A stretch of 64,000 bases of DNA from Actinacidiphila epipremni. Its GTDB lineage: Bacteria; Actinomycetota; Actinomycetes; Streptomycetales; Streptomycetaceae. Position 1 is the first letter of the stretch, and each line of letters opens with the position of its first letter. The stretch covers positions 310,001 to 374,000 of the forward strand of contig NZ_JAATEJ010000002.1 in NCBI RefSeq assembly GCF_012034175.1. Direction: 5' to 3'. A model generated the notes under the pieces. It searched no databases. It was not told where the DNA came from and saw only the letters and a program-made list of their open reading frames with translations. A program made the position numbers and the translations under genes. Below, piece by piece: positions 1-64,000 of this stretch.

Positions 1-36
1 TCCCGCGGTACGACGACGGTACGCGACGACACGGGG

Positions 37-558
37 GTGTGGCGGGTGCAGGGGCCGAGCGTGGGGATCGACGACACCGGCTGGGCGCGGATGGGGCCCG
101 AGCAGCGGGTCCGGGCGGTGGTGGCGCTGCTGACGGACCGCCGGGACGCGGCGGCGCCGCGGCCGATGGGGCTCGGGGTGCGGGAGATCATGGAGATCGA
201 GCGCGACCAGCCGGGTCCGGTGGGCGCGGCCTACCGGTGCTTCCTGTCGGTGACGGGCGGCGGGTTCGGCCGGCTGCTGGTGAGCAGCGACGTGTTCTAC
301 CCGCTGATGCTGGGGCTGCGCGAGGCGGCGGAGGACCTGCTGGCCGAGCACGGCGTGCCCTTCCGGCTCGCGGACACCGACCGGGTGTTCCTGATGCACC
401 AGAACGGCCGCTTCGACTTCCTGCGGGGCCCGGGACCCGATCCCGAGGTGTGGTCCTACGACGAGGCGGACGGCGACTTCGCCGGGCCGAACCCGACGGG
501 GGCGACCTTCACCGAGTGGCTGCGGGGCGTGGCCGAGCGGGAGGTACGCGGCGGCTGA
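37..558 (+). CDS. SMI1/KNR4 (SUKH)-like protein, possibly 5'-partial
   Basis: The 173-residue product ends with an aromatic and acidic segment (HQNGRFDFLRG, then a VWSYDEADGD stretch and EWLRG) typical of SMI1/KNR4 (SUKH) proteins. These often act as immunity proteins or protein-binding modules; no partner toxin is visible in the window. GTG at 37 is the first usable start, but the frame stays open to base 1, so the real start may lie outside the window. The gene ends 84 bases before the convergent glycosidase gene, with a hairpin between them. The family call rests on overall pattern only. Confidence 0.55.
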   Translation: MWRVQGPSVGIDDTGWARMGPEQRVRAVVALLTDRRDAAAPRPMGLGVREIMEIERDQPGPVGAAYRCFLSVTGGGFGRLLVSSDVFYPLMLGLREAAEDLLAEHGVPFRLADTDRVFLMHQNGRFDFLRGPGPDPEVWSYDEADGDFAGPNPTGATFTEWLRGVAEREVRGG

Positions 559-582
559 GGGCGTGGGGCGGCGTGAACGGCC

Positions 583-620
583 GCCGGCCGCGCGGGAGTC
601 GGACTCCGCGGGCGGCCGGC
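583..620. terminator. Hairpin between convergent genes
   Basis: A long imperfect GC-rich inverted repeat pairs GCCGGCCGCGCGGGAGTC with the following GGACTCCGCGGGCGGCCGGC. It lies between the stops of the SMI1-like gene and the leftward glycosidase, so it could terminate both. No T-run follows, as is usual in streptomycetes. Confidence 0.55.
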
Positions 621-641
621 GTGCGCCTCGGTGCCGTCAGC

Positions 642-2675
642 TCACCAGGTGGTGGGCGGCGGCGGGGGGACGACGGCCGGGCGGTCGTCGCAGGTGATGG
701 TGTTGGGCAGCTCCCACGGGGCGAGCCAGGGGCCCGTGGTGCCGCCGCCGTCGTTGCCGCCGAGGTCGGTGACGGCGAACTCCGAGCCGGCGGGCGTGAA
801 GTTGAAGGAGCCGCAGTTGTTGACGCCGACCGCGCCGACGTTGCGGGCGTCGACGTTCTGGAACGTCGCGCCGCCGGCGGTGCGGGCGCTGAGCACCGAG
901 GTGCCGGTGCCGTCCACCTGGATGTCCTTGAAGTGGACGCCTGTGATCGAGTAGAGGTCCTTCACGGGGAAGTCGCTGACCAGCATGATCGCGTTGTACG
1001 TGCTGTCGAGGAAGTGGTCGCCGGTCACCTGGATGTCGGCGTCGATGTTCTTCTCCAGCGCGTAGAACCAGATCGCGCCGAGCCCGATGTTCCAGTTGAG
1101 CTCGTAAGTCCCGGCCCGCACCGTGGTGTTGCCGGTGATGGCGAGCTTGCCGGTGAAGGGCTCGGCGCCGAAGCGGGAGCCGACCTGGATGGCGCTGCCC
1201 TCGCGGATCGGGTCGGCGATCAGGTTGTCGGCCACCGTGTTGTCCGAACCGCCGTACAGGGCGATGCCGTTGGCGAGCACCGGGGTCTGCACGGTGTTGT
1301 GGTCGATGGTGTTGCCGACGTCCTCGGTCTTCTCCGACCACAGCGCGAGCGCGTCGTCCCCGGTGTTGCGCAGGAAGTTGTTGGAGATCGACGAACGGGT
1401 CACTCCGGTGTGGAAGTTGATGCCGTCCGCGATCTGGTCGACGATCACGTTGTTGGTGATTTTCAGGTTGGTCATGGGTCCGTCGAACCACATGCCGACC
1501 TTGGTGTGCTGGATGTACAGCCCGTCGATCGTGGAGTTGCTGAGCGCGCCGCCGATGCCGTTGACCTGGTCGGTGTCGATACGCTCGCGCACGTCGCCCT
1601 GGATCGCGAAGCCGGACAGGTGGACGTCAGAACTGCCGCCCTGGGCCGCGTCCTTGCCGTAGAAGCCGACGCCGGTGTGCACGCTGCCGTCGGGTGCGGG
1701 CGTGGCGAGGTCCACCTGGTGGCCCTTGATGATGGTGTACCAGCTGCCGGCGCCCTCGATCGTGACGTGGTCGACGATGATGTGCCGGTCGACCTGGTAC
1801 GTGCCCGGCGGGATGTAGACCTTCAGGTGGCTGCGCTGCGCGAAGGCGACGGCCTTCTCGATCGCGCCGGCCGAGTCGCGGCGGCCGGTCGGGTCGGCGC
1901 CGAAGAGCAGCACGTTCGCGGCGAGCAGGTCGATCTTGGGCGGGGCGACGAGCTGGGAGTCCAGCAGGTCGATCGTGGTGGTCGCGGCGCCTGCCGGCAC
2001 GGTGAGCCGCACCTTCTGGCCCGCCTTGTACGTACGGCCGAGCAGCAGCCGCTGCTCGTCGTAGAAGTGGTTGGGGCGGAAGGGCTTGGCGAAGACCGGT
2101 GCCGGGGTGGTGTCCTGGGGCACGCAGGAGCACTCGGTGACCCAGTAGTCGGGGTGCAGGATGTCCGCGCCGGGGTCGTTGGAGAACGGGTAGAGGTTGT
2201 AGAGCCACGCGTATTGCGAGGTCAGCGTCATCGTCCTGGTGGCGCCGCCGACGCCGACCTTGAGCGGCGAGGTGAGGCCGCCGCCGGCGGGCGCGTCGGG
2301 GATGCTGTAGCGGACGTTGATCGCGTTGGCCGCGCTCGGCAGCGTGAACTCCACGTACTGGCCGGGCTTGAGGGTCACCGCGCTGCGGCCCGACGCCTCG
2401 GCGGGCAGGGTGTACGCGTCGCGTCCGGGGCCGATGACGGTGCCGTTGGTGGTGGCGTGCTCGGCCTCCTGCTCGGCGAACGGCACGGTGGCGCCGCGCC
2501 CCGCCGTCAGCGCCGGGTCGATCGCGGCCCGGGTGACCGCGGGTGCCGCGCTCGCCGCCGGGGCCTTGGCGACCGCCGCGCCGGCGCCCAGCACACCGAA
2601 GGCCGCGGCGGTCGCGGTGACCGCCGCGGCCGTGGCGACGGCTCTTCGCCGCGGGCCTGTTGACCATCTCGCCAT
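642..2675 (-). CDS. Secreted right-handed beta-helix glycosidase (GH87/mycodextranase-like)
   Basis: The 677-residue protein is probably an extracellular alpha-glucan hydrolase. Its N-terminus has an RRR n-region, an Ala-rich hydrophobic core and an Ala-rich cleavage region, which is a Sec or possibly Tat signal peptide. Residues about 60-250 resemble the beta-sandwich that precedes the catalytic part of GH87 alpha-1,3-glucanases and mycodextranases (EAEHATTNGTVIGP, EASGR, YVEFTLP, NHFYDEQRLLLG). Residues about 255-640 form a parallel beta-helix opening with VLLFGADPTGRRDSAGAIEKA and containing many 'NNVIVDQ'-type turns. The C-terminus is a short Pro tail. ATG at 2675 sets the start. Substrate specificity cannot be read from sequence alone. 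Confidence 0.7.
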   Translation of the reverse strand: MARWSTGPRRRAVATAAAVTATAAAFGVLGAGAAVAKAPAASAAPAVTRAAIDPALTAGRGATVPFAEQEAEHATTNGTVIGPGRDAYTLPAEASGRSAVTLKPGQYVEFTLPSAANAINVRYSIPDAPAGGGLTSPLKVGVGGATRTMTLTSQYAWLYNLYPFSNDPGADILHPDYWVTECSCVPQDTTPAPVFAKPFRPNHFYDEQRLLLGRTYKAGQKVRLTVPAGAATTTIDLLDSQLVAPPKIDLLAANVLLFGADPTGRRDSAGAIEKAVAFAQRSHLKVYIPPGTYQVDRHIIVDHVTIEGAGSWYTIIKGHQVDLATPAPDGSVHTGVGFYGKDAAQGGSSDVHLSGFAIQGDVRERIDTDQVNGIGGALSNSTIDGLYIQHTKVGMWFDGPMTNLKITNNVIVDQIADGINFHTGVTRSSISNNFLRNTGDDALALWSEKTEDVGNTIDHNTVQTPVLANGIALYGGSDNTVADNLIADPIREGSAIQVGSRFGAEPFTGKLAITGNTTVRAGTYELNWNIGLGAIWFYALEKNIDADIQVTGDHFLDSTYNAIMLVSDFPVKDLYSITGVHFKDIQVDGTGTSVLSARTAGGATFQNVDARNVGAVGVNNCGSFNFTPAGSEFAVTDLGGNDGGGTTGPWLAPWELPNTITCDDRPAVVPPPPPTTW

Positions 2676-3109
2676 CGAAAGCTCGATTCTCTCGGGACAG
2701 CTCAGGTGGGGGTTCCCGCCCGAACGCCCGCCCCGCCCGCCCGGTCTGACGTCGGGGCGCGCGGCGCGGGCGCCGGGGTGAGGGTGAATTTAGGGCGGTC
2801 CGGTCCGGTTCCACAAGGTCTGTGCGCGCAGTATTTCGCGTCTTTGCCGAGCAACTTCACCACCTTGCGCGTTTCTTGCGGTGCTCGTTCGGTGTGTTGC
2901 GACGGCCGGGGCACCACGGGACGTTCGCACACGCCGTGCGCCCGGCTGGGGAAGGTTGAGCCGGATTCGGGTGGGATTCACCTCACCGACATATCGGCGT
3001 CGCTTTGGGAGGATGGCCGCAGCGGTCGGACTGGCGTCGGCTCCGGGGGGCAGGCGGAGGGGACAGGTCGGCGTCGAGACGGATCGACGGAGTTGACAGG
3101 GGCTGCTGC
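2676..3109. other. Non-coding divergent intergenic region
   Basis: These 434 bases separate two divergent genes, the secreted glycosidase and the PAP2 protein. I see no convincing ORF or RNA here. The stretch is richer in A/T around 2820-2900 and 2985-3010, where promoters would be expected, but no clear -35/-10 pair stands out. Confidence 0.4.
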
Positions 3110-3937
3110 ATGGGGATGGGGAGTGCGTCGACACCGGCGATCGGCACGCGGAGGCTCTTCCCGGGACCCCGGCTGCCACTGCCGCCGGACCGGCTCCCCG
3201 CGCTGCTGCCCGAACTCGCCCTGCTGGTCGCGGTCAACGCGATCTACAAGTACGGGCGCAAGGTCGCCAACGGCCACACCGAGGAGGCCTTCCACCACGC
3301 CGAGCACGTCTGGTCCTTCGAGCGCGGGGTGCACCTGCCGAGCGAGCACGGCCTGCAACAGGCGCTGCTGCACAGCCACACGCTGGTGCATGCCGCCAAC
3401 TGGATATACGCCACCGTCCACTTCCCGGCGATGGTGGTCTTCCTCGGCTGGATGTTCGCCCGCAAGCGCGCGCACTACCTATGGATACGCCGGGCGATCG
3501 TCATCCAGACGATGCTCGCCCTGATCGGCCATCTGTTCTTCCCGCTGGCCCCGCCGCGCATGCTGCCCGGCCACGGCATGGTCGACACCGCCGCGGTCTA
3601 CGGCCCGGCCGTCTACGGCAAGCCCGAGGACCACTCGATGGCCAACCAGTTCGCCGCGATGCCCTCGCTGCACGTCGGCTGGGCGCTGGCCATAGCGGTC
3701 GGGCTGATCGCCGCGTACCGCTCGCGCTGGCGCTGGCTGTGGCTGCTGCACCCGCTGGTGACGATGCTCGTCGTGGTCGGCACCGCCAACCACTACTGGC
3801 TGGACTGCATCGTGGGCTGCGCGCTGCTCGGCCTCGCCCTCGCGATCATCCCCGGCCCCGAGCCCGAACCCGACCCCGGCACGCCCGCCGGCCGGCACTG
3901 GGCCTGGCCGCTCAGGGGCCGGGAGGCCGCGCGCTGA
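3110..3937 (+). CDS. Membrane PAP2-family phosphatase / inositol-phosphoceramide-synthase-like protein
   Basis: This 275-residue integral membrane protein carries the PAP2 signature. PSLHVGW (H188) and NHYWLD (H228, D232) match the C2 and C3 motifs of the phosphatidic acid phosphatase superfamily. About five hydrophobic segments lie between residues 33 and 250. It probably acts on a lipid phosphate or transfers a phospho-headgroup. ATG at 3110 is preferred over the upstream in-frame ATG at 3005 because the 35 residues between them are Arg/Gly-rich with no membrane character. It stands alone, between the glycosidase and hutH. Confidence 0.8.
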   Translation: MGMGSASTPAIGTRRLFPGPRLPLPPDRLPALLPELALLVAVNAIYKYGRKVANGHTEEAFHHAEHVWSFERGVHLPSEHGLQQALLHSHTLVHAANWIYATVHFPAMVVFLGWMFARKRAHYLWIRRAIVIQTMLALIGHLFFPLAPPRMLPGHGMVDTAAVYGPAVYGKPEDHSMANQFAAMPSLHVGWALAIAVGLIAAYRSRWRWLWLLHPLVTMLVVVGTANHYWLDCIVGCALLGLALAIIPGPEPEPDPGTPAGRHWAWPLRGREAAR

Positions 3938-4006
3938 ACGGCGCGGGCAGGCATGGCCGCACCCCCCTCGTGACAGCTCACGATTCAGTGCTTAGGGTGC
4001 GTGAAT

Positions 4007-5572
4007 ATGGATATGCAGACCGTGGTCATCGGCCCCGAAGGGGCCACCGCCGAGGACGTGCTCGCCGTCGCGCGGGGCGGCGCGCGGGTGGAGCTGGGGG
4101 CCGGCGCGGAGGAGGGGATGGCCGCGGCCCGGGCCGTCGTGGACGCGCTGGCCGCCCGGCCCGAGCCCGTCTACGGCGTCTCCACCGGCTTCGGCGCGCT
4201 CGCCGTCCGGCACATCAGCCCGGAGCTGCGGGCGCAGTTGCAGCGCTCGCTGGTGCGCTCGCACGCCGCCGGGATGGGCCCGCGGGTGGAGGACGAGGTC
4301 GTCCGCGCGCTGATGCTCCTGCGGCTGAAGACCCTCGCCTCGGGCCGTACCGGGGTACGGCCGGTCGTCGCCCGCACGATGGCCGCGCTGCTCAACGCCC
4401 GCATCACGCCGGTCGTCCACGAGTACGGCAGCCTCGGCTGCTCCGGCGACCTCGCGCCGCTCGCGCACTGCGCGCAGGTGCTCATGGGCGAGGGCGAGGC
4501 CGCCGGCCCCGACGGTGCGGTGCGGCCGGCCGCGGAACTGCTCGCCGAGCACGGCATCGAGCCGGTCGAGCTGCGGGAGAAGGAGGGCCTGGCCCTCATC
4601 AACGGCACCGACGGCATGCTCGGCATGCTGGTCATGGCCTGCGCCGACCTCGCCGCCCTCTTCACCGCCGCCGACGTCACCGCCGCGCTCACCCTCGAAG
4701 CGCTGCTGGGCACCGAGAAGGTGCTCGCGCCCGAGCTGCACGCGATCCGCCCGCACCCGGGCCAGGCCGCGAGCGCGGCGAACATGCGCAAGGTGCTGGC
4801 CGGCTCCGGCCTGACCGGCCACCACCAGGACGACGCCCCGCGCGTGCAGGACGCCTACTCCGTACGCTGCGCCCCGCAGGTCGCCGGCGCCGGCCGGGAC
4901 ACCCTCGACCACGCCCGGCTGGTCGCCGCGCGCGAGCTGGCCGCGGCGGTGGACAACCCGGTGGTCATCGTCGAGGACGACGGCGGCCGGGTGGAGTCCA
5001 ACGGCAACTTCCACGGCGCCCCGGTCGGCTACGTGCTGGACTTCCTCGCCATCGCCGCCGCCGACCTCGCCTCCATCGCCGAGCGGCGCACCGACCGGCT
5101 GCTGGACAAGAACCGCTCGCACGGCCTGCCGCCCTTCCTCGCCGACGACCCCGGCGTGGACTCCGGGCTGATGATCGCGCAGTACACGCAGGCGGCGCTG
5201 GTCAGCGAGCTCAAGCGGCTCGCGGTGCCGGCCTCGGTCGACTCGATCCCGTCCTCGGCGATGCAGGAGGACCATGTCTCGATGGGCTGGTCGGCCGCGC
5301 GCAAGCTGCGTACCGCGGTGGACGCGCTCGCGCGGGTCGTCGCGGTGGAGATGGTCGCGGCGACCCGGGCGCTGGAGATCAGGACGTTCGCCGGCACCGC
5401 CGCGCGGCCCGCGCCCGCGACCGCCGCGGTGCTCGCCGCGGTCCGGGAGGCGGGCGTGCCGGGCCCCGGCCGCGACCGCTTCCTCGCGCCGGACCTGGAG
5501 GCGGCCTACGCCTTCGTACGGTCCGGCGGGCTGGTCCGCGCCGCCGAGACGGTCACCGGGGCGCTGGCGTGA
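4007..5572 (+). CDS. hutH: Histidine ammonia-lyase
   Basis: The enzyme deaminates L-histidine to urocanate in the Hut pathway. The 521-residue protein has the YGVSTGFGALA segment and the cofactor loop EYGSLGCSGDLAPL, in which residues 145-147 (Cys-Ser-Gly) would cyclise to the MIO-type electrophile. Most HALs have Ala-Ser-Gly; I recall Cys-Ser-Gly as the usual actinobacterial form. HPGQ, GLTGHHQDDAPRVQDAYSVRC, NGNFHGAPV and DHVSMGWSA blocks are all present. ATG at 4007 (MDMQTVV) is preferred to GTG at 4001 because streptomycete homologues begin there. Other hut genes are absent, as expected for the dispersed hut genes of Streptomyces. Confidence 0.95.
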   Translation: MDMQTVVIGPEGATAEDVLAVARGGARVELGAGAEEGMAAARAVVDALAARPEPVYGVSTGFGALAVRHISPELRAQLQRSLVRSHAAGMGPRVEDEVVRALMLLRLKTLASGRTGVRPVVARTMAALLNARITPVVHEYGSLGCSGDLAPLAHCAQVLMGEGEAAGPDGAVRPAAELLAEHGIEPVELREKEGLALINGTDGMLGMLVMACADLAALFTAADVTAALTLEALLGTEKVLAPELHAIRPHPGQAASAANMRKVLAGSGLTGHHQDDAPRVQDAYSVRCAPQVAGAGRDTLDHARLVAARELAAAVDNPVVIVEDDGGRVESNGNFHGAPVGYVLDFLAIAAADLASIAERRTDRLLDKNRSHGLPPFLADDPGVDSGLMIAQYTQAALVSELKRLAVPASVDSIPSSAMQEDHVSMGWSAARKLRTAVDALARVVAVEMVAATRALEIRTFAGTAARPAPATAAVLAAVREAGVPGPGRDRFLAPDLEAAYAFVRSGGLVRAAETVTGALA

Positions 5573-5622
5573 GGGCGTGAAGCCGTGAACGGCGTGACGG
5601 CGTGAGGGCGTAGGAAAGCGGT

Positions 5623-5659
5623 ACGGGTACGGGCCCGCGGGGAGCGGACCCGTACCCGT
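5623..5659. terminator. Bidirectional hairpin terminator downstream of hutH
   Basis: ACGGGTACGGGCCCGC (5623-5638) pairs with GCGGACCCGTACCCGT (5644-5659), with one mismatch and a 5-base loop. It lies between the convergent stops of hutH (5572) and the LAxTG protein gene (5680). Confidence 0.75.
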
Positions 5660-5679
5660 ATGCGTGCAGAGTGCAGCGC

Positions 5680-5964
5680 CTAGAGCGCCGGCGTGGTCCC
5701 GGACCGGCGGGAGCGCCGGGCGGCGTCGACCAGCAGGCCGGCGCCGAACACGAGGAAGGCGGAGCCGCCGATCAGATACGGCTTGGTGTCGATGCTGCCG
5801 GTGTCCGCGAGGTCGCCGTCCTTGGCCTGCCCGGCGTCCGCCGCGGCGGAGTGCGCGGCGGCTGCCGGGGCGTGCTCGGGGCTGGCGCTCGCGGACGGGA
5901 CGAAGTACACGGCGGCAAGGACGGAGGCGGCGGCTGCGACCACGTAAGGGCGGGGCGAGGCCAA
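5680..5964 (-). CDS. Small LAxTG sortase-anchored surface protein
   Basis: A 94-residue cell-wall peptide. It has an N-terminal signal (PYVVAAAASVLAAVYFVPSASA) and a short Ala/His-rich mature part. LADTG at 52-56 is followed by a hydrophobic helix and an RRSRR tail, which is the class E sortase sorting signal of streptomycetes. I chose TTG at 5964 because GGGGG lies 6-7 bases upstream and the signal peptide begins immediately; the longer upstream frame is Arg/Gly-rich and implausible. Its role on the surface is unknown. Confidence 0.75.
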   Translation of the reverse strand: MASPRPYVVAAAASVLAAVYFVPSASASPEHAPAAAAHSAAADAGQAKDGDLADTGSIDTKPYLIGGSAFLVFGAGLLVDAARRSRRSGTTPAL

Positions 5965-6248
5965 GGGAACCCCCAGATTTTGCGACGGTGGCACCCGATC
6001 GTAGTGACCCCGGCCACCCCTTGGGAAGCCGCCTCCCCCGCGCCGCGGCCCGCACTCCCCCGGCCGGCCGCGTACCCCCGCCGTACGGTCGCCCCCCGTA
6101 CCCGCGCGGAGACGGAACGTATCGCCCATGGTGGGATGGACCACACTTATGAGCGAAAAGGGCGATTTGCCCCGGCGTGGCTGTTTCCATGGAGCGGAAG
6201 AAGCCCGCGGTACGTCCGTGGGGGACCACTGCCGCATTGGAGAGCCGC

Positions 6249-7619
6249 GTGACGACGCCGCCCGAGAACGGATCCGCACCCACCAAGCACCCCAGGATCA
6301 CCCGACGCCGCACCGCGATCGCGGCTGCCGCCGTGGTGGTGGGCGGCGCGGTCGCCCTGACCGCGTGCGGCGGGATCGGGTCCCACACGGACGGCAAGGC
6401 GGCGAGCTCGTCCTCGCCGACCGCCGCCGCCTCCGCCACCACCAGCACGCCCGGCCCGACCCAGACGCCCTCCGCGACCAGCCAGGCCGGCGCGGACGCC
6501 GCCGCCGCCAAGCACACCTCGGCCGCGAAGATCACCATCACCCCGCGGTCCGGCTCCACCGGCGCCAAGGTGAGCGGCGCGGTCAAGGTCACCGTCAGCG
6601 GCGGCACGCTGACCTCGGTCACGATGAAGACCAAGGACACCGGCAAGGCCGTCGCCGGCAAGCTGTCGGCGGACAAGAAGACCTGGACGCCGTCCGGCTC
6701 GCTCGCGCACAGCACCGAATACGCGGTCGCCGCCGCGGCCGTCGACGGCAAGGGCCAGCCCGCCGCCGCGACCGCGAGCTTCGCCACCGCCGCGCCCACC
6801 CCGGCCACCTTCACCGGCTACTACACGCCGGAGAACGGCTCCGTCGTCGGCGTCGGCATGCCCGTGTCGATCAACTTCGACCACGCGATAGCCCAGAAGG
6901 ACCGGGCCGCCGTGCAGCGCGGCGTCACGATGACCTCCACCAGCGGCCAGCAGATCGTCGGCCACTGGTTCAGCAGCAAGCGGCTGGACCTGCGCCCGCA
7001 GACGTACTGGGTGCCCGGCTCGCACGTCACCATGACGCTGAACTGGAAGGGCGTCGAGGGCGCGCCCGGCGTGCACGGCACGCAGCACAAGACGGTGAGC
7101 TTCGACATCGGCCGCTCGCAGGTCTCCACGGTCGACACCGCCACGCACATGATGACCGTCGTGCGCGACGGCCAGGTGATCCGGACGATCCCGATCTCGG
7201 CGGGCGGCCCGGACCACACCACGTACGACGGCAAGATGGTCATCGAGGAGAAGGACCAGACGACGCGCATGAACGGCGCGACGGTCGGCTTCACCGACGA
7301 CGACGGCAAGGGCGAGTACGACATCCCCGACGTCCCGCACGCGATGCGGCTGAGCAACTCCGGCACGTTCATCCACGGCAACTACTGGAGCGACCCGTCC
7401 GTCTTCGGCAACGCCAACACCAGCCACGGCTGCATCGGCCTGGAGGACCTCAAGGGCGGCGGCGACCCGACGACGGACGCCGCGTGGTTCTACGACAACT
7501 CGCTGATCGGCGATGTCGTGCAGGTCGTGAACTCGCCGGACAAGGTGATCCAGCCCAGCAACGGGCTCAACGGCTGGAACATGACGTGGAGCCAGTGGGT
7601 GGCCGGCTCGGCGGTGTGA
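6249..7619 (+). CDS. L,D-transpeptidase lipoprotein (YkuD type with Ig-like domain)
   Basis: It forms 3-3 cross-links in peptidoglycan or attaches proteins to it. The N-terminal signal (PRITRRRTA, then a hydrophobic core) ends in lipobox LTAC with Cys40, so the protein should be membrane-anchored outside the cell. A Ser/Thr/Ala-rich linker leads to Ig-like repeats (about 90-250) and a YkuD domain. The catalytic motif ends in SHGCIGL with Cys395, and the upstream FIHGNYW supplies the conserved His region. The architecture matches actinobacterial LdtMt2-type enzymes. GTG at 6249 has GGAGAG six bases upstream. Confidence 0.9.
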   Translation: MTTPPENGSAPTKHPRITRRRTAIAAAAVVVGGAVALTACGGIGSHTDGKAASSSSPTAAASATTSTPGPTQTPSATSQAGADAAAAKHTSAAKITITPRSGSTGAKVSGAVKVTVSGGTLTSVTMKTKDTGKAVAGKLSADKKTWTPSGSLAHSTEYAVAAAAVDGKGQPAAATASFATAAPTPATFTGYYTPENGSVVGVGMPVSINFDHAIAQKDRAAVQRGVTMTSTSGQQIVGHWFSSKRLDLRPQTYWVPGSHVTMTLNWKGVEGAPGVHGTQHKTVSFDIGRSQVSTVDTATHMMTVVRDGQVIRTIPISAGGPDHTTYDGKMVIEEKDQTTRMNGATVGFTDDDGKGEYDIPDVPHAMRLSNSGTFIHGNYWSDPSVFGNANTSHGCIGLEDLKGGGDPTTDAAWFYDNSLIGDVVQVVNSPDKVIQPSNGLNGWNMTWSQWVAGSAV

Positions 7620-7632
7620 GCGTGGCGCTGCG

Positions 7633-7733
7633 CGGCTCGGGGCGGTGAGCTGCGCTCGGCCCGGGGCGGTGCGCATGGCTCGGGGCTGTGCGCATGGCTC
7701 GGGCTGTGCGCATGGCTCGGGGCGGTGAGCTGC
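7633..7733. repeat. Short tandem repeat array between convergent genes
   Basis: Three degenerate copies of an 18-20 bp unit (core GTGCGCATGGCTCGGG) are flanked by two copies of GCTCGGGGCGGTGAGCTGCG. The array fills the gap between the transpeptidase stop (7619) and the ROK gene stop (7736). Confidence 0.8.
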
Positions 7734-7735
7734 GG

Positions 7736-8956
7736 CTAGCTTCCGGTGCCGGAGGCCGGGTCCGCCGCCTGGTCGGTGAGGTTGCGGATCCACGCCGCGG
7801 GGTCGTCCAGCACGGTACGCACCGAGCTGTAGGCGGCCCCGCGCAGCACGCCGTCATGGCCGAGCCGGGAGATCAGCACGTCCTGGGCCCGCCAGCGGCG
7901 GTCCGTGACGCGGACGGCGAGCTCGCGGCGCACGCCCGGCAGCAGCCAGGGCGCGAGGTCCGCGAGCGGGCCGCCGACCACGACGGCCTGCGGGTCGAGC
8001 AGGTTGACCGCACCGCTGAGGGCTATGCCCAGGGCGGCGCCTGCCTCCTCCAGCGCACGCAGTGCCGAGGGGTCGCCTGCGACGGCCGCCGCCTTCAGGG
8101 CCGCGCCCCGCCCGGTCGTCACACCCGCGGCCCGCAGCAGCGCCTCCTCGCCAGCGTAGGTCTCCAGGCAGCCGGTCGCACCGCACGAGCAGCGCGGCCC
8201 CTCCGGCCGTACCGGCACATGGCCGAGCTCGCCCGCGAAGCCGCGCGCCCCGCGGAAGAGCCGGCCCTCGACGACGAGGGCGGCGCCGATGCCGATCTCG
8301 GCGCTGACGTGCACGAAGTCGGTGAGGCGGCCGTCGTGGCCGCCGAGCCACAGCTCGGCCAGGGCGCCGAGGTTGGCCTCGTTCTCCACCGCGGTGTCCA
8401 GGTCCTGGCCGCCGAACGCCGCGGCGAGCGGGACGTCCTCCCAGCCGAGGTTGGGGGCGCGCAGGACGGTGCCGTGGTCGGGGCCGATCAGTCCGGGTAC
8501 GGCGACGGTGGTGCGGACCGGGGTGAGGCCCGCCGCCGCGGCCTGCGCGATGACGTCGCCGGTGAGCGCGGCGAGCTCGGCCAGTACGGCGTCGGCGCCG
8601 CGGCCCCGGTTGGCCGCGGGCCGCTCGGCCCGCACCCGCACCCGGCCGCGCAGGTCCACCGCGCACGCGGCCAGGTGGTCCACGCCGATCTCGGCGCCGA
8701 TGCCGGCCGGGCCGGACTCCGTGAGGGCCAGCACGGTGCCGGGGCGGCCGACGGTACCGGGGCGCTGCGCGCCCTGCTCCTCGACGAGGCCGGCCGCGAG
8801 CAGTTCGTCCACGAGGGTCGAGACGGTGGCCCGCGTGAGGCCGACCTCCGCGGCGACGGCCGCGCGCGTCACGCTCTCCCCCGCGGCGAGCGCTCCCATG
8901 ACCAGCGCCATGTTCCGCCGCCGGAGCCCGGCCTGGGCGCCGGTGCCTCTACTCAC
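7736..8956 (-). CDS. ROK-family transcriptional regulator (XylR-like)
   Basis: A 406-residue DNA-binding repressor of the ROK family. Residues 10-75 form a winged HTH (VTRAAVAAEVGLTRATVSTL). The remainder is a sugar-kinase-like ROK domain with ENEANLGALAE and the zinc motif CSCGATGCLE. It lies just beyond xylB on the same strand, in the arrangement used by actinobacterial xylose regulators, so it probably senses xylose or a derivative and controls xylB and xylA. The gap to xylB is filled by tandem repeats, so the two are probably not one tight transcript. Confidence 0.85.
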   Translation of the reverse strand: MSRGTGAQAGLRRRNMALVMGALAAGESVTRAAVAAEVGLTRATVSTLVDELLAAGLVEEQGAQRPGTVGRPGTVLALTESGPAGIGAEIGVDHLAACAVDLRGRVRVRAERPAANRGRGADAVLAELAALTGDVIAQAAAAGLTPVRTTVAVPGLIGPDHGTVLRAPNLGWEDVPLAAAFGGQDLDTAVENEANLGALAELWLGGHDGRLTDFVHVSAEIGIGAALVVEGRLFRGARGFAGELGHVPVRPEGPRCSCGATGCLETYAGEEALLRAAGVTTGRGAALKAAAVAGDPSALRALEEAGAALGIALSGAVNLLDPQAVVVGGPLADLAPWLLPGVRRELAVRVTDRRWRAQDVLISRLGHDGVLRGAAYSSVRTVLDDPAAWIRNLTDQAADPASGTGS

Positions 8957-9103
8957 GCTGTCCTCCGGTCGCCTCTACGGTCGGGTCCCCCGCGCCTCGC
9001 GCCGCGTTCCCGCCTGCCACTGCATTCTGTCTGAGGCCCTGCCCCTCCACCCTGCCCCGTCCTGCCACACCGGGACCTCCCCCCGGTGGTGGGTCGCGAC
9101 GCG

Positions 9104-9287
9104 ACCGCAAGGGGCACCCCGAGGCGTCAGGGGCGCGGGGAACGGCGCGACCAGCCACCCACCGGCGGACGGTCGCGTGTCTACCGCAAGTGGCACCCCC
9201 GGGCGTAGGGGCGCGGGGAACGGCGCGATCAGCCGCCCACCGGCGGATGGTCGCGCGGCGCGCCGCAAGGGGCAGCTCGTGGCGTCC
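9104..9287. repeat. Tandem ~79-bp intergenic repeats of a streptomycete dispersed element
   Basis: Two near-identical units (9104-9177 and 9183-9255) share the core GGGGCGCGGGGAACGGCGCG. They are followed by a partial third unit (9262-9286). This core recurs widely in Streptomyces intergenic DNA, from memory. The units fill most of the 333 bases between the ROK gene start and the xylB stop; no ORF was seen in that gap. Confidence 0.8.
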
Positions 9288-9289
9288 TC

Positions 9290-10723
9290 CTACGCCCCGG
9301 CCAGCGGCAGCGTGGTCGTCAGGCGTTCGAGGGTCGCGTCGTCGCGGCGGAGGGCCGGGAGGGTGCGGCCCTCCGTGGTGGACCAGCGGTGGGCGATGGC
9401 GTGCGGGGCCTCACCCGTAAGGACAGCCGCAGCCTGGACCGCCGCGCCGAGGGCGACAAGTTCACCGGCCGCCGGGACCTGGACCGGCCGCCCGGACAAG
9501 CGGCGTACCGTGTCGAGCCACGCCGCCCCGCGCGAGCCACCGCCGATGACGAGCAGCGGCTCGTCGGAGGGCGCCGCCCCGTCCACCGCCAGCACCTGCT
9601 CCAGCGCCGCCATCAGCGCGAAGACCGCCCCGTCGTACGCCCCCTGGAGCACCTGCCCGGCGGTCGTGTCGTGCCGCAGGCCGGTGAGCAGCCCGGTGGC
9701 GTACGGCAGGTTCGGCGTGCGCTCGCCGTCGAGGAAGGGCAGGAAGGCCACCGAGCCGCCGGGCTCGACGTCCGCCCGGTCCCGCCCGAGCAGCGCGGCG
9801 ACCTTGTCCACGGCCAGCGTGCAGTTCAGCGTGCAGGCCAGCGGCAGCCAGCCGCCGTCCGCGGCGGCGAACCCGGCGACGACGCCGCTCGGGTCGGTCG
9901 GCCGCTGCCGCGACACCGCGTAGACCGTGCCGGACGTGCCGAGGCTGAGCGCCGCCCGCCCCGGTGTGAGGCCGAGCCCCAGGGCCGCGGCGGCGTTGTC
10001 GCCGGTGCCGGGCGCGACGACCGCGCCGGCCCGCAGCGGCAGCCCGTCCCGTACCGTACCGGCGCGGTCGGTGGGCCCGAGGACGGTGGGCAGCAGCGCG
10101 GGGTCGAGGCCGACGGAGTCCAGGAGCGCGTCGTCGTAGCTCTCGGTGTCCGAGCGCCACCACCCGGTGCCGGAGGCGTCGCCGCGGTCGGTGACGCCCG
10201 CGCCGGACAGCCGCTCGGTGAGGAAGTCGTGCGGCAGCCGTACCGCCCGGGCGGCAGCCGCGGTCGCCGGCTCGTGCTCCATGAGCCAGGCCCACTTCGT
10301 GACGGTGAAGCTCGCCCCGGGCACGGAGCCGAAGCGCTGCGCCCAGTGCCCGGCGCCGTACTTCTCGACGAGCGCGGCGGCCTGCGGCGCGGACCGTACG
10401 TCGTTCCACAGCATCGCCGGCCGCACCGGGCGGCCCTCGGCGTCCAGCACGACCAGCCCGTGCTGCTGCCCGCCGACCGATATGGCCTCCGCGCGGCCCG
10501 CCCACTCACCCGTCTGGCTCAGCGCGTCCTGCAGCGCGGTCCACCACACCTCGGGGTCGGTCTCCCGCCCGGCCCCGGTGCTGACGGTGTGCCGCGCCTG
10601 CCCGGAGGCGAGTACGGCCCCGGTCTCGACGTCGACGGCCAGCACCTTCGTGGACTGCGTGGAACTGTCGACACCGAGGACGACCGCCCCGGCGGCTGCG
10701 TCCTCCGCCCCGTTGTGCGCCAT
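9290..10723 (-). CDS. xylB: Xylulokinase
   Basis: It phosphorylates D-xylulose to xylulose 5-phosphate, the step after xylose isomerase. The 477-residue FGGY kinase opens with VLGVDSSTQSTKVL (phosphate-1 loop), followed by SVGGQQHGLV, LWNDVRS, PGTGDNAA and the C-terminal IGGGSRGAAWLDT ATP-binding block. ATG at 10723 starts the FGGY fold; the frame stays open far upstream only because it runs antisense to xylA. It is divergent from xylA across 102 bases, with an operator-like sequence between them. Confidence 0.95.
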   Translation of the reverse strand: MAHNGAEDAAAGAVVLGVDSSTQSTKVLAVDVETGAVLASGQARHTVSTGAGRETDPEVWWTALQDALSQTGEWAGRAEAISVGGQQHGLVVLDAEGRPVRPAMLWNDVRSAPQAAALVEKYGAGHWAQRFGSVPGASFTVTKWAWLMEHEPATAAAARAVRLPHDFLTERLSGAGVTDRGDASGTGWWRSDTESYDDALLDSVGLDPALLPTVLGPTDRAGTVRDGLPLRAGAVVAPGTGDNAAAALGLGLTPGRAALSLGTSGTVYAVSRQRPTDPSGVVAGFAAADGGWLPLACTLNCTLAVDKVAALLGRDRADVEPGGSVAFLPFLDGERTPNLPYATGLLTGLRHDTTAGQVLQGAYDGAVFALMAALEQVLAVDGAAPSDEPLLVIGGGSRGAAWLDTVRRLSGRPVQVPAAGELVALGAAVQAAAVLTGEAPHAIAHRWSTTEGRTLPALRRDDATLERLTTTLPLAGA

Positions 10724-10787
10724 GTGATTCCTGTCCCTTCCCGAGCCCGTCGCGAGCTGCCACTTCCCATCATCGGCCTTGCATACT

Positions 10788-10801
10788 AATTTGTTCAACA
10801 G
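10788..10801. promoter_or_regulatory. Probable xylose-responsive operator in the xylB-xylA intergenic region
   Basis: The only AT-rich patch in the divergent intergenic region contains AATTTGTTCAACAG, with a TTGTT-C-AACAG near-palindrome. It lies just upstream of the xylA ribosome binding site (AGGAG at 10812-10816). Its position and symmetry suit the adjacent ROK regulator; the assignment is inference. Confidence 0.5.
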
Positions 10802-10825
10802 TCTGACGAATAGGAGCGAGCCCTC

Positions 10826-12007
10826 ATGACTTCCGAGACGAACCTCACCCCGGGGCCCGAGCACAAGTTCACCTTCGGCCTCTGGACGGTCGGCTGGCAG
10901 GGCCGCGACCCGTTCGGCGAGGCCACCCGCACCGCGCTGGACCCGGTCGAGTCCGTCAACCGGCTCGCCGAGCTCGGCGCGTACGGCGTGACCTTCCACG
11001 ACGACGACCTGATCCCCTTCGGGTCGTCCGACGCCGAGCGTGACGCCATCATCAAGCGCTTCCGCGCCGCCCTCGACGCGACGGGCCTGGTCGTCCCGAT
11101 GGCGACCACCAACCTCTTCACGCACCCGGTCTTCAAGGACGGCGGCTTCACCGCCAACGACCGCGACGTACGCCGCTACGCGCTGCGCAAGACGATGCGC
11201 AACATCGACCTCGCCGTCGAGCTGGGCGCGAAGACGTACGTGGCGTGGGGCGGGCGCGAGGGCGCGGAGTCCGGCGCGGCCAAGGACGTGCGGGTGGCGC
11301 TGGACCGCTTCAAGGAGGCGTTCGACCTGCTCGGCGAGTACGTCACCGAGAAGGGCTACGACATCCGGTTCGCGATCGAGCCGAAGCCGAACGAGCCGCG
11401 CGGCGACATCCTGCTCCCGACCATCGGCCACGCGCTGGCCTTCATCAACTCCCTGGAGCGCCCCGAGCTCGTCGGCCTCAACCCCGAGGTCGGCCACGAG
11501 CAGATGGCCGGGCTCAACTTCCCGCACGGCATCGCGCAGGCGCTGTGGCACGGCAAGCTCTTCCACATCGACCTCAACGGCCAGACCGGCATCAAGTACG
11601 ACCAGGACCTGCGCTTCGGCGCGGGTGACCTGCGGTCGGCGTTCTGGCTGGTGGACCTGCTGGAGACGGCCGGTTACGAGGGCCCGCGGCACTTCGACTT
11701 CAAGCCGCCGCGGACCGAGGACTTCGACGGCGTGTGGGCGTCGGCGGCCGGCTGCATGCGCAACTACCTGATCCTCAAGGACCGCGCCGCCGCCTTCCGC
11801 GCCGACCCGGCCGTCCAGGAGGCGCTGCGCGCCGCCCGCCTCGACGAGCTCGCCCAGCCCACGGTCGCTCCCGGTGAGGGCCTGGCCGGCCTGCTGGCCG
11901 ACGCGTCCGCCTTCGAGGACTTCGACGTCGAGGCCGCCGCGCAGCGCGGGATGGCCTTCGAGGCCCTGGACCAGCTCGCCATGGACCACCTCCTCGGCGT
12001 CCGCTGA
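10826..12007 (+). CDS. xylA: Xylose isomerase
   Basis: It converts D-xylose to D-xylulose (and glucose to fructose) with two divalent metals. The 393-residue protein is close to the roughly 388 residues of Streptomyces XylA. It shows [14 protein letters not shown], the active-site His in [26 protein letters not shown] with metal ligands, [21 protein letters not shown] and [11 protein letters not shown] at 10826 follows an AGGAG. With the divergent xylB and the ROK gene it forms a complete intracellular xylose module; no transporter is encoded nearby. Confidence 0.97.
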
Positions 12008-12035
12008 CCCCGCCTCCCCCGCACGCCCCTGCACG

Positions 12036-12073
12036 CCCCGCGCCCCGCCGGACCTGCCCGGCGGGGCGCGGGG
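12036..12073. terminator. Strong bidirectional hairpin after xylA
   Basis: A perfect 16-bp stem pairs CCCCGCGCCCCGCCGG (12036-12051) with its complement at 12058-12073 across a 6-base loop. It sits between the convergent stops of xylA and the lectin gene. Confidence 0.9.
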
Positions 12074-12091
12074 TTACCCGGCTCCGGTGGC

Positions 12092-12601
12092 TCAGACCGC
12101 GAAGAAGCTCTGGTACGTGCTCACGTTGCAGGTGTTGTGCCGCAGCCCGGCGCTCACGCTGTCGTCGACGCACAGCCCGGTGTGCACGTTCATCAGGGAC
12201 AGGGTGCCGTCGTCCCACGGCAGCAGATCCCAGCGCTGGTAGTCCGAGGAGTTGCAGGTGTTGTGCCGCAGGCCGGTACTGACGCTGTCGTCGACGCACA
12301 ACCCGGTGTGCACGTTCTTGATGGTCACCGAGCCGTCGGACTGCGCGGTGAAGGTGAAGTCCTGGTAATTGGCGCCGTTGCAGGTGTTGTGCCGCAGCCC
12401 GGCGGTCGCGCTGTCGTCGATGCAGAGCGCGTCCTGCTGGTTCTGCAGCGCCCTGGTCGCAGAGGTGGCGGTGACCACGGCCTGCGCCCGAGCCGCGTGC
12501 GTGTCGCCCGCCCCCGCGGCGGCGCCGGCGGGCGACACGGCCGCCCCCAGTGCGAACGTGGTCCCCGCCGCCACCCCGACCAGGGCGTATCGGATCCTCA
12601 T
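12092..12601 (-). CDS. Secreted ricin-type beta-trefoil lectin
   Basis: A 169-residue secreted protein with a signal peptide (MRIRYALVGVAAGTTFALG, cleaved near AGAAAG). One RICIN-type beta-trefoil follows. Three subdomains repeat LCVDDSVSxGLRHNTCN with QxW-like ends (DYQRWDL, TYQSFF). It probably binds extracellular polysaccharide; no catalytic domain is attached. The three repeats are also visible as near-identical blocks at DNA level, suggesting recent internal homogenisation. Confidence 0.85.
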   Translation of the reverse strand: MRIRYALVGVAAGTTFALGAAVSPAGAAAGAGDTHAARAQAVVTATSATRALQNQQDALCIDDSATAGLRHNTCNGANYQDFTFTAQSDGSVTIKNVHTGLCVDDSVSTGLRHNTCNSSDYQRWDLLPWDDGTLSLMNVHTGLCVDDSVSAGLRHNTCNVSTYQSFFAV

Positions 12602-12748
12602 GGCGTTCCCCCCTCATGATCGCGGCCCCGACGCCACGGTGACGTCGGTGGCCCACGACCACAGGGTGGTTGCCGGCGGCGCACACTGTCGTTGACAGCG
12701 GGTGCACATCACTTGACGACCGGTGCCCCGTCCGGCCCTGCGGCCCCG

Positions 12749-13132
12749 TCAGCGGTGGCTCAGGACGTTGACGACGCGGCCGTTCGGGTCGCAGGCGAAG
12801 AAGCGGCGGACGCCCCATTCCTCGTCCTGGAGCGGGTGCACGATTTCCGCGCCGCTCGCGCGTACGGCCGCGTACACCGCGTCCACGTCGTCCACCTCGA
12901 CGCTCATGTCGGGGACGACCGGCGCGGTCTTGTCCTCGCTCATGACGCTGATCTGGGCGGTGGGGGCGGACGGTGAGGCGAGGGTCGTGATCCAGCCGAG
13001 GTTCATGACCTCCTCGAACCCCAGCAGCCCGTAGAACTCCCGGCTCTCCCGCGCGGCCTGCCCGGGCTGCTCGGCCTGCCCGGCCTTCTCGGCCCGCGAA
13101 CGGATGTTGGGCACGACACGGCGTACGGCCAT
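12749..13132 (-). CDS. VOC (glyoxalase/bleomycin-resistance fold) protein
   Basis: A 127-residue single-domain VOC protein whose end (DMSVEVDDVDAVYAAVRASG, then EWGVRRFFACDPNGRVVNVL) is the classic C-terminal beta-alpha-beta-beta unit. The N-terminal part carries an unusual charged insertion (SRAEKAGQAEQPGQAARES) between the first strand and the FYGLLGFEEV helix. ATG at 13132 follows GAGGAG. It is divergent from the RibD-like reductase gene across 106 bases. Ligand unknown. Confidence 0.75.
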   Translation of the reverse strand: MAVRRVVPNIRSRAEKAGQAEQPGQAARESREFYGLLGFEEVMNLGWITTLASPSAPTAQISVMSEDKTAPVVPDMSVEVDDVDAVYAAVRASGAEIVHPLQDEEWGVRRFFACDPNGRVVNVLSHR

Positions 13133-13238
13133 CGACGACTCCTCAGTACGAACCTTCGCCGTCTGCGAGGGGTACGGCATCCGGCCGATGAGTTTCCGGC
13201 CGCCGTGCCGTCTACCCCCACGACGAAGGGAGCGCACC

Positions 13239-13844
13239 ATGCGCAGGATCAACGTTTGCACGTTTCTCACGCTGGACGGCGTCATGCAGGCGCCGGGCGG
13301 GCCGGACGAGGACCCCGAGAGCGGGTTCGAGCACGGCGGCTGGCAGAAGCAGGTGTCCGACGAGGAGGTGGGCGCGGCCGTCGGCAGCTGGTACGAGGGC
13401 GCCGACGCGATGCTGCTCGGCCGCAAGACGTACGAGATCTTCGCCTCCTACTGGCCGACCGCCGACCCCGACAACCCGTTCACCGCCCGGATGAACGGCA
13501 TGCGCAAGTACGTGGCGTCCCGCACCCTGACCTCCCTGGAGTGGCAGAACTCCACGCTGCTGGAGGGCGACACGGTCGACGCCGTGCGCAAGCTGAAGGC
13601 GACCGACGGCGCGGACATCAACGTCGTGGGCAGCGGCGACCTCGCCCAGACCCTCATGCGGCACGGCCTGGTCGACGAATACCGGCTGACCGTCCACCCG
13701 GTCGTCATCGGCTCCGGCAAACGCCTCTTCGCCTCCGGCGCGATCCCCACCGCCCTGGACCCGGTGAGCGTCACGGCGACGAAGGGCGGCACGGTCATCG
13801 CCGTCCTCCGCCCGAACGGCACGCCGGCGTACGACAGTTACTGA
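13239..13844 (+). CDS. Dihydrofolate reductase family (RibD C-terminal-like) protein
   Basis: A 201-residue NADPH-dependent reductase-like protein. It begins INVCTFLTLDGVMQAPGGPDED, has LLGRKTYEIFASYWP (the DHFR-fold nucleotide-binding turn) and ends with VGSGDLAQTLMRHGLVDEYRL and VIGSGKRLF. Homologues are annotated as dihydrofolate reductase family or RibD-domain proteins; the true substrate is unknown. ATG at 13239 follows GAAGGG. Its last seven bases overlap the convergent cytidine deaminase gene. Confidence 0.8.
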   Translation: MRRINVCTFLTLDGVMQAPGGPDEDPESGFEHGGWQKQVSDEEVGAAVGSWYEGADAMLLGRKTYEIFASYWPTADPDNPFTARMNGMRKYVASRTLTSLEWQNSTLLEGDTVDAVRKLKATDGADINVVGSGDLAQTLMRHGLVDEYRLTVHPVVIGSGKRLFASGAIPTALDPVSVTATKGGTVIAVLRPNGTPAYDSY

Positions 13845-14272
13845 AGCTCGCGCCGGGTCTGCTCAGTGTCGAGCTGGTGGTCGGCCCAGATATAGCTCTC
13901 GGGCAGCAGGTCCGTGATGGAGACGGCCCGGAGGCGGTCGCCCGTCCCGACGATGACCTTCAGGGCAGGGAAGTAGTCGAGCAGGACCTGACGGCACCGT
14001 CCGCACGGGGGAACGACCCCACGCTCGCGGTCCCCCACGGCGACGACCGTGTCCAGCTCGTAGGCGCCCTGGGCGGCTGCCGTGCCGAGGAGAACCAGCT
14101 CGGCGCAGGGGCCGCCGGTGAAGTGGTACGCATTCACCGCGGTGACGATCCGCCCGTCCCGGGCACGGGCTGCCGCCGCCACGGTGTGGTTGTCGCCCCG
14201 GCACCGACTACGCGCCACATGGGCCGCGGCCTGGACGAGCTCATGGTCGACATGGCGGGTCTGCGTGGTCAT
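13838..14272 (-). CDS. Cytidine deaminase family protein
   Basis: A 144-residue zinc hydrolase. The CDA motif is intact: PCAEL supplies the Cys ligand and catalytic Glu, and PPCGRCRQ gives two further Cys ligands. It deaminates cytidine or deoxycytidine to uridine forms; blasticidin-S-deaminase-like activity cannot be excluded because the two subfamilies are similar in length. It is convergent with, and overlaps, the RibD-like gene by 7 bp. This is the last clearly housekeeping-type gene before the patchwork region. Confidence 0.8.
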   Translation of the reverse strand: MTTQTRHVDHELVQAAAHVARSRCRGDNHTVAAAARARDGRIVTAVNAYHFTGGPCAELVLLGTAAAQGAYELDTVVAVGDRERGVVPPCGRCRQVLLDYFPALKVIVGTGDRLRAVSITDLLPESYIWADHQLDTEQTRRELQ

Positions 14273-14440
14273 CTTCTCTGCCTTCGTGAGGTGTCAGGCG
14301 ACGGTGGCCCGCGTGGCGATGGCGCGCAAGCGAATATCGGCTGTGCGCTTGCTCCGCCGGACGACGTAGCGGCGGACCATGCTGCCCTGCTCCCTGCGGC
14401 CGGCGTGGTCAGACTCCAGGTGGAGAACGGAGGCGGCGCA

Positions 14441-14590
14441 CTAGAACGTGCCGAACGCGCCTGCGCGCACCGACGCCACGAACGCCCGCCACTCCGCGGG
14501 CGCGAACCGCAACCCAGGCCCGCGCGGGTCCGTGGAGTCGCGGGCGCCTGCAAGGTCCTGACCGCCCGTCAGGCCGCCGGCCTGGTATTT
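14441..14590 (-). pseudogene. C-terminal relic of a DUF397 gene
   Basis: Reading leftward from about 14560 to the TAG at 14441 gives RDSTDPRGPGLRFAPAEW and then RAFVASVRAGAFGTF. This matches the second half of the two intact DUF397 proteins at 16612-16815 and 20233-20436. The usual N-terminal WRKSSYS block is missing. The relic lies back-to-back with a DUF6879/XRE group, its normal partner family. Confidence 0.75.
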
Positions 14591-14620
14591 ATGCGATGAC
14601 GCCAATATTGGCGCTCCCGC

Positions 14621-14776
14621 ATGGACGGCCCACTCACGCCACTCGTAGCGACCGCATCGGGGTCATTCGTGGTACAAGGTCACGTCACCGACGTCTTCGA
14701 AGCACCGGAAGGGGAAGGGCTGGTGGAGATCACGGAGGAGACGTTGAGGGAGGCCGTTCGTGCTCTTGGCTGGTGA
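14621..14776 (+). CDS. Small protein upstream of DUF6879 (possibly truncated)
   Basis: A 51-residue ORF (MDGPLTPLVATASGSFVVQG, ending EITEETLREAVRALGW) precedes the DUF6879 gene and overlaps it by 17 bases. The intact locus at 24.7 kb has the same plan: a 79-residue protein with an FVFQGWKAGD segment overlaps DUF6879 by 26 bases. The shared FVxQG motif and ending suggest homology, with this copy shortened. Function unknown; these loci accompany Scr1-type XRE regulators. Confidence 0.5.
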   Translation: MDGPLTPLVATASGSFVVQGHVTDVFEAPEGEGLVEITEETLREAVRALGW

Positions 14777-15284
14777 CGAGTGGGCCGCTCGCTTCGAAAA
14801 GTTCCGGCGGGAGGCTTGGCGCCTGGAGACACTGCCGCAGTACCTCATGCCTCAGGAGGCGGACGAGTTCGAGTCGTTCAGGAACGGTGCCCGCATCGAC
14901 CCGACGACCGTGTCGAACGCATACACGGACCGACTGCGTCGGCAGGTCACGGAAGGGCGCGCCCAGGGCCGGGTCCACGTGCTGACCCGCCCCCTCTCGG
15001 CGTATCTGCGGTTCGAGTTCCAGCACTACTACCAGCCCCACGCGCTGGCCGGTGAGGAAATTCGCGTACTCGACGTGACGAACCGTCCCGACCCTCTTGA
15101 GGGGGTTCAGGATTTCTGGATGTTCGACCGCGCCGAAGTGGTCCTCATGAACTACCACCCCGACGGTCGGCAGATCAGCCGAGAGCTGTTCGACGGCGAC
15201 ATCTCACCGTTCCTCGAATTCCAGAGGATCGCGGTCGACGAGTCGGTTCCCTTCGAGGAGTACGTGCAGGACCTTGACCTTTGA
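14760..15284 (+). CDS. DUF6879 family protein
   Basis: The 174-residue protein has the family landmarks WAARFEKFRREAWRLETLPQY, RVHVLTRPLSAYLRFEFQHYY, EEIRVLD, DFWMFD and a C-terminal FEEYVQDLDL. These proteins form conserved actinobacterial gene groups with an XRE/DUF5753 regulator; their biochemical role is not established. A paralogue lies at 24905. The stop codon overlaps the downstream XRE gene by 11 bases, the usual order, but that XRE gene is decayed. GTG at 14760 is the first plausible start. Confidence 0.75.
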   Translation: MLLAGDEWAARFEKFRREAWRLETLPQYLMPQEADEFESFRNGARIDPTTVSNAYTDRLRRQVTEGRAQGRVHVLTRPLSAYLRFEFQHYYQPHALAGEEIRVLDVTNRPDPLEGVQDFWMFDRAEVVLMNYHPDGRQISRELFDGDISPFLEFQRIAVDESVPFEEYVQDLDL

Positions 15285-15638
15285 CCCGCAGGCCCTGGGC
15301 CGTTCCAGGTCGGACCTGGCGGCAGCGCTAAAAGAGGAGCGCAGGCGGGCCGGGTGGACCCAGGCCCGGCTCGCCAAGCGCTGCAGCATGAGCCAGACGA
15401 AGGTGAGCAACATCGAAAGCGGGAAGCTGACCCCCGCGATGGTCGATGTCGAGTTGTGCGGGCAAGTATCGCCGATGCCCCGGTGACCAGTCCAAAACCG
15501 TCACCAAGAAACCTGAACGGCAGGGCGTCCTCCAGCCGGGAGGACTTCGGCAGGTACGAGGGGTACGCGGTCTGGGACGAGGACGTCCGGGAACTGCTGT
15601 GCGAGTGGTCAATGATCTTTACCCGACAGCGCCAGTAG
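15274..15638 (+). pseudogene. Decayed Scr1-type XRE regulator with large internal deletion and frameshift
   Basis: The frame opens as a normal XRE protein (LAAALKEERRRAGWTQARLAKRCSMSQTKVSNIESGKLTP) but is cut off 70 residues in. A second frame gives PGDQSKTVTKKPERQ, matching the middle of full-length relatives. A third frame ends with DFGRYEGYAVWDEDVRELLCEWSM, the normal C-terminus. Intact members are about 280 residues, so more than half is missing. It sits directly after its DUF6879 partner, the same order as the intact locus at 24.9-26.3 kb. Confidence 0.8.
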
Positions 15639-15682
15639 AGGTTCTGGCCGACGACGTCATAGCGCCTGGCGCGGCCGGGTCT

Positions 15683-16120
15683 CTAGTCCGGCAGCCGCCG
15701 GGAACCTGCTGCCTCCGCGGCCTCTGCTTCGTAGGCGGCAAGAGTGAGGCCTCCGCCGTCATCTGTCACGGCAACGTTGACGTGCAGCACGGTCTCCTCG
15801 TCGAAGCGCAGGGTGAAGAGCGGGTCAAGCGCCATCAGGAAGTCGAAACTCTCCCGATCCTCCCCGGTCAGGGAAGGCTCGAGGGCCGCACCGCACGTCC
15901 ACCCGCTGCCGGTGACGCCGACCTCGACTCGCACGCCAAACCTGCCCAAGCACGTCGACCGGTTGGCCCACCACTCAAGCGTCGCAGTGCCCTCGTAGCT
16001 GTCCACCGCCCAAGTATCGGGGCAGATCCGCGGCCGAGTATCAGCGGTAGGGCAACCAGCGCCACAAGATCGTGTTACGAGCTCGAAGCGGATCGCTGCC
16101 AGGGGATTGGAAAAACTCAT
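15683..16120 (-). CDS. Conserved-looking hypothetical protein
   Basis: This 145-residue protein is not recognised. It contains an internal SxGxGWTCGAALEPSLTGEDRESFDFL block and a VLHVNVAVTDDGGGLTLAAYE block. Alternating hydrophobic residues suggest a small beta-rich domain. No signal peptide or membrane segment is seen. Codon use is GC-rich and normal. It is inserted between the decayed XRE gene and the truncated NUDIX copy, which in the second copy of this region are adjacent, so it may have arrived with the rearrangement. Confidence 0.5.
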   Translation of the reverse strand: MSFSNPLAAIRFELVTRSCGAGCPTADTRPRICPDTWAVDSYEGTATLEWWANRSTCLGRFGVRVEVGVTGSGWTCGAALEPSLTGEDRESFDFLMALDPLFTLRFDEETVLHVNVAVTDDGGGLTLAAYEAEAAEAAGSRRLPD

Positions 16121-16156
16121 CCGTGGCCCGTTGCCGTGGCGCGTCCTGTGGTTCGC

Positions 16157-16437
16157 CTTCCTACCGGTTACGCGGTCAAGAGTGAGGAGTTCCCGGAGAC
16201 CGTCGTTCGAGAGGTCCGGGAGGAGACCGGTCTTGAGGTTGTTCCGGGGCGGCTGGTCCAGGTGACCAGCGGATACAAGCTGCGCGTGGAGATTGCGTAC
16301 GAAGCTCTGTGCACGGGGGGACTCTCAAGCCCGACGGCTTCGAGATCCTGGAGGCGGCGTGGTTCAGCCCGGACGCATTCCCGGAGGGAATGCGGGAGAG
16401 CCATATCCAGCTCATCAAGTCGGGCCTGCCCGCCTGA
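16157..16437 (+). pseudogene. NUDIX hydrolase fragment, copy 1 (5'-truncated, -1 frameshift)
   Basis: A complete Nudix box is present (GYAVKSEEF, then REVREETGLEV). The N-terminal third is absent, because homology to copy 2 begins at 16157. After LCTGG the frame breaks: six Gs precede ACTCTC where seven would keep frame. The correct continuation (LKPDGFEILEAAWFSPDAFP) reads in another frame to a stop at 16437. Two independent lesions make this a pseudogene. Confidence 0.9.
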
Positions 16438-16611
16438 CGGGACCCGCACCGAACGAATCCGTCAGGCGACCGGTAGCCGGCCCCGCTCGGGGGCGCCTTG
16501 GGTGGCGCTCGGGCGGGGCTTTCTGCGCGGCCGGGCGCTGGCTTCCGCGGGGCGACCGCGGCGGGCGGGAGCGCTTGTTCGGGAGCCGGGCGCCGGGCGG
16601 GGCGGCGGTTG

Positions 16612-16815
16612 TCAGGGGGTGTCGAACGTGCCTATGCGTACTGACGTCACGAATGCCTGCCACTCCGCGGGCGAGAATCGCAGGACGGGGCCGTGCGGGT
16701 CCTTGGAGTCACGTACGGCGCCGGGGTTGGCGTCGTCCACCTCGACGCACGTCCCGCCGTTGGTGTTGCTGTAGCTGCTCTTACGCCACCGGGGGGCGGC
16801 CGAGGTGGGCTGCAT
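16612..16815 (-). CDS. DUF397 domain protein, copy 1
   Basis: A 67-residue protein of the DUF397 family (PRWRKSSYSNTNGGTCVEV, VRDSKDPHGP, LRFSPAEWQAF). Such proteins are encoded next to Scr1-type XRE regulators and may work with them, for example as antagonists of the DNA-binding partner. It differs from copy 2 at one residue (Ala versus Thr in FSPxEW). Its normal upstream XRE partner survives here only as a 59-base stub, so this copy has lost its promoter context and may be silent. Confidence 0.85.
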   Translation of the reverse strand: MQPTSAAPRWRKSSYSNTNGGTCVEVDDANPGAVRDSKDPHGPVLRFSPAEWQAFVTSVRIGTFDTP

Positions 16816-16839
16816 GGTCCTCGTACTCCTTCATGACCG
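16781..16839 (-). pseudogene. 3' stub of an XRE regulator gene, copy 1
   Basis: These 59 bases match the last codons of the intact XRE gene at 20402-21268, including its TAA stop, and overlap the DUF397 start as in copy 2. Homology ends abruptly at 16839, just before the IS element. Confidence 0.8.
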
Positions 16840-16848
16840 GATGAACAT

Positions 16849-17777
16849 TGAGCGTTTTCAGCGTGGCACCTGATCGGGTGACGGGGTGGTGTGGGGTCGC
16901 GGAGTGCGCAACGGGCAGGGCTCCCGTGCCGTTGAGCGAGGTGTTCGACGTCTCAGCTCAGCAGCGCGGGAGCCCTGTTGGTTCCGTATCCTGCCTGTGA
17001 GGATTAGGGTTGCCGTCCCAGGGTGCGGCCTGGCCCATGCACTCGTCGAGTGGGTCACCATGCTCATCGTCACCCGCGAAGGTGACCGGCGCTGCAAACT
17101 CCCGCCGCACCGCCGCACCGCCGCACCGCCGTGCGCTGGTAGCACTCGTGTACCTGCGTCACCACGACACGCTCGCCCGGATCGCCGCGGCCTTCGGGAT
17201 ATCCGTCGGCACCGCCCACGCCTATGTCACCGCGGTCACCGGTCTGCTTGCCGAGCGAGCGCCGGGCCTGCTGAAGACGCTGCGCGCACACGACCCGGAC
17301 TTCGTCCTGCTGGACGGCACGCTCGCAGAGTGCGACCGCGTCGGCGACGGCAGGGCCGACTACTCCTCGAAGCACAAGCGGCACGGCGTGAACGTTCAGG
17401 TCGTCACGGACCCGGCCGGCGAGATCCTGTGGCTGTCGCCGGCCCTGCCGGGCCGGACCCACGACCTGACGGCCGCCCGCACCCACAAGATCCTGCGGAT
17501 CTGTGCACGCCAGGGCGTCCCGATCCTCGCCGACATGGCCTACATCGGAGCGGGGGACTGGGCCACCACCGCCAAGCGCCGCCCACCAGGCGGTGAACTC
17601 ACCCTCACCGAGCGGACCAAGAACCAGGCCCTTTCCGCAGCCCGGGCACCCGTCGAACGAGGCATAGCCCGGCTGAAATCCTGGCAGATCTTCCGCAGAT
17701 CCCGCATCAGCCCCAACCGCATGACCGTCATCACCAAAGCCGTCCTCACCCTGAAGAGGCAACGCTGAAAACGCTCA
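16849..17777 (+). mobile_element. Insertion sequence, IS5-like DDE (DDE_Tnp_4) type, 929 bp
   Basis: Terminal inverted repeats TGAGCGTTTTCAGCGTGGC (left, from 16849) and the complement of TGAGCGTTTTCAGCGTTGC (right, ending 17777) match at 18 of 19 positions. They enclose a single transposase gene. I found no convincing target-site duplication in the flanks, which fits insertion followed by rearrangement, since the left flank is a truncated duplication. The element interrupts the XRE/DUF397 locus. Confidence 0.9.
17060..17768 (+). pseudogene. IS transposase disrupted by an 8-bp tandem-repeat expansion
   Basis: The N-terminal part ([19 protein letters not shown], frame from 17060) and the main body ([25 protein letters not shown] onward) lie in different frames. 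Between them GCACCGCC occurs three times in tandem (about 17107-17130). Removing two units, 16 bases, joins the frames into the expected [11 protein letters not shown]. The catalytic DDE residues look intact: LLDGTL (D), [11 protein letters not shown] (D) and [12 protein letters not shown] (E), with a HARBI1-like fold. The element is probably inactive now but could revert by repeat slippage. Confidence 0.85.
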
Positions 17778-17907
17778 TGGACTCGCTTGGTTTTCATACG
17801 GACTCGACACCCACATGATCAGCGCGTCACCCGAACAACCCTCATCCTCAAAGGAATCCGGAAATGACCAACGTTGAGAAAACGTCACTCGTCACGTGGG
17901 CATGGAA

Positions 17908-18279
17908 TCAGTTATCAGGGCCACATGCCATCTCGCCGGTCGGACCATTGACGCACACCTGGAGGTCGTAGCCGGGGCCGTCGTAGTACCACGAGGTCGT
18001 GTGAGTTCCCGCAGTATAGAAATTCCACTTTTCGTAGATGGTATTGTCGGGAAGAACGCTCACGATGTTGCCCCACGACCCCGCCCCACAAGTGCCGATT
18101 GTGCTCCACCGCATGTAGTCGTGCAAGGGACTTCCCCGCAGTTGGACTTGCTGCTCAAGAGTACATCCGGTGACCCCTACTTGCCACGAACCTTCTACTG
18201 CTTGCGCCGGCATGGCCAGCGCTATGAGGGCCGCGCTGGTAAGGCCGATGACTGTGGCGACTCTGCGCCTGCGCTTCAT
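17908..18279 (-). CDS. Small secreted Cys-containing protein (paralogue of 18850-19374)
   Basis: A 123-residue exported protein with a KRRRR n-region and signal peptide (VIGLTSAALIALAMPAQA). The mature part has four Cys and shares a spaced pattern with the lipoprotein at 18850: GC, YxRW, a second Cys, LPDxTIYxK, GxHTxxWYxD, then CVNGPTG and a final Cys. I do not recognise the family. ATG at 18279 has GGGGAGGGGAA directly upstream. GC content is clearly lower than the window average, which suggests acquisition. It points leftward, towards the IS element. Confidence 0.7.
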   Translation of the reverse strand: MKRRRRVATVIGLTSAALIALAMPAQAVEGSWQVGVTGCTLEQQVQLRGSPLHDYMRWSTIGTCGAGSWGNIVSVLPDNTIYEKWNFYTAGTHTTSWYYDGPGYDLQVCVNGPTGEMACGPDN

Positions 18280-18849
18280 TTCCCCTCCCCATTAGAATTC
18301 GAAAACTCACTGCCGAGGTCGGAGTGGAGCGCATTTCTCTCCACCCCGCCTAGGAGTAATCATCTCAGCGGTACACGCGTTCGACAAGTGACTAAACCCA
18401 GCCAGGAGCTAGTTGGTTTCAGCCATAAATGCAATTTTTGACATAATCCATTTTCCCGTTATGGGCCCATTCTTGCGGAAAGAAATGATTAATCCGAATG
18501 GTTCCCCATGGGCGGGGTGGATTTAGGTACACAATGGGCGTAATATTAAATATGTAGGCATTATTCCTCGTTGTTCAACGTTCGTCGTGCTCTCGCAGCT
18601 AGCGGTGGTGCCTGGTGGTGATGTGCAGGAGTGGGAGGTTCCATCCGTCAAGGTTGAGCCTGAATGCCTTGGCGATGCATCATGCGGACGGGGCAGAGTC
18701 GGGATTGGTCGTGTTGCTCGGCCTTGAGGCATGCCTTCCGCCTGATGGGAGTACGCTGGCTTCCGCAACGGCTGTTGGCGGCAAGAAAGTTGATCGCACT
18801 CGCCGTTTGCTCGGCCCGCCAGGTGACATTTCTTGCTGCGAGGATGAGG
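18280..18849. other. AT-rich intergenic region between two paralogous secreted-protein genes
   Basis: The two related genes are divergent across these 570 bases. GC content around 18400-18600 is the lowest in the window. A sigma-70-like promoter may lie on the plus strand: TTGACA at 18438-18443, a 16-base spacer and TATGGG at 18460-18465. Short reading frames here show no recognisable protein. The compositional shift suggests foreign DNA. Confidence 0.5.
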
Positions 18850-19374
18850 ATGCTGAAAGAAAACCCCCGTAGGAGGTACGGGGCTATGGCGATTGTGGCA
18901 GTTGCATGCCTCGTGGTTGCTGCGTGCAGCGCCAGTCGCAATTCAAAAGCTGATTCTCAAGGTGGTGACACCGCTAGTTCTTCGCCCGCAGGAGCAGTTC
19001 GCGAAGGTGGTTCACCCGGAGATACAAGTGCCTCGCACAGTCCTTCGGCTTCATCGAAGGAATCTCAAGCAATCCAGGTTGATGGCTGTACGGCCTATCG
19101 CCAAACGAAGAAGATGGGAAATTCTCAGCGCAAGTACATACGCTGGTACGCCAATGACTGCAAAGTGGGTGCGTCCGCCTGGCTGGTGAGTACCCTTCCA
19201 GACAGTACCATCTATGGAAAGTACATTTTTTCCACATCGGGATCCCATACAAGTGACTGGTACTCCGATGATTCCGGAGGGGATCTGGAATTGTGCGTCA
19301 ACGGCCCTACCGGTCAATTTTCTTGCTGGCTCGATGATTCGAGTCATTATACTATTGAGCCTGTAACCCAGTAG
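18850..19374 (+). CDS. Lipoprotein of unknown family (paralogue of 17908-18279)
   Basis: A 174-residue probable lipoprotein: a PRRRY n-region, hydrophobic core and lipobox LVVAAC. A Ser/Ala/Gly-rich linker follows. The C-terminal domain (VDGCTAYRQT, YIRWYANDCK, LPDSTIYGKYIF, SHTSDWYSDD, CVNGPTGQFSC) mirrors the whole mature part of the smaller secreted paralogue. I chose ATG at 18850 because it keeps a basic n-region. ATG at 18886 has a better AGGAGG nine bases upstream but would give a very short, uncharged signal. Function unknown. Confidence 0.65.
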   Translation: MLKENPRRRYGAMAIVAVACLVVAACSASRNSKADSQGGDTASSSPAGAVREGGSPGDTSASHSPSASSKESQAIQVDGCTAYRQTKKMGNSQRKYIRWYANDCKVGASAWLVSTLPDSTIYGKYIFSTSGSHTSDWYSDDSGGDLELCVNGPTGQFSCWLDDSSHYTIEPVTQ

Positions 19375-19379
19375 TGCTT

Positions 19380-19629
19380 GGTCAGGTTGGCGTGGGGTGC
19401 GTGTCCTTCGTGTGGCGTGTCGTGTTGAGGTTGCGCCACTTCGGTGGATCTTCACGGCCTGTGTGACGTGCGGGAAGTTCAGGCCGAGGCCGGTGACGGT
19501 CAGCACACGTACCGAGCGAGTCTCGCGTTGGCCGTGCCCGTGCTCGCGGTCGTAGCTCGCCGTGGTGCATTCCTTCCAGGGCAGGGCGCGTAGCGCGGCG
19601 TGCAGGCGCGGCTGGTTGCGCTTGACCAC
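19380..19629 (-). pseudogene. ISAs1-type transposase relic (C-terminal part)
   Basis: Reading leftward from 19629, VKRNQPRLHAALRALPWKE, DREHGHGQRETRSVRVLTV and NFPHVTQAVKIHR match the central DDE region of ISAs1-family transposases (consensus VKxNQPxLxxxLxxLPW, RxHGRxExR). Both ends are missing and no inverted repeats were found. The right edge abuts a 32-base piece of XRE-gene sequence shared with 15579-15610, so the element probably moved into an XRE locus and was then deleted. Confidence 0.75.
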
Positions 19630-19661
19630 GAGGACGTCCGGGAACTGCTGTGCGAGTGGTC

Positions 19662-20058
19662 CAGTGGTTCGCCCATGCCAAATTCATGGTCGGCGTGACG
19701 GGCGTGGTCCGCAACGAGGCGGGAGAGGTCCTGCTCCTCAAGCACCGCATGTGGCCTGCGGATCGACCGTGGGGGCTTCCCACCGGTTACGCGGTCAAGA
19801 GCGAGGAGTTCCCGGAGACCGTCGTTCGAGAGGTCCGGGAGGAGGCCGGTCTTGAGGTTGTTCCGGGACGGCTGGTCCAGGTGACCAGCGGATACAAGCT
19901 GCGCGTGGAGATCGCGTACGAAGCTCTGTGCACGGGGGGGAACTCTCAAGCTCGACAGCTTCGAGATCCTGGAGGCGGCATGGTTCAGCCCGGACGCACT
20001 CCCGGAGGGAATGCAGGAGAGCCATATCCAGCTCATCAAGTCGGGCCTGCCCGCCTGA
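19662..20058 (+). pseudogene. NUDIX hydrolase, copy 2 (N-terminal junction, +1 frameshift)
   Basis: This copy retains FMVGVTGVVRNEAGEVLLLKHRMW and the full Nudix box (GYAVKSEEF, REVREEAGLEV). It would be a nucleotide-diphosphate-type hydrolase if intact. At the same G run as copy 1 it has seven Gs followed by AACTCTC, one base too many. The rest (LKLDSFEILEAAWFSPDALP) reads in another frame to a stop at 20058. The first codons are fused to a 32-base XRE-gene remnant, so the natural start is lost. Confidence 0.85.
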
Positions 20059-20460
20059 CGGGACCCGCGCCGAACGAATCCGTCAGGCGCCCGGTAGCCG
20101 GCCCCGCTCGGGGGTGCCTTGGGTGGCGCTCGGGCGGGGCTTTCTGCGCGGCTGGGCGCTCGCTTCCGCCGGGCGACCGCGGCGGGCGGGAGCGCTTGTT
20201 CGGGGGCCGGAGGTCGGGCGGGGCGGCGGTCGTCAGGGGGTGTCGAACGTGCCTATGCGGACGGACGTCACGAATGCCTGCCACTCCGTGGGCGAGAACC
20301 GCAGCACCGGGCCGTGCGGGTCCTTGGAGTCACGTACGGCGCCGGGGTTGGCGTCGTCCACCTCGACGCACGTCCCGCCGTTGGTGTTGCTGTAGCTGCT
20401 CTTACGCCACCGGGGGGCGGCGGAGGTGGGCTGCATGGTGCTCGTACTCCTTCATGACCG
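19776..20460. repeat. Direct duplication, copy 2
   Basis: 685 bases nearly identical to 16157-16839. This copy continues on the right into an intact XRE gene, so it is likely the ancestral arrangement and copy 1 the displaced one. Confidence 0.95.
20233..20436 (-). CDS. DUF397 domain protein, copy 2
   Basis: A 67-residue DUF397 protein (WRKSSYSNTNGGTCVEV, LRFSPTEWQAF) encoded directly after the XRE regulator, with a 35-base overlap that implies coupled translation. The pair is a typical Streptomyces Scr1/DUF397 unit. It is 66/67 identical to copy 1. This copy keeps its natural operon and is the one likely to be expressed. Confidence 0.88.
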   Translation of the reverse strand: MQPTSAAPRWRKSSYSNTNGGTCVEVDDANPGAVRDSKDPHGPVLRFSPTEWQAFVTSVRIGTFDTP

Positions 20461-21268
20461 CTCTGATCACCGCCTCGGAGTCCTGAGGCGAGAGGGCTTG
20501 CGCCCTGAGCAGATCGTAGGACTCCCGGCGGGCCGCGACGGCATCCGGATCGTCAACCATCGTCCCATCCTGGCTCCCTTCCGACCAACCAATTGTCAGG
20601 CGGTCCGGCAGGGTGTACAGCGACAACGAGCCACCCATCTCCGGATGCTCGCCCGTCGAGAACGGCAGCACTTGGACTGTGATGTGTGACGACTCCGCGG
20701 CGGCGCGGATGATCTCGCCAAGTTGGGCGGCCATGGTGGCTGGGCCTCCTACAGGCCGACGCAGTACAGCCTCGTCCAGGATGAAAGAGCACCGGGGCGG
20801 CGAGTCTCCCGAGAGCCGGGCCTGCCTTTCCAGCCGCACGCCCACCATGGCGTCGATGTCCGACGGAGGAAGGTGCGGATAGCCCGCGCGCAGCATGCGC
20901 TGTGCCACCTCACGGGTTTGCAGCAGGCCCGGGACGTTCTGGCACGTGTACTCCTCGATGACCCGTGCCGCCGCCTCCAACTCGATCGCGCGCTGGTACT
21001 TCCCGGGGAACTTCTCACGTCGCGCGACCGCGTAAAGCCGCTGGAAGTGGTCGCCAGTCTCGAAGAGCAGGTCCAGGCGCGGCACCAGGTCCTCGCTCGG
21101 CAGCAGCTCGGCGGTCTCGATCCTGGAGAGCTGGCTCTTGCTGTAGTTGAGGATCTTCGCGAGGCGGGCCAGGGACAACCCCATGCGTTCCCGGTGCCGC
21201 CTGATGTCTGCCCCCAGCAGGTCGCGAACTGATCGCTCGGGGTGAAGAACTCGTGGTTCGAAGGTCAT
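20402..21268 (-). CDS. XRE/DUF5753 (Scr1-type) transcriptional regulator
   Basis: A 288-residue protein with an N-terminal helix-turn-helix (IRRHRERMGLSLARLAKILNYSKSQLSRIE, residues about 22-55). A DUF5753 domain follows (YTCQNVPGLLQTREVAQRMLRAGYP, FILDEAVLRRPVGG, HITVQVLPFSTGEHPEMGGSL). Family members regulate development and antibiotic genes in Streptomyces. It is the first gene of an operon with DUF397 and is divergent from an ATP-binding protein gene, the standard arrangement for this family. ATG at 21268 gives the usual length. Confidence 0.9.
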   Translation of the reverse strand: MTFEPRVLHPERSVRDLLGADIRRHRERMGLSLARLAKILNYSKSQLSRIETAELLPSEDLVPRLDLLFETGDHFQRLYAVARREKFPGKYQRAIELEAAARVIEEYTCQNVPGLLQTREVAQRMLRAGYPHLPPSDIDAMVGVRLERQARLSGDSPPRCSFILDEAVLRRPVGGPATMAAQLGEIIRAAAESSHITVQVLPFSTGEHPEMGGSLSLYTLPDRLTIGWSEGSQDGTMVDDPDAVAARRESYDLLRAQALSPQDSEAVIRAVMKEYEHHAAHLRRPPVA

Positions 21269-21389
21269 GCGCGTGCCTCCTCCTGTTGCGCCCTACGCGT
21301 CGGGACGGTGGGTTGCTTCCCCCCGTCACGTCGAACGGCGACGATCGCAGTACGGACAGCGAGACCCAAGGTAGCGAGGTCAGGGCGTC

Positions 21390-21887
21390 GTGGTGACCAA
21401 AACGACTGCGAAGTACGCGAAGGAAGGAACCGTGGCCGAGCACGGCATGCCGTCAGCGCCCAAGGGAATGGGCAGAGTTTTTGGACCGGCCCCCGCGGAG
21501 GCGGTGACGTACCGCTGGGACCCGTTCCCGTCCTCGGTGCCGGCGGCACGGCGGCAGCTCCGGGAGGCGTTACGCGGCTGGGGCCTGGCCGACCTGGCGG
21601 ACGACTGCGTGCTGGTCCTCACGGAGCTGCTGTCCAACGCCCTGGCGCACGCGCACGGGCCCGACCCGGTGGTGAGTACGCGCTTCAGCCGGCTCGCGGA
21701 CGGGTGCGGCGTACGGATCGAAGTGCACGACTCGGACACCGCGCACGTGCCGGTCAGGGACAGCGGCGGCGGTGCGGACGCCGAGCGGGGGCGCGGGCTG
21801 CTGCTCGTCGACGCGTGCACCGCGCGGCGGTGGGGGACCGTACTCGGCGCCACGGGCAAGGCGGTGTGGGGCGAGGTGGCGCGGTGA
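21390..21887 (+). CDS. HATPase_c anti-sigma-factor-like ATP-binding protein
   Basis: A 165-residue GHKL ATP-binding protein of the RsbW/SpoIIAB-like type, abundant in Streptomyces. The N box is ELLSNALAHAH, G1 is VHDSDTAHVP and G2 is GRGLLLVDACTARRWG. It may act as an anti-sigma factor or a partner of the divergent XRE regulator. An in-frame TTA codon at 21570-21572 makes its translation dependent on the bldA tRNA. The stop overlaps the next small ORF by four bases (GTGA). Confidence 0.85.
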   Translation: MVTKTTAKYAKEGTVAEHGMPSAPKGMGRVFGPAPAEAVTYRWDPFPSSVPAARRQLREALRGWGLADLADDCVLVLTELLSNALAHAHGPDPVVSTRFSRLADGCGVRIEVHDSDTAHVPVRDSGGGADAERGRGLLLVDACTARRWGTVLGATGKAVWGEVAR

Positions 21888-21991
21888 GGCTGCTGCGAAC
21901 GCTCGGGCGCCACGCGGGCGCCCTCTACCTCTGCCTCCTCGCCGGGTCCTTTCTCGCCCTGGGCGTCCTGCTCAGCCTTCTCACGTCATAG
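21884..21991 (+). CDS. 35-residue single-pass membrane peptide
   Basis: GTG at 21884 overlaps the stop of the ATPase gene (GTGA). The product has a basic N-terminus (RLLRTLGRHAG) and one hydrophobic helix (LYLCLLAGSFLALGVLLSLL). Translational coupling to the ATP-binding protein and the clean membrane profile support a real gene. Function unknown. Confidence 0.6.
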   Translation: MRLLRTLGRHAGALYLCLLAGSFLALGVLLSLLTS

Positions 21992-22007
21992 GAGTTGACC
22001 GACCGTC

Positions 22008-22367
22008 ATGCCCGCCACGACCACAGGAGAGCTGTGCGAGGCGTCCGCCTTCCTGCCGCTCGCCCTCCGGACCGAAGTGCTCCAGACCTACCCCACCGCC
22101 GACCGGCGGTTGATCGCGGACGAGTTGGTCTGCGCCCTCGGGGCGGCGCACAACGGTGACGAGCACTACGCCGTGGTGTACGACCACTTCCCGCCGGAGG
22201 TCCCCGGAGCCCTCTGGGCGCGCTGGCGGCACGGCACCCCGCCGGACACCTTCCAGCTCCGCCCCGACTGCCCCGCCCTCTCCCCCGACCGCACCGCCTG
22301 CGGCCACTTCACCGCCCACCCGGGCCCGCACACCTGGCAATCCGACGAGCCCGTCGCCCCAGCATGA
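22008..22367 (+). CDS. Hypothetical protein downstream of anti-sigma-like ATPase
   Basis: This 119-residue soluble protein is not assigned. It begins 16 bases after the membrane peptide, so it probably shares the transcript. Motifs visible are YPTADRRLIADELVCAL, DEHYAVVYDHFPPEVPGALW and CGHFTAHPGPHTW. The His/Cys residues near the end could bind a metal, but no known motif is evident. ATG at 22008. Confidence 0.65.
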   Translation: MPATTTGELCEASAFLPLALRTEVLQTYPTADRRLIADELVCALGAAHNGDEHYAVVYDHFPPEVPGALWARWRHGTPPDTFQLRPDCPALSPDRTACGHFTAHPGPHTWQSDEPVAPA

Positions 22368-22410
22368 GCCGAGCGCGAGCGGCTGCTCGCCGAGGAAAGG
22401 ACCAGCAGCG

Positions 22411-22836
22411 ATGCGACCCGCACGCTTCCAGGAGTTCGCGATCACGGCCTTCCGGAGGGGCGGCGAAGTAGCCGCCGCCGAGCCCTGGCAGGAGGGGACG
22501 ACGCGACCTTACGGTGTGCGAGTGGAGTTCGGCACGGGCGCGGTGATCCACGTATCCCTCACGGCCGTGCCGCCCCCAGGGGAGAACTTCTGCGAGCCGG
22601 AGGCGCCGGTCACGGCAGAGCCTCCGTCCCAGGTGGCGGTTCCTGAGCTCTACGAGGGCGGCAAGCCCAGTCCGCAGCGTGCCGAGCTGTACCTGGCAGC
22701 GCTGCTGAACAACTCCGGTAACCCCGAGGTCGCCAGGACGTACGCGTACTCCGCCCGGGAGACCCCGCCTATGAACCCCGGCCTCGGCGTGGACTTCCAC
22801 AACGGCGGCAAGGCACACATGCTGATCGTCACCTGA
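22411..22836 (+). CDS. Hypothetical streptomycete protein
   Basis: A 141-residue protein (MRPARFQEFAITAFRRGGEV, GVRVEFGTGAVIHVSLTA, AALLNNSGNPEV, GLGVDFHNGGKAHMLIV) of unknown function and probably mixed alpha/beta fold. It starts 44 bases after the previous gene, with an AGGAAAGG-type binding site further upstream. It is the last gene of the rightward run that begins with the ATP-binding protein. Confidence 0.65.
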   Translation: MRPARFQEFAITAFRRGGEVAAAEPWQEGTTRPYGVRVEFGTGAVIHVSLTAVPPPGENFCEPEAPVTAEPPSQVAVPELYEGGKPSPQRAELYLAALLNNSGNPEVARTYAYSARETPPMNPGLGVDFHNGGKAHMLIVT

Positions 22837-23025
22837 TACCAGGGCCGACGGATCGGCACGACTCCTTCGAGCGGAGAGTCCAGCCCATGCGACTCGATGC
22901 CGCGCAGTTACGAGCCTCGTGCCGCACTGAGGTGTGTGCACTGCGGTGTGTGCACCTCATCGGAAAACCGGCCGGCTACGGGACCTCGGCCGGCCCGGGG
23001 GGGCGGTCCTGACGCTGCCGCCGGT

Positions 23026-23568
23026 CTAGGGCTGTTCCGCCAGGCGGGTGAGGATCGCCTCGCGGAGGGTGGCGGGGGCGACGTCCAGGGCGGTAAGGAC
23101 CTGGAGGCCGCGGCCTTCGCCGGCCGACAGCAGGCCGAGCAGGATGTGCTCGGTGCCGAACTTCTCGTGGCCCAGTGCGCGGGCCTCGCGGAGGGTCTGC
23201 TCCAGGGCCTTCTTGGCGTGCGGGGTGTAGGCGGGGCGGGGGTATTGGAAGGCGCCGGGGCCGAAGGTGTCGTCGGCGCGGCGCCGGATCTCCTCGACGT
23301 CGATGCCGAGGGACGACAGCGCGTCCTTCGCGGGCTGCCCGCCGGTCGCCGCGATGCCCGCGGCCTCCAGGATCCGTACGGTCTCCGCCCTGGCCCGGGC
23401 AAGCTCGACGCCCTGCTCGCGCAGCACGTCCCCGGCGGTGCTCCGGTCGGTGCCGATGAGGCCGAGCAGGAGGTGCTCGGTCCCGATGAAGTCGTGCCCG
23501 AGGGCGATCGCCTCGTCCTGCGACAGCACCACCGCGCGCCTCGCCCGGTCGGTGAAGAACTCGAACAC
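23026..23568 (-). CDS. Clp N-domain protein (double Clp_N repeat, no ATPase)
   Basis: The 180-residue protein consists of two Clp_N repeats: FTDRARRAVVLSQDEAIALGHDFIGTEHLLLGL, then TPHAKKALEQTLREARALGHEKFGTEHILLGLL. This is the substrate-binding N-domain of ClpC without AAA+ modules. It may act as an adaptor or a decoy for the Clp protease. GTG at 23568 has GGAGGAG upstream and starts two bases after the stop of the HTH gene, so the two form an operon. Confidence 0.85.
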   Translation of the reverse strand: MFEFFTDRARRAVVLSQDEAIALGHDFIGTEHLLLGLIGTDRSTAGDVLREQGVELARARAETVRILEAAGIAATGGQPAKDALSSLGIDVEEIRRRADDTFGPGAFQYPRPAYTPHAKKALEQTLREARALGHEKFGTEHILLGLLSAGEGRGLQVLTALDVAPATLREAILTRLAEQP

Positions 23569-23570
23569 CT

Positions 23571-23813
23571 CTACTCCTCCTTGCCCGTGGCTTTGCGCCT
23601 GCTCGCGTGCTTCTCGTGCACCGACTGCCGGCTGATGTTCAGCGCGGTGGCGATGCTCTGCCATGACCACCCCTGGTCACGGGCGTTGTCGACGTGCAGC
23701 CGCTCCAGCTCCTCCAGCAGCCGCCGCAACGCGACGACAGCCCGCAGCCCCACGTCGGGGTCCTTCGCGGTGACCTGCCCGGCCAGCGAGGCCGGTGTGT
23801 CCTCAGCTCCCAT
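23571..23813 (-). CDS. Small HTH protein paired with Clp_N protein
   Basis: An 80-residue protein with an alpha-helical leader (LRAVVALRRLLEELERLHVDNARDQGW) and a compact HTH (SWQSIATALNISRQSVHEKH), ending in a basic tail. It is probably an autoregulator of the two-gene operon. Two strong palindromes lie directly upstream of its ATG at 23813. In Streptomyces this HTH/Clp_N pairing recurs, from memory; the regulatory role is inferred. Confidence 0.8.
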   Translation of the reverse strand: MGAEDTPASLAGQVTAKDPDVGLRAVVALRRLLEELERLHVDNARDQGWSWQSIATALNISRQSVHEKHASRRKATGKEE

Positions 23814-23816
23814 GCG

Positions 23817-23865
23817 TGTCAGGATGCCCTGACAGGGCGGGCACTGTCAAGGAACCCTGACAGTG
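23817..23865 (-). promoter_or_regulatory. Double palindromic operator upstream of HTH/Clp_N operon
   Basis: TGTCAGG-N4-CCTGACA (23817-23834) lies four bases from the start codon. A second inverted repeat has perfect 8-bp arms, CACTGTCA and TGACAGTG (23842-23865). Read on the minus strand, the second palindrome includes TTGACA, a -35-like hexamer. Bound regulator would therefore cover the promoter, consistent with autorepression. Confidence 0.75.
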
Positions 23866-23887
23866 GCCCGGCGGTGGCCACCGCCGG

Positions 23888-24250
23888 CTATTCGGCGGGC
23901 GATGCCGGGCATCGGCCGGTGCACAGCACCAAGTCCCGGCAGACGTAGCTGCTCGCCGTGTAATAGCGCGTCACCACGTCGGCCGGGTCCTGAGCCAGCC
24001 GCGTCCGCGCGTACGCGACCAGCGACTCGGCCGGCAGCGCGGTCGGCATCGGCGGCGTCCTCGCCACCTCCTGCTCCAGCCATGACGCCGCCGCCTCACG
24101 ATCGGCGAACTGCCCGACGAGCATCGAGCGCGGCTTGTCCGGCCACTCGGCGATGACGAGCGGCGGCGCCGCGACGGCGGGGTCCCGGGCGTCCGCATCC
24201 CTCGGACGCCCGGGTCCGGTGTACGTGTACGCGTGCCAGTGCTGCGTCAT
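23888..24250 (-). CDS. Hypothetical protein
   Basis: The 120-residue product (MTQHWHAYTY, PPLVIAEWPDKPRSMLVGQF, REAAASWLEQE, ADVVTRYYTASSYVCRDL) is unassigned. No signal peptide or membrane helix is seen. ATG at 24250 has GGAGG nine bases upstream. The gene lies 74 bases beyond the HTH start on the same strand, so transcription through to the HTH/Clp_N operon is possible, although the palindromes intervene. Confidence 0.65.
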   Translation of the reverse strand: MTQHWHAYTYTGPGRPRDADARDPAVAAPPLVIAEWPDKPRSMLVGQFADREAAASWLEQEVARTPPMPTALPAESLVAYARTRLAQDPADVVTRYYTASSYVCRDLVLCTGRCPASPAE

Positions 24251-24314
24251 GTCCGTCCTCCGGGAGGTGGGACCGGCGCCCCTACGGGGGCCGGCCCCGA
24301 TCGGGTGGTGCCTG

Positions 24315-24410
24315 CTACTGCCTGCCGCAGCCGTCGCCGCCGCCGCAGTCCGGCTCGTCGGCCGGCGGGGTCGGGTCGTCGTCGCCCGGATCTGCCGCAA
24401 ATGCGCTCAC
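24315..24410 (-). CDS. 31-residue acidic Cys-containing peptide (tentative)
   Basis: GTG at 24410 is preceded by GGGGGGAGG eight bases upstream. The peptide begins MSAFAADPGDDDPTPPADEP and ends with DCGGGDGCGRQ: acidic, then Gly-rich with two Cys. It lies upstream of the 120-residue gene on the same strand. It could be a short conserved peptide or chance; no modification enzyme is nearby. Confidence 0.3.
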   Translation of the reverse strand: MSAFAADPGDDDPTPPADEPDCGGGDGCGRQ

Positions 24411-24690
24411 GGAGGTCACCTCCCCCCGACGTCGAGTGGGGCGTCGGCCCCTTGCCGGGCCCGGTGTGGCACTGCGGATCCGCGAAGGGCCCGCGAAGGG
24501 CCCGAGAAAGGCCCGGGAAGACCGCACCCTCGACGCTAGGAATCGCCTGTGCCCCCGCGCCAGCAACTAGCACCGACTTGCACGCGACTTGCTCAGCCAT
24601 CCGTGCGCCCGCAGTGCGCCCTTGCCGCCCCCACCCGCAGACCTGAACTTGGTGCAAGTACGTGTAAGCCACGGCGTATTGGAGGGGAAC

Positions 24691-24930
24691 ATGGAGCTAC
24701 GCTTCATCGGCATCGATCCGGACACCGACGAGAAGAACTGCCCTCGGGTATGGATCGAGGAGGAACGGCGGGAGTTCGTCTTCCAGGGCTGGAAGGCCGG
24801 GGACGCGCTCAACGAGAAGGTGCGCTCAACTGGGCCGCTTCCCGACGACGAGGCGGTCGTCCGGATCCCGTTGCGGATGGTGCACATTCTGAGGAAGGCG
24901 TGCGATGCAGCCGAGGGCCTGGACGTTTGA
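24691..24930 (+). CDS. Small protein of the DUF6879/XRE locus
   Basis: A 79-residue protein (MELRFIGIDPDTDEKNCPRV, FVFQGWKAGD, ETVxIPxRM-like VVRIPLRMVHIL) that precedes and overlaps DUF6879 by 26 bases. This conserved small partner of the locus is seen in shortened form at 14621. GGAGGGG lies seven bases before the ATG. Function unknown; linkage suggests that it works with DUF6879 and the XRE regulator. Confidence 0.75.
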   Translation: MELRFIGIDPDTDEKNCPRVWIEEERREFVFQGWKAGDALNEKVRSTGPLPDDEAVVRIPLRMVHILRKACDAAEGLDV

Positions 24931-25423
24931 GGAGCTGCTGGCCGGGGCCACCCGGTCGGCCGTCCACCTGGAGATGCGGGACGTCTACTACAGCAACCCC
25001 CGCTTCGAGGCATGGCGGCAGGGGCAGCGGGTGGACTGGGCGGACCGGGCCTCGTGGTGGCGCCCGTTCCACCAGGACATCGCCGATGCCGTGGGCCGCG
25101 GTGTGCGGGTCCGCCGCGCGCGGGTGGTGTGCGAGCCGGTGTCGGAGTACATCCGGTGGGAGCACTACGTCACGGAGGCGAACGTGCGGGCCGGCGAGCA
25201 GGTGCGGTGGCTGCCGCGCCGGGAGACCGGCAGCCTGCTCATGCCCGGCCGTGACTTCTGGGTCTTCGACGACCAGGTCGTGCGGTACAGCGACTTCGGC
25301 GGCGACGGCGCCTACGTGGGCGAGGAGTTCACCGACGACCCGGGCGTCGTGGCCTTGAGCGCGGCGGCGTTCGAGAGGGTCTGGGAACGAGCCGTCCCCC
25401 ACGAGGACTTCGAGATCGAGTAG
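24905..25423 (+). CDS. DUF6879 family protein
   Basis: A 172-residue paralogue of the protein at 14760, with matching blocks (TFEELLAGATRSAVHLEMRD, RVRRARVVCEPVSEYIRWEH, GEQVRWLPRRE, DFWVFDDQVV, FERVWERAVPHEDFEIE). It starts inside the preceding small gene and is followed 23 bases later by an intact XRE regulator. This locus is the complete version of the decayed one at 14.6-15.6 kb. The role of DUF6879 is not established. Confidence 0.8.
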   Translation: MQPRAWTFEELLAGATRSAVHLEMRDVYYSNPRFEAWRQGQRVDWADRASWWRPFHQDIADAVGRGVRVRRARVVCEPVSEYIRWEHYVTEANVRAGEQVRWLPRRETGSLLMPGRDFWVFDDQVVRYSDFGGDGAYVGEEFTDDPGVVALSAAAFERVWERAVPHEDFEIE

Positions 25424-25446
25424 CGGACGAGCACACAATAGGCACC

Positions 25447-26298
25447 ATGCCGCCGACCTCCCCGTCCACCAGCGTCCAAGCCGCCCGCCGGCGTCTCGCG
25501 GAGCGCCTGCGTGAGATCCGCCTCGACGCCGGCATCACCAAGCGGGAGGTCGCGGCTCGGTGCGGGTGGAGCGAAGCGAAGAGCGGGCGGATCGAGAACG
25601 CCCGCACCGCGCCCTCCGACGAGGACGTCCGCCAGTGGTGCCGCGCCTGCGGCGCCGACGCCCAGGCGCCCTCACTCATCGCGGCGAACCGAGCCGCCGA
25701 CTCCTTGTACGTGCAGTGGCGGCGTCTGCAGCGCACGGGCCTGAAGCAGCTCCAGACCGCCAACGCGAACCTGTTCGAGCGGACCCGCCTGTTCAAGGTG
25801 TACTGCTCCAACGTCGTGCCGGGGTTCCTCCAGACGCCCGGCTACGCGACCGCGCTGCTGCGGTCGATCGCCACGTTCCGGGGTCTGCCCGACGACGTCG
25901 CGGACGCGGTCGCGGCGCGGGTGGACAGGTCCCGGATCATCCGTGAAGGGCACCATCGCTTCGCGATAGTCCTCGAAGAGGCGGTGCTGGGGTACCGGCT
26001 CGGGGACTTCAGCGTGATGGCGAGCCAGTTGGGGGCGCTGCTGTCCGCGATGGACCTGCCGGCCGTGTCGCTGGGGATCATCCCGTCGGCGTCGCCGCGG
26101 ACGATGTGGGCGGTCGAGTCGTTCACGGTCTTCGACGACGTCCGGGTGGATCACGAGCCGTTGTCCGCCTCGGTGAAGATCACCGCGCCGGACGAGGTGG
26201 GTGTCTACCTGAAGGCGTTCGGCGCGCTGCAGCAGCAGGCCGTCTACGGAGCGGAGGCACGCGCTCTGGTGGCCAAGGCGATCGGCGAGCTGCGCTGA
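25447..26298 (+). CDS. XRE/DUF5753 (Scr1-type) regulator
   Basis: A 283-residue regulator: HTH at residues about 16-60 (LRLDAGITKREVAARCGWSEAKSGRIENxR-like), then a DUF5753 domain (VYCSNVVPGFLQTPGYATALL, IVLEEAVLGYRLGD, AVSLGIIPSASPRTMWAVESF, VGVYLKAFGALQQQAVYG). It is third in the small protein/DUF6879/XRE operon. Compared with the XRE protein at 20402 it belongs to the other subgroup, with the 'YVQWRRLQRTGLKQLQ' linker, the same subgroup as the decayed gene at 15274. Confidence 0.88.
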   Translation: MPPTSPSTSVQAARRRLAERLREIRLDAGITKREVAARCGWSEAKSGRIENARTAPSDEDVRQWCRACGADAQAPSLIAANRAADSLYVQWRRLQRTGLKQLQTANANLFERTRLFKVYCSNVVPGFLQTPGYATALLRSIATFRGLPDDVADAVAARVDRSRIIREGHHRFAIVLEEAVLGYRLGDFSVMASQLGALLSAMDLPAVSLGIIPSASPRTMWAVESFTVFDDVRVDHEPLSASVKITAPDEVGVYLKAFGALQQQAVYGAEARALVAKAIGELR

Positions 26299-26360
26299 CC
26301 GTACGGCGAAGGGGCTCCTGCCGGGCCGGGCCCGCGGCGGCTCCGGACCCGGCCGGCTCC

Positions 26361-26400
26361 GGTGGGACGGCGGGCGCCGGTGGGACGGCGGGCGCCGGTG
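26361..26400. repeat. 18-bp tandem repeat
   Basis: GGTGGGACGGCGGGCGCC occurs twice in direct tandem (26361-26396) with the start of a third copy. It lies between the convergent XRE and GGDEF genes. Confidence 0.85.
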
Positions 26401-26420
26401 GGGGCAGGGGGTGAGGGGGG

Positions 26421-27575
26421 TTACGGGTGTTGGCCGCGGATGTGGCGGCGTTCGGTGGGGTCGGTCGGGGGTGGGGCGTCGGCCAGGTGGAGGACGGGGT
26501 CTTCCGGGCCCTCGCGGCCGGCGACGACGGGGGTCGGGGAGCGCAGGGCCTTCGCGCGGTATTGCGCGGCGTCGGCGAGGCGGAAGAGGCGGCGGGCGGA
26601 GCGCACGGGGCCGATCGGGTCCGCCGTGGAGGCGACTCCGCAGGCGACGCCCTCGCCGACGTCGAGTTTCGCCGCGCGGCGGCACAGCTCGGCCGCCGCG
26701 TGCACGACCTCGTCCGCCGGGCTGCCCACCGCCACGATGCAGAACTCGTCGCCGCCGAGGCGGGCCGCCAGGCTGCCGGGGAGCATCGCGCCGCACAGCG
26801 ACAGCAGGGAGCCGAACCGTTCCAGCAGGCGGTCGCCGACCGCGTGGCCGTAGCGGTCGTTGACCTTCTTCAGGCCGTTGAGGTCGCAGACCACGAGGCT
26901 GACGGGCGAGCCATCGGTGCGGTGGCGCTCCAGCGCCTCGTCCAGCCGCTGGTCGACCGCCCGGCGGTTGCCGAGGCCGGTGAGCGGGTCGGTGAACGCC
27001 AGGCGCTGCACCTCCGCCAGGCGCTCGGTCTGCGCGATGCCGGAGGCGATGACCGCGGCCAGCACCGTCGCGAAGTCGGCGTCGCGCCGGGCGAAGGGCG
27101 GCTCTCCGTGGCCGCGCGCCACGTACACCTCGCCCCACGCCCTGCCGTGCAGCACCAGCGGCGCCACGACGCACGAGCCGCGCCCGCGCCGGCGCAGCGC
27201 CGCCGCCCGGCCCCAGCTGCTCCCGCCGGGTGACGCGCCGGTGCCCTGCGCGGTCTCGACCCACGCGTGCGGTTCGCCGCCGCGGGCCCAGGTGCCGTGC
27301 AGGAACTCCGCGATCTCCGGGAAGTCGTGCACGCTGTACGACTCGTCGGCCGGCTCCGGTTCCTCGCCGGGCGCGAGGTCGCCGTCGTTGACCAGGACGC
27401 GCAGCCGCCCGGTCTCCCGCTCCCACGCGGATACCGCCGCGAACGACCCGCCCATCGCCAGCCGTGCGCGCCGCGCCCCCGCGCGAGCGGCGTCCTGCGG
27501 TGTCTGCGCCGTCGCCAGCGCCTGCGCCAGCTCGACGACCGCCGCGAGCCGTCGATCGGCCGTCCCGTCCTCCAT
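26421..27575 (-). CDS. GAF-GGDEF diguanylate cyclase
   Basis: It makes cyclic di-GMP, a developmental brake in Streptomyces. Residues about 10-185 form a GAF-like sensor. Residues 190-355 are a GGDEF domain with FTDPLTGLGNRRAV and an intact GGDEF at 274-278. The RxxD inhibitory site that normally sits just before GGDEF is not seen, so product inhibition may be absent. No membrane helix. From memory, a GGDEF gene lies between hutH and an enoyl-CoA hydratase gene in S. coelicolor; here hutH is 20 kb away, suggesting that the intervening region is inserted or rearranged. Confidence 0.9.
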   Translation of the reverse strand: MEDGTADRRLAAVVELAQALATAQTPQDAARAGARRARLAMGGSFAAVSAWERETGRLRVLVNDGDLAPGEEPEPADESYSVHDFPEIAEFLHGTWARGGEPHAWVETAQGTGASPGGSSWGRAAALRRRGRGSCVVAPLVLHGRAWGEVYVARGHGEPPFARRDADFATVLAAVIASGIAQTERLAEVQRLAFTDPLTGLGNRRAVDQRLDEALERHRTDGSPVSLVVCDLNGLKKVNDRYGHAVGDRLLERFGSLLSLCGAMLPGSLAARLGGDEFCIVAVGSPADEVVHAAAELCRRAAKLDVGEGVACGVASTADPIGPVRSARRLFRLADAAQYRAKALRSPTPVVAGREGPEDPVLHLADAPPPTDPTERRHIRGQHP

Positions 27576-27785
27576 CCCCCCAGGTTAGGGAGCCCGCCCG
27601 CGGTCACGACGCCGGGATAGGCCGAACGGCCGCGATGCGCGCGTCGCGCGCCCTGAGCAGGGGCGAACCGCACCCGGCCGCACGCCGGGCAGCCGCCCGA
27701 GCCGGACCCGCCGGCAGCCTCCGGCGCCTGCCAGGACCGGCCGCCGACTGGCCGGGCCCGACCGCAGGCCGAGCCGCCGCCCGGC

Positions 27786-27820
27786 GCCCGCAGCCCGCAG
27801 CCCGCAGCCCGCAGCCCGCA
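27786..27820. repeat. Heptanucleotide repeat (GCCCGCA x5)
   Basis: Five exact tandem copies of GCCCGCA end six bases before the stop codon of the enoyl-CoA hydratase gene, in the gap to the GGDEF gene. The number of copies probably varies between strains. Confidence 0.95.
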
Positions 27821-27825
27821 GAGGG

Positions 27826-28635
27826 CTACTCACCCGGCCAGTCAGGTGTGCGCTTGGCGTTGAAGGCCGCGACGCCCTCCGCGCGGTCGGCGGAGAAGGC
27901 GACCGTGCGCCAGGCGGCGTCCTCGACGTCGAGGCCGGCGCGGAGGTCGAGGCCGTGGCCCAGGCGGAGGGCGCGTTTGGCGGCGCGCAGGCCGACGGGT
28001 GAGTTCGCCGCTATCCGGGCGGCCAGCTCCAGCGCGCCGGTGCGGGCCGGGGTGCCCGGGGGCGTCAGGACGTCGATCATGCCGAGGGACGCCGCCTCCG
28101 CGGCCTCGACCCGGCGGGCGGTGAATACCAGCTCGGCGGCGCGGGCGGCGCCGACCCGGCGGGGCAGCAGCTGCGTGCCGCCGCCGCCCGGGATGACGCC
28201 CACCGACACCTCGGGCAGGCCCACCACCGCCGTGCCGTCCGCCACGATCACGTCGCACGCGAGCGCCAGCTCGTACCCGCCGCCGAGCGCGTAGCCGTGG
28301 ACCGCGGCCACCGTCGGCATCGGCAGGTCCAGCACGCCCGTGTACGCCGCCCGGGCCAGCGGGCGCTGCCGGCCCAGCTCGGCGTCGGAGAGCGCGTTGC
28401 GCTCCTTGAGGTCGGCCCCGACGCAGAAGGCCTTCTCCGCCGACGAGCTGACGACGGTGACGCTCACCGTACGGTCCGCGGCGAGCGCCGCGCACGCCGC
28501 CGCGATCGACCCGGCCATCGCCGCCGACACCGCGTTCATCGCGCGCGGCCGGTCCAGCACGAGCTCGGCCACCCGGGCCCCGTGCCGCTCGACCCGCACG
28601 AACTCGCCGTACCGCACCTCACCCGTACCACTCAC
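27826..28635 (-). CDS. Enoyl-CoA hydratase/isomerase family protein
   Basis: A 269-residue crotonase. It has RPRAMNAVSAAM, the oxyanion-hole segment AFCVGADLKE, AVHGYALGGGYELALACD and LPEVSVGVIPGGGGTQLLPR, where the Glu and the GGG loop match hydratase-type active sites. It probably hydrates short enoyl-CoA esters in fatty or branched-chain acid breakdown. GTG at 28635 (VSGTGEVRYGEF) is preferred because GGGAGG lies nine bases upstream and the longer N-terminus looks non-native. It is transcribed with the direction of the NRPS operon but separated from it by 111 bases. Confidence 0.88.
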   Translation of the reverse strand: MSGTGEVRYGEFVRVERHGARVAELVLDRPRAMNAVSAAMAGSIAAACAALAADRTVSVTVVSSSAEKAFCVGADLKERNALSDAELGRQRPLARAAYTGVLDLPMPTVAAVHGYALGGGYELALACDVIVADGTAVVGLPEVSVGVIPGGGGTQLLPRRVGAARAAELVFTARRVEAAEAASLGMIDVLTPPGTPARTGALELAARIAANSPVGLRAAKRALRLGHGLDLRAGLDVEDAAWRTVAFSADRAEGVAAFNAKRTPDWPGE

Positions 28636-28746
28636 CGGACCCGCCTCCCGCGCCGACGTTAACGACCGTGAACTTCCCGTACGCCCACATCCTCGCACGG
28701 GGGTCCGACAATCCCGCCCCGGCCCGGCGGCACAAGGCCCACGACC

Positions 28747-34403
<5,657 letters not shown>

Positions 34404-34404
<1 letters not shown>

Positions 34405-35510
34405 CAGGCGAGCCCTTCCATGGAGGTCTTGAGTGCGTGCAGGAACCGCGTCGCGTCCCGCCCGTTGATCAACCGGTGGTCATAGGCGAGCCCGATGTTC
34501 GCCGGCGCCCCGTCCGGCGGCGAGGTCACGGCGAGCGCGCACACGGTGCCCGGCAGCACGAACGGCACCGCGAGCACGACGTCGGCGTCGGTGTGCAAAG
34601 TGACGACGAAATTGGCCCCGCCGAGGTCGCTCTCGCTGAACGTGCCGCTGGTCGCGGCGAGTCGGTACTTCATGAGCTGCGTCGCGATCTCCCCGAGGCT
34701 CCGCTCGGCGGCGTCCCGCACGCAGGGCACGTACAGCCCCTCCCCGAGGTCCACGGTGACCCCGATGTGCGGGACGTCCGCGAGCAGGGCGGTGTCGCCG
34801 TCCACGGCGGCGAAGAAGCGCGGGAACTCCGGCTGGAGCAGGGCGACTTCCCGTACGAACAGCTCCGCGAGCCCCACCGGCCGCCGCACCTCGCGGGTGA
34901 CCCGGGCCCCGTGGGCGAGCGCGGGCCCGAGGTCCATCCGCACGACGGTGTACGCGGCGGGGATCGTCCGATGCGACAGCGCCACGGCCCGCGCGACCCC
35001 CTGCTGCACCCGCCCGAGCGGTACGCGCACGCCACCGGGCGCGGCCTCGGCGCTGTCGTCCGGCGACGCCACGGCGGGCGCGGCCTCGGCGGGGCGCAGG
35101 GCGGCGATGTGCTCGCGGCGGACGACGGTCCTGCCGAGGGCGGCGACCTCGGCCGGGGTGACGCCCAGTTCGGCGATGAGCTGCCGGGCCGGGCGGGTGA
35201 CCAGCGGGCCGCCCTCGGCGGCGGGCCCCGGCCCCGGCTCGGGCGGAGCGCCGGCCGGCGGCGGTCCGGCCTCGGCACCCGCGGGGCCGATCGCGGCGAT
35301 CGACGCGCCCGGCCGGCAGCGGGCGCCCGCCGGCAGGCGGTGGTGCAGAACGCCGGCCGCGGTCGCCTCCAGCTCCTCGGCGGCCTTGGACGTCTCCACG
35401 ACCGCCACCGGGTCGCCCGCGGCGACCGGCGTCGCGTCGGGGACGAGCCAGTCCGTCAGGACGTACTCGGTGTCGTTGTTGTTGAGCTTCGGGACGAGGA
35501 GGTCAGGCAC
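34404..35510 (-). CDS. 2-oxoacid dehydrogenase E2 (lipoyl acyltransferase)
   Basis: A 368-residue E2 subunit. The lipoyl domain carries Lys42 in VVETSKAAEEL, a Pro/Ala linker follows, then a peripheral-subunit-binding segment (RPARQLIAELGVTPAEVAAL, about 105-140). The catalytic domain ends in YDHRLINGRDATRFL. The usual DHRxxDG motif has Asn in place of Asp (LING). It would transfer an acyl group from E1 to CoA or possibly to a carrier protein. It overlaps E1-beta by eight bases and the NRPS start by one base. No E3 gene is present, so a housekeeping E3 would be needed. Confidence 0.88.
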
Positions 35511-36471
35511 GGAGGGTCTCCAGGATCGTGCGGTGGACGGCCTCCGCGCCGACGAGGACGTCGCGTTCGAGGTGGGCGGCGGTGGGGATGACGGAGTCGG
35601 CGGAGTGGATCAGGGTGACGGGGCCGGAGAGGCGGGACCAGTGCCGGGTGTGCAGGACATGGGCGACCTCCGCACCCCACGTGCCGCCCGCCGTGCCCTC
35701 CTCGACGACGAACACCCGGTCCACCTCCGGCAGTTCGAGCTCCACCGGATACAGCCGGGAGGGCACGAGCAGCGTGCAGAGCACGTCCTCCTCGACCAGC
35801 AGCGTGCGCATCGCGGCCAGCACCCGGTGCGCGACCCCGCCGCCGGCGACGACCACGCAGTCCGGCCGCTCCCCGGGCAGCGACACCTCCGCCACCGCTC
35901 CTTGCGCGCGCAGCGCGAACGGCGGCTCCACCTCGTACATCGCCCGGGTGTAGAGGACCTTGTCCTCGAACAGCACGCAGGGCTCGGCCCGTTGCAGCAT
36001 CTCCGCGAAGACCTCGGCGTTGTCGCGGAAGGGCGAGGTCTCGTAGAGCGCGAGCCCGGGCACGCCGACGAAATGCTTCTGGAGGCTCTGGCTGTGCGTG
36101 GGCCCGTAGCCGCGCCCACCGCCGACGGGGCAGCGCAGCACCATCCGCATCGGCACCCTGGAGCCGTACATGGAGACGGACTTGGCGGCGAAGTTGACCA
36201 ACTGGTCGAAGGCCAGCGCCGCGAAGTCGCCGAACATCATCTCGACGACCGCCCCGTCCCCGGCGAGCGCGAGCCCGGCCGCCACGCCGGTGATCGCGTT
36301 CTCGCTGATCGGCGTGGTCAGCACCCGCTCGGGGAAGCGGGTGGACAGCCCCCGGGTGATCTTGAAGGCGCCGCCGTACGGGTCGGCGACGTCCTCGCCG
36401 AGCAGGTGCACGGTCGGATCGTGCTCCATGAGGCCGTGCAGTGCGGCGTTCAGGTTCTCCGCGACCCTCAT
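35503..36471 (-). CDS. 2-oxoacid dehydrogenase E1 beta subunit
   Basis: The 322-residue transketolase-like subunit (MRVAENLNAALHGLMEHDP, LLGEDVADPYGGAFKIT, TTPISENAITGVAAGLAL, EMMFGDFAALAFDQLVN, PVGGGRGYGPTHSQS) forms the thiamine-diphosphate active site with E1-alpha. It overlaps E1-alpha by four bases and E2 by eight, so the three proteins are translationally coupled. The set resembles acetoin/pyruvate-type complexes; the 2-oxoacid substrate cannot be predicted from sequence. In this operon it probably supplies an acyl unit to the NRPS pathway. Confidence 0.9.
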   Translation of the reverse strand: MRVAENLNAALHGLMEHDPTVHLLGEDVADPYGGAFKITRGLSTRFPERVLTTPISENAITGVAAGLALAGDGAVVEMMFGDFAALAFDQLVNFAAKSVSMYGSRVPMRMVLRCPVGGGRGYGPTHSQSLQKHFVGVPGLALYETSPFRDNAEVFAEMLQRAEPCVLFEDKVLYTRAMYEVEPPFALRAQGAVAEVSLPGERPDCVVVAGGGVAHRVLAAMRTLLVEEDVLCTLLVPSRLYPVELELPEVDRVFVVEEGTAGGTWGAEVAHVLHTRHWSRLSGPVTLIHSADSVIPTAAHLERDVLVGAEAVHRTILETLRA

Positions 36472-37391
36472 GCCGGCTCCCTCCCGGTGACGTCCGCGGC
36501 GACCGCGTCGATACGGGCCCGGGCGGCGGCGTCGAGCCGGGCGAACCGCTCGGGGTCGGCGGCGGCGTAGCGCGGGTACCAGTCGGCGGCGTGCGCGGCG
36601 GCGATCTCCTCGGCGCCGCGGGTGTCGTCGCCCTTGCTGTGCGGGCCGAGCCGGTGGGTGGCGAACTCCGCGACGAGCGGCCGTCCTTGCCGTACGGCGG
36701 CGACCGCGGGCGCGAGCAGCGTACGGATCGCGTCGAGGTCGACGGAGTCGGTGCGGAGGTGGGCGATGCCGAACGCGGCGGCGCGGCCGGCGATGGTGCC
36801 GGCCATGTTGCGTGCGGTGGGGGTGGATTGGGCGATGCCGTTGTTCTCCACGACGACCAGCAGCGGCAGTTGCCACAGCGCGGCGAGGTTCAGTGCCTCG
36901 TAGACGCCGCCCTCGCCGAAGGTGCCGTCGCCGATGTAGACGCAGGCCAGGGCGCCGGGTTCGGCGCGCTTGAGGTGCAGGGTGACACCGCAGGCAACCG
37001 GCAGGCTCTCGCCCTGGACGCCGGTGGACAGATACCGGTCGCGCCGGATGTGCTGGCTGCCGCCGACCCCGCCGCAGACTGCCCCGCGGCGGCCCATGAT
37101 CTCGGCGAGCAAGCCCTCGGGGTCGCGGTGCCGGGCAAGGTAGTGGCCGTGGCCGCGGTGGTTGCTGAAGACGTGGTCGGCGGGCCGCAGCAGCGGTTCG
37201 AGGGCGACGGGTACGTACTCCTGGCCGAGGCAGGTGTGGGTCGTGCCGTTGAGCATGCCGCGCTCGAAGAGGTCGAGGAGCTTGCGCTCGAAGGCGCGGA
37301 TGGTGAGCAGCTGGGTGAGGTCGTCGTCGGACGGGCCGACCGCGCTGACCTGGCCCGACGCGTGGGAGCGCTCCCAGATCGAGACGCTCAC
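36468..37391 (-). CDS. 2-oxoacid dehydrogenase E1 alpha subunit
   Basis: A 307-residue ThDP-binding subunit with RGHGHYLARHRDPEGLLAEIMGR, the GDGTFGEGG...ENNGIAQST thiamine-pyrophosphate motif and the phosphorylation-loop-like RLGPHSKGDDTR region. It decarboxylates a 2-oxoacid and reductively acylates E2. GTG at 37391 overlaps the stop of the upstream C-PCP gene by four bases (GTGA). It is the first of three coupled dehydrogenase genes inside an NRPS operon, which strongly suggests a dedicated pathway role. Confidence 0.9.
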   Translation of the reverse strand: MSVSIWERSHASGQVSAVGPSDDDLTQLLTIRAFERKLLDLFERGMLNGTTHTCLGQEYVPVALEPLLRPADHVFSNHRGHGHYLARHRDPEGLLAEIMGRRGAVCGGVGGSQHIRRDRYLSTGVQGESLPVACGVTLHLKRAEPGALACVYIGDGTFGEGGVYEALNLAALWQLPLLVVVENNGIAQSTPTARNMAGTIAGRAAAFGIAHLRTDSVDLDAIRTLLAPAVAAVRQGRPLVAEFATHRLGPHSKGDDTRGAEEIAAAHAADWYPRYAAADPERFARLDAAARARIDAVAADVTGREPA

Positions 37392-38854
37392 CGGCGGACC
37401 ACCGCAACGACACCGGCGACGGTGGAGTGGTCGAAGAAGTCGTCCAGGCCGATCTCCAGGCCCAGTTGCTCCTGCATACGGGCGATGATCCGGGTGATGG
37501 TGAGCGAGTGGCCGCCGAGGTCGAAGATGTCGTCGTGCAGGCCGATCGGCGACTGCTCCAGCACCTGCTCCCAGATCTCCCGGACCTGCGCGACCAGCGG
37601 GTCGGCCGCGGCGAGCGCGTCGTCCTCGGCATCCTGGGCCGCGGGCGCGGGAGTTGGCACCGTCGCGGCTGCGGCGGGCGGTGGTTCCACCGGGGCGGCG
37701 AAGTCGACGAGGTCGGCGAGCCGGCGCCGCGGTCCGGCCGCGATCGCGGTGAGCAGCCGCGTGAGGTCGTCCACCAGGCGCCCGGCGGCGGGCAGTTCGA
37801 GCGGGTCGTAGCGCAGGCTGGCGAGGGCGCCGTCCGGGCCGTGTGCGACCTGGAGTTGCAGGGCGCCGCGCACGCTGTGGTTGAAAGCCAGCCAGCTCAC
37901 CTCGCCCAGCGGGCTGCGGCCCTGCGGCAGCCGCCGGTAGCTGATCGACACCGGGGCGAGCGCGGTGTGCGGCCGGAGCCCCGGCACCGCGCGGGCCAGC
38001 GGGACCTCGCGGTAGCGGTAGACCTCGCGCAGTTCGGCGCGCAGGGCCGCGGCGAAGTCGGCGAAGGGCGTGCTGCCCGACGGCCGGGAGGCCAGCGGGA
38101 GTTCGTTGACGTACGGGCCGATGTGCCCGGCCTCGCGCGGGGTGCGGGTGCTGAGGTCCAGCGCGGTGACGACCTCGGGGTTGCCGTAGGAGGCGAGCAG
38201 GGTGTGGACGGCGGCGACCAGCACCTCGAAGGGCGTCAGGCCCTCGATCTCCGGGATGCCCAGCGGCAGTTCGAGGACGTCTGCGGCGGCGGCGCCGCGC
38301 GAGCGCAGGAAGCCGCCGGGGATCGCGGTGTCGGCGGCCTCGTGCCGGCGCCCGGCCCAGAAGACCGCCGCCTCGGGCAGCAGTGCGGCGACCCGCTCGC
38401 GCTGCTCGGCGGCGTGGTCGGCGGGCTCCGACTCGGGCAGGACGGCGCCCTCGTAGGCGGCGGCGAGGTCGGCGACCAGGACGTCCTTGGAGGCGCCGTC
38501 GAAGACCAGGTGGTGGGCGACGGCGACCAGCGTGTCCTCGCCGACCAGCGCGAAGCGCACGAGCGGCCCGGTGCGCAGGTCGAAGGGCCGGGTGACGGCC
38601 TCGGCGAGGCTGCCGGCCTCCTCCAGCGCGGGGAGCTGCGCGGCGGGCACCAGCACCGGGTCGCCGCCGGTGTCGTCCAGCGCGCAGCCGAGCAGCGGAT
38701 GCCGCTCGACGACGGCCCGGCACGCCTTGGCGAGCGCGCCGCGGTCCGGGGCGGCGTCCAGGGCGATCACGATCGGCATGTGGTAGGCGGTGCCGGCGCC
38801 CATGCGGGCGGCGATCCACATCCCATGCTGGGTGAAGGAGAGTTGGCGGTTCAT
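37388..38854 (-). CDS. Condensation-PCP didomain NRPS protein
   Basis: A 488-residue protein without an A domain. The C domain (about 5-390) starts QLSFTQHGMWIAARM and has an intact HHLVFDG motif. After a Pro/Ala linker, a PCP (about 415-488) carries DLGGHSLT with the phosphopantetheine Ser. It probably receives an acyl or aminoacyl group from the upstream AMP-ligase or from a trans-acting A domain and condenses it. The start overlaps the ligase stop (ATGA), so the two are coupled and probably act on the same group. Confidence 0.88.
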   Translation of the reverse strand: MNRQLSFTQHGMWIAARMGAGTAYHMPIVIALDAAPDRGALAKACRAVVERHPLLGCALDDTGGDPVLVPAAQLPALEEAGSLAEAVTRPFDLRTGPLVRFALVGEDTLVAVAHHLVFDGASKDVLVADLAAAYEGAVLPESEPADHAAEQRERVAALLPEAAVFWAGRRHEAADTAIPGGFLRSRGAAAADVLELPLGIPEIEGLTPFEVLVAAVHTLLASYGNPEVVTALDLSTRTPREAGHIGPYVNELPLASRPSGSTPFADFAAALRAELREVYRYREVPLARAVPGLRPHTALAPVSISYRRLPQGRSPLGEVSWLAFNHSVRGALQLQVAHGPDGALASLRYDPLELPAAGRLVDDLTRLLTAIAAGPRRRLADLVDFAAPVEPPPAAAATVPTPAPAAQDAEDDALAAADPLVAQVREIWEQVLEQSPIGLHDDIFDLGGHSLTITRIIARMQEQLGLEIGLDDFFDHSTVAGVVAVVRR

Positions 38855-40257
38855 CGGACGACCTCTCGCAGGGCGCGCTTGTCCACCTTGCCGCCGTGGT
38901 TGCGGGGCAGGGCGTCGAGCGTGATCAGGTGGTGCGGCTGCTCGTGGGGGGCCAGCCGGGTCTTGAGGAAGGCGCGCAGCTCGGTGTGGTCGGCGGCGCC
39001 GACGACGGCGACGGCGACCGCGGTGCCGAGCGCGTCGTGCGGGACGCCGAAGGCGGCGGCCTCGACGACGCCGGGGTGCTCGTAGACGGCCTCCTCGACG
39101 TGCAGCGTGGAGACCTTGTGCGCACCGGACTTGACGATGTCGCTCTCCCGGTCGACCAGGTAGAGGTAGCCGTCGGCGTCGAGGCGGCCGAGGTCGCCCA
39201 TGCGGATCCAGCCGTCGCGGAAGACGCTGCCGGAGGCGGCCTCGTCGCCGTAGTAGTGGCGGCTGGCGGTGGGCGAGCGCATCCACACCTCGCCGGTCTG
39301 GCCGGCCGGCAGCGGTGCGCCCTCGGCGGTGGCGATGCGGACGGCGCCACCGGAGGCGGGGCGGCCGACGCTGGAGGGGCGGCCGGCGTCGTAGAGCATC
39401 ACGGTCTGCGCGGGCGCGGCCTCGGTGGAGGTGTAGTAGTTGGCGATCGTGGCGCGCGGGAAGGCCGCGGTGAGCTCGGCGGCGATCCGGGCCGGGAGCG
39501 GGGCGGCGGCGGAGCCGAGCAGCAGCACGCTGGACAGGTCGGCCTTCACGTGGGCCCCGGCGGCGAGCAGTTCGATGGCCATGGTGGGGACGAGGAAGAC
39601 GGTGCCGGCGCGGTGCTCCTCGATCATGCGGGCGAAGCGCCCGGGCGTGAAGCGGCCGAGGGTGAGCACGGCGGGGTGGGCGCCGACGGCGTTGGCGAGC
39701 ATCCACTGGCCGGCGTTGGTGCCGATGGGGAAGGCGTGCGCGAGGGTCTGCGAGTGTGCGAACGGCCGCCGCCTGCCGCCCCATCCGTAGCCGAGGTTGG
39801 CGTGGCTGGCGGCAACGCCCTTGGGGCGCCCGGTGGTTCCGGAGGTGTAGAGGATCTGGGCGAGGTCGCCGGCCGCGGGCTGCGGCAGCCCGCCTGCCGG
39901 TTCCGGTTCCGCGGTGGGCAGTTCGCCGGGGCGCAGGACGAGCGTGGCGCCGCAGTGGGCGAGCCGGGTGTCGAGGTCGGCGGCGGCGAGCTGGTCGGAC
40001 AGCGGTACGGCGACGGCGCCGGCCTTCAGGACGCCGAAGAAGGCGACGGCGTAGTCGATCCAGTCGGCGTTGCCGAAGACCAGGCCGATCCGGTCGCCGT
40101 GGGCGACACCGCGGCGCAGCAGCCCGGCGGCGACGGCGTCGGAGCGCCGCCACCAGTTTTCGAAAGTAAGGTTTCCTGCCCCCGCAACTTTCAAGGCAGT
40201 GCGGTCGGATTCCGCTTCCGCGCGTATGCGCAGCAGTTCGGACAGGGTCGTGCCCAC
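38851..40257 (-). CDS. Stand-alone AMP-dependent acid ligase (acyl-CoA/acyl-PCP loading)
   Basis: A 468-residue adenylate-forming enzyme: P-loop-like ILYTSGTTGRPKGV, NYYTSTEAAPAQTV, RMGDLGRLDADGYLYLVDRESD and the C-terminal GGKVDKRAL lysine. The architecture is that of free-standing acyl-CoA/aryl ligases and not of an NRPS A domain, so the Ser/Gly code does not apply. It probably loads a carboxylic acid, possibly the hydrazinoacetate-type unit or a fatty acid, onto the adjacent PCP. I prefer GTG at 40257 (GGGGGA upstream) to GTG at 40290 because an inverted repeat spans the latter. First gene of the leftward operon. Confidence 0.85.
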   Translation of the reverse strand: MGTTLSELLRIRAEAESDRTALKVAGAGNLTFENWWRRSDAVAAGLLRRGVAHGDRIGLVFGNADWIDYAVAFFGVLKAGAVAVPLSDQLAAADLDTRLAHCGATLVLRPGELPTAEPEPAGGLPQPAAGDLAQILYTSGTTGRPKGVAASHANLGYGWGGRRRPFAHSQTLAHAFPIGTNAGQWMLANAVGAHPAVLTLGRFTPGRFARMIEEHRAGTVFLVPTMAIELLAAGAHVKADLSSVLLLGSAAAPLPARIAAELTAAFPRATIANYYTSTEAAPAQTVMLYDAGRPSSVGRPASGGAVRIATAEGAPLPAGQTGEVWMRSPTASRHYYGDEAASGSVFRDGWIRMGDLGRLDADGYLYLVDRESDIVKSGAHKVSTLHVEEAVYEHPGVVEAAAFGVPHDALGTAVAVAVVGAADHTELRAFLKTRLAPHEQPHHLITLDALPRNHGGKVDKRALREVVR

Positions 40258-40555
40258 GTGCTGATCCCCCTGGTACCGCTGGTACAACACCGGTCGGAAA
40301 CCGGTGATTTGGACGGGATCGACACCGCGCGGGCGGCGAGCACATCCCCCCGAAACTCGCTCATTGACTGAGCGGGCCTCACCCTGGCATCGTCACCCAG
40401 AACCGTCAACCCTTTCGAATGTGTCGGCCAGGTTTACGAAACCTTCCGCCGCACCATGCGTCACAGCCGCCCCGTGACCGCCATCCCGCGGCCCCGCAGC
40501 TGCGCTCCCGCACCCCCTCGCACCCCTTCGCACCGCACCGCACGTGGAGACATCT
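40258..40555. promoter_or_regulatory. Divergent promoter region with two perfect inverted repeats
   Basis: This region separates the leftward and rightward NRPS operons. CACCGGT-CGGAA-ACCGGTG at 40288-40306 is a perfect 7-bp inverted repeat. CGCTCA-TTGAC-TGAGCG at 40358-40374 is a perfect 6-bp inverted repeat whose centre forms a TTGACT -35-like hexamer for the rightward operon. No TAGCCT box of the kind found at 49310 and 62881 is present, so control here may differ. Confidence 0.6.
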
Positions 40556-46662
<6,107 letters not shown>

Positions 46663-46666
<4 letters not shown>

Positions 46667-46932
46667 CCCACACCACCCCCGACCACCTCACGGCGATCAG
46701 GGAGCGCCTGGCCGAACTCGTCGCGGAGTCCTCCGACGGCGCGATCCCGGCCGCCCGCGCCCTCGCCGCCACGACCCCGCTGTCCGACCTGGGCCTGTCC
46801 TCCCTCTCCCGGATGCGCCTGGTCGACGCGGTCGAGGACGAATACGACGTCGAGATCGACCTCGACGGCGCCGGCTGGGACCTGGTCGACGACCTCACCG
46901 CCCTCGCCACCCACCTGGCCACCCCCCGATGA
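46663..46932 (+). CDS. Free-standing peptidyl/acyl carrier protein
   Basis: An 89-residue carrier protein with Ser in DLGLSSLSRMRLVDAVEDEY as the phosphopantetheine attachment site, and flanking acidic helices. It is sandwiched by four-base ATGA overlaps between the bimodular NRPS and the condensation-like protein. It probably tethers a substrate that the latter joins to the NRPS product, or carries an intermediate for tailoring enzymes. Confidence 0.88.
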
Positions 46933-48791
46933 CCCCGCACCCCGGCGCAAGCGCCCCCGAAGCCGAGGCATACGCCACCCCTGACCCCGAGCGCGGCCCG
47001 GCCCCGAGCAGCGCGCCCGGCGCGGCAACTGCGAACGCGGGCTGCGGGCTCGTGGCAACCGCGGGCCCGGACCCCGCCACGCCCGCCGCCGCAGACGCAG
47101 GCAGCAGCCCGCAAACCACCACCCCAACCCCCGACGCCACAGGCTCGGCCGCAGCCCCAAGCCCCGCACCCAGCGCGGCAGATACGCGCCCACGACCCGA
47201 CGCGCCCGGGGGCCCGCTCGCGCCCGCCGCCGCAGACGCAGGCAGCAGCCCGCAAACCACCACCCCAACCCCCGACGCCGCAAACTCGGCCGCAGCCCCA
47301 AGCCCCGCACCCAGCGCGGCAGATACGCGCCCACGACCCGACGCGCCCGGTGTCGCAAGCGCCGGCCCGCGACCTGGTGCGCCCGCCTGGCTCACCGTCC
47401 CCTTCGCCGCCGGCGCGGACACCGCGGGGGAAGGGCCGCTCACGTGGGGGCAGTACCACATGTGGCAGCCCATGCTCCGGTACGGGCCCGCCTTCGCCAC
47501 GCTCAGCCTGCGGCAGGTGCTCGCGCTTGCCGCGCCCGGCGTGTCGGTGGACGAGTGCGCGGCGGGCATACGGCGGCTCGTCGAGAGGCACGCCGGGCTG
47601 CGGACGCGGTTCACCGAGGGCGAGGGCGAGGGCGGCGGACCCCGGCAGGTCGCCGTGGCGGAGGGCTCCTTCCTCGTCGAGGTGCACGAGGTGGCGGGCG
47701 GCTCCGAGGGCGCGCTCGCCGCGTTCGCCGAGCGGCGGTCGCGCAAGCTCGCCGCCGAGCCGTTCCGGCACAGCCACGAGTGGCCGGTGCGCTTCGGGCT
47801 GGTGTGCCGGCAGGGCAGGGTGCGGGCCGTCGTGCTGGTCTGCTCGCACCTCGCCTTCGACGGCTGGTCCGCCGATCTCGTCGGCAGGGAGCTGCGGGCG
47901 CTGCTGGGCGGCGGCCAGGACGCCGGGCAGCCCGCCGGGCAGCCCGCCGGGCAGGACGTGTGGCAGCCCCTGGACCAGGCGGCGTACGAGCAGTCGGACC
48001 GCGGCAGGCGCGAGAACGACCGGACGCTGCGGCACTGGCGGGCCCGCCTCGCCGAGGTGCCGGACGCGCCGCCCCGCCCGCCGCTCGACCGGCCCGCGGC
48101 CCCGCCGATCCAGCAGTGGTGGCTCACCTCCCCCGCACTCGCGGCGGCCTCCGTCGCGGTCGCCGACCGGACCCGTACGTCCAGCTCCACCGTGCTGCTC
48201 ACGCTCGCCGCGACCGCGCTCGCCGCCCTGCGCGGCCAGGACACCGTCCCGCTGCTGCTCATCGCCGGCAACCGGCTGACCGAGCGCCAGCAGGCGTACG
48301 CCGGGGCGACCGCGCAGGACGGCCTGCTGCTCTTCGACCGCGGGAGCACCGGCGCAAACTCCGGTCTCGACGACGCCGTACGGGAGGTCTACCGGCGCTC
48401 GGCGGCGAGCTATCTGCGGGGCCGGTTCGACCGCGCGGCGCTCACCGACCTGACCGCCGAGCTGGACGCGCGCCGCCGCCACCCCCTCGACCTCAGCGGC
48501 TACTTCAACGACGCCCGGCTCAGCCAGGACTGGGTGCTCGGGCCCGGGCCGCACCCGCGGTCCGCGCGGGGGCCGGCGTTCGTGCGGGGCTACGACCGCA
48601 ACGACATGTCCTTCTGCCTGGTCCTGGCGCAGCAGGGCGCGGACTGCCGGGTCTCGCTGCTGGCCGACACCCGGGTACTGCCCGCCGACGCCATCCCCGG
48701 CGTGCTGTCGGGCCTGGAGTCGCTGCTGTGCGAGGCCGCGACGGCGGACGTACCGCTCGCCGCCGTCCCCGCGGCCCTCGGCCTGGCCTGA
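46929..48791 (+). CDS. Degenerate condensation-domain protein with repetitive linker
   Basis: A 620-residue protein. Residues 1-150 are a disordered Pro/Ala/Thr-rich stretch containing two copies of a 47-residue repeat. Residues about 160-615 resemble an NRPS C domain (LTWGQYHMWQPML, RHAGLRTRF, GYFNDARLSQDW). The active-site motif is CSHLAFDGWS: the catalytic second His and Asp-Gly are kept, but the first His is Ser. It could still condense or release the chain from the adjacent PCP. The gene starts inside the PCP stop (ATGA) and ends the operon; 740 bases follow before the next gene. Confidence 0.8.
   Translation: MTPHPGASAPEAEAYATPDPERGPAPSSAPGAATANAGCGLVATAGPDPATPAAADAGSSPQTTTPTPDATGSAAAPSPAPSAADTRPRPDAPGGPLAPAAADAGSSPQTTTPTPDAANSAAAPSPAPSAADTRPRPDAPGVASAGPRPGAPAWLTVPFAAGADTAGEGPLTWGQYHMWQPMLRYGPAFATLSLRQVLALAAPGVSVDECAAGIRRLVERHAGLRTRFTEGEGEGGGPRQVAVAEGSFLVEVHEVAGGSEGALAAFAERRSRKLAAEPFRHSHEWPVRFGLVCRQGRVRAVVLVCSHLAFDGWSADLVGRELRALLGGGQDAGQPAGQPAGQDVWQPLDQAAYEQSDRGRRENDRTLRHWRARLAEVPDAPPRPPLDRPAAPPIQQWWLTSPALAAASVAVADRTRTSSSTVLLTLAATALAALRGQDTVPLLLIAGNRLTERQQAYAGATAQDGLLLFDRGSTGANSGLDDAVREVYRRSAASYLRGRFDRAALTDLTAELDARRRHPLDLSGYFNDARLSQDWVLGPGPHPRSARGPAFVRGYDRNDMSFCLVLAQQGADCRVSLLADTRVLPADAIPGVLSGLESLLCEAATADVPLAAVPAALGLA
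47081..47352. repeat. 141-bp direct tandem repeat in the linker of the C-domain protein
   Basis: Two copies of a 141-base unit (starting 47081 and 47222) are almost identical over at least 125 bases, including synonymous positions, and encode a 47-residue Pro/Ala/Thr-rich repeat. Such identity points to recent duplication. Copy number may vary between strains without frameshift. Confidence 0.92.
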
Positions 48792-49530
48792 CGCCGCGGC
48801 CGGCGACGTATCCGGCCACGTACCCGGCGACGCAGCCGACGACGCAGCCGACGACGTGCCCCGCGACACACCCAACGCAGCCGACACCGCACCGGTCACC
48901 GTAAAGCCGCGCGCAAAGCGCCCGTAAAGCCCGCCGGGCAGCGGCCGACGGCCCCGAAGGGCAATTTTCGGCGCCGGAACGGCCGCCTCCGCTGCACCCG
49001 TGGCACCCCCGGGCGGCCCCGCCGCCGGGACAGCCGTCCTGCGTGCCCGGGGCGCGGCCGGGGCCGCCGTTCCCGCCGCGGCGCCGCGCCCGGCCCGCGC
49101 CCGCCCGGCGCCGCGGGCCCTCCCGCGCCGCGCCCGGCCTGCGCGTTCCCGGCCCGTACGGCCGCCCCCGCGGGCACGGCGCAGGGCCGTGCGGCCCGCC
49201 GTTGCCCGCCGGACGGTCCCCGGCGGAGCCGATCGCGGCGGCCGAACGGAAGGCCAGATTCCCGGGTGCTCGGGAAGAGTTCCCCTATCTATGGGGAACG
49301 GCCGAAATCTAGCCTCATGACGGTCCTCAGGGCGCCCTGTGCAGGCAAAGTACGCGCGAAGCCCCCGGCGGCCCCCTGCCCGACCGCGCTCCACCGTCAC
49401 ACCGCCACACCGTTACAACGCCCCGCCGAAACGCCGTTTCACCGCCCCGCCGCAACGCCCGCCCGACCGTCCGTCTGTTCCACGGCACCCCCGCAGGAAG
49501 CCCCACCGCTGCCGAGCAAAGGACCGATCG
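48792..49530. other. Non-coding leader region between NRPS and hydrazine-type operons
   Basis: These 739 bases contain open frames that are Arg/Pro/Ala-rich and look like translation shadows of GC-rich DNA; I see no real gene. The notable element is the promoter at 49272-49315. If transcription starts near 49322, the MetRS-like gene has an unusually long leader of about 210 bases. No riboswitch was recognised in it. Confidence 0.5.
49272..49315 (+). promoter_or_regulatory. Palindrome + TAGCCT promoter upstream of the MetRS-like gene
   Basis: GGGAA-GAG-TTCCC (49272-49284) is followed after exactly 25 bases by TAGCCT (49310-49315), a likely -10. A further inverted repeat, GTTCCCC-N7-GGGGAAC, occupies 49279-49299 where a -35 would be. 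The same palindrome and spacing occur upstream of the cupin gene (62843-62886). This placement suits an activator binding just upstream of RNA polymerase, probably the LuxR regulator at 61995. Confidence 0.7.
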
Positions 49531-51075
49531 ATGGAACGCATGCTGGTGATCGCCCCCGGCCCCACCGCCAACGGCGATCTGCACCTCGGCCACCTGGCAG
49601 GACCCTTCCTCAGCGCGGACGTCTGCGCGAGGTTCGCGCGGGCCGCCGGCCGGGACGTCCTCTTCGGGACCGGCGTGCACTTCACCCAGAACTACATCGT
49701 GACCACCGCCCGCCGCCTCGGCGTCCCGCCGGACGAGCTGCGGACCAGGTCCGCCGAGCAGGTCGAGGGCACCCTCGCGGCGGTCGGCATCGAGCCGGAC
49801 GGCTTCGTACGCTTCGACGAGCGCTACGTCACCGGCGTCCAGCAGTTCTTCGGCCGGCTCCACGACGCCGGCAAGCTCAAGCTCCGCTCCCTGCCGTTCC
49901 CTTACGTGGCCCGCACCGGCGAATACCTCACCGACGCCTATGTGCGCGGTACGTGCCCGGTCTGCCTGTCCGAGGGGTGCGCCGGGCTGTGCGAGAGCTG
50001 CGGGCACTGGATCGCCTCCGGCGACCTGCTGGAGCCGCGCTCGACGCTGAACCCCGACGACGAGGTGGAGCTGCGCGAGGCGCAGGTGCTGGTGCTGCCC
50101 CTGGAGGAGTACCGCGAGGCGCTGACCGAATACTTCGCCGGCCTGGCCGGCACGATGCGCCCGCGGCTGGCGCGGATGGCCGAGGAGCTGCTGTCCCGCC
50201 CGCTGCCGGACTACCCGGTGACGCTGCCGATCGCCTGGGGCATCCCGGCGCCCTTCCCGAAGGTCCCCGAGGTCGAGGGCCAGGTGATCTACGCCGACTC
50301 CGAGGTGATCGCCTGGAGCATGCACAGCTCCGCGCTCGCCGCCGAGCAGCGCGGCGAGAAGCCGGCCGGCGACGACGCGCTGTGGTTCGCCGAGTCCGGC
50401 GCCCGCGTCGTCTACTTCTTCGGCTCCGACGCCGGTTTCGCCTTCGGGCTGGTCGGGGTGGCGATGCTGATGGCGCTCGGCGGCTACACGCTGCCCGCGC
50501 ACTTCGTGACCAACGAGTTCTACGAGCTGGACAACGACAAGTTCTCCACCAGCCGCGGCCATGTGGTGACCGGCCGGGGGCTGGCCGCCGAGGTGCCGCG
50601 CGACCTGATCCGCTTCTACCTCGCCGCCACCGCCCCGGACTTCCAGCGCACCAACTTCAGCCGCGCCGCCATGGACAAGGTGGTCTCCGCCCGGCTGGTG
50701 GCGCCCTGGAACCGGGTCGCGGACAAGGCCGGCCGGTTCGCCGGCGGCGGGCCGCTGCCGGTGTCGGCGCGCTCGCGGGAGGCGGCGGCGCGGACGGTGG
50801 AGCGATTTTCGGCCGGATATGACGCGCGTCGATTCAGCCTCACCGACGCCGCTTTCACGCTCACCGAGCAGCTGGGCCGGCTCGACCGGTGGGAGGTGAC
50901 CGCGGCGGACGCCGGGGACTTCTGCCACGAGGTGGACGTCTTCCTGCGCTGTGCCGCGCCGTTGCTGGTGGACCTCGCCGCGAAGGCGCTGCCCGACCTG
51001 GCCGTGCCCGCCGTCTCCTCGGTCACGGAGGTGGCGCCCCGCGTGCTGCCCCGGCTGGCCGAGATTGCGCAGTGA
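49531..51075 (+). CDS. Methionyl-tRNA-synthetase-like protein (probable hydrazine synthetase subunit)
   Basis: A 514-residue class I MetRS homologue: HLGH at 18-21 (HIGH motif), zinc knuckle Cys142/145/154/157 and KFSTS (KMSKS motif). It is placed among biosynthetic genes, so it is unlikely to be the housekeeping enzyme. In s56-p1 and triacsin biosynthesis a cupin/MetRS-like didomain protein joins N6-hydroxylysine to glycine through an N-N bond. Here the MetRS part stands alone and a cupin gene lies at 62990. By analogy it would adenylate glycine (or another acid). Its stop overlaps the next gene (GTGA). Confidence 0.82.
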   Translation: MERMLVIAPGPTANGDLHLGHLAGPFLSADVCARFARAAGRDVLFGTGVHFTQNYIVTTARRLGVPPDELRTRSAEQVEGTLAAVGIEPDGFVRFDERYVTGVQQFFGRLHDAGKLKLRSLPFPYVARTGEYLTDAYVRGTCPVCLSEGCAGLCESCGHWIASGDLLEPRSTLNPDDEVELREAQVLVLPLEEYREALTEYFAGLAGTMRPRLARMAEELLSRPLPDYPVTLPIAWGIPAPFPKVPEVEGQVIYADSEVIAWSMHSSALAAEQRGEKPAGDDALWFAESGARVVYFFGSDAGFAFGLVGVAMLMALGGYTLPAHFVTNEFYELDNDKFSTSRGHVVTGRGLAAEVPRDLIRFYLAATAPDFQRTNFSRAAMDKVVSARLVAPWNRVADKAGRFAGGGPLPVSARSREAAARTVERFSAGYDARRFSLTDAAFTLTEQLGRLDRWEVTAADAGDFCHEVDVFLRCAAPLLVDLAAKALPDLAVPAVSSVTEVAPRVLPRLAEIAQ

Positions 51076-52130
51076 GGGCCCGGTCCGCACGGGTGGTGGT
51101 GGTCGGCGCCGGGGTCACCGGGCTGCTGACGGCGGTGGAGTGCGTGCTCGCCGGCCATCACGTCACCGTGCTCGACCGCGGTGCGATCCCGGACCCGGCC
51201 GCGACCTCGTACGACCAGCACCGGGCGCTGCGCGGCCTGGCGGTCGGCGACGCGCCGGCCACCGCCCGGATGAGCCAGGCGGTGCGCCGCTGGGAGCAGT
51301 TGGAGCCGGTGCTGGGCGCGGGCTTCTACCGCCGGGTGGGCGTGGTCACGGCGTGGCCGCGCGAACGCCTCGCGGAGGTGCTGAACTTCGCGTCGGCCGC
51401 GGGTGTGCCGGTCCGGACGCTGGGCCCGGCCGCGCTGCCGCAGCTGGCCTTCCCCGCCGGGACGGTGGGTGTACGGGAGACGCGCGCGGGTGTGCTGCTG
51501 GCGGCGCGGGTGCTGCGGGCGGCGGCCAGGTGGCTCGCGGGCCGGGCCGCGGCGGCGCTGCGGCCGTACAGCCCGGTGACGGCGGTCGACGCGCATAGCG
51601 GCAAGGTCACGCTGGCCGGCGGCGAGGTGGTGGCCGGCGACATGGTGCTGGTCGCGGCGGGGCCGTGGACGGGCCGGCTGGTCGAGGTGCCCGCGGTGCT
51701 GCACCGCCAGACGATGCTCTACCTGCGGCCCTCGCCCCGGCAGGCGCGCCGCTGGCGGGGCGCCCCGGCGGTCGGCGGGCTCGGCGCGGACGGTACGGCG
51801 TGGGCGGTGCCGCCGGTGGCCGGCACGCTGCTGAAGATCAGCTCGGACGCGGTGTGCCGGCAGGTCGCCGACACCGGCGCGGACGGTGAGATCCAGACGC
51901 CGTGGGCGGAACGGCTGACGCACGCCGGGCCGCTCCGCGACCCTTCCGGCTACCAGGTGGTGGCCGTCACGGCGTGCCACTACACGACCGACACGGCGGA
52001 CGGCGGCGCGCGGCTGGCCCGGCTGGGTCCCGCGCTCTGGGCGCGTACGGCCTGCGGGGGCTCGGGGTTCTCGTCGGCGCCGCTCGTCGCGGCGACGGTG
52101 GCGCAAGCCGCCAGGGAGGCTGTTTCATGA
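51072..52130 (+). CDS. FAD-dependent DAO-type oxidoreductase
   Basis: A 352-residue flavoprotein starting with the Rossmann motif VVVVGAGVTGLLTAVE and containing TSYDQHRALRGLA and the C-terminal TACGGSGFSSAPLVA FAD segment of the D-amino-acid oxidase superfamily. In the hydrazinoacetate pathway a homologue (Spb39 in s56-p1) oxidatively cleaves the Lys-Gly hydrazine adduct to release hydrazinoacetic acid. Direct coupling to the MetRS-like gene (GTGA overlap) supports that role. The substrate assignment is inference. Confidence 0.8.
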   Translation: MRARSARVVVVGAGVTGLLTAVECVLAGHHVTVLDRGAIPDPAATSYDQHRALRGLAVGDAPATARMSQAVRRWEQLEPVLGAGFYRRVGVVTAWPRERLAEVLNFASAAGVPVRTLGPAALPQLAFPAGTVGVRETRAGVLLAARVLRAAARWLAGRAAAALRPYSPVTAVDAHSGKVTLAGGEVVAGDMVLVAAGPWTGRLVEVPAVLHRQTMLYLRPSPRQARRWRGAPAVGGLGADGTAWAVPPVAGTLLKISSDAVCRQVADTGADGEIQTPWAERLTHAGPLRDPSGYQVVAVTACHYTTDTADGGARLARLGPALWARTACGGSGFSSAPLVAATVAQAAREAVS

Positions 52131-53482
52131 CCGGCTCGACCGATGCGAACGACGCGAACGCTGCGGACGACGCGAACAACCCCGACGACGGGGCCCCGGT
52201 GAACGTGCGCGACACGCTCCGGGCCACCCCCATGCCGGTGCGCTACCTGCTGGGCGGCGTCCTGGTCAACCAGCTCTGCGCGTTCGTCCAGACGTTCCTG
52301 GTGCTGTACCTGATCCACCGGCACATGTCCGTGGACGCGGCGGGCCTGGCCCTGGTCGCGTACAGCGCGGGCACGATCCTCGGCACCATGCTGGGCGGCG
52401 AGGCCACCTCGCGGTTCGGGCCGCGGATGACGATCGTGGTGACGATGGCGGGCGCGGGGCCGCTGGTCGCGGTGATCCCGGCGCTGAGCCGGTCGAGCCT
52501 GCTGGCGCCGCTGCTGGTGGTCGTGGCGCTCGCGGGGCTGCTGGCGCAGGCGTACCGGCCGGCCGCCTCGGTGCTGCTGAGCGACCTGATGCCGGAGAAG
52601 CACCAGGTGATGGCGTTCTCGATGATGCGGATCGCGCTGAACACCGGCGCCGCGCTCGCCCCGCTCATCGCCGCCGGGCTGATCCTGGTGGACTGGGACG
52701 CGCTGTTCTGGCTGGACGGCGCGACGACGCTGGTCTACGCGGCCCTGGCCCTCGCGCTGCTGCCGCGGCAGGTGCCGGCGGCGCACGAGAAGGCCGGGGG
52801 CACGCAGGAGGCGGCCGACGGGCCCGCGCCGCTCACCGGACGGGCCGCGTACGCCGCGATGCTGCGGGACCGCAAGTACATGTTCTACCTGGCGGCGGTG
52901 CTGCTCGGCACGATCACCTACGTCCAGTCGCTCATCGCGCTGCCGTTGCAGATCGACGCCGACGACTACCCGACCGGGCTGTACAGCGCGGTGCTCACCG
53001 TGTCCTCGCTGGTGCTGATCACCTGCGAGCTGAAGGTCACCACGTACATCCTGCGGATGCCGACGCACACCGCGGTGGTGCTCGGCCACCTGGTCAACTC
53101 GCTGGGCTTTGCCGTCTACGGGCTCGCGGCGCACTCGCCCGCGTTCATCCTGATCGGCGCGGTCTTCGAGGTGAGCGGGCTGATGATCGCCGGGCCCAGC
53201 ATGTTCGCGCATCCGGCGGCCTTCCCCGCGGCGCTCAAGGCCCGCTACATCGGCACGATGCAGGCCACCGCCGGGCTCGCCTCGGCGCTCGGGCCGCTCT
53301 TCGCGGTCTTCGTCTGGACCCGGCTGGACCACGGCTTCTGGGTGCTGTGCGCGGTGGTCAACGGGGTGGCGGGCCTGCTGGCCATGGCCGGCCTCAACCG
53401 CGGGGACGGCAAGGGCAGCGCCGCCGGGCAGGACGAACCGCGTCAGGGCAAGACGGAAGAAGTCGTCGGAGGCACCGCATGA
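52127..53482 (+). CDS. MFS transporter
   Basis: A 451-residue major-facilitator protein with an Asp/Asn/Ala-rich cytoplasmic N-terminus (about 30 residues) and around 11-12 hydrophobic helices. It has a loop motif after helix 2 (GEATSRFGPRMT) and a central charged loop. It is probably an exporter of the cluster product and is the second MFS exporter in the cluster, after the one fused to the NRPS. It overlaps the preceding stop and the following start (both ATGA-type), so it is part of the same tightly coupled operon. Confidence 0.88.
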   Translation: MTGSTDANDANAADDANNPDDGAPVNVRDTLRATPMPVRYLLGGVLVNQLCAFVQTFLVLYLIHRHMSVDAAGLALVAYSAGTILGTMLGGEATSRFGPRMTIVVTMAGAGPLVAVIPALSRSSLLAPLLVVVALAGLLAQAYRPAASVLLSDLMPEKHQVMAFSMMRIALNTGAALAPLIAAGLILVDWDALFWLDGATTLVYAALALALLPRQVPAAHEKAGGTQEAADGPAPLTGRAAYAAMLRDRKYMFYLAAVLLGTITYVQSLIALPLQIDADDYPTGLYSAVLTVSSLVLITCELKVTTYILRMPTHTAVVLGHLVNSLGFAVYGLAAHSPAFILIGAVFEVSGLMIAGPSMFAHPAAFPAALKARYIGTMQATAGLASALGPLFAVFVWTRLDHGFWVLCAVVNGVAGLLAMAGLNRGDGKGSAAGQDEPRQGKTEEVVGGTA

Positions 53483-54819
53483 CAGAGCAGCACACTACGG
53501 CCGCGCGCACCGGGCCGGTGGTGATCGTCGGCTTCGTGGCGCTCACCATCCCGTTCATCGAGACCTTCCAGCCGGAGGACTCGGTGGTGTACGTCGAGGA
53601 GCCGGACGTCGCGCGCAAGCGGGACGCGCAGGCCAAGCTCGCCGGGGTCGGGTTCGCCCGCGGCCTGGTCGAGTGGGAGTACCACCGGCCGGGCACGGCG
53701 GACGAATTCCACGCCGCCCACCCCGACCTGGACCCGGTCGCGATCGTCCCGGCCGTGGAGTACGCGGTGCCGTTCGCGGCCCGGCTCGCCGAGCGGTACG
53801 GGCTGCCGGGCGCGAGCCTGGGCGCCGCGCTGATCCTGCGGGACAAGGCGGTGCTGCGCCGGGTCAGCGCGGCGGCGGGCATCGCCAACCCGGCGAGCGT
53901 CCGGGCCGAAAGCGCCGAGGACGTACGGGAGTTCCTGCGCGCCCACCCGGGCCCCGCGGTGCTCAAGCCGGCCAACCGGCAGGCGTCGGTGGGCGTACGG
54001 GTGCTCGCGGGGCCGGACGAGGCCGAAGCGGCGTGGGCGGAGTGCGTGGTGCAGGACGAGGGCGTCTTCGTGCCCGACCGGCCGATGGAAGTGGCCATGC
54101 TGGTCGAGCAGTTCGTGCGGGGCGAGGAGTTCAGCGTCGAGATGCTGGTGCGCGGCGGCCAGCCGCTGTTCACCAACGTCACCGGCAAGCACCTCTACCC
54201 GGGCCCGTATCCGGTGGAGTCGGCGCATGTCGTGCCGGCCGACATCCCGGCGGAGCTGTCGCGGCTGCTGGGCGCGCAGACCGCGCGGCTGATGGCGGCG
54301 GTCGGCTTCGGCGACGGCGTGGTGCACTGCGAGTGGATCGTGTCCGGCGGAGTGCCGTACCTGGTGGAGTGCGCGGGCCGGATGGCCGGTGACGCGATCC
54401 TCGACCTGATCGAGGCCGCCTACCCGGTGGAGTTCATGCGGGCCTACTTCGCGGTGCTCAAGGGCGAGCAGCCGCCGGAGCTGCCGGCACGGGCCAAGAG
54501 CGGCGCGGCCGTGCGGTTCCTGGCGCCCGGGGCCGGCACGGTCCAGGCCGTGCACGGCGTCGAGGACGCCGAGCGGGCCGAGGGCGTGGTCTTCGCCAAC
54601 TGCGCGATCGCGCCCGGCACTTCCTTCGGCGGCCTGCGCAACTCCTGGGACCGCACGGGCATCGTCTTCGCCCGCGCCGACACCCCGGCCGAGGCACACC
54701 GGCGGGCCGACGCCGCCGCCGCGCTGGTCCGGTTCGAGATGCGGCCACCAGGCGGCGAACCGGACGGCGCGCCGGGCAGCGGAACGGACGGCGATCCGGG
54801 CAGCGATCCGGCGGCGTGA
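53479..54819 (+). CDS. ATP-grasp ligase (first of two)
   Basis: The 446-residue protein joins a carboxylate to an amine through an acylphosphate. It shows VLKPANRQASVGVRVL (ATP-binding Lys and flexible loop), AMLVEQFVRGEEFSVEML, VHCEWIVSGGVPYLVECAGRMAGD (metal-binding acidic residue; Cys-Ala in place of the usual Asn-x before Arg) and a Gly/Asp-rich tail. In peptide pathways such enzymes act as L-amino-acid ligases. It could add an amino acid outside the NRPS logic. The gene is 49 bases upstream of the N-hydroxylase. Confidence 0.85.
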   Translation: MTEQHTTAARTGPVVIVGFVALTIPFIETFQPEDSVVYVEEPDVARKRDAQAKLAGVGFARGLVEWEYHRPGTADEFHAAHPDLDPVAIVPAVEYAVPFAARLAERYGLPGASLGAALILRDKAVLRRVSAAAGIANPASVRAESAEDVREFLRAHPGPAVLKPANRQASVGVRVLAGPDEAEAAWAECVVQDEGVFVPDRPMEVAMLVEQFVRGEEFSVEMLVRGGQPLFTNVTGKHLYPGPYPVESAHVVPADIPAELSRLLGAQTARLMAAVGFGDGVVHCEWIVSGGVPYLVECAGRMAGDAILDLIEAAYPVEFMRAYFAVLKGEQPPELPARAKSGAAVRFLAPGAGTVQAVHGVEDAERAEGVVFANCAIAPGTSFGGLRNSWDRTGIVFARADTPAEAHRRADAAAALVRFEMRPPGGEPDGAPGSGTDGDPGSDPAA

Positions 54820-54868
54820 ACACGCAACACCTGACCTTGGAAGGCATCACCGTCATCGAGGGGGCACC

Positions 54869-56152
54869 ATGACTCACCGCGAGGTTGATGTACTGGCGAT
54901 CGGCGCGGGTCCGGCGAATCTGGCGCTGGCCGCGGCGATCGAGGAGAGCGGATCGGCCGAACTCGCGGAGAACACCCTTCTCCTGGAGCAGGCTCCCGAC
55001 ATCAAGTGGCAGCGCGATCTGCTGATGCCCTGGGCGCGCAGCCAGGTGTCCTTCCTGAAGGACCTGGTGACGCTGCGCAATCCGCGGAGCAAGTTCTCGT
55101 TCCTGAGCTTCCTGCACGACCACGGCCGGCTCGACCACTTCGTGAACCTGGGCACCTTCCACCCCTACCGGTGGGAGTTCTCCGACTACCTCCAGTGGGT
55201 GGCCAAGTCCCTGGAGCACGTGCAGATCCGCTACAGCGCGCGGGCCGCGTCGGTCACCGCCGACCGGGACGCGCACGGCGCGGTGACCGGCTGGACGGTG
55301 ACGCTGACCGACGGCGACACGATCCACTGCCGCGACCTGGTGATCGGCGGCGGCCGGGACCCGCACATCCCCGAGCCGTTCAAGGGGCTGCCGAAGGAGC
55401 GGGTCATCCACAGCTCCGGCTACCGCGGCCGGATCGCCGAGATCCCCAAGGACCAGCCGGTGCGGGCGGTCGTGGTGGGCGGTGCGCAGAGCGCGGCGGA
55501 GATGTTCTTCGCGCTGCACGAGAACCTGCCGCACAGCCACATCACGATGGTGGTGCGCTCGATCGGGCTGCAGAACTACCAGACCAGCAAGTTCGTCAAC
55601 GAGCTGTTCTTCCCGTCGTTCGTCGACGAGTTCTACGACAGCCCGCAGGAGGTGCGCGCGCAGGTCCTGGACGAGATGCGGTTCACCAACTACGCGGGCC
55701 TCGCGCCGCCGTTCCTGGACGAGCTGTACACGATGCTCTACCGCAACCGGATGCTGGGCGCGGAGCGTTCGGAGGTGCGGGCGCTGACCGAGGTGACCGG
55801 TGCGCGGATCGAGGACGGCGACGTCGTGCTGGACCTGCGGGACCGCAAGACCGGCAAGGAGTCGCCGCTGCGCTGCGACCTGGTGCTGCTGGGCACCGGT
55901 TACGACGCCCGGATGCCGGCGCTGGTACGGGAGTTGGCGGAGGGCGCCGGGATCGACCAGGTCAGCGTGAGCCGCAACTACCGGGTGGACCTGGGCACTC
56001 CGGCGCCGGGCGCGCTGTATCTGCAGGGCGTCAACGAGGCCACGCACGGTATCGCCGACTCGCTGATCAGCGTGCTGGCGCACCGCAGCCAGGACATCGT
56101 CACCGACCTGCTGACCCGGCGCAGCGGCGCGGAAGCCGGGGCGGCGCGATGA
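54869..56152 (+). CDS. Lysine/ornithine N-hydroxylase (class B flavin N-monooxygenase)
   Basis: A 427-residue NADPH/FAD enzyme that hydroxylates the side-chain amine of lysine or ornithine. Visible are the FAD motif AIGAGPANLALAA, the substrate segment QVSFLKDLVTLRNPRSKFSFL, the NADPH motif VVGGAQSAAEMFFAL and the C-terminal ATHGIADSLISVL. There is no hydroxamate acyltransferase in the window, which argues against a siderophore. Together with the MetRS-like and cupin genes it suggests N-hydroxylation ahead of N-N bond formation. Lys versus Orn preference cannot be told by eye. The stop overlaps the next gene (ATGA). Confidence 0.9.
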   Translation: MTHREVDVLAIGAGPANLALAAAIEESGSAELAENTLLLEQAPDIKWQRDLLMPWARSQVSFLKDLVTLRNPRSKFSFLSFLHDHGRLDHFVNLGTFHPYRWEFSDYLQWVAKSLEHVQIRYSARAASVTADRDAHGAVTGWTVTLTDGDTIHCRDLVIGGGRDPHIPEPFKGLPKERVIHSSGYRGRIAEIPKDQPVRAVVVGGAQSAAEMFFALHENLPHSHITMVVRSIGLQNYQTSKFVNELFFPSFVDEFYDSPQEVRAQVLDEMRFTNYAGLAPPFLDELYTMLYRNRMLGAERSEVRALTEVTGARIEDGDVVLDLRDRKTGKESPLRCDLVLLGTGYDARMPALVRELAEGAGIDQVSVSRNYRVDLGTPAPGALYLQGVNEATHGIADSLISVLAHRSQDIVTDLLTRRSGAEAGAAR

Positions 56153-57447
56153 GCCGGGGCACTTTGCTGGTGATCGGCAGTGGGCTGAAGGTCTACCGGG
56201 AGTATCTGGTGGCGCCGATCAGCCGGCGGGCGCGCGAGGCGGGCCTGGAGACGGTGCTGCTGAACAACCTCAAGCCGACGTGGCAGCGCGACTACTTCGA
56301 CGAGGTCGTGGTCGCCAACGTCTTCGACTCCGAGACGATGGGTAGGGCCGCCCGCGAGGTGGCCGCGCGCCGCAACGTGGTGAGCCTGATGTGCTGGGAC
56401 GAGCCGCTGGTGCTCGACGCGGGGCTGCTGGCCGCGGAGTTCGGGGTGCCGGGCCTGTCGGCGCGCGGGGTGCGCGGCTGCCGGGACAAGGAGCTGACCC
56501 GGGCCGCGCTGACCGAGGCGGGCCTGCCGCAGCCGGGCTTCGCGCTGACGACGACGGTGGAGCAGGCCAGGGCCGAGGCGGCGCGGATCGGCTACCCGGT
56601 GGTGGTCAAGCCGCGGGCGATGGGCGCGAGCATCGGCGTGGTCTTCGCCGCCGACGAGGCGGAGCTGGACGCGGCGTTCGGCGTCGCGCTGGCCGCCAGC
56701 GGGGTGGACCCGGGGCCGTACCGGGCGAGCGTCATCGTCGAGGCGTACGCGCCGGGTCCGGAGATCAGCGTGGACGGGGCGGTGCACAAGGGCGAGTACC
56801 TGCCGCTGTTCGTGGCCCGCAAGCACAGCAGCGACCACCCGTACTTCGAGGAGACCGGCCACACCGTGGACGCGGCCGATCCGCTGCTGGACGACAAGGA
56901 GCTGATGGGCACCCTGGCGCGCGCGCACCAGGTGCTGGGCGTCGAGGACGGCATCACCCACAGCGAGGTGCGGCTGACCCCGCGCGGGCCGCTGATCGTG
57001 GAGGTCAACGGCCGGCTCGGCGGCGACCTGATCCCCTTCCTGGGGCGGATCGCGACCGGTGTCGAGCCCGGTGAGGTGCTCTTCGACGTGGCGACGGGCC
57101 AGCGCCCGACGATCACCCACACCCGGCGGGCGGTGGCCGGCATCAGGTTCGGCATCCCGCCCGAGGACTGCCTGCTGAACGCGGTCAGGGTCCCGCAGCC
57201 GGGCGCCGCGCCGGGCCTGGTGGCGGCGGCGCCGATGGCCGAGCCCGGCACCACGCTGCGGCTGCCGCCGGGCGGCTACCTGGCCAGGCACTCCTTCGTG
57301 GTGTGCGAGGCCGACGACCTGCCGGGCTGCCAGCAGCGGCTGGAGGCGGCGGCGGCGCTGGTGGAGCTGGACACCGCGCCGGTGGGCCCGGCGGACCCGG
57401 ACGCGCCGTTCGCGATGCCGGCCGGGCTGCTGGACGTGGACGAGTGA
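56149..57447 (+). CDS. ATP-grasp ligase (second of two)
   Basis: A 432-residue ATP-grasp protein with an N-terminal Rossmann-like pre-ATP-grasp domain (LLVIGSGLKVYREYLVAPIS), VVKPRAMGASIGVVF, VEAYAPGPEISVDGAV and EVRLTPRGPLIVEVNGRLGGD. The EVNGR metal/ATP site is fully canonical, unlike the first copy. It probably forms a peptide or amide bond to a hydrazine or amino group. The gene is coupled to the N-hydroxylase by a four-base overlap. The C-terminal 100 residues include a beta-rich domain common to L-amino-acid ligases. Confidence 0.87.
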   Translation: MSRGTLLVIGSGLKVYREYLVAPISRRAREAGLETVLLNNLKPTWQRDYFDEVVVANVFDSETMGRAAREVAARRNVVSLMCWDEPLVLDAGLLAAEFGVPGLSARGVRGCRDKELTRAALTEAGLPQPGFALTTTVEQARAEAARIGYPVVVKPRAMGASIGVVFAADEAELDAAFGVALAASGVDPGPYRASVIVEAYAPGPEISVDGAVHKGEYLPLFVARKHSSDHPYFEETGHTVDAADPLLDDKELMGTLARAHQVLGVEDGITHSEVRLTPRGPLIVEVNGRLGGDLIPFLGRIATGVEPGEVLFDVATGQRPTITHTRRAVAGIRFGIPPEDCLLNAVRVPQPGAAPGLVAAAPMAEPGTTLRLPPGGYLARHSFVVCEADDLPGCQQRLEAAAALVELDTAPVGPADPDAPFAMPAGLLDVDE

Positions 57448-57526
57448 GCGGCGTGGGCGGCCCGGGCGGCATGAGCGACGCGGGCGGCGCGGCCGGACGG
57501 GCGAGGGACGAGCAAAGGACGAGCGC

Positions 57527-58729
57527 ATGACGACGACTGCCGGCATCCACGGCGGCGAGCCGGACACGGCCGCGGAGATCCTGGCCCGGGCCAGGGCGCT
57601 CGCGCCGACCCTGCGGGAGCGGGCCGCCGACATCGAGAGCCACCACCGGCTGCCCGACGACGTGGTCGAACTGCTGCGCGGCACCGGCGTGTTCCGGATG
57701 TGCTCGGCCCGCGAGTGGGGCGGCCCGGAGCTGACGTCCATGGACCAGACACGGGTCGTGGAGGCGCTGGCGTACGGGGACGCGTCCGCGGCCTGGTGCG
57801 CGGTGATCGGCGCCAACACCGGGCTGATCGCGAACTTCCTGGACCCGGACGTGGTCAAGGAGATCTATCCGCGCCAGGACATGGTCACCGCGGGTGTGCT
57901 CGCCCCCGCGGGGCACGCCGAGCGGGTCCCCGGCGGCTTCCGGCTGTCCGGGCGCTGGCCCTTCGGCAGCGGCATCCACCACAGCGACTGGGTGACGTCG
58001 GGCGCCTTCGTCTTCCAGGACGGCGAGCCCTACGCGAGCCCCGACGGCAGCAACCCGCACGAGTCGCGGCAGTTCCTGGTGGCCCGCGCGGACGTCGAGA
58101 CGATCGACAACTGGGACACCACCGGCCTTGCCGGCACCGGCAGTTGCGACTACACGATCACCGACGTGTTCGTGCCGGAGAACCACACCTTCACCTTCTA
58201 CGAGCCGCGCGGCCGGACCAGCCCGCTCTCCCAGCCGGAGTCCTTCATGCGGGCGCTGTGCGGGGTGCCGCTCGGGGTGGCGAAGGCCGCGCTGGACCAC
58301 GCCCGGTCGGTCGCGACCACCCGGGTGGACCGGATGACGGGTACCGCCTGGTCCGACAGCTGGCGGGTGCAGGTCGCGCTCGCCGAGTGCACGGCCGAGC
58401 TCAACGCCAGCCGGCAGGGCGTCTTCGCCGCGATGACCCGGCAGTGGGAGGTGCTGGCGGCCGGCGGCGAGCTGACGCCCGACGAGCGCGCCGCGTCCCC
58501 GCTGGCGTGGCTGCACGCCTTCCGCACCGCCCGCTCGGTGGTCAACCGGCTCTACGACCTGCTCCAGACCTGGTCGATCAACAAGTCCTCGCCCATGGAC
58601 CGCTGGCTGCGCGACACCGCGACGATGTGCCAGAACCTGACGGCGCAGGACGTCGTCCTGGAGTCGGTCGGCGCCTATCTGCTCGGCGGCACGCCCAAGT
58701 TCCGCATCAGCCTCGGCATCACCACCTGA
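57527..58729 (+). CDS. Acyl-CoA-dehydrogenase-fold flavoenzyme, copy 1
   Basis: A 400-residue protein of the acyl-CoA dehydrogenase / flavin-dependent hydroxylase superfamily: GVFRMCSAREWGGPEL, GDASAAWCAVIGANTG, GRWPFGSGIHHSDWV, GTGSCDYTITDVFVP and DRWLRDTATMCQN. The FGSG/S-x-W region resembles the HsaA/pigment-hydroxylase branch more than true acyl-CoA dehydrogenases. It is followed 79 bases later by a paralogue of identical length. In this cluster it might oxidise a hydrazine to a hydrazone, azo or diazo group, or act as an N- or C-hydroxylase. ATG at 57527 follows AAAGGA. Confidence 0.85.
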   Translation: MTTTAGIHGGEPDTAAEILARARALAPTLRERAADIESHHRLPDDVVELLRGTGVFRMCSAREWGGPELTSMDQTRVVEALAYGDASAAWCAVIGANTGLIANFLDPDVVKEIYPRQDMVTAGVLAPAGHAERVPGGFRLSGRWPFGSGIHHSDWVTSGAFVFQDGEPYASPDGSNPHESRQFLVARADVETIDNWDTTGLAGTGSCDYTITDVFVPENHTFTFYEPRGRTSPLSQPESFMRALCGVPLGVAKAALDHARSVATTRVDRMTGTAWSDSWRVQVALAECTAELNASRQGVFAAMTRQWEVLAAGGELTPDERAASPLAWLHAFRTARSVVNRLYDLLQTWSINKSSPMDRWLRDTATMCQNLTAQDVVLESVGAYLLGGTPKFRISLGITT

Positions 58730-58808
58730 CGCGTACCGCGGGGCCGGGACGCGGGGCGGTACGAGGAATCCGTACGACGTAGGACGACACCAGCTGAGGG
58801 GCGATGAC

Positions 58809-60011
58809 ATGACGTTGACCACGGGTGCGCGGGAGCCGGTGACCGCGGCCGACCTGCTGGCGCGGGCCAGGGAGCTCGCGCCGACCCTGCGCGAGCGGGC
58901 CGCCGACATCGAGCAGCACCGCAAGCTGCCTGCCGACGTGGTCGAACTGCTGCGCGGCACCGGGGTGTTCCGGATGTGCTGGGGCCGCGAGTGGGGCGGC
59001 CTGGAGCTGACCTCCGTGGAGCAGACGGAGGTCGTGGAGGCGCTGGCGTACGGGGACGCGTCGGCGGCCTGGTGCGCGGTGATCGGCGCCAACACCGGTA
59101 TCTACGCCAACTTCATCGACCAGGCCACCGCGAAGGACATGTTCGCCGGCCCCGACACCATCACCGCCGGGCTGCTCCAGCCGTCCGGCCGGGCCGAACG
59201 GGTGCCCGGCGGCTACCGGTTGACCGGCCGCTGGCCCTTCGGCAGCGGTATCGACCACGCCGACTGGGTGACGTCGGGCGCCTTCGTCTTCCAGGACGGC
59301 GAGCCCTACGCGAGCCCCGACGGCAGCAACCCGCACGAGTCGCGGCAGTTCATGGTGCCCAGGTCCCAAGTCGAGCTGATCGACAACTGGCACACCACGG
59401 GCCTGTGCGGCAGCGGCAGTTGCGACTACACGATCACCGACGTGTTCGTGCCCGAGGAGCACACCTACACCTTCGGCGTGGTGCACGGCCGGCCCTCGCC
59501 GCTCGCGCAGCCCGACGCCTTCACCCGGGCGATGTGCGGGGTGCCGCTCGGGGTGGCGCGGGCCGCGCTGGACCACGCGCGGGAGCTGGCCACCGGGCGG
59601 ATCGACCGGATGACCGGCACCGCGTGGGCCGACAGCTTCCGGGCGCAGACCACGCTCGCGCTGTGCGAGGCCGACTTCAACGCCGCCCGCGCGGGCGTCT
59701 ACGGCAGCATGACCCGGCAGTGGGAGGTGCTGGCGGCCGGCGGCACCCTGGACGACCTGACCCCCGACGAGCGGGCGGCCTCGCCGCTGGCGTGGCTGCA
59801 CGCCTTCCGGATGTCGCGCTCGATCGTCAACCGGCTCTACGACCTGCTCCAGACCTGGTCGATCAACAAGTCCTCGCCGATGGACCGCTGGCTGCGCGAC
59901 ACCACCACGATGTGCCAGCACCTGATCGCGCAGGACCGCATCCTCCAGTCGGCCGGCGCCTATCTGGTGGGCGGCCGGCCCGAGTTCGGCATCAGCCTCG
60001 GCATCGTCTGA
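58809..60011 (+). CDS. Acyl-CoA-dehydrogenase-fold flavoenzyme, copy 2
   Basis: This 400-residue tandem paralogue of the preceding gene is highly similar throughout (GDASAAWCAVIGANTG, TSGAFVFQDGEPYASPDG, DLLQTWSINKSSPMDRWLRD are the same) but diverges at substrate-side segments (for example GIDHADW for GIHHSDW, AGPDTIT for PRQDMVT). It carries a short extra DDL insertion near residue 317. The pair may form a heteromer or catalyse successive oxidations of the same intermediate. No flavin reductase is adjacent, so a monooxygenase role would need one from elsewhere. Confidence 0.85.
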   Translation: MTLTTGAREPVTAADLLARARELAPTLRERAADIEQHRKLPADVVELLRGTGVFRMCWGREWGGLELTSVEQTEVVEALAYGDASAAWCAVIGANTGIYANFIDQATAKDMFAGPDTITAGLLQPSGRAERVPGGYRLTGRWPFGSGIDHADWVTSGAFVFQDGEPYASPDGSNPHESRQFMVPRSQVELIDNWHTTGLCGSGSCDYTITDVFVPEEHTYTFGVVHGRPSPLAQPDAFTRAMCGVPLGVARAALDHARELATGRIDRMTGTAWADSFRAQTTLALCEADFNAARAGVYGSMTRQWEVLAAGGTLDDLTPDERAASPLAWLHAFRMSRSIVNRLYDLLQTWSINKSSPMDRWLRDTTTMCQHLIAQDRILQSAGAYLVGGRPEFGISLGIV

Positions 60012-60054
60012 CCCGCCGGCCGCCGCGAGCGCGTCAGCACCGCCAAGCCCGCCG

Positions 60055-60074
60055 GCCGGCCCGTCCGGGCCGGC
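60055..60074 (+). terminator. Intercistronic GC hairpin
   Basis: GCCGGCCCG (60055-60063) and CGGGCCGGC (60066-60074) form a tight stem 30 bases before the radical SAM gene. It may attenuate read-through or mark a processing site. No T-run follows. Confidence 0.4.
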
Positions 60075-60103
60075 GCGGCCCCCACACTTTACGGAGAGAT
60101 CCG

Positions 60104-61831
60104 ATGAGCAGAGGTCTTGTGCTGCTGGTCAACCCCAACAAGGTGCATCCGCCGATCGCGCCCTACGCGCTCGACGTGCTGACCACCGCGTTGGAGGCCG
60201 CCGACTTCGAGGTGGAGGTGCTGGACCTCACCTTCCACCGGGAGGACTGGAAGTCCTGCCTCGCCGAGTACTTCGCCGTACGCGAGCCGATGCTGGTCGG
60301 CGTCACGGTCCGCAACACCGACACCGTCTACGCCTTCGAGCAGCGGCCGTTCGTCGGCGAGCACAAGGAGATCGTCACCGAGGTCAAGCGCCTCACCGAC
60401 GCCCCCGTGATCGCCGGCGGCATCGGCTTCTCGACGATGCCCTTCGCCCTGGTCGAGTACTTCGGCATCGACTACGGGGTCAAGGGCCCCGGTGAGCGGA
60501 TCATCTGCGACCTGGCGGACGCGCTGCTCACCGGCCGCGACCCGCACACCGTGCCGGGCCTGCTGGTCAACACCGGCGCGGGGGTCGTACGGGTGCCGCC
60601 GGCCGTGCTGAACCCGCGCCGCGGCCAGTCGCCGTTACCCCTTGCCACCGGGCAGTTCGAGGCGCGGGTGTGGCAGGTGGACCGCACGGCGTCGTACGTC
60701 CGCAGGTCGGGGGCGGCGTACAAGGTGGACAACCTCAAGTACTACCGGCGCGGCGGGCTCGGCAGCATCCTGACCAAGAACGGCTGCACGTACCGCTGCT
60801 CGCACTGCGTGGAGCCGGACGCCAAGGGCACCTCGTTCGGGCAGCGCGCGGTCACCGCGGTGGTGGACGAGATGGAGTCGCTGGCCGCGCAGGGCATCCT
60901 CGACCAGCACACCACCGACAGCGAGTTCAACCTGTCGATCGCGCACGCCAAGAACGTGCTGCGGGAGGTCGTCCGCCGCCGGCACTCCGACCCGGGCAGC
61001 CCGCTGAACGAGCTGCGGCTGTGGGTGTACTGCCAACCGCGGCCGTTCGACGAGGAGTTCGCCGACCTGCTGGCGCAAGCCGGCTGCTGCGGGGTCAACG
61101 TCGGCTCCGACCACATCAGGCCGGACCTGCTGGCGGGCTGGAAGGTCACCGAGAAGGGCACCACCTACTACGACTTCGCCGACACCGAGCGGCTGGTGCG
61201 GCTGTGCTCCGAGCGCGGCATCCTGACCATGGTGGAGGCGCTGTTCGGGATGCCCGGCGAGACGCCCGAGACGATGAAGGCGTGCGTCGACGCCTTCATG
61301 GCGCTGGACGCGACGGTCGCCGCCTTCTCGATGGGCCTGCGGCTGTTCCCGTACACCCCGATGGGCATCGCGATGGCCGAGCAGTGCGACGGGGTCCGCA
61401 CCCTGCCCGGGCTGCAGTCCAACACCGCGACCGGCCCGATCGTGCTCAAGCCGCTCGCGCAGTGCTCGGGACCCGCGGAGTACGAGCGGCAGTTCATGTT
61501 CGACGAGCACGGCGACTTCCGGCTGGTGTGCTACTTCTCGCCCGGCCTGCCGTGCGAGGCCGACGCGCCGGACGACCCGACGGCCCGCTGGAGCCCGGCG
61601 GTGGACCTGCTGTGGGACATGATCGACCCGGCCGAGCACTACCGGGTGATGCTGCCGACGATCGCCGGCTCCAGCACGTTCGACAACAACTACGCCGACA
61701 ACTCGTTCCTGACCGGCCTGACGGGCCTGGGCTACACGGGAGCCTTCTGGTCGCACTGGCGGGAGCGCGAGGAGATCATGCGCCGGGCCGGGGAGGGCGC
61801 CGCGGCCACCGCCGAGCCCGCCGAGTTGTAA
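60104..61831 (+). CDS. B12-binding radical SAM enzyme
   Basis: A 575-residue protein. Residues 1-150 form a Rossmann-like cobalamin-binding domain (LLVNPNKVHPPIAPYALDVL, GVTVRNTDTVY, IAGGIGFSTMP). I do not see the DxHxxG motif, so B12 would be bound base-off without a His ligand, as in TsrM-type enzymes. The radical SAM cluster motif is Cys228-x3-Cys232-x2-Cys235 (CTYRCSHC), followed by ALFGMPGETPETM. Such enzymes methylate or cyclise unactivated carbons. An in-frame TTA codon at 60635-60637 makes its translation bldA-dependent. ATG at 60104 has GGAGAG upstream. Substrate unknown. Confidence 0.88.
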   Translation: MSRGLVLLVNPNKVHPPIAPYALDVLTTALEAADFEVEVLDLTFHREDWKSCLAEYFAVREPMLVGVTVRNTDTVYAFEQRPFVGEHKEIVTEVKRLTDAPVIAGGIGFSTMPFALVEYFGIDYGVKGPGERIICDLADALLTGRDPHTVPGLLVNTGAGVVRVPPAVLNPRRGQSPLPLATGQFEARVWQVDRTASYVRRSGAAYKVDNLKYYRRGGLGSILTKNGCTYRCSHCVEPDAKGTSFGQRAVTAVVDEMESLAAQGILDQHTTDSEFNLSIAHAKNVLREVVRRRHSDPGSPLNELRLWVYCQPRPFDEEFADLLAQAGCCGVNVGSDHIRPDLLAGWKVTEKGTTYYDFADTERLVRLCSERGILTMVEALFGMPGETPETMKACVDAFMALDATVAAFSMGLRLFPYTPMGIAMAEQCDGVRTLPGLQSNTATGPIVLKPLAQCSGPAEYERQFMFDEHGDFRLVCYFSPGLPCEADAPDDPTARWSPAVDLLWDMIDPAEHYRVMLPTIAGSSTFDNNYADNSFLTGLTGLGYTGAFWSHWREREEIMRRAGEGAAATAEPAEL

Positions 61832-61994
61832 TGTCGCCGCAACAAATTTCGCTGAGCACCCGCGATTCTTTTCCCGTACTTATCCGGGATCACGAGGGCA
61901 CTTGCGGTCCACTCTTCCCTGCCCCATCCTGGTACCCGCTCCACCAGAACCATCACGAAAGGCACGCTGCGGGAAATCCATTGTAGAGGGGCAA

Positions 61995-62762
61995 ATGAGT
62001 CAGCAGGAAAACACCACGAGATTACTTCGGCAACTCCCGCACCACGGGAACACAGAACGGCGGGACGATTCGGGCCGCGCTCCCGAGGGGGAAGATGCGT
62101 CCCCGCGCCGGGCTCCTGCTCCGCTCACCGTCCTGCTCGCCGACGCACAACCCGCGATCCGGCACGGCGTCCGATCGCTGCTCGAACACATCAGCGACAT
62201 CTCGGTGGTCGGGGAGGCCACCACCGCGGACGAGGTGCTGGCCGAGACCTCGCGCTGCAAGCCCGACGTCCTGGTCGTCGACCCGCTGATGGACGGGCCG
62301 ACCGGGGTGCAGGTCATCAGCCAGGTGTTACGGATGACGCCGGCCACGGGCGTGCTGGTCTTCAGCTCCGTGGACGACGACAAGGCGATCACCTCGGCGC
62401 TGCACGCCGGCGCCCGCGGCTACCTCATCAAGCGGGCGAACGCCGACCAGATCCTGCGCGGCATCCAGGCGGTCGCGGCCGGCGAGGCGATCGTGGACAA
62501 GTCGATCGCCGACCGGCTCAGCGACCTCATCCGCCCGGCCGGCGGGCAATACTGCTACCCGTTCCCGCAGCTCACCAACCGGGAGCGCGAGGTGCTGGAA
62601 CGCATTGCGGCCGGCAAGTCCAACAGCACCATTGCCCGGGAACTCGCACTGGCCTCGAAGACCATCAGCAATCGGGTCTCGGCGATCTTCGGCAAGCTCG
62701 GAGTGGCCGATCGCGCGCAGGCCATTGTATTAGCCAGGGATGCGGGCCTCGGGCATGGCTGA
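61995..62762 (+). CDS. Orphan NarL/LuxR-type response regulator, bldA-dependent
   Basis: This 255-residue putative cluster activator has an unstructured leader (1-42), a receiver domain (43-165) and a LuxR HTH (190-250, LTNREREVLERIAAGKSNSTIARELALASKTISNRVSAIFGKLGV). The likely phospho-Asp is D96 and the Lys is K146. The first acidic pair is D50-A51, where typical receivers have two acidic residues, so phosphorylation may be atypical. No kinase gene is nearby. Three in-frame TTA codons (62022, 62328, 62730) are present, an exceptional number, which ties the cluster to bldA. ATG at 61995 follows AGAGGGG. Confidence 0.9.
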   Translation: MSQQENTTRLLRQLPHHGNTERRDDSGRAPEGEDASPRRAPAPLTVLLADAQPAIRHGVRSLLEHISDISVVGEATTADEVLAETSRCKPDVLVVDPLMDGPTGVQVISQVLRMTPATGVLVFSSVDDDKAITSALHAGARGYLIKRANADQILRGIQAVAAGEAIVDKSIADRLSDLIRPAGGQYCYPFPQLTNREREVLERIAAGKSNSTIARELALASKTISNRVSAIFGKLGVADRAQAIVLARDAGLGHG

Positions 62763-62829
62763 GGCGCTTTATGCGGCGCGGCGCACGGGAAAACGGCCCC
62801 GGCCCGGTATTTCCGTACCGTACCGCAGA

Positions 62830-62886
62830 TTCCCCGGGGAAAGGGAAGACTTCCCCTGCCCCCCGGGAGTGCCGGGAACCTAGCCT
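62830..62886 (+). promoter_or_regulatory. Palindrome + TAGCCT promoter upstream of the cupin gene
   Basis: TTCCCCGGGGAA (62830-62841) abuts GGGAA-GAC-TTCCC (62843-62855). Exactly 25 bases later comes TAGCCT (62881-62886). The arrangement duplicates that at 49272-49315. It separates the LuxR gene from the cupin gene and probably drives cupin and downstream genes under LuxR control. Confidence 0.7.
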
Positions 62887-62989
62887 GAGGACTGTCGCAC
62901 GGCCATCCAGCACCGCCGCACAGCACCGCCGCACAGCACGGCCGTCCAGTACGGCCTTCCTGTCACCGGACGCCGATCGGAGCGGGACG

Positions 62990-63445
62990 TTGACCGACCA
63001 CGAGCACGCCGACGTGACCATCCGCGCCCAGGAGCCGGACAACCTCGTCCGGGCCCACGGGCTCGACCTCAGCCTCCTCCACCCCTTCCCGGGGCTCGAC
63101 TCGCCCTTCCGCGGCGCCTGGTGCGTGCTGCGCCCCGGCGATGTCACGGAGACGCACGCGCACCACGACCGGGAGATCTTCATCGTGATGTCCGGCCGCG
63201 GCACCCTCGTCGAGGGCGGCCGGCGGCACGAGATCGCGGCCGGGGACCTGGCGTACATCAAGGCCGACGTGGAGCACAGCGTCGTCAACGAGCACGACGA
63301 GGACTTCGCCTATTACGCGGTCTGGTGGGACCGGGCGATGTCGGAGGAGTTCCTGGCGCGGGCGGAGTTCCCGGCCGAGGAGCAGCCGGTCGCGCAGGAG
63401 CTGCCCGGCGTGGCGGAGCTGCCCGACGCGGTGCCGGCGTCGTGA
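62990..63445 (+). CDS. Small cupin metalloprotein (probable partner of the MetRS-like protein)
   Basis: A 151-residue single-domain cupin. Motif 1 (ETHAHHDREIFIVMSG) supplies His56, His58 and Glu62, and motif 2 (GDLAYIKADVEHSVVN) supplies His96, giving a complete metal site. In known hydrazine synthetases the cupin part performs the rearrangement that makes the N-N bond, after the MetRS-like part has activated the amino acid. TTG at 62990 (GGAG eight bases upstream) is preferred because the longer frame is Arg/Ser-rich leader DNA containing the promoter. The stop overlaps the next gene (GTGA). Confidence 0.8.
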   Translation: MTDHEHADVTIRAQEPDNLVRAHGLDLSLLHPFPGLDSPFRGAWCVLRPGDVTETHAHHDREIFIVMSGRGTLVEGGRRHEIAAGDLAYIKADVEHSVVNEHDEDFAYYAVWWDRAMSEEFLARAEFPAEEQPVAQELPGVAELPDAVPAS

Positions 63446-63765
63446 TCGACTTCGAGGGGCGGCGCTTCCGCGCGCCGGACGGCGACGCCGCGACCGAGGC
63501 CGTCTACCACCAGCAGGACGACTTCGTGTGGGGCGAGGTGGCCGGCGGCGCGATCCGGCGCGGATGGACGGCCGGCACCCGGATGCCGGACGGCTCGCTC
63601 GCGATGGGCTACACCTTCGTCTTCACCTCGGGCGAGATCGTGTGCGGGCGCAGCGTGAACACCCCGGAGCTGACCGAGGACGGCCGGGTGCGGCTGCACG
63701 AGGTGTGGGAGCGCTACGGCCCGCACGCGGCGACCGGCACGTCGTGCATCGAGGAGGTGGCCTGA
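63442..63765 (+). CDS. Small calycin-like protein of unknown function
   Basis: A 107-residue protein (FEGRRFRAPDG, DDFVWGEVAGGAIRRGWTAG, GYTFVFTSGEIVCGRSVNTPE, VRLHEVWERYG) similar to small bacterial beta-barrel proteins often misannotated as 'n-acetylglutamate synthase'. Its strands suggest a ligand-binding barrel. It overlaps the cupin stop by four bases and is followed two bases later by an FAD oxidoreductase, so it sits in the cupin operon. Biochemical role unknown. Confidence 0.6.
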   Translation: MIDFEGRRFRAPDGDAATEAVYHQQDDFVWGEVAGGAIRRGWTAGTRMPDGSLAMGYTFVFTSGEIVCGRSVNTPELTEDGRVRLHEVWERYGPHAATGTSCIEEVA

Positions 63766-63767
63766 GC

Positions 63768-64000
63768 GTGGCAGCGGGCAAGACGCCGACCGAGGCGGAC
63801 TGGGAGCGGCTGGCGAAGGCCGTCGCGGGGCGGGTGCTGCGGCCGGGCGAGGCGGGGTTCCGCTCCTCCAGCGCGCCGTTCAACACCCGGCACACCGCCG
63901 TCGTGCCCGGCGGCGTGGTCCAGGTCGCCGAGGTCGCCGACGTGCGGCGGGCGGTGGAGTGGGCCCGCGAGACCGGGGTGCCGGTGGTACCGCGCGGCGG
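63768..64000 (+). CDS. FAD-binding (PCMH/BBE-type) oxidoreductase, 3'-truncated by window end
   Basis: The 77 visible residues (WERLAKAVAGRVLRPGEAGF, RHTAVVPGGVVQVAEVADV, RRAVEWARETGVPVVPRGG) are the start of a vanillyl-alcohol-oxidase/berberine-bridge-type FAD domain. The final RGG is the flavin-phosphate loop. GTG at 63768 begins two bases after the preceding stop. The rest lies outside the window. It shows that the biosynthetic cluster continues to the right and includes a further oxidation step. Confidence 0.8.
   Translation, partial: MAAGKTPTEADWERLAKAVAGRVLRPGEAGFRSSSAPFNTRHTAVVPGGVVQVAEVADVRRAVEWARETGVPVVPRG

Follow-up and report, generated by a model that had tools for sequence, protein, structure and literature searches.

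A likely two-protein hydrazine synthetase in a rearranged, TsrM-type gene cluster of Actinacidiphila epipremni

Introduction

In several described hydrazine synthetases, a methionyl-tRNA synthetase (MetRS)-like part and a cupin part are joined in a single protein. PyrN of the pyrazomycin pathway (PDB 9l8v) is one such fused protein and uses glutamate; its cupin metal site consists of His50, His52, Glu56 and His90, including the essential Glu, and the ester intermediate has a half-life of <10 minutes (PMC8664883). The two parts are also fused in the Spb38/39/40-type pathway. The azaserine (azs) cluster encodes a fused cupin-MetRS-carrier protein, an NRPS, and a GNAT, an AMP ligase and a carrier listed for loading hydrazinoacetate (PMC10445470).

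Separate proteins have been described as well. MetRS (MtRS) paralogues that have a separate cupin encoded nearby were reported in 2010; the operons predicted there include a lysine N6-monooxygenase and ATP-grasp ligases, and the unfused cupin typically lies 5' of the MtRS gene (PMC2922099). In 2021, the standalone cupin of Rhodococcus jostii RHS1 (PDB 5uqp), which is separate from a standalone MetRS-like protein and came from a cluster chosen for its saccharopine dehydrogenase homologue, was shown to form the N-N bond as a standalone enzyme, and gene pairs were tested (PMC8664883). Further MetRS-like/cupin pairs are listed in a review (PMC11705231). We analysed a locus of Actinacidiphila epipremni for which a preliminary description had proposed a two-component hydrazine synthetase; the novelty that it saw in the two-component form is not borne out, since separate pairs have been known since 2010 and their function since 2021.

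Results

The window is a stretch of 64,000 nucleotides, and all genes of the set lie on its + strand. The first gene encodes a 514-aa class I MetRS homologue (49531..51075; PF09334, 201 bits). It is followed by genes for a DAO-type FAD oxidase (51072..52130; PF01266), which overlaps the stop of the MetRS-like gene, an MFS exporter with an ATGA overlap (52127..53482; PF07690), an ATP-grasp/LAL amino-acid ligase, LAL1 (53479..54819; PF18603, PF13535), a Lys/Orn-type N-hydroxylase (54869..56152; PF13434, 300 bits) and a second ATP-grasp ligase (56149..57447; PF13535). Next are two HsaA-like flavin monooxygenases of the acyl-CoA-dehydrogenase fold (57527..58729 and 58809..60011; both PF08028, with NF045629 below its cut-off), a TsrM-type B12 radical-SAM protein, by homology a tryptophan 2-C-methyltransferase (60104..61831), and a LuxR-type response regulator (61995..62762; PF00196, PF00072), which separates TsrM from the cupin, the predicted N-N bond-forming half (62990..63445). 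The set extends beyond the cupin, where the preliminary description had ended it, to a 107-aa protein coupled to the cupin stop by a GTGA overlap (63442..63765) and to an FAD-linked oxidase (locus L009), whose 5' part occupies 63768..64000 and which runs past the window to 65150.

The MetRS homologue, DAO, N-hydroxylase and cupin that had been named earlier were all recovered, the first three by Pfam profile matches, and the separation of about 12 kb between the MetRS-like and cupin polypeptides was measured as 11.9 kb. The matching promoters that had been described were not recovered, as the region 48700-63100 contained 0 sigma-70-like sites (0.3 expected) and a single terminator-like site (2.7 expected), which lies inside the MetRS-like gene. 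Because no promoter-like sites were found, the proposed arrangement in two operons is left without support. An NRPS at 40.5-46.7 kb was rejected as a cluster member, as it is not conserved with the hydrazine-synthetase set: NRPS and ACP queries gave no match at E<=1e-8 in 12/12 TsrM-lineage loci searched with 10 kb upstream of MetRS (L011, L013, L015, L017-L023, L029, L032), and in the same search the NRPS query matched only in a TsrM-free MAG (L031).

By sequence and by fold, the closest PDB match to the MetRS-like protein was the MetRS-like domain of PyrN, which ranked above every MetRS among the PDB matches listed. The adenylation motifs, LHLGH (HIGH) and DKFSTS (KMSKS-type; KFSTS), are intact and shared with PyrN, and the AF2 model has a pLDDT of 88.4. 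In the MetRS tree, which carries a long-branch warning for outlying rows, housekeeping MetRSs form a group apart from the MetRS-like protein, and the latter falls outside the fused cupin-MetRS clade (support 100/99).

The cupin ORF starts with TTG, and several relatives begin with MTDHE at the same point. The protein matched the RHS1 cupin (E = 7.6e-9) and, as the preliminary description had stated, carries a full metal site, with the HxHxxxE...H pattern also found in PyrN. Residues H56, H58, E62 and H96 are invariant in 22/22 aligned homologues, and the HHEH residues are present in 41/41 cupins of the tree set, so that all four metal-site residues, including the equivalent of the essential Glu, are retained. 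Asp63 of RHS1 corresponds to His.

The MetRS-like and cupin genes co-occur across genomes and their trees agree. A single cupin match (E<=1e-8) was found in 32/39 genomes, the cupin orthologue adjoins the MetRS-like gene in sister genomes, and the side-chain N-hydroxylase gene (54869-56152) neighbours the pair. Together, the co-occurrence of both genes and the agreement of their trees give good support for a hydrazine synthetase. Both proteins fall in hydrazine-synthetase families, and neither outcome that the preliminary description had named as refuting its proposal, a grouping of the MetRS-like protein with housekeeping or resistant MetRS or a cupin dissimilar to the hydrazine-synthetase cupin domain, was seen. 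On this sequence evidence, the two proteins are likely to be separate halves of one hydrazine synthetase (probability about 0.87), as had been proposed.

The position of the cupin follows the presence of TsrM. Where a TsrM-type gene lies beside the pair, the cupin is 9.6-12.6 kb from the MetRS gene (22/22 genomes); where it does not, a cupin adjoins the MetRS gene (17/17 genomes). The trees are consistent with the cupin having moved once, in the TsrM-carrying lineage; as the distal layout appears to have arisen once, the 22 genomes count as one event. In two of them (G081 and G041 contig 16) the MetRS reading frame is apparently broken or mis-sequenced, and in Kutzneria the cupin lies on the opposite strand. 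A LuxR-type regulator and an FAD-linked oxidase were each present in 21/21 other distal-cupin loci examined. The TsrM-type protein is a full-length match to TsrM, scoring 1030 bits against TIGR04428, far above the cut-off of 500, and 1041 bits against PDB 6wte; unlike TsrM itself, it is encoded inside a hydrazine-synthetase cluster.

Other clusters share parts of this set. Plasmid clusters of Deinococcus ficus (pDFI1) and Pantoea/Klebsiella (L037, L039, L040) also encode an NMO, a cupin and a MetRS-like protein, but their cupin is adjacent and no TsrM is annotated in the stretches examined. Deinococcus ficus has orthologues of both ATP-grasp ligases (47% identity for LAL1 and 44% for ligase 2), and the DAO is 35% identical to the Deinococcus and 23% to the Pantoea split-cluster DAOs. 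The operons reported in 2010 resemble the locus in gene content, but here the cupin lies past TsrM and the LuxR gene, and that text does not contain 'radical SAM' and, as far as examined, names no avidin-like protein (PMC2922099). The azs cluster and its look-alike L034 likewise have the NMO, the DAO and the cupin and MetRS-like parts, but with the fused protein, the NRPS and the loading genes.

The 107-aa protein had no PDB sequence match at E<=1 and no Pfam or NCBIfam match, and its predicted structure is an avidin-like eight-stranded barrel. Among 297 related genomes, a MetRS-like gene lay no more than about 15 kb from 45/46 close family homologues, as opposed to 0/104 weaker homologues. 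The protein was found in 0/8 fused loci examined and was not found in the Deinococcus ficus and Pantoea/Klebsiella clusters; it accompanies some, but not all, split synthetases. A search of the open-licence literature found no paper linking an avidin to hydrazine and cupin gene clusters.

We examined the amino-acid pocket of the MetRS-like protein at positions assigned by alignment to E. coli MetRS. It contains several small residues (G13, A297, A300, G305), and position 301 is Phe, whereas PyrN has Arg. The pocket is without the Trp/Tyr residues seen in 6/8 fused rows, whose glycine specificity is itself taken from cluster type. Positions 52, 251, 253 and 297 differ between TsrM-positive and adjacent-type rows, and the pattern HYHA occurs in 15/120 homologues. 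A class-wide homologue search, with 6/394 genomes at E<=1e-90, added rows G332, G533, G534 and G569. The changes, mostly to smaller residues, are found in the same lineage as TsrM and the distal cupin, which tentatively suggests 2-methyltryptophan as a substrate.

Discussion

From the gene set, motifs, co-occurrence and trees, we infer the chemistry of all pathway steps as follows. The N-hydroxylase would act on lysine or ornithine, hydroxylating the side-chain nitrogen; its scores against the ornithine monooxygenase 3s5w (261 bits) and the lysine monooxygenase MbtG (9nns, 235 bits) are alike. The MetRS-like protein would activate a second amino acid as its adenylate and transfer it, tRNA-free, to the hydroxylamine as a short-lived ester, which the cupin would rearrange into the N-N bond using its metal and Glu62. 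The DAO would then cleave one C-N bond of the hydrazine, the two ATP-grasp ligases would assemble a small peptide, and its oxidation would fall to the flavin monooxygenases and FAD oxidase.

Glycine is probably not the second amino acid; our leading guess is a bulky aromatic one. One tentative possibility is a three-part system for 2-methyltryptophan. TsrM would make this amino acid, the MetRS-like protein, whose pocket would be widened by G13, D253, A297, A300 and G305, would activate it and load it on the N-hydroxy amine, the avidin-like barrel would protect the ester (or the hydrazine) in transit to the separate cupin, and the ATP-grasp ligases would build alpha-hydrazino-tryptophan peptides. 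Searches of the open-licence literature found nothing on such a class of natural products.

There is an even chance that 2-methyltryptophan goes instead to another step, ATP-grasp ligation or flavin oxidation, and that the synthetase uses a different amino acid. LAL1 could take 2-methyltryptophan, because a full LAL1 match was found in 13/13 TsrM loci and in 1/8 TsrM-free loci (L028) in the stretches searched, and the pocket changes, which follow a single-origin clade, may be neutral or may suit a different side chain. Against this, LAL1 has an orthologue in the Deinococcus cluster, where TsrM is not annotated, and the pocket differs between TsrM-positive and adjacent-type rows and has several small residues.

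The route of the preliminary description, in which N6-hydroxylysine and glycine are joined and the DAO frees hydrazinoacetic acid in the manner of the s56-p1, triacsin and azaserine pathways, is unlikely. Its NMO, DAO, MetRS-like protein and cupin are all present, but the MetRS-like protein falls outside the fused clade and has a pocket different from that of most fused rows, the DAO had no match (E<=1e-3) among DAOs from five fused-type clusters, and no GNAT, AMP ligase or carrier was found among the genes from 49531 to 65150. That the cupin serves another function, such as regulation, with the MetRS-like protein acting alone or with a different cupin, is quite improbable; the cupin does adjoin the LuxR gene, 12 kb from the MetRS-like gene, but most genomes hold one cupin match, the two trees agree, and sister genomes have the genes side by side. 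A second or resistant methionyl-tRNA synthetase, despite the PF09334 match, can practically be dismissed, given the nearer PyrN, the separate clade, the housekeeping MetRS encoded elsewhere in the genome (C25; PF09334 502 bits versus 203) and the 192 bits against a cut-off of 587 in MetRS equivalog models.

The preliminary description had also suggested a new cluster type, provided that the two proteins work together. As the split enzyme itself is known, what is new is the cluster, which is rearranged with a distal cupin and contains a TsrM-type gene and a predicted avidin-like protein. A role for this protein would bear on how the ester is handed over between separate subunits. N-N bond-forming enzymes are few and are wanted as biocatalysts, and in this lineage a hydrazine synthetase would occur naturally as two proteins, with a pocket that resembles neither that of PyrN (Glu) nor those of the fused rows. 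Because its pocket is distinct and it is tied to a likely tryptophan-methylating enzyme, it is a candidate for making aromatic hydrazino acids.

Genes of the hydrazine synthetase locus

The preliminary description read this region as a hydrazine synthetase locus, which proved to be real, and all of the genes that it named were found in place. The MetRS-like protein (49531-51075, 514 aa) is followed by an FAD oxidase, DAO (51072-52130), whose gene overlaps the MetRS-like stop codon. The N-hydroxylase (NMO) is encoded at 54869-56152 and the cupin at 62990-63445, with a TTG start backed by relatives. GTGA or ATGA overlaps were found at the MetRS/DAO, DAO/MFS, MFS/LAL1, NMO/LAL2 and cupin/107-aa-gene junctions, LAL1 and LAL2 being two ATP-grasp ligases. 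The matching promoters proposed for the two halves were not recovered; a scan for sigma-70-like sites alone detected none from 48700 to 63100.

Nor is the split form new, as had been suggested. A section of PMC2922099 (2010) describes MtRS paralogues that either are fused to a cupin or have a standalone cupin encoded nearby, usually by the next gene on the 5' side of MtRS. The abstract of PMC8664883 states that two standalone proteins sometimes make up these enzymes, and a further passage reports N-N bond formation reconstituted from separated halves; an excerpt of PMC11705231 adds more pairs, including Kit1-Kit2 (Kitasatospora gansuensis) and albofungin Afn8/Afn9.

The solved chains nearest to the window cupin were 4rd7 and 4mv2, followed by RHS1 (5uqp; E 7.6e-9), a standalone cupin of Rhodococcus jostii that, according to a passage of PMC8664883, forms the N-N bond. 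Residues H56, H58, E62 and H96 of the window cupin match the metal-site pattern His50, His52, Glu56 and His90 given in that paper's account of PyrN, the fused pyrazomycin enzyme. They were unchanged in all 22 aligned homologues, and HHEH was kept in 41/41 cupins of the tree set.

Elsewhere in the window, 28747-34404 (minus strand) is an 1885-aa open frame with Condensation, AMP-binding, carrier and thioesterase domains and then an MFS transporter domain (residues 1435-1766), apparently an NRPS fused to a transporter. Adjoining the NRPS genes, 34404-35510 (minus strand) encodes a protein with Biotin_lipoyl and 2-oxoacid dehydrogenase acyltransferase domains. The G+C content drops to 58% at 18001-20000 (67-78% in the other 2-kb steps), and a GC3-based gene pick found zero genes from 17.8 to 20.2 kb.

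Coinheritance of the two halves and origin of the distal layout

The MetRS-like protein was detected at ≥41% identity in 39 of 297 family genomes. A cupin match (E ≤ 1e-8) was present in 37 of them; in the remaining two (G225 and G275) the cupin, encoded 75 nt from the MetRS-like match, is more divergent. Within the genus, the cupin (E ≤ 1e-15) was found in 8 of 35 genomes: the seven carrying the window-type MetRS-like protein and G103, in which a 35% cupin lies ~2 kb from a different MetRS-like gene.

Two layouts were observed. The adjacent layout, NMO-cupin-MetRS-DAO, occurs in Saccharothrix, Nocardiopsis, Protofrankia, Frankia and a Micromonosporaceae MAG. The distal layout, that of the window lineage, places the cupin 9.6-12.6 kb from the MetRS-like gene (22 genomes), with flavin monooxygenases, the putative tryptophan 2-C-methyltransferase TsrM and a LuxR gene between the MetRS-like side and the cupin. 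Among the 39 genomes, the 22 with a distal cupin all carry TsrM (≥77% identity), and the other 17, in which the cupin adjoins the MetRS gene, all lack it; one genome (G041) contains a locus of each type. At E ≤ 1e-100, TsrM was found in 26 of 297 family genomes, the 22 distal ones plus four lacking the window-type pair (G013, G150, G245 and G121; 51-74% identity). In each of the 21 other distal loci examined, the cupin has the LuxR gene, the 107-aa gene and an FAD oxidase gene as neighbours, and the FAD oxidase is also present in two adjacent-type loci (G123 and G011).

In the cupin tree, the distal loci form a clade (support 100/99) with Kutzneria basal, nested within the adjacent-cupin group, and the MetRS tree shows the same; deeper forks of the cupin tree are weakly supported. 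Judged by this agreement and by co-occurrence, the MetRS-like gene and the cupin are inherited together despite ~10 kb or more between them. Both trees are consistent with the distal layout having arisen once, and the 22 genomes are thus not independent.

The core gene set also spans phyla, since a split cluster on Deinococcus ficus plasmid pDFI1 encodes NMO (50% identity to the window protein), MetRS (47%), cupin (43%) and DAO (35%), as well as orthologues of LAL1 (47%) and LAL2 (44%). Plasmids of Pantoea and Klebsiella variicola carry consecutive NMO-cupin-MetRS-like genes. On Rhizobium etli p42d, a MetRS-like gene (28%) is flanked by nod genes, no cupin was found within 11 kb, and the protein forms a long branch beside housekeeping MetRSs.

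Amino-acid pocket and predicted avidin-like companion

Pocket positions follow E. coli MetRS numbering, anchored by alignment to 3h97. The window pocket consists of G13, H52, Y251, D253, A297, A300, F301 and G305, and differs from that of PyrN, which uses Glu (F13, A253, N297, L300, R301 and F305). It differs also from six of eight fused rows (P13, D52, W251, W253, N297, Y300, H301 and Y305; Embleya and R. rhizogenes depart) and from 10 of 11 TsrM-free sister rows (A13, Q52, N251, N253, N297, P300, F301 and G, A or M at 305), the exception being the Micromonosporaceae MAG. The H52/Y251/D253/A297 combination was found in 21/21 TsrM-positive and 0/15 adjacent-type rows of the genome set, and in all 13 named loci with TsrM, Kutzneria included, and none of the 12 others outside the window lineage. 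The comparison comprised 63 rows, two of which (L014 and L016, window lineage) end before TsrM. Among 120 homologues from a protein search, 71 had this combination, 27 were of the QNNN type, 15 were HYHA and 7 were others.

Because smaller, more hydrophobic pocket residues arise in the same lineage as TsrM, these results point to a bulky aromatic substrate, although they reflect one evolutionary event; 2-methyltryptophan would be the obvious candidate.

The 107-aa protein (63442-63765), whose gene overlaps that of the cupin, is predicted to be avidin-like. Its close homologues lie ≤15 kb from a MetRS-like gene in 45 of 46 family rows, and its weaker homologues in 0 of 104. The value of the locus lies in the rearranged TsrM lineage, together with its changed pocket and avidin-like companion.
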